NCBI GenBank assembly: GCA_009703925.1
Contig: WLFD01000005.1
Span: forward strand, 1-38,206
DNA: 38,206 nt
Origin: Actinomycetota bacterium
GTDB taxonomy: Bacteria > Actinomycetota > Acidimicrobiia > Acidimicrobiales > Acidimicrobilacustridaceae
Direction of reading: 5' to 3'
This document shows positions 1 to 38,206 of this stretch, piece by piece. The translations under genes and the position numbers were made by a program. The notes under the pieces are model-generated. The model ran no database searches and had not been told where the DNA came from. It saw only the letters and a list, made by a program, of their open reading frames with translations. Numbering within the stretch: the stretch's first letter is position 1; the number at the start of each line of letters is the position of its first letter.

Positions 1-150
1 CGCGAACTCCGTAAACGCATTGTGCGTCGGATCCGCATCATGCAGAACCTTCGTGATCGCAGCCGTCAACGTGGTCTTGCCATGGTCGATATGACCCATC
101 GTGCCAACATTCGCATGCGGCTTGGTCCGCTCAAATTTCTCACGTGCCAC
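1..150 (-). CDS. tuf: Elongation factor Tu, N-terminal 50 codons (partial)
   Basis: EF-Tu is the GTPase that delivers aminoacyl-tRNA to the ribosome. The reverse strand from a GTG at 150 reads [20 protein letters not shown], followed directly by [14 protein letters not shown]. This is the hallmark EF-Tu start with the G1 P-loop motif GHIDHGKT. A Shine-Dalgarno GGAG lies 6 nt upstream of the GTG (complement of 157-160), which fixes the start. The gene runs off the left edge, so about 350 codons are missing. It follows tRNA-Thr and tRNA-Met on the same strand, reminiscent of the E. coli thrU-tufB transcription unit, where tRNA genes are co-transcribed with tufB. Co-transcription here is inferred. 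Confidence 0.95.
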
Positions 151-203
151 GGGATTCTCCTGACTAGCTTTCTCTACGAGGGTTTGGATTGCGGTATTGC
201 ATG

Positions 204-276
204 TTCTGGAACTGCATCTTCTGAAACTGTGCTTCTAAAACTGTGCTTGTGAAACTGGATGCTGATGAAACTGGTG
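204..276. repeat. Five imperfect tandem copies of a 14-16 bp unit in the tuf leader
   Basis: Five consecutive units can be read: TTCTGGAACTGCATC (204-218), TTCTGAAACTGTGC (219-232), TTCTAAAACTGTGC (233-246), TTGTGAAACTGGATGC (247-262) and TGATGAAACTGGTG (263-276). The shared core is TGAAACTG. The last unit overlaps the encoded CCA end of tRNA-Met (272-274). If tuf is transcribed through from the tRNAs, the repeat lies in the tuf 5' leader. No function is known to me. It could have arisen by slippage from the tRNA 3' end, or be a processing or regulatory region. Confidence 0.75.
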
Positions 277-348
277 TCGGCGGTCGGATTCGAACCGACG
301 ACCACTCGATTATGAGCCGAGTGCTCTAACCGTCTGAGCTACGCCGAC
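272..348 (-). tRNA. tRNA-Met (anticodon CAT), CCA encoded
   Basis: The reverse strand folds as a full cloverleaf. The acceptor stem is GTCGGCG/CGCCGAC, the D arm GCTC...GAGC, the anticodon stem CTCGG/TCGAG with loop CTCATAA, and the T arm GTCGG-TTCGAAT-CCGAC. The discriminator is A, followed by an encoded CCA (TGG at 272-274 on the plus strand). The 1-72 pair is G-C, so it is not the initiator. CAT could in principle also be a lysidine-modified Ile2 tRNA, but elongator Met is the simpler reading. Confidence 0.93.
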
Positions 349-384
349 AGGTTCGCCGGCGAGGCCGAGACCCAACCGGTACAG

Positions 385-457
385 AGCCCCCTGACAGAAT
401 CGAACTGTCGACCTTTTCCTTACCATGGAAACGCTCTGCCGACTGAGCTAAGGGGGC
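385..457 (-). tRNA. tRNA-Thr (anticodon GGT)
   Basis: The reverse strand folds with acceptor GCCCCCT/AGGGGGC, D arm GCTC...GAGC, anticodon stem TTTCC/GGAAA around loop ATGGTAA (anticodon GGT), and T arm GACAG-TTCGATT-CTGTC. The discriminator is T. CCA is not encoded, unlike the neighbouring tRNA-Met 36 bp downstream. A tRNA-Thr(GGT) just upstream of tuf also occurs in E. coli (thrT-tufB). Confidence 0.95.
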
Positions 458-492
458 GCATCGACCACCGAAGTGGCCAACACAGGCTCGTC

Positions 493-522
493 ATCATGCC
501 ATGAGCGCCGCGGAGTTCCCAA
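493..522 (-). promoter_or_regulatory. Candidate sigma70-type promoter for tRNA-Thr/tRNA-Met/tuf
   Basis: On the reverse strand, TTGGGA (complement of 517-522) is followed after 18 nt by CATGAT (complement of 493-498), about 36 nt before the tRNA-Thr 5' end. The spacing suits a -35/-10 pair, but both hexamers deviate from consensus. This is a pattern-based suggestion only. Confidence 0.3.
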
Positions 523-555
523 CTCGGCCCGGCCGGGCCGTTCGCGGGCGATACG

Positions 556-1050
556 GTGAGCGTCGTGAACCTGCGTCTGGCCCGCCCCGATGATGCCGAG
601 GCCATCCGTCGAATCTACAACGTCGAGGTCGAGGGATCCACGGTCACATTCGACCTCGTTCCCCGTTCGCTTGCCGAGCAGGAGGCCTGGCTCGAGGCCC
701 GTTCCGGGGCGATGGCCGCGGTGGTGGCCGAGCTCGATGGCGAGATCGTCGGTTTCGGAGCACTTTCGCCCTATCGAACCAGACCCGCCTACTCCTCCAC
801 CGTCGAAGACTCCGTCTACGTGCGCAGCGATCACCGCGGGACCGGCGTGGGCCGGGCCCTGCTCGCCGAACTCGTCGACTGTGCCGAGACCCGCGGCTTC
901 CACTCGATCATGGCCCGGATCGTGGGCGATCACACCGCGTCGATAGCGCTGCATTCGTCCCTGGGGTTCGAAGAAGTCGGGGTCGAACGCGAGGTCGGGC
1001 GGAAATTCGGCAAGTGGCTCGATGTCATGCTCATGCAGAAAATGCTCTGA
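556..1050 (+). CDS. GNAT-family N-acetyltransferase (MnaT/phosphinothricin acetyltransferase-like)
   Basis: A 164-residue single-domain GNAT protein that should transfer acetyl from acetyl-CoA to a small amine substrate in the cytoplasm. The N-terminus (LRLARPDDAEAIRRIYN) and the TFDLVPRS segment resemble the phosphinothricin/L-amino-acid N-acetyltransferase subgroup (Pat/Bar, MnaT). The acetyl-CoA pyrophosphate loop HRGTGVG is at residues 93-99, followed by a helix (RALLAELV). The C-terminal ALHSSLGFEEVG segment (131-142) is the usual GNAT motif B. The start is GTG at 556 without a convincing ribosome site; GTG at 565 is an alternative. The gene stands alone on the plus strand between two tRNA loci. 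The substrate cannot be told from sequence. Confidence 0.88.
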   Translation: MSVVNLRLARPDDAEAIRRIYNVEVEGSTVTFDLVPRSLAEQEAWLEARSGAMAAVVAELDGEIVGFGALSPYRTRPAYSSTVEDSVYVRSDHRGTGVGRALLAELVDCAETRGFHSIMARIVGDHTASIALHSSLGFEEVGVEREVGRKFGKWLDVMLMQKML

Positions 1051-1135
1051 GGTAGGGCTTTCGGTGCCCCGAACCCGGGAGCGAACGGTTCAGATTCGGA
1101 GGGGGCACGCGCCTCCGCTAGAGTCCTTCACTTCT

Positions 1136-1220
1136 GGGTCGGTGCCCGAGTGGCCAAAGGGAACGGGCTGTAAACCCGTCGGTTATGCCTTCGAAGGTTC
1201 GAATCCTTCCCGGCCCACCA
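1136..1220 (+). tRNA. tRNA-Tyr (anticodon GTA), class II, CCA encoded
   Basis: The acceptor GGGTCGG pairs with CCGGCCC, including one T-G wobble. The anticodon stem ACGGG/CCCGT closes loop CTGTAAA (anticodon GTA). A long variable arm (about CGGTTATGCCTTC) follows, then T arm GAAGG-TTCGAAT-CCTTC, discriminator A and an encoded CCA at 1218-1220. The long variable arm is normal for bacterial tRNA-Tyr. Confidence 0.96.
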
Positions 1221-1221
1221 T

Positions 1222-1253
1222 CCGGCTCCCCGCCCATCGGGCGGGGCTGCCGG
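1222..1253 (+). terminator. Strong hairpin just after tRNA-Tyr, possible terminator
   Basis: Outer arms CCGGC (1222-1226) and GCCGG (1249-1253) enclose CCCCGCCC (1228-1235), loop ATC, and GGGCGGGG (1239-1246). The stem is very GC-rich and begins 2 nt after the tRNA. No T tract follows, so intrinsic termination is plausible but not certain. Confidence 0.5.
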
Positions 1254-1307
1254 ACGGAACCCAATGATGTTCGCTGCAACAGGCGAGTCGACGGAACGAG
1301 GAGATCC

Positions 1308-1796
1308 ATGCCGAGCTTCGATGTCGTATCAGAGGTGGACGAGCAGGAAGTCCGCAATGCGGTCGATCAGGCCGAGCGGGAGCTCACGACGCGATTCGAT
1401 TTCAAGGGAACGAACTCGTCGATCGAGTTGAAGGATCTCGAGATCGACCTGAAGTCGAGCAGTTCCGACCGGCTGACTGCCGTGCGTCAGGTTCTCGAGG
1501 AGAAGCTCGTCAAGCGCAAGGTGTCGCTGAAATCACTCGAGTACGGCAAGGTCGAAGATGCCGCCGGGGGAACCGTGCGCCAGAACGTCAAGATCAACGC
1601 CGGAATCACCTCCGAGAAGGCCCGGGCGGTCAACAAGGCCATCAAGGAGATGGGACTCAAGGGAATCCAGTCCCAGACCCAGGGCGATCAGGTGCGCGTC
1701 ACGGGGAAGAAGCGCGACGATCTTCAGGCCGTGATGGAAGGTCTCAAGAAGACCGACCTGGAGATTCCGCTGCAGTTCAACAACTTCCGCGACTGA
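1308..1796 (+). CDS. yajQ: YajQ-family nucleotide-binding protein (UPF0234)
   Basis: A 162-residue cytoplasmic protein matching the YajQ family end to end. It starts MPSFDVVSEVDEQEVRNAVD, has TTRFDFKGTNSSIE in the first third, and ends with the family's PLQFNNFRD C-terminus. Some YajQ proteins bind cyclic di-GMP and modulate transcription; others are reported to bind tRNA or nucleotides. The exact role here is unknown. The start is ATG at 1308, with GAGGAG about 5 nt upstream. The frame is open further 5' but lies over the tRNA-Tyr hairpin, so the upstream extension is rejected. The gene is convergent with the HAD gene, 19 bp from stop to stop. Confidence 0.95.
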   Translation: MPSFDVVSEVDEQEVRNAVDQAERELTTRFDFKGTNSSIELKDLEIDLKSSSSDRLTAVRQVLEEKLVKRKVSLKSLEYGKVEDAAGGTVRQNVKINAGITSEKARAVNKAIKEMGLKGIQSQTQGDQVRVTGKKRDDLQAVMEGLKKTDLEIPLQFNNFRD

Positions 1797-1822
1797 CGCT
1801 GCGGGTTCGCAACGATCAGTCG
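1790..1822. terminator. Symmetric stem-loop at convergent gene ends, candidate bidirectional terminator
   Basis: CGACTGA (1790-1796) pairs with TCAGTCG (1816-1822), and an inner TGCG/CGCA stem (1800-1803 with 1808-1811) closes a GGTT loop. The outer arms contain the yajQ stop (TGA 1794-1796) and the HAD stop (complement of TCA 1816-1818); both proteins end Asp-stop. There is no clear T tract on either side. Confidence 0.5.
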
Positions 1823-2325
1823 TAGTACCCGGAGTGGATGTACACGCACGGCACACCCTCGCCGTGGAACATCTCCCAGTTCCGACGATCGTCCTCGAAT
1901 GCGAGCGCCAGATCGAATCCGTAACTGCGGAATTCACGGACGACCCGCTGTTTGAACAGACGCGATGAGCCGTGATCGTCCCAGCCGCGCATGATCAACG
2001 CGTCCCAACGCAACTTGTAACGATCGAGCCATCCGAGTGTCTGCGGTCGGACACGCAGTGGTCGCGCCGTTAGCAGAAGGATCGTCAGTTCGCTGTCGAG
2101 GCAATCGAGGAGACGCGCCACCTCCGCAATCGGGTCATCGTCGCCGCATGCAGCGAAGAACGCTTCCCAGTCGCGATAGGGCCAGTCGAGATAGTGCTGG
2201 CGACGCGACGCATCGGAGAGCACGCCGTCCATGTCGAAGACGACGGCGCGGCCCGGGGTAACGGGCCCATCGCGCCAGTGCCAATTCTCCGGTTGTTCTT
2301 CAGGTGAATCCGGTGTGAAGGTCAT
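1816..2325 (-). CDS. HAD-superfamily phosphatase, polynucleotide kinase 3'-phosphatase-like
   Basis: A 169-residue HAD hydrolase. Motif I VVFDMDGVLSD (28-38) supplies the nucleophile Asp31 and Asp33. Motif II is LLLTARP (Thr86), Lys125 is a candidate motif III residue, and motif IV is FEDD (143-146). The layout (a short WPYRDWEAF insert after motif I, then RWDALIMRGWDDH before the Lys) resembles the phosphatase domain of T4-type polynucleotide kinase, so a nucleic acid or nucleotide phosphate substrate is possible (inference). Its ATG overlaps the acs stop by 4 nt (ATGA), implying translational coupling to acs. It is the last gene of the minus-strand array. Confidence 0.75.
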   Translation of the reverse strand: MTFTPDSPEEQPENWHWRDGPVTPGRAVVFDMDGVLSDASRRQHYLDWPYRDWEAFFAACGDDDPIAEVARLLDCLDSELTILLLTARPLRVRPQTLGWLDRYKLRWDALIMRGWDDHGSSRLFKQRVVREFRSYGFDLALAFEDDRRNWEMFHGEGVPCVYIHSGYYD

Positions 2326-4295
2326 GAACCACTTCCCGGACCGTGCGCAGCACTTTCCTTGATTGCATCGACGACACCGGGATCGGCAAGCGTCGTCGTG
2401 TCGCCGAGATCGCGACCTTCTGCAACGTCGCGGAGAAGGCGACGCATGATCTTTCCACTTCGCGTCTTCGGAAGATCGGGAACGATGATCACACGCTTGG
2501 GACGGGCGGTGGGACCGATTTTGTGGGCGACATGCTGACGGAGTTCCTCGACAAGTTCGTCGTTGGCGGTGACCGAACTTCGCAGGATCACGTAACCGAC
2601 AATCGCCTGACCGGTGAGGCTGTCCGTCGCCCCGACCACCGCAGCTTCGGCCACGGCGCGATGGTCGACCAGTGCGCTTTCGACCTCCGTGGTCGAGATG
2701 CGGTGACCGGAGACGTTCATCACGTCGTCGACGCGACCGAGAAGCCAGAGGTACCCGTCCTCGTCGATCTTGGCGCCATCGCCAGCGAAATAGCGGCCCG
2801 GATACTGGCTCCAATACGTCTCGCGGTAGCGGTCGGGATCTCCCCAAATGCCGCGGAGCATCGCCGGCCACGGGCGGGTCAACGTGAGATAGCCACCACC
2901 ATGTTCGATCCGGTTCCCTTCTTCATCGACCACTTCGACGCCGATTCCAGGCAGGGCGAATGTTGCCGATCCGGGTTTGGTGACCGTGACACCCGGCAGG
3001 GGCGTGATCATCTGGCCGCCTGTTTCGGTCTGCCACCACGTGTCGACGATCGGGCATCGACTCCCGCCGATGTGCTCGTGGTACCACATCCACGCTTCGG
3101 GATTGATCGACTCGCCGACAGTGCCGAGAAGACGCAATGACGAGAGGTCGTGTGCGGCGGGCTCGGCGTCGCCCCACTTCATGAACATGCGGATCGCCGT
3201 CGGTGCCGTATAGAGCTGGGTGACGCCGTAGCGCTCGACGATGTCCCACATCCGGTCCTTGGCCGGCGTGTCGGGAGTGCCTTCGTACAGAACCGACGTT
3301 GCTCCGTTGGCCAGCGGCCCGTAGACGATGTAGCTGTGGCCCGTGACCCAGCCGATGTCGGCCGAGCACCAGTAGATGTCGGTCTCGGGTTTCAGATCGA
3401 ACACGTACTTGTACGAGAACGCGACCTGTGTGAGATAGCCGCCGGTCGTGTGCATGATGCCCTTGGGCTTCGCGGTGGTGCCGGAGGTGTACAGGAGAAA
3501 GAGCAGGTCTTCCGAGCCCATCGCCTCGGGGACAGAAACCTCCGAGGCCGACAACATGAGCTCGTGATACCAGTGATCTCTACCGTCGACCATCACGACA
3601 TCGGATCCGGTGCGCCGGACCACGACAACGCCTGTCACGGACGGACAGTTCACCACGGCTTCGTCGACATTGACCTTGAGGGGAGCAGCGGCGCCCTTCC
3701 GGTAGCCGCCGTCGGCCGTGACGATCACCTTGCATCCGCCATCCTGGACCCGGTCGATGATCGAGTCCGGTGAGAACCCGCCGAAGATCACCGAATGGGC
3801 GGCACCGATACGGGTGCACGCCAACATCGCCACGGGAAGCTCGGGAATCATCGGCATGTAGATCGCGACCCGATCGCCGCGCTCGACACCCAGGCCCTTC
3901 AGGACGTTCGCGAACTTCGAGACCTCGGTCAGCAGATCGGAATAGGTGATCGTGCGGGTATCTCCCGGTTCCCCTTCCCAGTGATACGCGACCCGATCAC
4001 CGATTCCGGCTTCGACCTGACGGTCGAGACAGTTCACCGAGACGTTGAGTTCGCCACCGACGAACCACTTCGCGTCGGGGAGTTTCCATTCGAGCGTCGT
4101 GTCGAAATCCTTCGACCACGTCAGCAGTTCGCGGGCCTGTCGGGCCCAGAAGGCCTCGTAATCGGCTTCGGCCTCTCGATGAAGAGAATCGTCCGACACG
4201 AGAGCCTGTGCGACGAATTCCGGTGACGGCGGAAAGGTCCGCTCCTCGAGGAAATAGTCCTCGATGGTCGCATCGGTGTTCGAGTGTTCCGTCAC
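2322..4295 (-). CDS. acs: Acetyl-CoA synthetase (AMP-forming)
   Basis: Activates acetate to acetyl-CoA via acetyl-AMP in the cytoplasm. The 657-residue length is normal for Acs. The N-terminal ACAS region is followed by the P-loop YTSGTTAKPKG (269-279), the adenylate-binding DTWWQTETGG segment, and the hinge/A8 region LWLLGRVDDVMNVSGHR. The C-terminal PKTRSGKIMRR carries catalytic Lys615, which protein acetyltransferases modify in well-studied Acs enzymes. GTG at 4295 is chosen because AGGGGG sits 7 nt upstream; a TTG two codons earlier would overlap that site. It lies 34 bp after midA on the same strand and overlaps the HAD gene by 4 nt. Confidence 0.96.
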   Translation of the reverse strand: MTEHSNTDATIEDYFLEERTFPPSPEFVAQALVSDDSLHREAEADYEAFWARQARELLTWSKDFDTTLEWKLPDAKWFVGGELNVSVNCLDRQVEAGIGDRVAYHWEGEPGDTRTITYSDLLTEVSKFANVLKGLGVERGDRVAIYMPMIPELPVAMLACTRIGAAHSVIFGGFSPDSIIDRVQDGGCKVIVTADGGYRKGAAAPLKVNVDEAVVNCPSVTGVVVVRRTGSDVVMVDGRDHWYHELMLSASEVSVPEAMGSEDLLFLLYTSGTTAKPKGIMHTTGGYLTQVAFSYKYVFDLKPETDIYWCSADIGWVTGHSYIVYGPLANGATSVLYEGTPDTPAKDRMWDIVERYGVTQLYTAPTAIRMFMKWGDAEPAAHDLSSLRLLGTVGESINPEAWMWYHEHIGGSRCPIVDTWWQTETGGQMITPLPGVTVTKPGSATFALPGIGVEVVDEEGNRIEHGGGYLTLTRPWPAMLRGIWGDPDRYRETYWSQYPGRYFAGDGAKIDEDGYLWLLGRVDDVMNVSGHRISTTEVESALVDHRAVAEAAVVGATDSLTGQAIVGYVILRSSVTANDELVEELRQHVAHKIGPTARPKRVIIVPDLPKTRSGKIMRRLLRDVAEGRDLGDTTTLADPGVVDAIKESAAHGPGSGS

Positions 4296-4329
4296 GATCA
4301 ATCCCCCTGAACGAATCTGTTGCCGGAGC

Positions 4330-5493
4330 CTACCGGCCTGTCTCGTCGGCCTCGTCCGGCTTCCCCGCGACTATCCATTGCATCACGGTGAATCCGCCCA
4401 GCCCCCCACCCTCGAGAAGAGCCTCGGCCTCCCGGATCCGACTTCGGCCCCGGATTTCATTCAGACCGGGCGCGTGTGGGTTCGCTTCCCAGACCCGTCG
4501 ACCCTCGTCAACCAGTTCGTCGATGCCGAATCGTTCGAGGAAATCACTCTGGGATTCGACGACGTTCGCCGAAACGTCCATCTGGATCTGGTCGAGAGCG
4601 ACATCGACGGTGATGTCCTGCGATCCGGGTGAATCGAGAGGATGGGAGCCGCGTTCGTGTCCCCGGAATGTGCGCATCCATCCGAAGTCGGGACGCGCCG
4701 CCAGTTCTTTCGTCGTCGATGCGTAGTCGATCACCACGAGTCGACCGTCGCCGATACGGGAGCGCATGTCGGCGATCCATCCAATCGCCTGTGCCTGGAG
4801 CGGGAACCAGCTGCCCGTGCCTCCTGAATCGGTTTTCGCCGCGAGCTCCCGAGTCGCCGTGTCCCCGGGCCGGTCGAGAGCGCGAACGACGAACTCACAG
4901 AGGCCGTCCTCGTCGATCGCGACTTCCAGCGCCTCGACCACTCCCTCGCCGTCGTCATCTCCCGGCCGCACGCGGACGATGTCGAACGCGAGGTTGTCCA
5001 GAAGCTCGTTGGCGAACACGATTCCGTCGAATGATTCGGGAGGCTCCGGAGCCGAGACGAAGACCGGACCGGTGCCGACGAGGCCGCGGAGCACGAAGGC
5101 CTGCAGTTCCTCGCCCGACCGCTCCCCCACCCATCCGGCGAGGTGCGCTTCATGCAGAAGACGTTGGCCCGGGGCTCGTTCGACAAGAACATGGAGAAGT
5201 ACGCCCGCGCACTCGGGACCGGCAAGACGGATCGAACGGGCAAGGGTCCCGGGTCCGGCCCCGACCTCGACGAGGACGAACGGATCCGGATCGCCGAGTT
5301 CGTGCCACCATTCGTCGAGCGCCCGGGAGATGACCGCCCCGAACAGGGGGCCGACCTCGGGACTCGTCAGGAAATCACCGCGACCGCCGGCTCGACCGCC
5401 GGTCGCATAGAAACCTGCAACCGGATCGTAGAGAGCACGGTCGACAAACTCCGAGAACGGAATGGATCCACCAGCATCACTCGCCGGTACCAC
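4330..5493 (-). CDS. midA: MidA/NDUFAF7-family SAM-dependent methyltransferase
   Basis: A 387-residue class I methyltransferase of the MidA (DUF185) family. GDFLTSPEVGPLFG at 39-52 is the family signature, VEVGAGPGTL at 75-84 is the SAM-binding motif I, and FANELLDNLAFD follows in the middle. The human homologue NDUFAF7 dimethylates an Arg of complex I subunit NDUFS2 (the NuoD homologue). The GTG start at 5493 lies 7 nt beyond the nuoN stop, and that TGA plus the next GG forms the Shine-Dalgarno TGAGG. Tight linkage to the 11-subunit nuo set makes a role in maturing that complex attractive (inference). Bacterial MidA substrates are mostly unproven. Confidence 0.88.
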   Translation of the reverse strand: MVPASDAGGSIPFSEFVDRALYDPVAGFYATGGRAGGRGDFLTSPEVGPLFGAVISRALDEWWHELGDPDPFVLVEVGAGPGTLARSIRLAGPECAGVLLHVLVERAPGQRLLHEAHLAGWVGERSGEELQAFVLRGLVGTGPVFVSAPEPPESFDGIVFANELLDNLAFDIVRVRPGDDDGEGVVEALEVAIDEDGLCEFVVRALDRPGDTATRELAAKTDSGGTGSWFPLQAQAIGWIADMRSRIGDGRLVVIDYASTTKELAARPDFGWMRTFRGHERGSHPLDSPGSQDITVDVALDQIQMDVSANVVESQSDFLERFGIDELVDEGRRVWEANPHAPGLNEIRGRSRIREAEALLEGGGLGGFTVMQWIVAGKPDEADETGR

Positions 5494-5500
5494 TTCGGCC

Positions 5501-7012
5501 TCAGCGGGCGAGGGAGAAGAGCGTGATCGGATCGGTGAAGTGTGTCAGCAGGCCCGGGAAGACGCCGACGATGACCGTGACCCCGACGGTGAGGACCACC
5601 GCTGCCTTCAATGCAACAGGGACGCGGATGGGAGCGACGTCGCCGTCCGGCGCATCGTCCATCCACATGACCCGGATGAGTCGTCCGTAATAGCCGAACG
5701 CGATTACCGAGTTGATGCCGACGATCGTCGCAAGGATGTAGCCACCGGAAGTCCCGGCGGAAGTGAGCGCCCGGAAGATCTCGAGTTTGGCGAACCAGCC
5801 GCCGGCCGGCGGGATGCCGGCGAGAGCGAAGAGGAAGACCGTCATGGCGACGGTGAGCGCCGGCGCATACTGGAACAGACCTGCGAAAGACGTGATGGAC
5901 GCCGAGCGGGTCTTGCGGGCGACGGCGATCACCACAGCGAATGCTCCGAGGTTCATCGCCGCGTAGATGAGCAGGTAGAGAACGACCGAACGCAGTGCTT
6001 CTCCGCCGACAGCGAGGCTGGTTCCGGCGACGGCGAGCGGAGCGAGGATGTACCCGGCCTGTGCAATGCCCGAGTAGGCCAGCATCCGGACGATGTTGGT
6101 CTGGCGGAGGGCAACGAGGTTTCCGAAGGTCATCGTGACCGCAGCGAGAACCCAGATCAGCGGACCGTAGACGTCGTCGCGACCGTAGAAGCCGATGAAC
6201 AGGATGTTCATCAGTGCAACGAAACCTGCCGCCTTCGAAGCAACGGCAAGGAACGAGGTCACCGGGGTGGGCGCACCTTCGTACACATCGGGTGCCCATG
6301 TGTGGAAGGGCACTGCCGACACCTTGAAGCCGAATCCGATGATGACGAAAACGATGCCGAGCGTGACGATCGGCTGTGAGGAAATGGCGTCGCCGAGTTT
6401 CGGTCCAATCTCGACGAGGAGGGTCGAGCCGGTGATTCCGAAGATCAGCGACATGCCGTAGAGAAGAATCGCAGAGGCGAAGACACCCATCAGGTAGTAC
6501 TTCAGGCCGGCCTCGTTGCTCTTCGCGTCACGCTTGCGCCAGGCCGCCAGCATGTACGCCGGGATCGAGATCAGCTCGAGAGCCACGAAGATACTGATCA
6601 GATCGCGGGCCGAGGTCATGACCATCATGCCGAGCACCGATGCAAGGATGAGCTGGTAATACTCGCCTTCGTAGTAATCGCCCTCGGCGATGTAATTCGT
6701 GGAGAGCAGGATCACGACATAGGCCGAGAGAAGGAACAGCGCCTTCAGCACGAGCGCATAATCGTCGACCACATAGGCGCCACCGAAGAGAACACGTTCG
6801 GTGCCGTTGTAGGCGAGGGAGACGACCGGGATCAGTGCGGCAAGCAGCCCCACGCCGGCGATCGACGAGGTCGCCCATCGCGAATTCTCGCCGGTGAACG
6901 CGTCGACCAGAACCAGCACGACGAGCGTGGCCGCGACGATGATCTCGGGCGCGAGTGCGTGATAGTCGATACTGGGCGCTGTCCACGCGAACGTCGCGAG
7001 CTGGGCGAACAA
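5501..7012 (-). CDS. nuoN: NADH-quinone oxidoreductase subunit N, 11-subunit set
   Basis: Antiporter-like proton-pumping membrane subunit of complex I. Visible family features are LELISIPAY with the TM5 glutamate, and FKVSAVPFHTWAPDVYEG with the pumping-site lysine, followed by GAPTPVTSFLAVASKAAGF. About 503 residues and many hydrophobic helices, as expected. The preferred start is TTG at 7012: GGAGG lies 8 nt upstream and it leaves 4 bp after the nuoM stop. The frame is open upstream to 7066, but that would overlap nuoM heavily. It is the last nuo gene before midA. Confidence 0.93.
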   Translation of the reverse strand: MFAQLATFAWTAPSIDYHALAPEIIVAATLVVLVLVDAFTGENSRWATSSIAGVGLLAALIPVVSLAYNGTERVLFGGAYVVDDYALVLKALFLLSAYVVILLSTNYIAEGDYYEGEYYQLILASVLGMMVMTSARDLISIFVALELISIPAYMLAAWRKRDAKSNEAGLKYYLMGVFASAILLYGMSLIFGITGSTLLVEIGPKLGDAISSQPIVTLGIVFVIIGFGFKVSAVPFHTWAPDVYEGAPTPVTSFLAVASKAAGFVALMNILFIGFYGRDDVYGPLIWVLAAVTMTFGNLVALRQTNIVRMLAYSGIAQAGYILAPLAVAGTSLAVGGEALRSVVLYLLIYAAMNLGAFAVVIAVARKTRSASITSFAGLFQYAPALTVAMTVFLFALAGIPPAGGWFAKLEIFRALTSAGTSGGYILATIVGINSVIAFGYYGRLIRVMWMDDAPDGDVAPIRVPVALKAAVVLTVGVTVIVGVFPGLLTHFTDPITLFSLAR

Positions 7013-7016
7013 GAGA

Positions 7017-8576
7017 TCAGCCTCCGTGTCCGGGAATGGCCGAAAGCACGTTGGCGACGGCGCCATCCGTGACCCGGAAGATCAGGTTCGGGAACACACC
7101 CAGGACCAAGATGAGAACAAGCATCGGGGTCCAGGCGACCCATTCGGTGAAGCTCACGTCGTGGATGTGCGGATCGTCCTCGAACTCCGCCTTCGGGACA
7201 CCGAATGCGACCCGCTGGTAGAGCCACAGAAGGTACGCCGCGGCGAGAACGGTGCCGATCGCAGCGACCACCATGAGCACACGGAAGAAGGCCACGTTCA
7301 GATCGCCACCCGGGTTGTAGGCGGAGAGGATCGCCGGGAACTCGCCCCAGAAACCGGCCAGACCCGGAAGACCGAGCGACGCCATCACGGAGAAGCCGAG
7401 GATCCAGCCCATGTGCGGCATCTGCTTGAGCATGCCGCCGAGACGGGCTATGTCCAGCGTGTGGAAACGGTCCTTGGTCGAACCGGCGATGAAGAAGAGC
7501 ATGCCGGTGATGAGACCATGCGCAACCATGCCGAACACCGCGGCATTGAGACCGAAATCGGTGAGGGTAGCGATGCCGAGCATCACGAATCCCATGTGCG
7601 AGACCGAGGAGAAGGCGATGAGTCGCTTCATGTCGGTCTGGGCCAGACAGCAGAGTGCTCCGTAGATGATTCCGACGACCGCGAGCACACCGATGAACGG
7701 CGCCCAGGTCTCGGCCGCTTCCGGAAGGATCGGGATCGCGATACGGATGAAGCCATAGGTGCCGAGCTTCAGGAGTACGGCGGCAAGGATGACCGAGCCG
7801 ACGGTCGGGGCCTGGGTGTGAGCATCCGGCAACCATGTGTGGAACGGGAACATCGGGACCTTGATGCCGAAGCCCATGAACATGCCACCGAAGATCCAGA
7901 GGGCGGCGCCGGCGGAGATGCCGGTGGCCAACTCGGGAAGAAGTCGCATGTCGAACGTGTGCATCATCGTGCCGTCGACGTTGATCTGATCGGAGAGGAA
8001 GTAGAGCGTCATGAAACTGACGATCATCAACGCCGAGCCGAACAGTGTGTAGAGGAAGAACTTCAGGGACGCGTACTGACGCTTCTCCCCGCCCCAGACG
8101 CCGATCATGAAGTACATCGGGAGGAGCACAACTTCGAAGAAGACGAAGAACAGGATGAGATCCTGGGCGACGAATGATCCCATCATGCCGGTCTGCAGGA
8201 TGAGGATGAGGATGAGGAACGCCTTGGGATTACGGGGTTCCGGGAAGTGGTTCCACGAATAGATGATGCACAACGGGACCACGAGGATCGTGAGGGCGAT
8301 GAGCGGCAGCGAGATGCCGTCCATGCCGACGATGTAGCGGCTGTTGATGATCGGGATCCACGACTTGTCCACGACGAACTGCATCGTGCCGGTCGCGTCG
8401 TAGTCGAAATTGGCAAACAACAAGATGCCAACGAACGCAACGACGAGGCTCGTGCCAAGTGCAACCGTCTTGTGGAACTGTTCGCGTGCTTTTGGCACGA
8501 CGAACATGACGAGGGCGCCCATGAGGGGCAGGAAGACGGCGAGGCTCAAGCCCCAGCTGTTCAGAAAGTCTTTCAT
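7017..8576 (-). CDS. nuoM: NADH-quinone oxidoreductase subunit M, 11-subunit set
   Basis: A 519-residue antiporter-like pumping subunit. The key charged residues are present: Glu148 in FFEVVLLPMYF, Lys239 in GIKVPMFPFHTWLPDAHTQ, and Lys270 in LLKLGTYGF. These correspond to the TM5 Glu and the TM7/TM8 Lys of the channel in characterised NuoM proteins. The first helix starts almost at the N-terminus (MKDFLNSWGLSLAVFLPLMG). It lies 18 bp after nuoL and 4 bp before the proposed nuoN start. Confidence 0.96.
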   Translation of the reverse strand: MKDFLNSWGLSLAVFLPLMGALVMFVVPKAREQFHKTVALGTSLVVAFVGILLFANFDYDATGTMQFVVDKSWIPIINSRYIVGMDGISLPLIALTILVVPLCIIYSWNHFPEPRNPKAFLILILILQTGMMGSFVAQDLILFFVFFEVVLLPMYFMIGVWGGEKRQYASLKFFLYTLFGSALMIVSFMTLYFLSDQINVDGTMMHTFDMRLLPELATGISAGAALWIFGGMFMGFGIKVPMFPFHTWLPDAHTQAPTVGSVILAAVLLKLGTYGFIRIAIPILPEAAETWAPFIGVLAVVGIIYGALCCLAQTDMKRLIAFSSVSHMGFVMLGIATLTDFGLNAAVFGMVAHGLITGMLFFIAGSTKDRFHTLDIARLGGMLKQMPHMGWILGFSVMASLGLPGLAGFWGEFPAILSAYNPGGDLNVAFFRVLMVVAAIGTVLAAAYLLWLYQRVAFGVPKAEFEDDPHIHDVSFTEWVAWTPMLVLILVLGVFPNLIFRVTDGAVANVLSAIPGHGG

Positions 8577-8594
8577 CGGGTTGGTCCTGAGCTC

Positions 8595-10862
8595 CTAGAT
8601 GACGAACACGAAGACGCCGGCAAGAACGACTGCACCGGCGAAGAGGATTGAGGCGTACTGCTGAACCTTGCCTGTCTGGATCCGACGAAGGAACTGACCA
8701 GCGCCTTCGGAAACGGATCCAGATCCGTTCACTGCACCATCGACGACAAGTTGATCGATGTCTTTGTATACAAAACCGGCGGAAACTCTGGCGACAGTGC
8801 CGACACCGTTCACCACACCATCGAGCACATTCTGGTTGACCCAGTTCGATGCACGAGCCAGCGGTCCCTTCGTCGCCCCCGCGATGCCATCGGTGTAGAT
8901 GGTGTCGAGGTAGTACTTGTTCTCGAGGAACCCGTAGCCGGCGCGGGCGAGTCCGCTCCTGCCGGTGAGGCCGTGAGGCCCGCGGTTCTTCGCGTAGTAC
9001 TGGTAGACGAGGAAGAAGCCGGCGGCGGCGAGTACCGTCGAGGCGATTGCGAGCCACGGCGTGAATTCGGCGTGCTGCAACGGCGGGAAGGCGAACGTCG
9101 GTTCGACATAGTGCTCGAAACGGGTGGTGAATCCACCCGGGAGTTTCAGACCGAAGAAATTGGTCGGGAAGTTCGTGAATCCGAGGAACACGGCGCAAGC
9201 GGCGAGGATGATGAGCGGGACCGTGATCACCTTGGGCGATTCATGCGGCTTGGCATGGCCCCGGTAGTTGCCCCAGAAGGTCATCCAGTAGGCGCGGCCC
9301 ATGTAGGCGGCGGTCATGAACGCGGTGATCAGGCCGAACACGAGCATCAACGTGTACGCGCTTTCCTGCCCGCTGGACGCACCGGCCAGGATCTCGTCCT
9401 TCGACCAGAAACCTGCGAGCGGGAAGATGCCGGCCAGCGCGAGTGTGGCGGCAAGGAAGGTTGCGTGCGTGATCGGCATCTTCTTGCGAAGGCCACCCAT
9501 CTCGCGCATGTCGAAGGTGTGATGGCAGGCGTGACTCACCGAACCGGCACCGAGGAACAGGCAGGCCTTGAAGAACGCGTGTGTGAAGAGATGGAAGACA
9601 CCTGCAGTCCAGGCGCCGACACCGAGGGCCATGACCATGTATCCGAGCTGGGAGATCGTCGAATAGGCGAGCACCTTCTTCAGGTCGGTCTGCACGAAGG
9701 CAAGGAGACCGCCGATGATGGTTGTGAAGCCACCGATGAACGCCACGTAATGCAACGAGCTCGAACCGATACCCAGACCGGCGAAGAAGACTCCGTAGAG
9801 ACGGGCGATGAGGTACACGCCGGCGACAACCATCGTCGCCGCATGGATCAGCGCCGAGACGGGCGTCGGTCCGGCCATCGCATCGGGCAACCAGGTGTGC
9901 AACGGGAACTGGCCCGATTTCGAGGTGACACCACCGAAGAGACACAAACCACCCACAAGGAGCAACGTCGTGTTGGCCGCACCCGAGAGCGCGTATTCGT
10001 TGATGTGGAGCACATTGAAGCTGTTTGCACCGGCAGCGAAGAACGTGATCGCCACGCCGATGATCAGACCCATGTCACCGACACGGTTCGTGAGGAACGC
10101 CTTGAGGGCGGCGTCGGAGTTCTTCTTCTCCTCCCACCAGTGCCCGATGAGACCGAACGAACAGACGCCGACCAACTCCCAGCCCACCAACATCTGCAGG
10201 GTGTTTGAGCTCATGACGTAGAAGAGCATCGACGCCGTGAAGAGCGAGAGGAACGCGTAGTAGTGGGTGTAGCGGATGTCGCCGCGCAGATACTCGGTCG
10301 AGTAGATGTGTACGAGCAGCGAGATGATGCAGACGGTTATGAGCATCATCGCCGTCAGACCGTCGACGAGGGTTCCCGCTTCGAACGAGATGCCACCCAT
10401 CTGGAACCAGGTGACTGTCCGGACAACAGGCGGGACCGATCCGTGTTCACCGGATCCGTGCTCTTCGGATGCCGTCGCTCCGGCCGCGCTCTCCGCACCG
10501 GTCGATGCAAGTTCCAGGGCGATGGGCGTGACTGTCGGGGTTCCGGATGCGGTGGCGGCAGTCTCACCCGAATCATGGGTCGCTGCATTCGCTTCGGCTT
10601 CGACGTCCTCTGCGTTCTGCGGGGTGAGGCCGTTGGCCTTCACGATGTCCTGCGCGAGCTTCTCGCCGGTCGGCGGGTTGTTGACGCGGTTGATCCACTG
10701 CCCGGCGACTACGACCGAGAACAGGAGGCACAACGAGACGGCGGCGATTCCGATACCGGCGGTGGCCCGGGTACCGGCACGCTTGCCGAAGAAAAGGATG
10801 ATGAGGAACGACAACGCCATGATGGCGGGGACGATCCAGACCTTGTCGAGGAGTTCAGGCAT
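8595..10862 (-). CDS. nuoL: NADH-quinone oxidoreductase subunit L, 11-subunit set, with large loop insertion
   Basis: Distal pumping subunit with the long lateral helix. The hallmark LPDAMAGPTPVSALIHAATM is present, as are VGWELVGVCSFGLIG with the TM5 Glu and a C-terminal helix region. At 755 residues it is 100 or more longer than usual. Residues about 59-148 form a low-complexity Ala/Glu/Ser/Thr loop between the second and third helices, probably on the outer side. Near the C-terminus, VLDGVVNGVG and VVDGAVNGSG look like a duplicated segment where most NuoL proteins have one. ATG at 10862 is preferred; a GTG one codon upstream is possible. The Shine-Dalgarno is weak. Confidence 0.94.
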   Translation of the reverse strand: MPELLDKVWIVPAIMALSFLIILFFGKRAGTRATAGIGIAAVSLCLLFSVVVAGQWINRVNNPPTGEKLAQDIVKANGLTPQNAEDVEAEANAATHDSGETAATASGTPTVTPIALELASTGAESAAGATASEEHGSGEHGSVPPVVRTVTWFQMGGISFEAGTLVDGLTAMMLITVCIISLLVHIYSTEYLRGDIRYTHYYAFLSLFTASMLFYVMSSNTLQMLVGWELVGVCSFGLIGHWWEEKKNSDAALKAFLTNRVGDMGLIIGVAITFFAAGANSFNVLHINEYALSGAANTTLLLVGGLCLFGGVTSKSGQFPLHTWLPDAMAGPTPVSALIHAATMVVAGVYLIARLYGVFFAGLGIGSSSLHYVAFIGGFTTIIGGLLAFVQTDLKKVLAYSTISQLGYMVMALGVGAWTAGVFHLFTHAFFKACLFLGAGSVSHACHHTFDMREMGGLRKKMPITHATFLAATLALAGIFPLAGFWSKDEILAGASSGQESAYTLMLVFGLITAFMTAAYMGRAYWMTFWGNYRGHAKPHESPKVITVPLIILAACAVFLGFTNFPTNFFGLKLPGGFTTRFEHYVEPTFAFPPLQHAEFTPWLAIASTVLAAAGFFLVYQYYAKNRGPHGLTGRSGLARAGYGFLENKYYLDTIYTDGIAGATKGPLARASNWVNQNVLDGVVNGVGTVARVSAGFVYKDIDQLVVDGAVNGSGSVSEGAGQFLRRIQTGKVQQYASILFAGAVVLAGVFVFVI

Positions 10863-10873
10863 CACGGCGCGAA

Positions 10874-11188
10874 TCAGCCCTTCAGCAGATCGACATCATT
10901 GACGTCGATGCTTTGGCGGTTGCGGTAGATCAACAACACGATCGCCAGACCAACGCCAACCTCTGCGGCTGCGATGGCGATGACGAACAAGGCGAAGACC
11001 TGCCCGGACATGTTGGACACATCGTTGGCGTGCCACATGGCACCGAACGCAACGAGGTTGATATTGCATGCATTGAGGATCAGTTCGATCGACATGAGCA
11101 CAAGCACCGCGTTCTTGCGGGCGAGCACGCCATAGATGCCGATGCAGAAAAGGATTGCGCCGAGGAAGAGGAATTGGTTGACGAGCAT
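10874..11188 (-). CDS. nuoK: NADH-quinone oxidoreductase subunit K, 11-subunit set
   Basis: A 104-residue, three-helix membrane subunit. Helix 2 carries the conserved Glu in [14 protein letters not shown], and helix 3 the second Glu in [19 protein letters not shown], both part of the proton path. The ATG overlaps the nuoJ stop by one base (TGATG). The hydrophilic C-terminus [16 protein letters not shown] is typical. Confidence 0.96.
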
Positions 11189-11697
11189 CAGTCGCGCCTA
11201 GCCAGAACGATGGCGCCGATGAGCGCAGCCAACAGGAGTACCGAAATCACTTCGAACGGAAGCAGATACGTGGAGAAGATCGAATCGCTGACCTGGGCTG
11301 TGCGCTGGACGAGCAGATCGCCGAATTCCCGATCACCGAAGCCGTCCCAGAGCGAATAACCGAGCAGACCGAGCATCGCCACGCCGATGACACCGGCACC
11401 GATCTTCGGGATCTTCCCGTTGTCGAGATCCTCGTCGGTTCCGGTCTTTGCCCGGGTGAGCATGATTCCGAAGAGGAACAGCACGATGATCGCCCCGAGG
11501 TACACGAGGACCTGGGTGACGGCAACGAATTCGGCGGCGAGCAGGATGTACTGGGCGGCGACACCGGCAAGAACGACCACGAGCCACAGGGCCGCGTGCA
11601 TGAGGTTCTTGCACGTGACGACGCGGATCGCGCCGAACACGATGAGTGCGGCAATCACATAGAACGCGATGTTCTGGGCAACGAGGAGAGCAAGCAT
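11188..11697 (-). CDS. nuoJ: NADH-quinone oxidoreductase subunit J, 11-subunit set
   Basis: A 169-residue membrane subunit with about five helices. [20 protein letters not shown] in helix 3 is the conserved NuoJ segment with the pi-bulge Tyr/Gly region. The frame is open upstream, but ATG at 11697 is chosen because it overlaps the nuoI stop by one base (TGATG), the junction type used throughout this array. It ends in the TGATG overlap with nuoK. Confidence 0.95.
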
Positions 11698-12200
11698 CAG
11701 TCCCGGGGCACCTTCTTGACCTTGGCTTCCGATCCGGCTTCGTAGGCTTCGAAGTCCGGGACCGTTTCCATCCACTGTGCCAGACGGCTCTTGTCGTGGA
11801 GGAGATCCGCTATGCGCACCTCGGAGTACTCATGTTCCGGGCTCCAGAAAAGCGCATCGAACGGGCACACTTCGACACAGATCCCGCAATACATGCAGAG
11901 CGAGTAATCGATGTCGAATCGGTCGAGTTCGTTCTTCTGTCGCGGCTTGCCGCCTTCGCGGCGCGGCGGGGCCACGTACTTGTGGGCTTCGATGAAGATG
12001 CACCAGTCGGGGCACTCACGGGCGCACAGCATGCACGAGGTGCAGTTCTCTTCCTTGAGCGAGATGACACCGCGGGCGCGGGCCGTGGGCATCTCGCGCT
12101 CGTGCGGGTACTGGATGGTCTGCGGGCCCGATTTGAGCGTCTTGACCATTTCGCCGAATGTGACACCGAGACCCTTGATGAGACCTGGGACCTGAGGCAT
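11697..12200 (-). CDS. nuoI: NADH-quinone oxidoreductase subunit I, 11-subunit set
   Basis: A 167-residue protein binding two [4Fe-4S] clusters (N6a, N6b). The motifs are C53-x2-C56-x2-C59-x3-C63P and C102-x2-C105-x2-C108-x3-C112P. It normally passes electrons from NuoG to NuoB. This set has no NuoG, so NuoI may be the entry point for electrons, as proposed for ferredoxin-using 11-subunit enzymes (inference). The ATG overlaps the nuoH stop by one base (TAATG). Confidence 0.96.
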   Translation of the reverse strand: MPQVPGLIKGLGVTFGEMVKTLKSGPQTIQYPHEREMPTARARGVISLKEENCTSCMLCARECPDWCIFIEAHKYVAPPRREGGKPRQKNELDRFDIDYSLCMYCGICVEVCPFDALFWSPEHEYSEVRIADLLHDKSRLAQWMETVPDFEAYEAGSEAKVKKVPRD

Positions 12201-13237
12201 TAGAGCACCACCTTTAGGACGGCCGTGGCCACGATGTTCAACAGGGCGAGCGGGATCAGGAACTTCCAGGCGAAGCTCTGGAGTTGATCCTCGCGGAATC
12301 GCGGGTAGGTGAATCGCACCCAGAAGATGATGAATGCGACAGCCATCACCTTGGCGAAGAGGACCGCCGGGCCGAGAATGTAATACCAGTCACTGTCGAC
12401 CGGAAGCCACGGAACGGCCCAACCGCCGAGGAACAGCACGGCGGCGATTCCGGCGAACACGAAAGCGGTCGCGAACTCGGCGAGGAAGAAGATGAGGAAA
12501 CGGAAGCCCGTGTACTCCACCTGATAACCGCTGACGATTTCGGACTCGGCCACGGGCATATCGAACGGCGGCTGGGTGAGTTCGGCCTGCACCGCTGCGA
12601 TGAAGATGAAGAAACCGATGAACTGCGTCAGGATGAACGGGTTCCCGATGGCGTCGAGTCCGAAGACTGCGCCATCGTTCTGGGAGATGACGATGCCGTT
12701 GAGGCTCATCGTCCCGGCCTGGATGACGACACCGACGACGGCGAGAACCATCGGGAGCTCGTAGGCGATCAGCTGCCCGGCGGCACGCAAGGCCCCCATG
12801 AGCGAGTACTTGTTGTTGGAGGACCAACCGGCCATCAGCACGCCGATGACCGAGAGTGACGAAATGGCCAAGACGTAGAAGACGCCGACATCGAGGTTCT
12901 CGACCACGAGATGCAGCGAGGAGGGCAGCGCCACGTAGAGCAGGAGTGTCGATGCGAGCACGACGAGCGGCGCGGCCTTGAACACCCAGAGATCGGCCCC
13001 GTTCGGAGCGATGTCCTCTTTCTGGAGGAACTTCACACCGTCGGCGAGCAACTGGAGGGTGCCTCGGGGTCCGGCTTCCTGAGGGCCGAGACGACTCTGC
13101 ATCCAGCTCATGATCTTGAAGAGGAAGACCATGCCGAGGATGAGCGCGGTCGTGGGAACCACGGCGCCGATGACGAGCACCTTGATGACTGTCGACAGCC
13201 AATAAGGCGGCGAGAACGCAGCAAGAAGAAGGGTCAT
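12200..13237 (-). CDS. nuoH: NADH-quinone oxidoreductase subunit H, 11-subunit set
   Basis: A 345-residue, eight-helix membrane subunit lining the quinone tunnel and anchoring the peripheral arm. Conserved features are QSRLGPQEAGPRG and LQLLADGVKF after helix 1, and PPFDMPVAESEIVSGYQVEY in the acidic loop. The ATG overlaps the nuoD stop by 4 bp (ATGA). The direct nuoD-nuoH junction shows that nuoE, F and G are absent without any residual sequence between them. Confidence 0.96.
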   Translation of the reverse strand: MTLLLAAFSPPYWLSTVIKVLVIGAVVPTTALILGMVFLFKIMSWMQSRLGPQEAGPRGTLQLLADGVKFLQKEDIAPNGADLWVFKAAPLVVLASTLLLYVALPSSLHLVVENLDVGVFYVLAISSLSVIGVLMAGWSSNNKYSLMGALRAAGQLIAYELPMVLAVVGVVIQAGTMSLNGIVISQNDGAVFGLDAIGNPFILTQFIGFFIFIAAVQAELTQPPFDMPVAESEIVSGYQVEYTGFRFLIFFLAEFATAFVFAGIAAVLFLGGWAVPWLPVDSDWYYILGPAVLFAKVMAVAFIIFWVRFTYPRFREDQLQSFAWKFLIPLALLNIVATAVLKVVL

Positions 13238-14409
13238 CGGTCGATGTCACCAAGGATGAAGTAGAGGCTTCCGAGGATCGAGATGAGGTCGGGCACGTAT
13301 GCGCCCCGCGCCACCCACGGAAGAATCGAGATGTTGTTGAACGATGCCGAGCGGATCTTGACGCGGAACGGCACGAGGTCGCCCTTGGACACGATGTAAT
13401 AGCCCATCTCGCCGAGGGGATTCTCGGTTGCGACGTAGGCCTCGCCTTCCGGAACCTTGATGATGCGCGGGACCTTGGCCATGACGGGACCGGCGGGTAT
13501 CGTCGTCAGCAGTTGCTTCACGATCTTCGCGGCCTCGCGGGTCTCCTGGAGACGGACCCACGTGCGGGCGAACGCGTCGCCGTCGGGATGGGTCCAGACC
13601 TTCCAGTCGGCCTGGTCGTAGACGAGGCCGGGAGGACAACTGTCGCGGCGGAGATCCCAGTCGACGCCCGAGGCGCGGAGGTTGGCGCCGGAAAGCCCAT
13701 AGGACAACGCGATATCCGCAGGGATGACCCCGATGCCGCGGGTGCGCGACTGGAAGATCTCGTTGCCGACAAGGAGGTCTTCCATCTCGTCACAGAAGGC
13801 GAGGAGCTTGTCCATCGCCACCAGCGAATCGGAGATCCAACCCTTCGGCAGATCGTCCTTGAGTCCGCCGATGCGGTCGAAGTTCGGATGGAAACGGCCA
13901 CCCGTCGCCGCTTCGATCTGGTTGAGAACGAATTCGCGGTCGCGGAATGCGTAGAAACCGGCGGTCATGCCGCCGAGCTGGAGCCCGAAGTCTCCGAGGA
14001 ACAGGGAGATGTTGGCCACGCGGGACATCTCGAAAAGGATCGTGCGGATCCATTGGGCGCGGGGCGGTGCTTCCACTCCCATGAGCTTTTCGGCCGCAAG
14101 GATGAACGGAACCTCGTTGGCGAAGCTGCCGAGCCAGTCGATCCGGTTGATCAACGCGTTGATCTGCGGATAGGAACGGACTTCGACGATCTTCTCGTAG
14201 CCGCGGTGCATGTAGCCGCAGATCGGCTCGGCCGAGATGACCTGTTCACCGTCGAGTTTGGCCACGATGCGCAGCGTGCCGTGGGTCGCCGGATGCTGCG
14301 GACCCATGTTGAGGGTCATGCCCTCGGATTCGAAATCGATGTTGACCCGGTTGTCTGTCGCCTCGGCGACAAGCGAGGAAATGTCGTCGCGATCACTCAC
14401 TGCGGTCAT
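13234..14409 (-). CDS. nuoD: NADH-quinone oxidoreductase subunit D, 11-subunit set, Trp at the quinone-site Tyr
   Basis: A 391-residue NuoD (49-kDa homologue) that forms the quinone pocket with NuoB. GPQHPATHG (36-44) carries the quinone-site His43. GYMHRGYEK (65-73) carries Arg69, equivalent to bovine Arg85, the NDUFAF7 methylation site. NRIDW (88-92) aligns with bovine DRLDY, so Trp92 replaces the conserved quinone-contacting Tyr (bovine Tyr108). The other NuoD in this window has Tyr there but Thr at the Arg position. It overlaps nuoC and nuoH by 4 bp each. Confidence 0.96.
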   Translation of the reverse strand: MTAVSDRDDISSLVAEATDNRVNIDFESEGMTLNMGPQHPATHGTLRIVAKLDGEQVISAEPICGYMHRGYEKIVEVRSYPQINALINRIDWLGSFANEVPFILAAEKLMGVEAPPRAQWIRTILFEMSRVANISLFLGDFGLQLGGMTAGFYAFRDREFVLNQIEAATGGRFHPNFDRIGGLKDDLPKGWISDSLVAMDKLLAFCDEMEDLLVGNEIFQSRTRGIGVIPADIALSYGLSGANLRASGVDWDLRRDSCPPGLVYDQADWKVWTHPDGDAFARTWVRLQETREAAKIVKQLLTTIPAGPVMAKVPRIIKVPEGEAYVATENPLGEMGYYIVSKGDLVPFRVKIRSASFNNISILPWVARGAYVPDLISILGSLYFILGDIDR

Positions 14410-15107
14410 TCGCTCTCCCCCTCTTCATCGTCGGTGGCACCACCGGGCATCGGTTCGACATCGACGATGCCGGGCCACGGGCGCACGCGCCGGGCCAGGA
14501 GCGGGAAATCCTTGCGCATCGGATGACCCTGGAAGTCGGTGGGCAGATACATGTTGATCATGTTGGGATGGCCGGCGAACGAGATGCCGAACATCTCCCG
14601 GACCTCGCGCTCGTGCCAGTTCGAACCTGCGTAGACCGAGGTCCAGGTGGGAGCCGAGAGGTCGTCGTCGGGCACGTCGGTCTTGAAATGGATTCCCATG
14701 CCGTCGGCGAGGGAATAGAGACGGGCGATGATCTGGAAACGGGTTTCGCCGCCGGCGTACCCGTGCGTCATCGGACCGGCATCTTTGGCCGGTGTGCCGG
14801 AAACGATCAGGTCTTCCTGGGCGTCCATGTCGCGGCCGAATGGCGACGGGAGCCAGTCGATGGCCGAGACGTAATCGAAGAAGACATAGCCCATCGCTTT
14901 GGCGGTCTCGGCGGTCTCGCGCCAGACCGAGCGGTCGACGCGGATCCAGAGATCGTCACCGGCGCGGATGTGCGAACCGAGGACGCCATCGCCGAGGCGG
15001 GCGGTGAATTCGGCAAGCAGGGCTTCGCGTCGTTCGTCGACGACGGGCGCTTCGGCCTCGGCGGCAGTTGCGGTTTCGGTGGTGTCAGCCGATGACAATC
15101 GGATCAC
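14406..15107 (-). CDS. nuoC: NADH-quinone oxidoreductase subunit C, 11-subunit set
   Basis: A 30-kDa-type subunit of the peripheral arm. The conserved C-terminal block reads [18 protein letters not shown], then [15 protein letters not shown]. At 233 residues it carries an acidic, Ala-rich N-terminus of about 25 residues and an acidic tail (DDEEGESE). GTG at 15107 overlaps nuoB by 23 bp, but its GGAAGG abuts the start. TTG at 15098, with the same GGAAGG 9 nt away, is an alternative. Confidence 0.94.
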
Positions 15108-15585
15108 CCTTCCAACGCTCGGCCATGTCCTCGTGGGCGATTCGCTCCTGGAGGAGGATGATGCCCTCGAGCAGGGCTTCGGGCCGGGGCGGACAACCCG
15201 GGACGTAGACGTCGACGGGAATCAACTGATCCACGCCCTTGGTGACCGAGTAGCTGTCCCAGTAGGGACCGCCGCAGTTCGCACACGAACCCATCGAGAT
15301 CACGTACTTGGGATCGGGCATCTGCTCGTAGAGACGCACGACGGCCGGAGCGAGCTTGTCGGTCACGGTGCCGGCGATGACCACGAGGTCGGCCTGACGG
15401 GGACTGGCCGGGAACGGGATGACACCGAGGCGCATGACGTCGTAGCGCGGGGACGCGAAAGCCGCTCCCATCTCGATGGCACAGCAGGCGAGGCCCCACT
15501 GGTAGGCCCAGATCGAATACTTGCGGGAGATGTTGAGCAGCTTGGCCAGCGGCTTCGGCAGTTTTCCACTCTCGACTAGGCCCAT
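15085..15585 (-). CDS. nuoB: NADH-quinone oxidoreductase subunit B, 11-subunit set
   Basis: A 166-residue subunit holding cluster N2, the last relay before quinone. Ligands are the tandem Cys34-Cys35 in [13 protein letters not shown], Cys101 in [10 protein letters not shown], and Cys131 in [11 protein letters not shown]. The sequence differs strongly from the actinobacterial-type NuoB at 30687-31289, so it is not a recent duplicate. ATG at 15585 is chosen because GAAGG lies 7 nt upstream; it overlaps nuoA by 10 bp. The longer upstream frame lies over nuoA. Confidence 0.96.
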
Positions 15586-15950
15586 TGGAGCACCTTCTTT
15601 CGCCAGGCGTAGAGAAGGCCGAGTGCGAGAATCCCCACGAAAAGGAGCATCTCCACAAGACCGAAAACCCCGTAGGACTCGAGCTGGGTGGCCCACGGGA
15701 AGATGAAGACCGCTTCGACGTCGAACATCACGAAGAGCAGCGCATAGATGTAATACCGGATCTGGCTCTGCGACCAGCCGCTGCCGACGGGATCGACACC
15801 GGACTCGTACACGAGGTACTTCTGTTCCTGCGGACGCACCGGACGGAAGATCTTGCCTATGCCGAGGAGACCCGCGCCCAGACCCACGCCGACTCCGGCG
15901 AAGATGGCAACGGTCAGGTACTGCCGTACGAAATCGGAGTACTCAGACAT
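15576..15950 (-). CDS. nuoA: NADH-quinone oxidoreductase subunit A, 11-subunit set
   Basis: A 124-residue, three-helix membrane subunit. The characteristic sequence is [11 protein letters not shown], then [23 protein letters not shown] with the conserved Asp/Glu pair. The Cys usually found at YECG is Ser here (YESG), whereas the other NuoA has YECG. First gene of the 11-subunit set; its ATG lies 71 bp after the nuoN stop of the 14-subunit operon and has only a weak AGG ribosome site. Confidence 0.95.
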
Positions 15951-16021
15951 CGGTTGATGAGCCTAGTTTCGGGCCGTACACGGCATGAAATCCTTGGGGA
16001 TGCGGGAGGGGCTGGCGGGAA
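15951..16021 (-). other. 71-bp junction between the two complex I gene sets
   Basis: This is by far the largest gap inside the 25 nuo genes. It contains the inverted repeat GCCGT-AC-ACGGC (15973-15984). No T-rich terminator and no convincing -35/-10 pair is visible, so read-through from the upstream operon is likely, but an internal promoter cannot be excluded. Confidence 0.5.
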
Positions 16022-17689
16022 TTATCGGTTGGAGATACTGGTGATCGGACGTTCGAACTGCACGAGTGCAGGTTGGGCGTCTCGTGCAGGATTGACCAGC
16101 AGATCGGGAACGATGCCGTAACCGATGGTCACCACGACACAGATCGTAAGAGCAATCCCGGCGGAAAGCGGAATCCGGATTCGGGTCGAGTGCGCCGGTT
16201 CCGGACCATCGTTGCCGTCGTCGCCGCCCGACATGAACATCGCCACGATGACCCGCAGATACAGGAACGCCGAGATGACGGCAGAAACCATGGCCACGAT
16301 GGCCAAAGGCGTGCTGTGGGCGTTGACCGCTGCGGTGATCGCGTAGAACTTGGCGAAGAATCCAGCCGTGAACGGAATGCCGGCCTGCGCAAGAAGCAGG
16401 ATGGTGAAGGCGATGGCCAGTTGCGGATTGGAGCGTGAAAGCCCCTTGTAATCCGACAGTTGGTGATTGCCGTCCCCGCGTCCGCCGACGAGCGTCGCGA
16501 TTCCGAACGAACCGGCGACCATGAAGGTGTAGACGGCCAGATAGAAGACCGTCGCCGAGTTCCCCTGTTCGGATCCGGCCTGAACCGCCATGAGGATGAA
16601 CCCGGCGTGGCTGATCGAGGAGTAGGCGAGCATCCGCTTGACGTTGCTCTGGACGATGGCGAGGGCGGCGCCCACAACCATCGAGAGTATGGCCAGGGCG
16701 TAGATCATCGGCTTCCAGGTCGAGCCGTAGTTCGAGAAGGTGAGGACGAAGATCCGCACGAGTCCCGCGAATGCGGCCGCCTTGACGCCGGCAGCCATCC
16801 AGGCGACGGCCGGAGTGGGAGCACCGTCGTAGACATCGGGGCTCCACGCGTGGAACGGAACCGCCGAGACCTTGAAGGCGAGGCCCACCAGAAGGAGACC
16901 GAGACCGATGAGGAGCAGTCCGTTCTGGACGGGAACCACCTGCGCCATGAAGTTCTTGATCTCGACCAGGTTCGTCGACCCGGTTGCGCCGTAGATCATG
17001 GCGATGCCGTAGAGGAAGAAGGCGGAAGAGAACGCGCCGAGGATGAAGTACTTCATCCCGGACTCCTGCGACTGCGAGCGCCGCAGGTGCATTCCCGCCA
17101 TCACGTAGACCGCGATCGAGAGGGTTTCGAGGCCGATGAACAGGACGATCAGATCGTTCGACATGGCCATGATCACGCCGCCGGCGGCGGAGATGAGCAT
17201 CAGCACATAGAACTCGGGACCTTCCATGTCCTCGCGACGCAAGTAGGCATTGGCCAACAGCGCAGCGAGGATGACTCCCGCGCACAACGTGATGATCACG
17301 AAGATTCCGAAGCCGTCGATGCCCACGGCACCACCGACTGTCGAGAATGGGCCCGGTTGCGAGGGCGAAAGTTCCCAGCCGAGCAACGAGCTCCAGTTCT
17401 GAACGCGGGCCCAGAGGGGAACTGCGCTGATCGCAGCAGCCACCGCGATCGCGACGGTCACGGTCGAGAACAGTCCACGCGGCGCCTTGCCGCGCAGGAA
17501 CGAGGAGAAGGTGAGCACGAGCAGTCCTCCGACAAGGAGGATCAGCATCGGGAGCAGCGCCGACCAGTCGACCGACGGTCCGGCGAGACTGACTGTGCCT
17601 TCACTGGCCGAGCCCGACGTCGAAGCAGCTCCGACAAGAGCATCGGTGAGCGGTTGGGTCTGGGCAAGAATCGAGCCGAGCGCGATCAC
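16022..17689 (-). CDS. nuoN: NADH-quinone oxidoreductase subunit N, 14-subunit set
   Basis: A 555-residue antiporter-like pumping subunit. GLETLSIAVYVMAG carries the TM5 Glu, and FKVSAVPFHAWSPDVYDG the channel Lys, followed by GAPTPAVAWMAAGVKAAAF. An N-terminal stretch of about 40 residues before the first helix accounts for the extra length. GTG at 17689 overlaps the nuoM stop by 4 bp (GTGA). Last gene of the full operon. Confidence 0.96.
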   Translation of the reverse strand: MIALGSILAQTQPLTDALVGAASTSGSASEGTVSLAGPSVDWSALLPMLILLVGGLLVLTFSSFLRGKAPRGLFSTVTVAIAVAAAISAVPLWARVQNWSSLLGWELSPSQPGPFSTVGGAVGIDGFGIFVIITLCAGVILAALLANAYLRREDMEGPEFYVLMLISAAGGVIMAMSNDLIVLFIGLETLSIAVYVMAGMHLRRSQSQESGMKYFILGAFSSAFFLYGIAMIYGATGSTNLVEIKNFMAQVVPVQNGLLLIGLGLLLVGLAFKVSAVPFHAWSPDVYDGAPTPAVAWMAAGVKAAAFAGLVRIFVLTFSNYGSTWKPMIYALAILSMVVGAALAIVQSNVKRMLAYSSISHAGFILMAVQAGSEQGNSATVFYLAVYTFMVAGSFGIATLVGGRGDGNHQLSDYKGLSRSNPQLAIAFTILLLAQAGIPFTAGFFAKFYAITAAVNAHSTPLAIVAMVSAVISAFLYLRVIVAMFMSGGDDGNDGPEPAHSTRIRIPLSAGIALTICVVVTIGYGIVPDLLVNPARDAQPALVQFERPITSISNR

Positions 17690-19331
17690 TTCCCGACCTC
17701 CACGCCTGCGTGATCGCCATGCCCGGCGGATTCACCGGATTTTTCGATCAGCAGGAGGTCGAGACCTCGACCGGCCTGCGTGTCGGGTTCGTTGTATCGA
17801 TCCACTTTTTCTTCCATGCGACTGAGTACCCGGTGGACCGAAGGTTCGATCCTGTCGAGAACGGGCTTCGGATACACGCCGAGAAACACGATGAGTCCGA
17901 TGAGCGGAACCATCACGAGGCGCTCGGAGAGGTTGAGATCCGGGAACGACGCGTTCGCCTCGTCCGGCTCACCGTGGAACACCCGTTGGTAGGCCCACAG
18001 CAGATAGAGGGCGGCGATGATCACGCCGGCGGTGGCGACGACGGCCCACCAGCGATGGGCCATGAACGTACCCAGAAGGATCATGAATTCGCCGACGAAG
18101 CCGTTGAGACCGGGGAGGCCGATCGAGGAGAGCATCACCACGGTGAAGAGGCCTGCGAAGACCGGAGCCGATTTGGCGATGCCCTTGAGGCTCGAGATCT
18201 CGTACGTGTGCCTGCGGGTGTAGAGGAAACCGAGAAGGATGAACAACGCGCCGGTCGAGATGCCGTGGTTGACCATCTGCATGATCGAGCCCTCGACACC
18301 CAGGGTGTTCAGTGCGAACAGACCCATGATCGCGAAGCCCATGTGGGCAACCGACGAATAGGCGACCAATCGCTTCAGGTTCTTCTGCATCGCGGCGACG
18401 ATGCCGCCATAGATGATGCCGATCGCGCCCAAGGTGAGCATCACGGGGGCGAACCACACCGTCGCTTCGGGGAAGAGCTCGAGTCCGTAACGAAGGAAGC
18501 CGTAGGTGCCGAGCTTGAGAAGAATGCCGGCAAGATCGATCGAGCCGGCCGTGGGAGCCTCGGTATGCGCATCGGGAAGCCACGTGTGGAACGGGAACGA
18601 TGGAACCTTCACGGCGAAGGCGACCGCCATGCCGAGGAACAACCAGCGCGCCGTGTTCTGGGCGAGGCTGTCGCTGGCGATGATCTTCACGAAGTCGAAG
18701 CTGATTGTTCCCCCGTCACCGGCCTTGGCGAGGACGGCGAGGCAGACGATCGAGACCAGCATGAACGCCGAGCCGAGCATCGTATAGAGGAAGAACTTCG
18801 TTGCCGCATAGACGCGGCGCCCGTGTCCCCACTTGCCGATCAGCATGTAGAGCGGGACCAGTGTGATCTCGAACATCAGGAAGAACAGGAACAGATCGAG
18901 GGCGAGGAATGCACCCATACAGCCGGCCATGAGAAGCGTCAGCCAGGCGTAGTAGCCCTTCGGATCGTTGTCCGGCTTCGCTGCGAACAGCGCTATCGGA
19001 AAGAGGATGCCGGTCAGCACCACCAGGAACAACGAGATCCCGTCGACGCCGAGGAAGAACTTGATGTCGAGGGACGAAACCCAGGTCTGCTGAACCACGA
19101 ACTGGAAACCCGGGTCGTCGGTCTTGAACTGGATCAGGAGTGCGATGCTCAGGATGCCCGTGGTGAGGGCGGTGATGATCGCGATCTGACGGGCGACCTC
19201 GGGTCGCGACCGCGGGATGAGTCCGATGACGAGAGCACCGATCATCGGCAGGAAAACGAGTGCCGGAAGGATCGGGAAACTGCTCGAACCCGCTTCGGAT
19301 GCGAACAGGCTGGCGGAAAGGGAAGCGATCA

Positions 19332-19332
<1 letters not shown>
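17686..19332 (-). CDS. nuoM: NADH-quinone oxidoreductase subunit M, 14-subunit set
   Basis: A 548-residue pumping subunit. Glu155 in MFEITLVPLYMLIGKWG, Lys242 in VKVPSFPFHTWLPDAHTEAP and Lys273 in LLKLGTYGF are the expected channel residues. A hydrophilic C-terminal extension of about 50 residues (with MEEKVDRYNEPDTQAGRG) follows the last helix. The ATG overlaps the nuoL stop by one base (TGATG). Confidence 0.96.
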
Positions 19333-21317
<1,985 letters not shown>

Positions 21318-21322
21318 GTTCC

Positions 21323-21631
21323 TTACCCCCTCAACAATCGGAGGTCATCGGCGTTGGCGCCGGGACGACGACGGGACATCGCCACGACGAGTGCGAGGCC
21401 GACAACAACTTCGGCCGCCGCAACCACCATCACGAAGAAGACGATCACCTGACCCGAGATGTCGTTCAGCATTTCGCCGAAGGTGACGAAGGTGAGGTTC
21501 ACGGCATTGAGCATGAGTTCGACGCACATGATCATGACAAGTGGATTCCGGCGGATCAGGAGGCCGACGCCGCCGATCACGAAAAGGATCGCCGCAAGGC
21601 ACAGATACGCAAGGGGAAGATTGGAAGTCAT
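21323..21631 (-). CDS. nuoK: NADH-quinone oxidoreductase subunit K, 14-subunit set
   Basis: A 102-residue, three-helix subunit. The conserved Glu of helix 2 is in VMIMCVELMLNAVN and that of helix 3 in VMVVAAAEVVVGLALVV. The hydrophilic C-terminus ADDLRLLRG is typical of actinobacterial NuoK. TGATG overlap with the nuoJ stop. Confidence 0.96.
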   Translation of the reverse strand: MTSNLPLAYLCLAAILFVIGGVGLLIRRNPLVMIMCVELMLNAVNLTFVTFGEMLNDISGQVIVFFVMVVAAAEVVVGLALVVAMSRRRPGANADDLRLLRG

Positions 21632-22281
21632 CAGTGGCTTCCCTCCCCCGACGCGTCGTCGTTCGGGTTTGCGTTCGATGCTCGGAACGACGAACGGAGG
21701 GGCTCGGTGAGTGGTTCGTCACCCTGATCGGTCATGGACTCGGGCTCCGGGATTGGCTGAAGGTCTGTCGGACGACGGGCAAGGACGACGGCGCCGACGA
21801 CGGCGATGGTGAGCAGGCCGGCGGTGATCTCGAGGGCGAACACGTAGTTCGTGAAGAGTTCGCGGCCGATCTGGACGACGTTGGCCACGTTCGGGGAAAT
21901 CGCCTGGGTCACCGATTCCGCTCCGGTGACTGCACTTTCCTTGCCGATGATGATCACCGCGAGGACGGCTCCCAGGAAGACGAGTCCGACGAGCATCGCA
22001 ACGATCCGCTGACCGACGATCGGTTCCTCGTCGAGATCTTCTTCCTGATCGATGCCGAGGAGCATCATCACGAAAAGAATGAGTACGACGATTGCGCCGG
22101 TGTAGACGATCACCTGCACAACGGCCAGAAGTTGTGCCCCGAGATTCAAGAACAGGACTGCGATCGCGAAGAGTGTCGCCACAAGGCTCAGCGCCGAGTG
22201 GACCGGATTGCGCGAAACCACGACCCCGAGGCCACCCGCAAGCACGACGAGCGCGCACACGACGAAGACTGCAGTCTCCAT
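21631..22281 (-). CDS. nuoJ: NADH-quinone oxidoreductase subunit J, 14-subunit set
   Basis: A 216-residue membrane subunit. VVQVIVYTGAIVVLILFVMM is the conserved helix 3. A polar tail of about 45 residues (from RRPTDLQPIPEPES) follows the last helix. ATG at 22281 is chosen one base after the nuoI stop (TGA-G-ATG), with GGGG 7 nt upstream. The frame is open upstream to 22467, but that part is the His/Asp repeat of nuoI read in another frame. Confidence 0.95.
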   Translation of the reverse strand: METAVFVVCALVVLAGGLGVVVSRNPVHSALSLVATLFAIAVLFLNLGAQLLAVVQVIVYTGAIVVLILFVMMLLGIDQEEDLDEEPIVGQRIVAMLVGLVFLGAVLAVIIIGKESAVTGAESVTQAISPNVANVVQIGRELFTNYVFALEITAGLLTIAVVGAVVLARRPTDLQPIPEPESMTDQGDEPLTEPLRSSFRASNANPNDDASGEGSH

Positions 22282-22282
22282 C

Positions 22283-22972
22283 TCAGTGCCCCCCGTCGTG
22301 ACTGTCGTCGTCATGACCGTGATCGTCGTGACCGTGATCGTCGTGACCGTGATCGTCATGCTGCGGCGACGTGATCGCGTCCTTGATGTCCTGCGCCGCT
22401 TCGGGGGCGCGCACGCCGTAACCGAGTTCGCCGGACCAACCCACGATTCCTTCGAAATTCGCCGCACCCGACGGAGAGGTGGCGCGCATCCAGGCGGACG
22501 TCATGGTGTCCTCACCCGGTCGCCAGTCTTCCCACGGAAGCTTCTGTGGCAGTCCCTCGTCATCGACGACGAGTTCGGCCTTCGTGTAGATCGCGTCGGC
22601 GCGGTTCGTGAACGAGAACTCGAACATCTTGGATTCGGTGATGGCCTCCGTCGGGCAGGCCTCGACGCAAAGATCACAGTGGATGCAACGCAAGTAGTTG
22701 ATCTCGTAGATGTAGCCGTAGCGCTCGCCGGGAGAGACCGGAGCGTCGGGTTCATTGTCCGCACCGCGGACATAGATGCACTTGGCGGGACAGACCCCGG
22801 CGCAGAGTTCGCAACCGATGCACTTCTCCATACCGTCTTCGTAACGATTGAGGACGTGACGGCCGTGTACACGTGCCGGCTTCGGTGCCTTTTCCTTCGG
22901 GTACTGGGTTGTCACCCGCTGTTTGCGACCGATCTGTCGCAAGCTGACGAGAAATCCTCCGAGATAGCCCAT
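22283..22972 (-). CDS. nuoI: NADH-quinone oxidoreductase subunit I, 14-subunit set, with HDDHG-repeat tail
   Basis: A 229-residue ferredoxin-like subunit with two [4Fe-4S] sites: C51-x2-C54-x2-C57-x3-C61P and C96-x2-C99-x2-C102-x3-C106P. It passes electrons from NuoG to NuoB. The C-terminal tail (about 205-229) is almost entirely His, Asp and Gly, built on tandem HDDHG units encoded by a 15-bp DNA repeat. Such a tail is not part of the usual NuoI fold and could bind metal ions (inference). The ATG overlaps the nuoH stop by one base. Confidence 0.96.
   Translation of the reverse strand: MGYLGGFLVSLRQIGRKQRVTTQYPKEKAPKPARVHGRHVLNRYEDGMEKCIGCELCAGVCPAKCIYVRGADNEPDAPVSPGERYGYIYEINYLRCIHCDLCVEACPTEAITESKMFEFSFTNRADAIYTKAELVVDDEGLPQKLPWEDWRPGEDTMTSAWMRATSPSGAANFEGIVGWSGELGYGVRAPEAAQDIKDAITSPQHDDHGHDDHGHDDHGHDDDSHDGGH
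22313..22357. repeat. Three tandem 15-bp units (GTGACCGTGATCGTC) inside nuoI
   Basis: Units at 22313-22327 (first base A), 22328-22342 and 22343-22357 are otherwise identical. They are in frame and encode HDDHG on the minus strand. A degenerate partial unit lies at about 22300-22312. This in-frame minisatellite could change copy number by slippage. Confidence 0.9.
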
Positions 22973-24183
22973 CAGTCAACGACCCCTTCGAGACGGCGCG
23001 CTTTCGATGTGGCGATGGCGAACTTCAGCAGGCCGTAGCCGATGAGGAAGACCGCACCACCGATGACGATCGTGATCACGCCATTCCAGTGCTGTTCGCG
23101 GGCCACATGGAAGGTTGCGAGAACGAGGATCCATCCGAGCGACAGAGGGATGAGGACCTTCCAGCCCAGATCCATGAGTTGGTCGTAGCGAACCCGGGGA
23201 ACCGTGCCGCGGACCCACACGAAGACGAAGAGAAGACCGATCACCTTCACGAGGAACCAGATCATTCCCCAGAGCCAACCGGGGCCGAACAGCGCTGGCC
23301 CGGCCGGACCACCGAGGAACAGCGTTGCGATGATCGCGGCCATCGTCACGGAGTTCATGAATTCGGCGACGAAGAAGAGGGCGAACCGGATCGAGCTGTA
23401 CTCGGTGTGATAGCTGCCGACGAGTTCCTGCTCGGCCTCGACGACGTCGAAGGGAGGACGGTTGAGTTCGGCCTGGCTGGCGATCATGAAGACCACGAAC
23501 GGAACGATGCCGGCGGCGAGAAGGTTCCAGTTGGGAATGAAATTTCCCCATCCACTTCCGGCTTGCGACACCACCATCTCGTGGGTGCTGAGTGTTCCGG
23601 TCGTGAGAACGACTGCACAGATCGAGAGACCCAGAGCCGCTTCGTACGAGACCATCTGGGCCGATGCACGAACCGAACCGAGCAACGGATATTTCGAACC
23701 CGATGACCAACCGGCGAGCATCACGCCGTAGACCGCTATCGACGACATGGCCAGGGCGAAGAGGATGCCGATGGCGGGATCGGCGAGTTGCAGATAGGTC
23801 GTGCGTCCGAACATCTCGACGGATCCGTCATGCCCGTTCGAGAAGTCGCCGCCGAACGGAATGATCGTGAACAGCAGGAAGGCGGGAACGACCGTGAGGA
23901 ACGGGGCGAGGATGAAGACCCTCAGCTCCGCCCGAGCCGGTTTGAGATCTTCCTTGAAGAAGAACTTGATGCCGTCAGCGAGGGTCTGCAGCACTCCGAA
24001 GGGACCGGCGGTGTTCGGACCGACACGGTTCTGCAGATCGCTCACGAACTTCCGCTCGAACCAGATCATCAGCATCGTGGCCACAAGGAGGAACGCAAAG
24101 ATCCCCACGACCTTGAGCAGGACGATCAGGACGACAGCGAGGTCGACATGGCCCGCAAGAAGCGGGTCTCCTCCGGACATCAT
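22972..24183 (-). CDS. nuoH: NADH-quinone oxidoreductase subunit H, 14-subunit set
   Basis: A 403-residue quinone-tunnel subunit. Conserved QNRVGPNTAGPFG, LQTLADGIKFFFKED, and NRPPFDVVEAEQELVGSYHT then EYSSIRF. The longer C-terminus includes an additional helix (GVITIVIGGAVFLIGYGLLK), common in actinobacterial NuoH. ATG at 24183 overlaps the nuoG stop by 4 bp; a second ATG at 24180 is equally possible. Confidence 0.96.
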   Translation of the reverse strand: MMSGGDPLLAGHVDLAVVLIVLLKVVGIFAFLLVATMLMIWFERKFVSDLQNRVGPNTAGPFGVLQTLADGIKFFFKEDLKPARAELRVFILAPFLTVVPAFLLFTIIPFGGDFSNGHDGSVEMFGRTTYLQLADPAIGILFALAMSSIAVYGVMLAGWSSGSKYPLLGSVRASAQMVSYEAALGLSICAVVLTTGTLSTHEMVVSQAGSGWGNFIPNWNLLAAGIVPFVVFMIASQAELNRPPFDVVEAEQELVGSYHTEYSSIRFALFFVAEFMNSVTMAAIIATLFLGGPAGPALFGPGWLWGMIWFLVKVIGLLFVFVWVRGTVPRVRYDQLMDLGWKVLIPLSLGWILVLATFHVAREQHWNGVITIVIGGAVFLIGYGLLKFAIATSKARRLEGVVD

Positions 24184-26831
24184 GCGGTCTCGATTCGAAT
24201 TTCGGTGACCGGATCGCCGACGTCGATGAGTTCACCGACGCGGACATCGGCCTGGCTCACTACCAACGCCGCTGCGCCACGGGGAACACCGGGATCGGAC
24301 GTGACCGAGAGCGTGAGTGACGCTCGGGAGGATCGCACGGTGACCCGACCCGATTCGGCGACGCCAAGACGATCGAGGTCCCAGGGATTCACCAGCAACG
24401 ACGTTCCGGGAGCGAGTGGCGCGAGAGATGCGGCCGACTGGACGATGGTCCCCTGATCGTAGAGTTTGCGTGTGGCGATCAGACGGAACGCGTAGGAATC
24501 GAGCGGCGGCACCGGAAGCGGGGCGTCCGAAACGAACGACACCAGTCGTGGCGTCGACCCGGGGACGAACCCGTCGTCGTCGGCCATCGCAAGAACGTCG
24601 ATGAAGTCGTCGACGGGCTCTTCGATCTCGGCTTCGATCTCGGCGACAACCTCGTCGACGATCTCTTCGATTGCAGCGTCAATGGCTTCTTCGGCAATCT
24701 CGTCGACAGGAAGATCAAGCGGCAGCACGATGCCATCGGGCGAGGTGGCGAGCACTTCGATCGACAGGCCGAGATGGGCCGGAGCGATCGAACCGATTTC
24801 GTCGAGGATGTCCTGAGGGCTGGAGAATCCGAATTCGGTACCGAGTCGCGATGCGATCTCCGTGGCCAGCATCCAGTCGGGACGGGCCGTTCCCGGCGGT
24901 GTGACCCGCTGGGACACGGTGTTCACGCGGCCCTCGATGTTCGTCGTGGTTCCGGCCTTTTCAGCGAAACCGGCGGCGGCGAGAACGACGTCGGCCCGAC
25001 GGCTCGACGCATTGAGAATCGTGTCGATCGAGATCACGGTGCGGGCGCCGGTGAGGGCACGGGCGGCAAGGTCCTGATCGGGAAAATCGCTCAGGGGGTC
25101 GGCGCCGAGGAGTACGAGCACGTCGATCCGACCGTCGGCGGCGGCCCGCAGGATTCCCTCGGTGTCGAGGCCTCGGGTCGCGGGCACCTTTGTCCAGCGG
25201 GATTCGTACCAATCGCGCCCATCGTCGAGAGCGACGCGGCCGGGAAGGACTCCAGGAGCCATACCCATGTCGAGCGCGCCCCGGACGTTCGCACGGCGAA
25301 GAACCGGAAGGAAACGGGTGTCGGGTCGGGCTTCGATCACCGCAGCAGCGGCGTCGACGACAGCGTCGGCGGATTCGGCCACCGACGAGCGACCGAGAAC
25401 GACCTTCAGCGGACCGTTGGCGGCCGAAAGCAGGGAACGGATCGAGTTGATCTCGTCGACGGCGATGCCGGCGATGTCGCGGTCTGCGTTCGACCCGGCA
25501 ACAAGTGCCCGGACGAGTTCGCCGACCTCACCCGGTCGGGGCTGGACCGAGGCCTTGGCCAAGGACGTGATTCCCGTCGTCCGCGGGGAGATCTCGATCA
25601 GGGTGACCCGATCGTTGACCGCAGCGTGCCGGAGACGCAGGAACAGAACCGGAAGTTCTTCCTTGACGTCGGGGGCGAGCAGCAGAACGGTTCCGCCCGG
25701 GGCGCAGACGTCGTCGATCGTCGCTGCCGGAAGTCCGAGCACAACCTCGGCGGGAAGACCGTCACCGAGCTGCGCATCGACGTTGTCGGTTCCGAGGACG
25801 CCCTTGGCGAGTTTCGCCCAGGCGTAGTTGTCCTCGTTGGTGAGACGTGCTCCACCGATGATTCCGATCGCCTGAGGCGAGGAGGCCTTGGCGAGCGCAT
25901 CCGAAGCGCGGCGAAGGGCATCGGACCAGCGGGCAGGAACGAGCGAGTCGCCTTCGCGGAGAAGCGGCTCGGAGAGTCGACCGTCGGCGTTGACGGCTTC
26001 GCTCGAGAAACGACCTTTGTCGCACAACCAGCCCCAGTTGACCGGGTCGATGTCGACTCCGGCGAAACGCTGGACTTCATCGCGCGACGAGTCGATCGAG
26101 ATCCGGCAGCCGACCGAGCACATCTGGCAGGTCGACTCGGTGGTGTCGAGATCCCACGGGCGGGCCTTGAAGCGATAGCTGGAGGCGGTGAGCGCGCCGA
26201 CCGGGCAGATCTGCACGGTGTTGCCGCTGAAGTACGACGAGAACGGTTCGTCCGGGAACGTGTTGATCTCGGTGTTGTTGCCGCGGTTGATGAAGTGGAT
26301 CAGCGGATCGCCGGCGACTTCCTTGGCAAAACGGGTGCAGCGGTCACACAGGATGCAACGCTCGCGGTCGAGCAGCACGAGATCGCTGATCGGGATCGGC
26401 TTCTCCTTGTGACGCTTCTCCTCGACGAAACGGCTCTCGCCGGGGCCGAAGGCCATCGTCTGGTCCTGGAGCGGACATTCGCCACCCTTGTCGCATACGG
26501 GGCAATCGAGGGGATGGTTCACGAGCAGGAACTCAAGGACACCGTCCTGCGCCTTCTTCGTGATCTCCGATTCGGTGTCGACCTTCATTCCGGGCGTGCA
26601 TTCGATCATGCAGCTCGGCTGAAGTGCCGGGCCGCGACCCGTGTCGACTTCGACAAGGCACATGCGGCACATGCCGACCGGCTTCATCCGCTCGTGATAG
26701 CAGAACCGGGGTATGTAGGTTCCGGCGCGTTCGGCCGCGTCGATGAGCAATTCGCCCTTTCGGGCAATGACCTCGTGGCCGTTGATCTCGACGGAAACGC
26801 CGTCGATCGGGGGAGCCTCGGATTCAGGCAT
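24180..26831 (-). CDS. nuoG: NADH-quinone oxidoreductase subunit G
   Basis: An 883-residue iron-sulfur subunit of the NADH-oxidising arm. The [2Fe-2S] N1b ligands are C44, C55, C58 and C74. The His-Cys3 [4Fe-4S] site is H106, C110, C113 and C119. Next are C159, C162, C165 and C209, and then C235, C238, C242 and C270 (N7-type). The molybdopterin-oxidoreductase-like domain follows. Residues about 704-750 form a very acidic stretch (includes AIEEIVDEVVAEIEAEIEEP), an oddity. The gene is found only in the right-hand set. The ATG overlaps nuoF by 8 bp. Confidence 0.97.
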   Translation of the reverse strand: MPESEAPPIDGVSVEINGHEVIARKGELLIDAAERAGTYIPRFCYHERMKPVGMCRMCLVEVDTGRGPALQPSCMIECTPGMKVDTESEITKKAQDGVLEFLLVNHPLDCPVCDKGGECPLQDQTMAFGPGESRFVEEKRHKEKPIPISDLVLLDRERCILCDRCTRFAKEVAGDPLIHFINRGNNTEINTFPDEPFSSYFSGNTVQICPVGALTASSYRFKARPWDLDTTESTCQMCSVGCRISIDSSRDEVQRFAGVDIDPVNWGWLCDKGRFSSEAVNADGRLSEPLLREGDSLVPARWSDALRRASDALAKASSPQAIGIIGGARLTNEDNYAWAKLAKGVLGTDNVDAQLGDGLPAEVVLGLPAATIDDVCAPGGTVLLLAPDVKEELPVLFLRLRHAAVNDRVTLIEISPRTTGITSLAKASVQPRPGEVGELVRALVAGSNADRDIAGIAVDEINSIRSLLSAANGPLKVVLGRSSVAESADAVVDAAAAVIEARPDTRFLPVLRRANVRGALDMGMAPGVLPGRVALDDGRDWYESRWTKVPATRGLDTEGILRAAADGRIDVLVLLGADPLSDFPDQDLAARALTGARTVISIDTILNASSRRADVVLAAAGFAEKAGTTTNIEGRVNTVSQRVTPPGTARPDWMLATEIASRLGTEFGFSSPQDILDEIGSIAPAHLGLSIEVLATSPDGIVLPLDLPVDEIAEEAIDAAIEEIVDEVVAEIEAEIEEPVDDFIDVLAMADDDGFVPGSTPRLVSFVSDAPLPVPPLDSYAFRLIATRKLYDQGTIVQSAASLAPLAPGTSLLVNPWDLDRLGVAESGRVTVRSSRASLTLSVTSDPGVPRGAAALVVSQADVRVGELIDVGDPVTEIRIETA

Positions 26832-28167
26832 GGGATGCGGCCTTCGGGAAGTCGACGGGAACCGACGAACGGTTTTGCTCGGCGAACGCTATACGCGCTT
26901 CGAATTCGGGACGGAAACGCTTCATTGCCGACGCGATCGGCGAGACCGCCGATGGGCCGAGCGGGCAGATCGTCGTCTGCTTCGGAGGCCAGGTGATTCC
27001 CGGGGAGATGTTGTCCGAGACGTCCATGAGCAGGTCGAGATCGGTCGGACGGCCGAAACCGTCGTAGATCCTCTGGAGAATCTGCTCGAGCCACGTTGTG
27101 CCCTCGCGGCACGGGGTGCACTTGCCACACGACTCGCGTGCGAAGAACCGGACGACGCGGAGGCAGGCCTTCACGGCGTCGGTTGTTTCGTCCATGACGA
27201 CGATCGCACCCGAGCCGAGCATCGAACCGGCGCGGTCGACAGTCACCTTCTCGAGGGGAAGATCGAGGTGCTCCTCGAAGAACCAAGGAGCCGAAGCGCC
27301 GCCGGGGATGAACGCTTTGAGTTCGCGGTCGCCGAGGATGCCGCCGGCGTATTCGGGCTTGTAGATCAGGTCGCGGAATGTCGTGACGCCGTACTCGACT
27401 TCGAACACACCGGGGGTCTTGACGTGACCGGACACCGCGAACATCCGCGTACCGCGGGAGGTTTCGGCCCCGAGTGCCGCGAACGCTTCGCCGCCGTTGT
27501 TGATGATCCACGGCAGATTCGAGAGCGTCTCGACGTTGTTGACGATGGTGGGCTGCATGTAGAGGCCCTTGGCCGCAGGAAAGAACGGCGGCTTCAACCG
27601 CGGCATGCCGCGGTTGCCTTCGAGGCTCTCGATCAGCGCTGTTTCTTCGCCGACGATGTACGCGCCCGCACCCCAGGTGAGGATGACGTCCACGGAGAAG
27701 TTCGTGCCGAGGATGTTCTTGCCGACGTATCCGGCGGCGTACGCGTCATTGAGCGCCTGAGCGATGCGTTCCTGCGCGAGGGCCATCTCGCCGCGCACGT
27801 AGAGGAATGCCTGGCCGCAGCCGATTCCGTAACAGGCGAGGAGGACGCCCTCGATGAGCTGATGGGGATCGAGCTCCATCAGCATGCGGTCCTTGTAGGT
27901 ACCCGGTTCGCTCTCGTCGCCGTTGACCACGAGATAACGGGGCCACACGTTTTCAGGGGCGAGTCCCCACTTGACGCCGGCCGGGAAACCGGCCCCGCCG
28001 CGGCCCAGCAGACTTGCAGCCTTGACCTCGTCGGCGACAGCCTGCGGCGAAGACGCCAAGGCCTTGCGCAGGGCCTGATAGCCACCGGTCGCTTCGTAAC
28101 CGGACAGGGTGAAGCTGTCGTCCCGGTCGAAGCGCGAGGTGATGATGCGAGGGACATCGATTGTCAT
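26824..28167 (-). CDS. nuoF: NADH-quinone oxidoreductase subunit F (NADH/FMN site)
   Basis: A 447-residue subunit that oxidises NADH with FMN and reduces cluster N3. The NADH-binding loop is GRGGAGFPAGVKW (55-67), NGDESEPGTYKDR follows, and WGAGAYIVGEETALIESLEG marks the FMN region. The N3 ligands are C347, C350 and C353 in ESCGKCTPCREGT, plus C401 in TTICPLGPSA. The C353-C401 spacing is about eight residues longer than in Thermus Nqo1. TGATG overlap with the nuoE stop. Confidence 0.97.
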   Translation of the reverse strand: MTIDVPRIITSRFDRDDSFTLSGYEATGGYQALRKALASSPQAVADEVKAASLLGRGGAGFPAGVKWGLAPENVWPRYLVVNGDESEPGTYKDRMLMELDPHQLIEGVLLACYGIGCGQAFLYVRGEMALAQERIAQALNDAYAAGYVGKNILGTNFSVDVILTWGAGAYIVGEETALIESLEGNRGMPRLKPPFFPAAKGLYMQPTIVNNVETLSNLPWIINNGGEAFAALGAETSRGTRMFAVSGHVKTPGVFEVEYGVTTFRDLIYKPEYAGGILGDRELKAFIPGGASAPWFFEEHLDLPLEKVTVDRAGSMLGSGAIVVMDETTDAVKACLRVVRFFARESCGKCTPCREGTTWLEQILQRIYDGFGRPTDLDLLMDVSDNISPGITWPPKQTTICPLGPSAVSPIASAMKRFRPEFEARIAFAEQNRSSVPVDFPKAASHA

Positions 28168-28781
28168 CAGGCGTTCCCGTCTTCAGAAACAGGGAGCCAT
28201 ACGGGGACTTCCGTATTCTCCGGTACGACCGATCCGGCCTGTCGATCGGCCGGAATGTGCTGACGCACCTGGGCGAGGGTGCCGTGGGCGGGGATGTCGC
28301 TCCGGGCACCTGAGCGGAGTTCGGAAACCAACTGGTCGAACTCTCCATTGGTGATCTTGTGGAAGTAGCGATAGTTCACCTGAAGGCAAGGAGCCTCGGT
28401 ACACGCCGCGATGCATTCGACATCTTCGATGGTGAAGAGTCCGTCGGCGGTCGTCTGACCGGGGCGGATCCCGAGAGTGCTCTCGGCATGCTCGAGAAGT
28501 TCCTCGCCCCCCATGAGCTGGCAGGAGATGTTGGTGCAGATGTTCACCATGTATCGGCCAACGGGTTCCATCTTGAACATCTCGTAGAACGAGGCCGTGC
28601 CGAGTACCTCGGCCGGGGTCACATCGACGAGATCGGCGATGTGCGTCATCGCGTCGTCGGTGAGATGGCCGTCCTGTTCCTGAGCGAGATGCAACAGCGG
28701 AATGAGCGCCGATTTGGGGCGAGGGTAACGGCCGATGATCTCGGTCGCGAGTTCGACATTCTCTGCGGTCAGGCGGGCCAT
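28167..28781 (-). CDS. nuoE: NADH-quinone oxidoreductase subunit E
   Basis: A 204-residue thioredoxin-like [2Fe-2S] subunit (N1a). Ligands are C82 and C87 (CTNISC) and C123 and C127 (ECIAAC). The N-terminal helical region LIPLLHLAQEQDGHL and GTASFYEMF are typical. A tail of about 45 residues beyond the fold is proline-rich and not conserved to my knowledge. The ATG overlaps the nuoD stop by one base. Confidence 0.96.
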   Translation of the reverse strand: MARLTAENVELATEIIGRYPRPKSALIPLLHLAQEQDGHLTDDAMTHIADLVDVTPAEVLGTASFYEMFKMEPVGRYMVNICTNISCQLMGGEELLEHAESTLGIRPGQTTADGLFTIEDVECIAACTEAPCLQVNYRYFHKITNGEFDQLVSELRSGARSDIPAHGTLAQVRQHIPADRQAGSVVPENTEVPVWLPVSEDGNA

Positions 28782-30136
28782 CAGCGATCAACTTCCCCGA
28801 GGATCGGATCGACCGAGGAGATGATCGCCACGCCGTCGGCCAGGAGGCCGCCATGCATGAGGTGCGGGAGCGTCTGCAGGTTCACGAAGCTCGGAGCGCG
28901 CACGTGCATGCGATACGGCTTGGATGAACCGTCGCTGACGATGTAGCAACCGAGCTCGCCCCGTGGCGATTCGATCGAGACATACGCCTCGCCCTCGGGA
29001 ACCTTGAATCCCTCGGTGAAAATCTTGAAATGGTGGATGAGCGCTTCCATCGACTCGTCGATGCGGGCACGCGGAGGTGGCGTGACCTTCTTGTCCTGGA
29101 TGCGATAGTCACCCTTGGGCATCTTCTCGAGACACTGACGAACGATCTTCATCGATTCGTGGATCTCGGCGAGGCGGATCGCATAGCGGTCGTAGCAATC
29201 CCCGTAGGCGCCGACGATGACCTCGAATTCGACCTCGTCGAAGGCCAGATAGGGCATGTCGCGGCGAAGGTCCCAGTCGTAACCGGTCGACCGGAGCAGC
29301 GGACCGGTCACGCCGAGGGCAAGACATTCCTCGGCGGTGATGACACCGATGCCCTGGAGACGGTTGCGCCAGATCGGCTGCTGGTTGAGCAGCGTGTCGT
29401 ACTGGGCCAGTCGCTCGGGAAGCATGTCGAGGAGGCGCAGGACGCTGTCGCGCCATCCGTCGGGGAGATCGGCGGCGACGCCACCCGGACGGATGTAGTT
29501 GTGGTTCATGCGCAGCCCGGTGACTTCCTGCAGGAATCGCAGGGCCTCCTCGCGCTCGCGCCAGCCGTAGAGCATCATCGAAACGGCACCGAGATCCATG
29601 CCGTTCGTCGCCATGAACAACAGGTGAGACGAGATGCGGTTCATCTCGGTCATCAGCATGCGGATCCATACGGCGCGGTCCGGCACTTCGATCTCGAGGA
29701 GTTTCTCGACGGTGAGCGAGAACGCAAGCTCGGTGAACAACGGCGCTGCGTAATCCATCCGCGTGACGTTCGTCGGCCCCTGGAGATAGGTGAGTTCCTC
29801 GCCCGTACGTTCCATGCCGGTGTGGAGATAACCGATGATCGGCTTGCAACGGACGACGGTCTCGCCACGGAGTTCGAGCATGAGCCGGAGCACGCCGTGG
29901 GTGCTCGGATGCTGCGGGCCCATGTTGATGATCATCGTCTCGTCGTCGGGGGCCTGTTCCAGTTCGGCCTTGAGACCCTCGGACTCGGTCACGCGCAGAA
30001 CCGCGCCGAGTTCGCGCAGACCTTCAGCGGCAGCGACGACATCGCGGCTGGTGAGTTGCTGCGCCCCTTCGGAGGTACGCGCCGCGAGACTGTCGGGCGC
30101 GTCGGTCGAGATGGGAGCTTCGTGTGTCGTGGTCAT
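28781..30136 (-). CDS. nuoD: NADH-quinone oxidoreductase subunit D, 14-subunit set
   Basis: A 451-residue quinone-site subunit. GPQHPSTHG carries the quinone His80. GYLHTGMER has Thr106 where bovine NDUFS2 has the methylated Arg85. VTRMDY retains the quinone Tyr129. The N-terminus has about 70 residues before the conserved core, longer than usual. ATG at 30136 is preferred; a TTG at 30148 overlapping the nuoC stop (TTGA) would add four residues. Ribosome sites are weak for both. It ends in a TGATG overlap with nuoE. Confidence 0.95.
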   Translation of the reverse strand: MTTTHEAPISTDAPDSLAARTSEGAQQLTSRDVVAAAEGLRELGAVLRVTESEGLKAELEQAPDDETMIINMGPQHPSTHGVLRLMLELRGETVVRCKPIIGYLHTGMERTGEELTYLQGPTNVTRMDYAAPLFTELAFSLTVEKLLEIEVPDRAVWIRMLMTEMNRISSHLLFMATNGMDLGAVSMMLYGWREREEALRFLQEVTGLRMNHNYIRPGGVAADLPDGWRDSVLRLLDMLPERLAQYDTLLNQQPIWRNRLQGIGVITAEECLALGVTGPLLRSTGYDWDLRRDMPYLAFDEVEFEVIVGAYGDCYDRYAIRLAEIHESMKIVRQCLEKMPKGDYRIQDKKVTPPPRARIDESMEALIHHFKIFTEGFKVPEGEAYVSIESPRGELGCYIVSDGSSKPYRMHVRAPSFVNLQTLPHLMHGGLLADGVAIISSVDPILGEVDR

Positions 30137-30144
30137 GGGATCCG

Positions 30145-30684
30145 TCAACGATTTTCCGGGGCACCCTTGAACTGCACCGGGATACGACCGACGTCGTAGT
30201 CCTTGCGCAGCGGATGGCCTATCCAGTCCTCGGGCATGAGGATGCGGGTGAGATCGGGGTGTCCGTCGAAGGAGATCCCGAACATGTCGAAGGTTTCGCG
30301 TTCCATCGCTTCGGTCCCCGGGTAGAGCATCCAGGCCGAGGCGAGGACGGGATCCGATTCGGGGATCTGGATGCGCATGCGCAGCCGGGAGCGATCGCGG
30401 TGGTTGATCATGCTGACGACGACCTCGAAGCGTTCCGTCGTCACCGAAGCGGGTACTCCCGATCGGCCGGGATGCGTGAGGTAATCGACTCCCGTGAGAT
30501 CGATCACGGAGTGATATCCGGCGTCGTGCAGAGCTTCGAGGAGCGCGGGATAGTCCGCTCGGGAGGGATGGATCACGAGCTGGTCGTGTGAACGCGTCAA
30601 CAACATCCCGAAAAGTGTTTCGGGTGCGACCTCGCGCTCGTCGGCCGTTTCTTCCCCGCCGACTTCGGCGGCTTCGTCGGTCAT
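30145..30684 (-). CDS. nuoC: NADH-quinone oxidoreductase subunit C, 14-subunit set
   Basis: A 179-residue 30-kDa-type subunit. MERETFDMFGISFDGHP, then PEDWIGHPLRKDY, is the conserved C-terminal block. An acidic N-terminus of about 20 residues precedes the fold. The ATG lies 2 bp after the nuoB stop. Confidence 0.96.
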   Translation of the reverse strand: MTDEAAEVGGEETADEREVAPETLFGMLLTRSHDQLVIHPSRADYPALLEALHDAGYHSVIDLTGVDYLTHPGRSGVPASVTTERFEVVVSMINHRDRSRLRMRIQIPESDPVLASAWMLYPGTEAMERETFDMFGISFDGHPDLTRILMPEDWIGHPLRKDYDVGRIPVQFKGAPENR

Positions 30685-30686
30685 GA

Positions 30687-31289
30687 TCAGCTCCGACCCA
30701 AAGCGACCGGTGAGATCGAGACGGGTGTGATTCCCGAAGCCCCGACCTGGTCGATCACGATGCCCGCGCCCTCGCCGGGACGGCGGGTGAGTTCACCGGC
30801 GCGGATCTGACCGTGCAGCGTGAGGATCGCGTGCATCAGCGTTTCCGGCGAAGGAGGACAACCCGGGGCATAGACATCGACCGGAACGATCTGATCGACG
30901 CCCTGGACGATCGCGTAGTTGTTGAACATGCCACCCGACGATGCACAGACGCCCATCGAGATGACCCACTTGGGTTCCATCATCTGGTCGTAGATCTGAC
31001 GGAGCACCGGCGCCATCTTCTGCGAAACCCGGCCGGCAACGATCATGAGATCGGCCTGACGGGGAGACGCTCGGAAGGTCTCCATGCCGTAACGGGCGAG
31101 GTCGTAGTGCGGGCCTCCGGCGGCCATCATCTCGAGGGCGCAGCAGGCCAGTCCGAACGTCGCGGGCATGACGCTGTGGGAACGGGCCCACTTCACGAGT
31201 TCTTCGAGGGTTCCGGTCAGGAAATTGTGACTGAGACCTTCGAGGCCTGCTTCGAGGATGCCACCGGTGGCCCTTGATTCGCTGGACAT
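30687..31289 (-). CDS. nuoB: NADH-quinone oxidoreductase subunit B, 14-subunit set
   Basis: A 200-residue N2-cluster subunit. C49-C50 in [12 protein letters not shown]115 in [15 protein letters not shown] and C144 in [11 protein letters not shown] are the ligands. [20 protein letters not shown] and the [16 protein letters not shown] segment are close to the standard actinobacterial NuoB, supporting vertical descent of this set. The ATG overlaps the nuoA stop by one base. Confidence 0.97.
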
Positions 31290-31756
31290 CAGGCTGCCTC
31301 TTCGCTCACCGGGTTGTCGCGGCCTTCAAGGCCGACGACTCGTACATTCGATGCGGACGTGCGTGCCGGCGAGACCGAAACCGACCGGCGCATGTTCTTG
31401 GCGGGTCCCCAGTCGAGGGCACCGTTGCTGATCAGGTACACGAACGATTCGAAGACAGCGGCCGAGAAGATCAGGATCGCCGCAATACCGAAGCCACCGA
31501 GTTCGCGGAACACGGTGGCGAACGGGAACATGAAGATGATCTCGATGTCGAACACGATGAAGATCATCGCCACGAGGAAGAACTTCACCGGGAACCGTTC
31601 CGGGTTGCCGGACTCGGGAACGATGCCGCACTCGTAGGGCTGCGACTTCGGGATCGAGGGTCGACGCGGCGCGAGAAGATCCGAGACGAACCGGCTCACC
31701 ACGGCGAAGACGATCGCCAGAACCAGCATGGCGAAGATAGGCAGGTACTGACCCAC
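31289..31756 (-). CDS. nuoA: NADH-quinone oxidoreductase subunit A, 14-subunit set
   Basis: A 155-residue, three-helix subunit. [20 protein letters not shown] and [17 protein letters not shown] are the conserved blocks. A polar C-terminal extension of about 35 residues (from GPAKNMRRS) is longer than usual. GTG at 31756 has GGGAG 8 nt upstream and lies 3 bp after the preceding gene, so the bc-type genes and nuo are probably one transcript. Confidence 0.95.
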
Positions 31757-31759
31757 GGA

Positions 31760-32701
31760 TCAGGCTCCCTTTGCCGCTTCTTGCGCCTGCGCCTTGTTCA
31801 CCATGAGCGTCTTGTCGCGGTTGTGGAGAACCCATGCGAACAGCACGAAGAGCGAAAGCGAGATCACGAAGTAGAGGAACGGGATGAGGCGCACGTCGCC
31901 CAGATCGCGCACAAGCACGACGGAGATGACCGGTTCGGCCGGATCGACCTTGGGAAGCGGCGGAGGTTCGCCGACCTTCGGTTCCTGCACGATGACCGTC
32001 TGGACCTGCACGACTGCGTAATGCTTCGGGTGCTTCAGGTTGATCGTCTTCTGGATCCGGTAACCGACCCGACAGATCACATCCGAGTCCGCACATTCCT
32101 CTTCGCGGGTCGGCTTACCGCCGAACTCCCAGGTGTCGAGCTTCTTGTACTCGGTCGGGCCCTTGTAGATGCCGGCGCTCACGAGAGCAGCGTCGGCCGC
32201 AGCCTGCGATTCGCCGGCCGAGGACGACGGCACGAGCTTCCATCCCTCGAGGGATTCCTTCGTGATGTACTGCTCCACGATTTCCGGATGCGAGGCCTGA
32301 AGATCCGACAGGATGAATCCGTTCGGGAAATCGGCGGCGAGATCCGGGTTGTCGCCGAGGATCCGGTCGGCAGAGGGAAGATCGCTCGGCGAGATCAGCT
32401 TGCCGACTTCCAGCGTGCGCGGAGTCTCCGGCCCGTTGACATAGATCTCGACGGGCTTCCAGCCGGCGTTGTTGCCGCGCGGACCGATCGCCGGAGGGGA
32501 GATCCACCAGATCAGGGTGAGGATCACGAGCCAGCCGAACAGACCGGTGAAGGCCACGAGGAGGCCGAGACGGGAACCGATGTTGGTGGCAAGGAGGAGA
32601 TAGGTCGAGCCACAGAGGACTCCGAAGCCCACCATCACCACGAGGATCCCGCGGATGCCCGGATCGAAGGCGAGTCCGGCGAACACTGTCAGATTGTGCA
32701 T
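31760..32701 (-). CDS. Unrecognised three-helix membrane protein of the bc/nuo array
   Basis: A 313-residue protein I do not recognise. Two helices near the N-terminus (about 17-38 and 46-67) are followed by a soluble domain of about 200 residues and a third helix (272-292) with a charged tail (HNRDKTLMVNK). By the positive-inside rule the soluble domain is probably outside the membrane. It has a Cys pair (203, 210), a Pro-rich segment (GEPPPLPKVDP) and no heme, Fe-S or nucleotide motif. It sits between the diheme cytochrome and nuoA, 3 bp from nuoA. ATG at 32701 (GGAG 9 nt upstream) is preferred over an in-frame GTG at 32707. Likely an accessory or assembly subunit of the quinol:cytochrome c complex (inference from position). 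Confidence 0.8.
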   Translation of the reverse strand: MHNLTVFAGLAFDPGIRGILVVMVGFGVLCGSTYLLLATNIGSRLGLLVAFTGLFGWLVILTLIWWISPPAIGPRGNNAGWKPVEIYVNGPETPRTLEVGKLISPSDLPSADRILGDNPDLAADFPNGFILSDLQASHPEIVEQYITKESLEGWKLVPSSSAGESQAAADAALVSAGIYKGPTEYKKLDTWEFGGKPTREEECADSDVICRVGYRIQKTINLKHPKHYAVVQVQTVIVQEPKVGEPPPLPKVDPAEPVISVVLVRDLGDVRLIPFLYFVISLSLFVLFAWVLHNRDKTLMVNKAQAQEAAKGA

Positions 32702-32703
32702 GT

Positions 32704-33813
32704 TCACAGGCTCCGCTCATAGGCGACGACGGCCGAGATCTGCGCCGGGGTCAGCATGACCTGGTCGGGACTCATGATCGAGGTTTCGGGATCGAGTGCA
32801 TTGGGGTTGGTGCCGAAGCTGCCCATACGACCGCTGGACCAACCGTTCACACCATAGGAGGTTCCCATCTTGGGATAGGCCGAGACATAGGCCTCCTGAA
32901 GTGCTGCCGTCGGGAACTGACGAATCGCGGCACCGTTGTAAAGGGGCGGGCCCATACCGCCGCCGCCAGGGGGACCCGGTCGGCCAGCAGACCAGCCGCC
33001 GGTGTGGCAACGAGCGCAGGCGAAAGCGCCGCCGGCGAACCCGTCCGAGAACCCGAGGTTGAAGATGGCTTCACCCAATGTCTTGTAGGAGCCGCCGGGG
33101 ATCGTGCAGTTGTCGTTGGCGTCGGCCAGACACGACTTGTCGAGTTGGGCCTGAACCTCGATGCGGGTCTCCTCGGCGGGCAACTGGATCGAGGTGAGAT
33201 ACGCGATGATCTCCTCGAGTTGCTGCGAGGTGAGCGGTCCACCACCAGGAGCGCCCCATGCCGGCATCGGCGAGTAGCCGCGTCCGTAGTTGAGCGTGTA
33301 CGTGACCTGTTCCGGCGTGTACCGATACATGACGTTGTTCAGCGAGGGAGCCTTCCACTGAACCTGAGCGACGAAGTCGCCAGTCGACGGATCGGTGATC
33401 GTGTAATTGGCAACGCCACCGACACCCTCGGGACCGTGGCAGGCGCCGCACTGGGCGCCGACGGTGTAGATCTCTTCGCCACGGGAAATGGCGATTTCCG
33501 CGAATTGCTCGGTGGCACCGACCTGGCGGCCAGGTTCGGCGAGCCAGTAGAGCGGCAGGGCGATGCCGATCACGGCGAGGGCGACAAGCCCGAGGCCGAG
33601 CGTGCGATCGAGCTTTTTGGTCTCGAGTTCGTCGTCGTCCATGTAGGGCTTGCGGTTCGCGGCGAGTTCGATCTCCGCGCCCACCTCGGCGCGACCCTTG
33701 CGCATGTTGACGAGAACCGCGATGGCGAATGCCGCCATCAGCAAGATCACGATGATGAGTCCGATCGTCTTCTGGGTACTGCCCAGAACGATCTGGTTCG
33801 AGAGGTCGTACAT
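32704..33813 (-). CDS. Membrane-anchored diheme cytochrome c of the quinol:cytochrome c oxidoreductase
   Basis: A 369-residue protein with two heme c sites, CGACH (122-126) and CARCH (266-270). Two N-terminal helices (about 17-36 and 73-92) flank a cytosolic loop and anchor the cytochrome domains outside. Candidate axial methionines are Met183 in SPMPAWG and Met316 or Met330 further on. By position it takes the place of cytochrome f/c1 or actinobacterial QcrC, accepting electrons from the Rieske protein. Classical actinobacterial QcrC is diheme but has its anchor at the C-terminus. The ATG overlaps the Rieske stop by one base. Confidence 0.9.
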   Translation of the reverse strand: MYDLSNQIVLGSTQKTIGLIIVILLMAAFAIAVLVNMRKGRAEVGAEIELAANRKPYMDDDELETKKLDRTLGLGLVALAVIGIALPLYWLAEPGRQVGATEQFAEIAISRGEEIYTVGAQCGACHGPEGVGGVANYTITDPSTGDFVAQVQWKAPSLNNVMYRYTPEQVTYTLNYGRGYSPMPAWGAPGGGPLTSQQLEEIIAYLTSIQLPAEETRIEVQAQLDKSCLADANDNCTIPGGSYKTLGEAIFNLGFSDGFAGGAFACARCHTGGWSAGRPGPPGGGGMGPPLYNGAAIRQFPTAALQEAYVSAYPKMGTSYGVNGWSSGRMGSFGTNPNALDPETSIMSPDQVMLTPAQISAVVAYERSL

Positions 33814-34664
33814 CAGTGTCCTCCGCCCACGCAGTGCGGGCCTTCAGCTTCTTGGCCGGTCGTATTCGTACCGATCGGTGGTCCCTGGATGATCTGTCCG
33901 GTGTTCACCGTGAGCACTCCGGCGGTGACTTCCATGGCGAAGCGATCCATTCCCCGGGGGGCCGGACCACCCTTCTTCTCGCCGGCTTGGTTGTACTGCG
34001 AACCGTGACACGGGCATTCGAACCACTGTGATGTGGCGCAGGAAGGCACGCGGCAACCGAGATGGGGGCACTTCTGATAGAGCGCCACGACACCGGCTTC
34101 CATGCCGCCCAGCACCGCAGGCGGATAAACGGCCTTGGCCTTGTCGACCGCTCCGGGGGGATAGGCGGTGAGCCACATCCGGCCCTCGGCGGAGTACAGG
34201 AAGCCCTTGGCCGCAGCGATCTTGGCGAGAACATCGTCGACGTTGCCCACGCGGATCTTGGAGCCGAAGCCGCCCTTGGGGACCGGCCAGAGGAAGGCGA
34301 TGATCGCCGCACCGAAACCGCTGAGCCCGAGGCCCATGAGGATGATGATGGACCGGTTGAAGAATGCCCGACGAGTGACGCCGATGGCGTCGGCGTCAGG
34401 CGGGACGAACTCGGTGAGGGTCGTGGCTGCAGCAGGAACGATCTCCGGGGTACGGCGTTCGAGGGCGGCGGACTTCTCCACCTGACGACCCGATACCTGT
34501 GTCGTCTCCGACTCGGGGCCCGGGGCTGCCGATTGATCACGCTTGCGGGTCTCCCGGCTGAGCGCGCCGGTGGCTCCGCCCGTGTCGCGACGGCGCAGGG
34601 CGCCGAACAGGAGCACGGCGGCAAGGATGACAACGACCGGGATGGCAATCACGACTGGATTCAT
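33813..34664 (-). CDS. qcrA: Rieske [2Fe-2S] protein of the bc-type complex
   Basis: A 283-residue high-potential Fe-S subunit that oxidises quinol at the Qo site. The cluster motif is CPHLGC (199-204) and CPCHGS (217-222): ligands C199, H201, C217 and H220, with C204-C219 as the disulfide. A twin-arginine-like signal RRAFFNR (98-104) precedes the membrane helix at about 105-126, as expected for Tat export. An extra N-terminal helix (about 4-22) and a polar linker of 75 residues precede it. The ATG at 34664 has AGGAG 6 nt upstream. Confidence 0.94.
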
Positions 34665-34687
34665 GGGGGGCTCCTACCTCGTCTTGA

Positions 34688-35476
34688 CTACAACTCGAAG
34701 AAAAGGCCAGTGGTCCACGGCGCAACGAAGTTGAAACCGGGGCCTCGGAAGAACGAACCGATGATGACGAGGACGGCCCACATCATCAGCTGGATGGTGA
34801 ACAACGAAATGGCGAACTTGCGATCCTCGGGCTTGTTCGACGGATTTCGGTCGATGTAGGGAGAGAGAATCAGAAGGAAGATGCCCATGCCCGGAATGGT
34901 CACACCAGCGACCATGGGATGGAACATGGTGAGGAGTTCCTGAAGGCCGAGGAAATACCACGGAGCCTTCGACGGGTTCGGCGTCTGGTTGACGTTGGCG
35001 AGCTCGAGGAGCGGTGCGTTCACGAAGATCGAGAAGATCAGGACGAACGTCAGCATCGCCAGCGAGGCCACGAACTCGACCGCCAGAAGATGGGGCCAGG
35101 TGTGGACCTTGTCGACCGGCGTGGACTTGATGTCCTGGATCGAACCGGCCTTGACCACCGTGAGGAGGCGTTGGGTGTGACCGGCGGGGCCGGTCAGCGT
35201 CGGGGCCGGAGCGGCGGTTGCAACGGCTGTCGCCACGCCTCCACCGGTCGGGACTGCGGCCGCAGCCTCGACAGCGGAACCCTCTTTGCGGGTCTTGGCC
35301 GACTTCGATCGCTCGAGCAGATGAGCCGGAATCCGGCTGTCCGACGCGGCTGCTGCTGGAGCCTCGGCTGCAGGCGCGGCGCTCTCGGCCGGGGCATCGC
35401 CACCGGCTGCGGCCGCTGCGGCCTTGGCGCGGGCCTCTTCGGCACGCTTCTTCAGATGTTCGGGAATCTCTGTCAT
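34688..35476 (-). CDS. Cytochrome b C-terminal half (subunit IV-like) with PEHL-motif Ala-rich N-terminus
   Basis: A 262-residue protein. The C-terminal half has three helices (about 130-152, 178-205 and 222-243), as in b6f subunit IV/PetD. The Qo-site motif region reads KAPWYFLGLQELL (170-182), so the usual PEWY is APWY here and lacks the Glu. The first 100 residues are Ala-rich and hold two related motifs, IPEHLKKRAEEARAK (4-18) and IPAHLLERSKSAK (49-61). The cytochrome c at the right edge starts with the same motif. AGGAGG lies 7 nt before the ATG, and this rules out a longer upstream frame. It lies 16 bp after the cytochrome b6-type gene. Confidence 0.9.
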   Translation of the reverse strand: MTEIPEHLKKRAEEARAKAAAAAAGGDAPAESAAPAAEAPAAAASDSRIPAHLLERSKSAKTRKEGSAVEAAAAVPTGGGVATAVATAAPAPTLTGPAGHTQRLLTVVKAGSIQDIKSTPVDKVHTWPHLLAVEFVASLAMLTFVLIFSIFVNAPLLELANVNQTPNPSKAPWYFLGLQELLTMFHPMVAGVTIPGMGIFLLILSPYIDRNPSNKPEDRKFAISLFTIQLMMWAVLVIIGSFFRGPGFNFVAPWTTGLFFEL

Positions 35477-35492
35477 TTCGGAGCCTCCTCGA

Positions 35493-36284
35493 TCACAACG
35501 GTCCGGAGATGCCGCCGTCCTTGCGAACTCTCCAGAAGTGGATCGCAAGGAAGATGACCGTGACGAATGGGACGAACAACACATGCAACACGTACCAACG
35601 CAGAAGCGTGTCGGTACCGATCTCCTTGCCACCAAGGAGTACGAACCTCACCTGATCACCGAAGACCGGGGTATACCCCATCATGTTCGTACCCACGGTC
35701 ACGGCCCAGAGCGACAACTGATCCCAAGGCAGCAGGTAACCGGTGAAGGAGAGCAGGAGCGTGAGCGTGAGCAGGATCACGCCGATGACCCAGTTGAACT
35801 CGCGGGGCGGCTTGTAGGCCCCGTGGTAGAAGACGCGGGCCATGTGGAGGAAGACCGAGAGCACCATGAGATGGGCTGCCCATCGGTGCATGTTTCGCAC
35901 AAGCAGGCCGAAGGTGACCGAGGTCTGGAGCGTGTAGATGTCGTTCCAGGCCTGTGCCGCTGTCGGGCGGTAGAAGAACATCAGGAAGATGCCGGTGATC
36001 GTCAGCAGGATGAAGAGGAAGAAACTCAACCCACCGAGACAGAGCGTGTAGCTCACCTTGACGGCGTGGCGCTTCACCTTCACGGGGTGAAGGTGGTAGA
36101 GCACGCTGTTCATCACGACGTACGAACGGTTACGCGGGCTGTCGGTGTATCCCTTGCGGAACACCGAACCCGGCCGGAAGATCGAGTTCCAGGCTTGTGA
36201 GCCCTGTGTCTTGTCGACAATTTCGCTGACGCGCTGGGCCGGGGTCTTCTTCCCGTTGCGCTCCATGGTCTTAGCCAAGGCCAT
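35493..36284 (-). CDS. qcrB: Cytochrome b6-type subunit (N-terminal half of cytochrome b)
   Basis: A 263-residue, four-helix diheme cytochrome b. The bis-His heme ligands are H133/H147 and H234/H249. The 15-residue step of the second pair is the b6 rather than the mitochondrial spacing. Cys82 in TLCLGG aligns with the b6f Cys35 region (FYCLGG) that binds heme c_i covalently, so a c_i-like heme is plausible (inference). It ends where b6 ends, and the rest of cytochrome b is the next gene. ATG at 36284 has GGAG directly abutting; TTG two codons later (spacing 6) may be the true start. Confidence 0.92.
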   Translation of the reverse strand: MALAKTMERNGKKTPAQRVSEIVDKTQGSQAWNSIFRPGSVFRKGYTDSPRNRSYVVMNSVLYHLHPVKVKRHAVKVSYTLCLGGLSFFLFILLTITGIFLMFFYRPTAAQAWNDIYTLQTSVTFGLLVRNMHRWAAHLMVLSVFLHMARVFYHGAYKPPREFNWVIGVILLTLTLLLSFTGYLLPWDQLSLWAVTVGTNMMGYTPVFGDQVRFVLLGGKEIGTDTLLRWYVLHVLFVPFVTVIFLAIHFWRVRKDGGISGPL

Positions 36285-36384
36285 CTCCGATATTCAGGCC
36301 CCCGGGGAACCGGTGGCCGGGCTTACAAGTGTTTCGAGAAAGTTCAGAACTGCAAATTCGTGTGGAAAAGCTGGAAAAAGGGGA
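36285..36384 (-). promoter_or_regulatory. Non-coding gap upstream of the bc/nuo genes with adjacent inverted repeats
   Basis: Two abutting short palindromes occupy 36332-36351: TTTC-GA-GAAA and AGTTC-A-GAACT. On the transcribed strand a GC-rich leader (36298-36323) able to fold follows before the cytochrome b start. No strong -35/-10 pair is visible. This is the first sizeable gap upstream of the cytochrome b gene, so a promoter or operator here is reasonable but unproven. Confidence 0.35.
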
Positions 36385-36801
36385 CTATCCGAGACGCATT
36401 CCGTACCCATAACCATGGGTCGGCATGCGTTGGTGGGAATCTCCGTCCGGCGGAGCCTCTCCCACCTTCCCCAAGATGATCACACCTGTGGGGCAGCGGT
36501 CTACGCAGAGCGCACATCGGGTGCACACATCGTCGTCGATCAGGAAGACCGAGTGGTCGCCGGGATCCTCACCGGGCAGCTCGGTACCGAGCGCCTCGTC
36601 GATCGAATCCGTGCGAACCAGATGGATGCACTTCCACGGACAGATGTCGACGCATCCCTCGCAGGTGATGCACTCGGATTGGTCGATGTGGATGAACTGC
36701 TTTGGCTTGACAGCCTTCGACAGCCACTCCGCATTGACTTCCTGGAGCACATAATCGGCCCGGAACTCGGGCATGGGGGGATTTGCGTCGACGCGGGCCA
36801 T
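36385..36801 (-). CDS. Ferredoxin-type 2x[4Fe-4S] protein
   Basis: A 138-residue soluble protein with two full cluster motifs: C44-x2-C47-x2-C50-x3-C54P and C93-x2-C96-x2-C99-x3-C103P. About 38 residues connect the sites, more than in a minimal bacterial ferredoxin. A 40-residue N-terminal extension and a Gly/His-rich tail (HGYGYGMRLG) flank them. GGAAGG lies 8 nt before the ATG, which is 3 bp after the upstream membrane protein. It could carry electrons to or from the membrane protein beside it, the bc-type complex, or the NuoEFG-less complex I (inference). No other ferredoxin is in the window. Confidence 0.9.
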   Translation of the reverse strand: MARVDANPPMPEFRADYVLQEVNAEWLSKAVKPKQFIHIDQSECITCEGCVDICPWKCIHLVRTDSIDEALGTELPGEDPGDHSVFLIDDDVCTRCALCVDRCPTGVIILGKVGEAPPDGDSHQRMPTHGYGYGMRLG

Positions 36802-36804
36802 GGG

Positions 36805-37254
36805 TCAGGCCTTCCGCACCAGCGGGCGGCCGTAGTCGGAGGAAACGACCTCGGTGGACGCAGCCTGGGCCCGGGTGCCCCGCTTCTGCCACCAGATCCA
36901 CATGAAGACCTGAGCGGCGAGGAGGGCCACATAGATGAGGACAGCGATCACGTCGCGGAGCGTCTGGTAGTTCACCGTGATGGGGAACCAGCCTCCGAGA
37001 ACCTGCGGCTTGAGGACGGCGCCGGGGCCGAAAAGGAGCTTGTCGGGGCGCCAGTTGAGTTCGTTGTCGGCCCAGGTCAACCACAGATGCGGGACCATGC
37101 CGTACGCCCAGAACATGAGAAAAAATGCGTAGAACGACGCCACCATGGCCTCGCCCCACGTGAGCATCGTGCCCACAGGTCGACGCTTCGCCATCGGAAC
37201 AATGAGCGCGGCGAGGGCGACAGTGATGAGCAGGGAAGCGATGAACGCGACCAC
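36805..37254 (-). CDS. Unrecognised three-helix membrane protein paired with the ferredoxin
   Basis: A 149-residue protein with helices at about 3-21, 34-55 and 104-124, and a polar C-terminus. Between helices 2 and 3 is a Trp-rich segment (VPHLWLTWADNELNW). No cofactor motif is visible apart from His56. GTG at 37254 is chosen because GGGAGG lies 10 nt upstream and the first helix starts there; the open frame further 5' lacks hydrophobicity. First gene of the minus-strand array, 3 bp before the ferredoxin. Together they may form a small membrane-bound redox module (inference). Confidence 0.75.
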   Translation of the reverse strand: MVAFIASLLITVALAALIVPMAKRRPVGTMLTWGEAMVASFYAFFLMFWAYGMVPHLWLTWADNELNWRPDKLLFGPGAVLKPQVLGGWFPITVNYQTLRDVIAVLIYVALLAAQVFMWIWWQKRGTRAQAASTEVVSSDYGRPLVRKA

Positions 37255-37277
37255 CCTGGTGGAACCTCCCTCGTGAA

Positions 37278-37291
37278 CGTTTGCACAAACG
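37278..37291. promoter_or_regulatory. Inverted repeat CGTTTG-CA-CAAACG, possible operator
   Basis: Two perfect 6-bp arms separated by 2 bp lie 24 bp upstream of the GTG that begins the minus-strand array. That position suits a repressor site or the transcription start region. The regulator is unknown. Confidence 0.35.
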
Positions 37292-37407
37292 ATAGTGACA
37301 GAAATGACCGTTGATACAAAGGGCCTCGGGTGAAGAGGTGCCTCCGAACAACGGCGGGCACTGCGCACCCGACATCGACGAGCGATGACTGGCGTACGGA
37401 TTGTCTA

Positions 37408-37427
37408 CCACCCCGACGCGGGGGTGG
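37408..37427. other. Hairpin CCACCCC-GACGCG-GGGGTGG in the divergent region
   Basis: A 7-bp GC-rich stem with a 6-nt loop in the middle of the intergenic region. No T tract is adjacent on either strand. It may insulate the divergent transcripts or be incidental in GC-rich DNA. Confidence 0.4.
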
Positions 37428-37629
37428 CACATCCTCGGGCGCAACATTCCGCGACCATTCCCCGGCGTCTCTCCACGAGAACGTCCGGCGGGAAAAGTCC
37501 GTTCCTGTACTTGGCCTCGCGGCCGCCCGATCGTCTAGGTTTTGGTCCGTTCACGGAGTCCGGTTTCCGGTCGGCCGTGATGAAGCTTTCGTTCTCGCCC
37601 CATTTCACGCCCGTATCCACGGAGGAACC

Positions 37630-38206
37630 GTGACCGAAGTTCCCGAGCACCTGCTCAAACGCTCCAAAGAACGCCGATCCGCTGCCGCTGGCGGCGAGGA
37701 AAGCGCCGAGACGGCGCCCGCAGCCTCCGCCGACGAAGGCGCCGGCACGAAGGTGGCGAAAGCCGGGGCAACCGCGGCCGCCCCCGTCGCCGCCTCGACT
37801 CCTGCCGTCGCCGTCGAGAAGCCTGTCGCCCCCTACGTCGCCGCCGCACTCCGGCGCAAGAAGATCCCGTTGTGGGCCATGCCCGTTCTGGTCTTCCTCC
37901 CTCTCTGGGGAATCATCTACATGGCGGGCCTCTCGCCCGCTGCCAGCGGTGAGCCCTCCCAGTTGGCTACAGGCCAGTCGATCTTCACCGCCCAGTGCGC
38001 CGGTTGCCACGGTGCCGCCGGCGGAGGTGGCGTGGGCCGTCAGATGAACGAGGGCAGCCTCGTCGCGACCTTCCCCGACATGCTCGGCCAGCTCGAGTTC
38101 GTCTGGCTCGGAAGCAACGGCATCGGCCCAGCCGGCACGCCCTACGGCGATCCGGCCCGCGAGGGTGGCCAGCACAAGACGCTGAGCTACAACGGCAACC
38201 CGATGC
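37630..38206 (+). CDS. Membrane-anchored cytochrome c (partial, runs off right edge)
   Basis: 192 residues are visible. The N-terminus MTEVPEHLLKRSKERRS matches the start of the subunit IV-like protein on the other strand. An Ala/Pro-rich linker, one helix (about 80-100, WAMPVLVFLPLWGIIYMAGL) and an exported cytochrome domain with one CAGCH (123-127) follow. The axial Met is probably among those of the visible domain or beyond the edge. The GTG start has GGAGGA 4 nt upstream. It is transcribed away from the bc/nuo array and could begin an operon for a terminal oxidase or another cytochrome module; that part is not in the window. Likely an electron acceptor for the bc-type complex (inference). 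Confidence 0.88.
   Translation, partial: MTEVPEHLLKRSKERRSAAAGGEESAETAPAASADEGAGTKVAKAGATAAAPVAASTPAVAVEKPVAPYVAAALRRKKIPLWAMPVLVFLPLWGIIYMAGLSPAASGEPSQLATGQSIFTAQCAGCHGAAGGGGVGRQMNEGSLVATFPDMLGQLEFVWLGSNGIGPAGTPYGDPAREGGQHKTLSYNGNPM

Follow-up and report, generated by a model that had tools for sequence, protein, structure and literature searches.

A MidA/NDUFAF7-type methyltransferase gene associated with the Arg-type member of two complex I gene sets in an actinobacterial genome

Two nuo gene sets and the adjoining midA gene

The window, i.e. the whole analysed stretch of 38,206 nucleotides from an actinobacterium of the order Acidimicrobiales (contig WLFD01000005.1; all coordinates refer to it), carries two consecutive nuo gene sets and a gene for a methyltransferase of the NDUFAF7/MidA family, all on the reverse strand. 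The 14-gene set nuoA–N (16022–31756) is located directly upstream of an 11-gene set (15950 to 5501), whose order A-B-C-D-H-I-J-K-L-M-N without nuoE, nuoF and nuoG is found in the window as well as in its relatives. The second set consists of nuoA (15576–15950), nuoB (15085–15696), nuoC (14406–15107), nuoD (13234–14409), the block of nuoH, nuoI, nuoJ, nuoK, nuoL and nuoM (7017–13237) and nuoN (5501–7066). Of these, nuoA and nuoC were assigned from the list of open reading frames, nuoN from this list and synteny, the nuoH–nuoM block from the list and the identical order in most 20-kb midA regions, and nuoD from its PF00346 domain and phmmer matches to NdhH, NDUFS2 and Nqo4. The midA gene (4330–5493) has a GTG start and 387 codons, and its product is assigned to the SAM-dependent methyltransferases of the COG1565/PF02636 type. 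The arrangement of the nuo set and midA recurs across the class and is thus not a product of chance.

At the junction of nuoN and midA (5494–5503), the stop codon TGA is followed by GGCCGAA and the GTG start, in agreement with the spacing of 7 bp reported in the first-pass annotation. The same annotation had considered the nuoN stop as part of a ribosome site (TGAGG). A GAGG sequence 5 nucleotides before the GTG, overlapping the nuoN stop, might indeed serve as a weak Shine-Dalgarno element, and this part of the proposal is plausible; a conserved ribosome site built from the nuoN stop was rejected because the intergenic sequence differs among relatives, in which only the close packing of the two genes is kept.

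Several neighbouring features were recorded in passing. An acetyl-CoA synthetase-like gene (2322–4301, reverse strand) lies downstream of midA and is found at this position in many related genomes of the class. A YajQ-like gene, recognized by eye, is found near the end of the 11-gene set (1185–1796, forward strand) and likewise in distant families (L242, 1675–2163; L248, 3491–3976). The cluster is also present, with a MidA of 82% identity, in a record entitled as a Bifidobacterium breve MAG (L002), a title which probably reflects a binning or naming error.

The two sets differ at the position known as the intersubunit residue switch near cluster N2. In NuoD of the 11-gene set, Arg69 (MHRGYEK), the predicted methylation target, is encoded by CGC at 14203–14205 and corresponds to the position of human NDUFS2 Arg85, while the switch position of its NuoB is a Thr (AGTVTDK, codon 15367–15369). 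In the 14-gene set, NuoD (28781–30148, PF00346) carries Thr110 (LHTGMER, codon ACC, 29819–29821) and NuoB (30687–31289) carries Arg87 (AGRVSQK, codon 31029–31031). Both NuoD residues had been read in this way before and were confirmed here. In alignments, the residue opposite Arg69 is an Arg in the NdhH of cyanobacteria and chloroplasts (GYLHRGMEK) and a Thr in Thermus Nqo4 (GYLHTGFEK), and the nearest PDB chain of the 14-set NuoD is the Thr-type 8e9g. Both states of the switch are therefore present in the window, and the Arg of the 14-subunit complex is, as judged from the encoded residues, not simply lost and is carried on NuoB instead. Wherever both subunits are readable, Arg-type NuoD is paired with a NuoB Thr and Thr-type NuoD with a NuoB Arg. 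The motif HRG was found in all 11-set NuoD sequences of the class read across the switch position, and HTG in 58 of the 58 readable Thr-type NuoD sequences of the tree set.

Family and modelled fold of MidA

The midA product matches PF02636 with 84.4 bits (E 1.2e-23), well above the curated cut-off of 23.3. Its only sequence relatives in the PDB, according to phmmer, are the COG1565 proteins 4f3n and 1zkd and Dictyostelium MidA (5ztz). An AlphaFold2 model calculated with 34 homologues (mean pLDDT 90.3) superimposes onto 4g67, 5zu0 and 5ztz with Z-scores of 32.9–34.5 over 332–340 residues; for Dictyostelium MidA (5ztz/5zu0) the values are Z 32.9–33.3 and an rmsd of 2.7–2.9 Å over 336–340 residues. 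The next unrelated methyltransferase fold follows at Z 13.8, which indicates a MidA fold beyond the generic Rossmann methyltransferase. The best structural matches are the COG1565 proteins from Burkholderia (4f3n/4g67) and Rhodopseudomonas (1zkd), with Z-scores of 31–34 and 23–24% identity; they differ from the present protein in being proteobacterial and were deposited without a tested substrate.

The signature motifs are recognizable as motif I (VEVGAGPGTL, residues 75–84), ANELLDN (161–167) and PGSQDIT (289–295). Among the 34 homologues, Gly78, Gly80 and Gly82 of the SAM motif I (GxGxG) are nearly invariant and Glu163, Asp166, Asp256, Tyr257 and Asp293 are invariant. On the basis of family, modelled fold and SAM motifs, the midA product is a true member of the COG1565/NDUFAF7 family with a predicted methyltransferase activity.

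Distribution of midA and Arg-type NuoD

In the class of the window, 149 genomes were searched with both PF02636 and PF00346. The midA gene is present in 126 and absent in 23 of them. A second NuoD accompanies midA in 124 of the 126 genomes; the other two yielded no NuoD at all, and in one of these midA lies directly behind a nuoN of the 11-set type. The 23 genomes without midA comprise 14 with a single NuoD, which belongs to the Thr type wherever it was read, five whose extra PF00346 matches are only weak and hydrogenase-like, and four in which the Arg-type 11-set reaches the contig end where midA is expected (in one of them, G101, the expected distance was taken from its relative G030). The nine class genomes that seemed to combine a second NuoD with the absence of midA accordingly reduce to the five with hydrogenase-like matches and the four with truncated sets, and midA was found in none of the 19 class genomes lacking an Arg-type second NuoD. 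On a tree of the 14-set (Thr-type) NuoD, the 11-set changes its state at least four times independently and midA changes likewise, i.e. midA was lost together with the Arg-type set at least four times; the concordant pairs amount to 3.8 of 4 with none opposite, in a sign test which with four pairs cannot reach 0.05 alone. Of 58 class regions with lengths up to 20 kb, 39 have the midA start at most 150 nucleotides from the 11-set nuoN and 45 at most 1 kb from it; in nine, more than 5 kb separate the two genes or they lie on different contigs. The link between midA and NuoD survives physical separation.

A sample of 216 genomes of the phylum was analysed with DNA patterns for Arg- and Thr-type NuoD, including the Arg variants HRA and HRS. 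Arg-type NuoD was detected in 60 of the 62 genomes with midA, whereas midA was detected in only two of the 40 genomes with Thr-type NuoD alone (G230 and G327) and in none of the 84 with neither NuoD motif. Outside the class of the window, 45 genomes have Arg-type NuoD with midA, 31 Arg-type NuoD without midA, two only Thr-type NuoD with midA and 33 only Thr-type NuoD without midA (Fisher p 2.6e-8, a value that ignores relatedness). In class and phylum alike, the linkage of MidA to the two NuoD types is not equal and is strongly one-sided towards the Arg type, and the first-pass prediction of a MidA restricted to the Arg-type complex gains support from it; the methylation itself we infer. Among control genomes, PF02636 exceeds its cut-off in Caulobacter, Synechococcus and Haloferax and stays below it in E. 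coli, Thermus and Deinobacterium; the NuoD types which we take these organisms to have fit the same pattern, E. coli excepted. A further scan of contig proteins with six peptide patterns recovered three relatives only, the patterns being too specific. The two exceptions with midA and only a Thr-type NuoD found (L253, L251 and L252) may reflect missing contigs or another task of MidA.

The association does not hold in the reverse direction. In an Arg-type 11-gene clade (GYMHRGFEKLAE; families f50, f79, f65 and f72 and one f51 genome; L237–L250), whose NuoB has the Thr, midA is absent in nearly all genomes at the search threshold, and hydrogenase-like Arg motifs of the phylum also occur without midA. 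The Arg type does not guarantee a MidA, and a rule leading from Arg to MidA fails in some lineages. Among the genes sampled behind nuoN of this clade, no replacement methyltransferase was seen, these genes encoding M48 and M23 peptidases; at two loci of the clade an M48 peptidase gene takes the place of midA behind nuoN.

In five families (f48, f59, f68, f71 and f86) an Arg-type nuoD is present without any other nuo gene within the 12–20 kb read. Its distance from midA is 0–7 kb, the two genes occur in several mutual orientations, and the remaining genes of the second set are located elsewhere in the genome. The corresponding gap is visible in seven covered genomes (G155, G183, G193, G203, G223, G224 and G296), where nuoC is directly followed by nuoH with no nuoD in between, and NuoB of these nuoD-less sets has the Thr. 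The nuoD-less clusters and lone nuoD genes beside midA are those of loci L257–L260, L263–L265, L267, L268, L276 and L312–L324. As nuoD has left the operon and yet adjoins midA, the relocation marks NuoD as the likely partner of MidA.

Proposed function, alternatives and comparison with known systems

We propose, with a probability of about 0.8, that MidA is an arginine methyltransferase and assembly factor of the 11-subunit complex I only and dimethylates Arg69 of its NuoD. Family, fold, SAM motifs, gene order, the partition of the NuoD and NuoB residues and the co-inheritance are shown; the dimethylation of Arg69, its timing during assembly and an effect on N2 are postulated by analogy to the human, Dictyostelium and Paracoccus enzymes. 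Human NDUFAF7 dimethylates NDUFS2 Arg85 during assembly, and the methylation is thought to allow NDUFS7 to join (PMC3829151, Rhein 2013). In a corresponding scenario, MidA would be translated right after nuoN, bind the free 11-set NuoD before NuoB joins and symmetrically dimethylate Arg69, which would end up against cluster N2 at the NuoD–NuoB interface. The 14-subunit complex, whose NuoD has a Thr and whose NuoB supplies the Arg that faces N2, would by this mirror arrangement offer MidA no target and need none, as the NuoB Arg, which the first-pass annotation had not noticed, compensates for the one missing in NuoD. The bacterium thus probably modifies one complex I and leaves the other alone. 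Against this reading speak E. coli NuoCD, in which the equivalent Arg is present but unmodified (PMC3750175, Carroll 2013), and the midA-less Arg-type clade, which together imply that the Arg can work bare; the two midA genomes with only a Thr-type NuoD found and the preliminary account of DNA methylation by the Wolbachia MidA (PMC12455994) count against it as well. The peptide SAEPICGYMHRGYEKIVE is a candidate MidA substrate in place of the 11-set NuoD.

The main rival explanation keeps MidA with the 11-subunit complex and assigns it another target, such as NuoB, NuoC or a different Arg of NuoD, or a role as chaperone with methylation as a secondary activity. Taken by themselves, operon position and co-inheritance link MidA to nothing more specific than the complex, and the Arg is not sufficient for the presence of MidA. 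However, nuoD alone, and neither nuoB nor nuoC, moved beside midA in several lineages, and NDUFS2 is bound by the enzymes of human and Dictyostelium, which modify its Arg at the position of Arg85 (PMC3829151, PMC9006661), so that we regard this explanation as unlikely. We attach considerably less probability to the view that midA merely hitch-hikes in the nuo operon and acts elsewhere, e.g. on DNA as proposed for the Wolbachia MidA, whose expression in E. coli yielded 166 methylated DNA bases (PMC12455994; preliminary according to its authors). The joint loss of midA and the whole cluster could represent a single deletion, but the co-occurrence persists in genomes that carry midA apart from the nuo set (G013, G080 and most of f42), the closest folds are of the COG1565/MidA type (Z 31–34 versus 14 for the best other methyltransferases), and a DNA target is disfavoured by the lack of midA in phylum genomes with neither type of NuoD. 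Least probable, and indeed quite improbable, appears a MidA serving both complexes, with NuoD Arg69 as its target in the 11-subunit enzyme and the NuoB interface Arg (AGRVSQK) as its target in the 14-subunit enzyme. Such a dual role could draw on the spatial overlap of the two Arg side chains in the Yarrowia and Thermus structures (PMC8042128), but the sequence contexts HRGYEK and AGRVSQK are unlike, and midA is missing in 38 of the 40 Thr-only genomes of the phylum and in all 19 such genomes of the class.

Returning to dimethylation of NuoD Arg69 as the preferred reading, we consider it slightly better than an even bet that NuoD and MidA form a two-gene evolutionary module which can leave the nuo operon as a unit, that MidA is complex-selective, and that the N2 switch picks the complex to be modified and may set N2 separately for two enzymes in one membrane. 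If this is true, the N2-adjacent dimethyl-arginine known from mitochondria and Paracoccus would extend to another phylum. A single membrane containing complexes I of the Arg and the Thr type, only one being served by a methyltransferase, would moreover provide an internal control, and the disputed role of the modification in assembly or in the tuning of N2 would become testable. The lineages in which nuoD and midA moved jointly include large-genome, Streptomyces-like actinobacteria, in which gene deletion is feasible.

Neither the kind of enzyme nor the kind of reaction is new, and a 2018 Cell Reports paper on MidA reportedly argued for its conservation from proteobacteria. A MidA tied to one of two complexes via the Arg/Thr switch and a mobile nuoD–midA pair were not found in the literature searched, which covered few subscription journals. 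Dual nuo clusters are likewise known: those of Candidatus Actinomarinales resemble the present ones in combining a 14-gene set with an 11-gene set lacking nuoEFG, and F420 was proposed as donor in the passages available (PMC7771536); unlike the present case, these passages mention neither midA nor the Arg/Thr switch.

Human NDUFAF7 and Dictyostelium MidA share family, fold and SAM motifs with the protein described here, and their partner is a NuoD homologue with an HRG target. The actinobacterium differs from both in having two complexes I of which one has the Arg, in the position of the gene within a nuo operon and in a complex of 11 subunits without NuoEFG. Paracoccus denitrificans is the closest bacterial precedent for the predicted modification: Arg65 of its Nqo4/NDUFS2, at the position equivalent to Arg69, is a symmetric dimethyl-arginine (PMC3750175) for which density was seen in a structure from 2024, whose authors state that the modification has been reported in no other bacterium (PMC11522691). 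The Paracoccus complex, however, is a single 14-subunit enzyme with supernumerary subunits. The switch itself was described from Yarrowia (NDUFS2-R121/NDUFS7-T122) and Thermus (Nqo4 Thr/Nqo6 Arg83), where the two side chains overlap in position close to N2 (PMC8042128, Hameedi 2021). The two positions and the two states are the same as in the window; in Yarrowia and Thermus the states are distributed over different organisms, whereas here they are united in a single genome and within a single gene cluster, with MidA tracking one of them.
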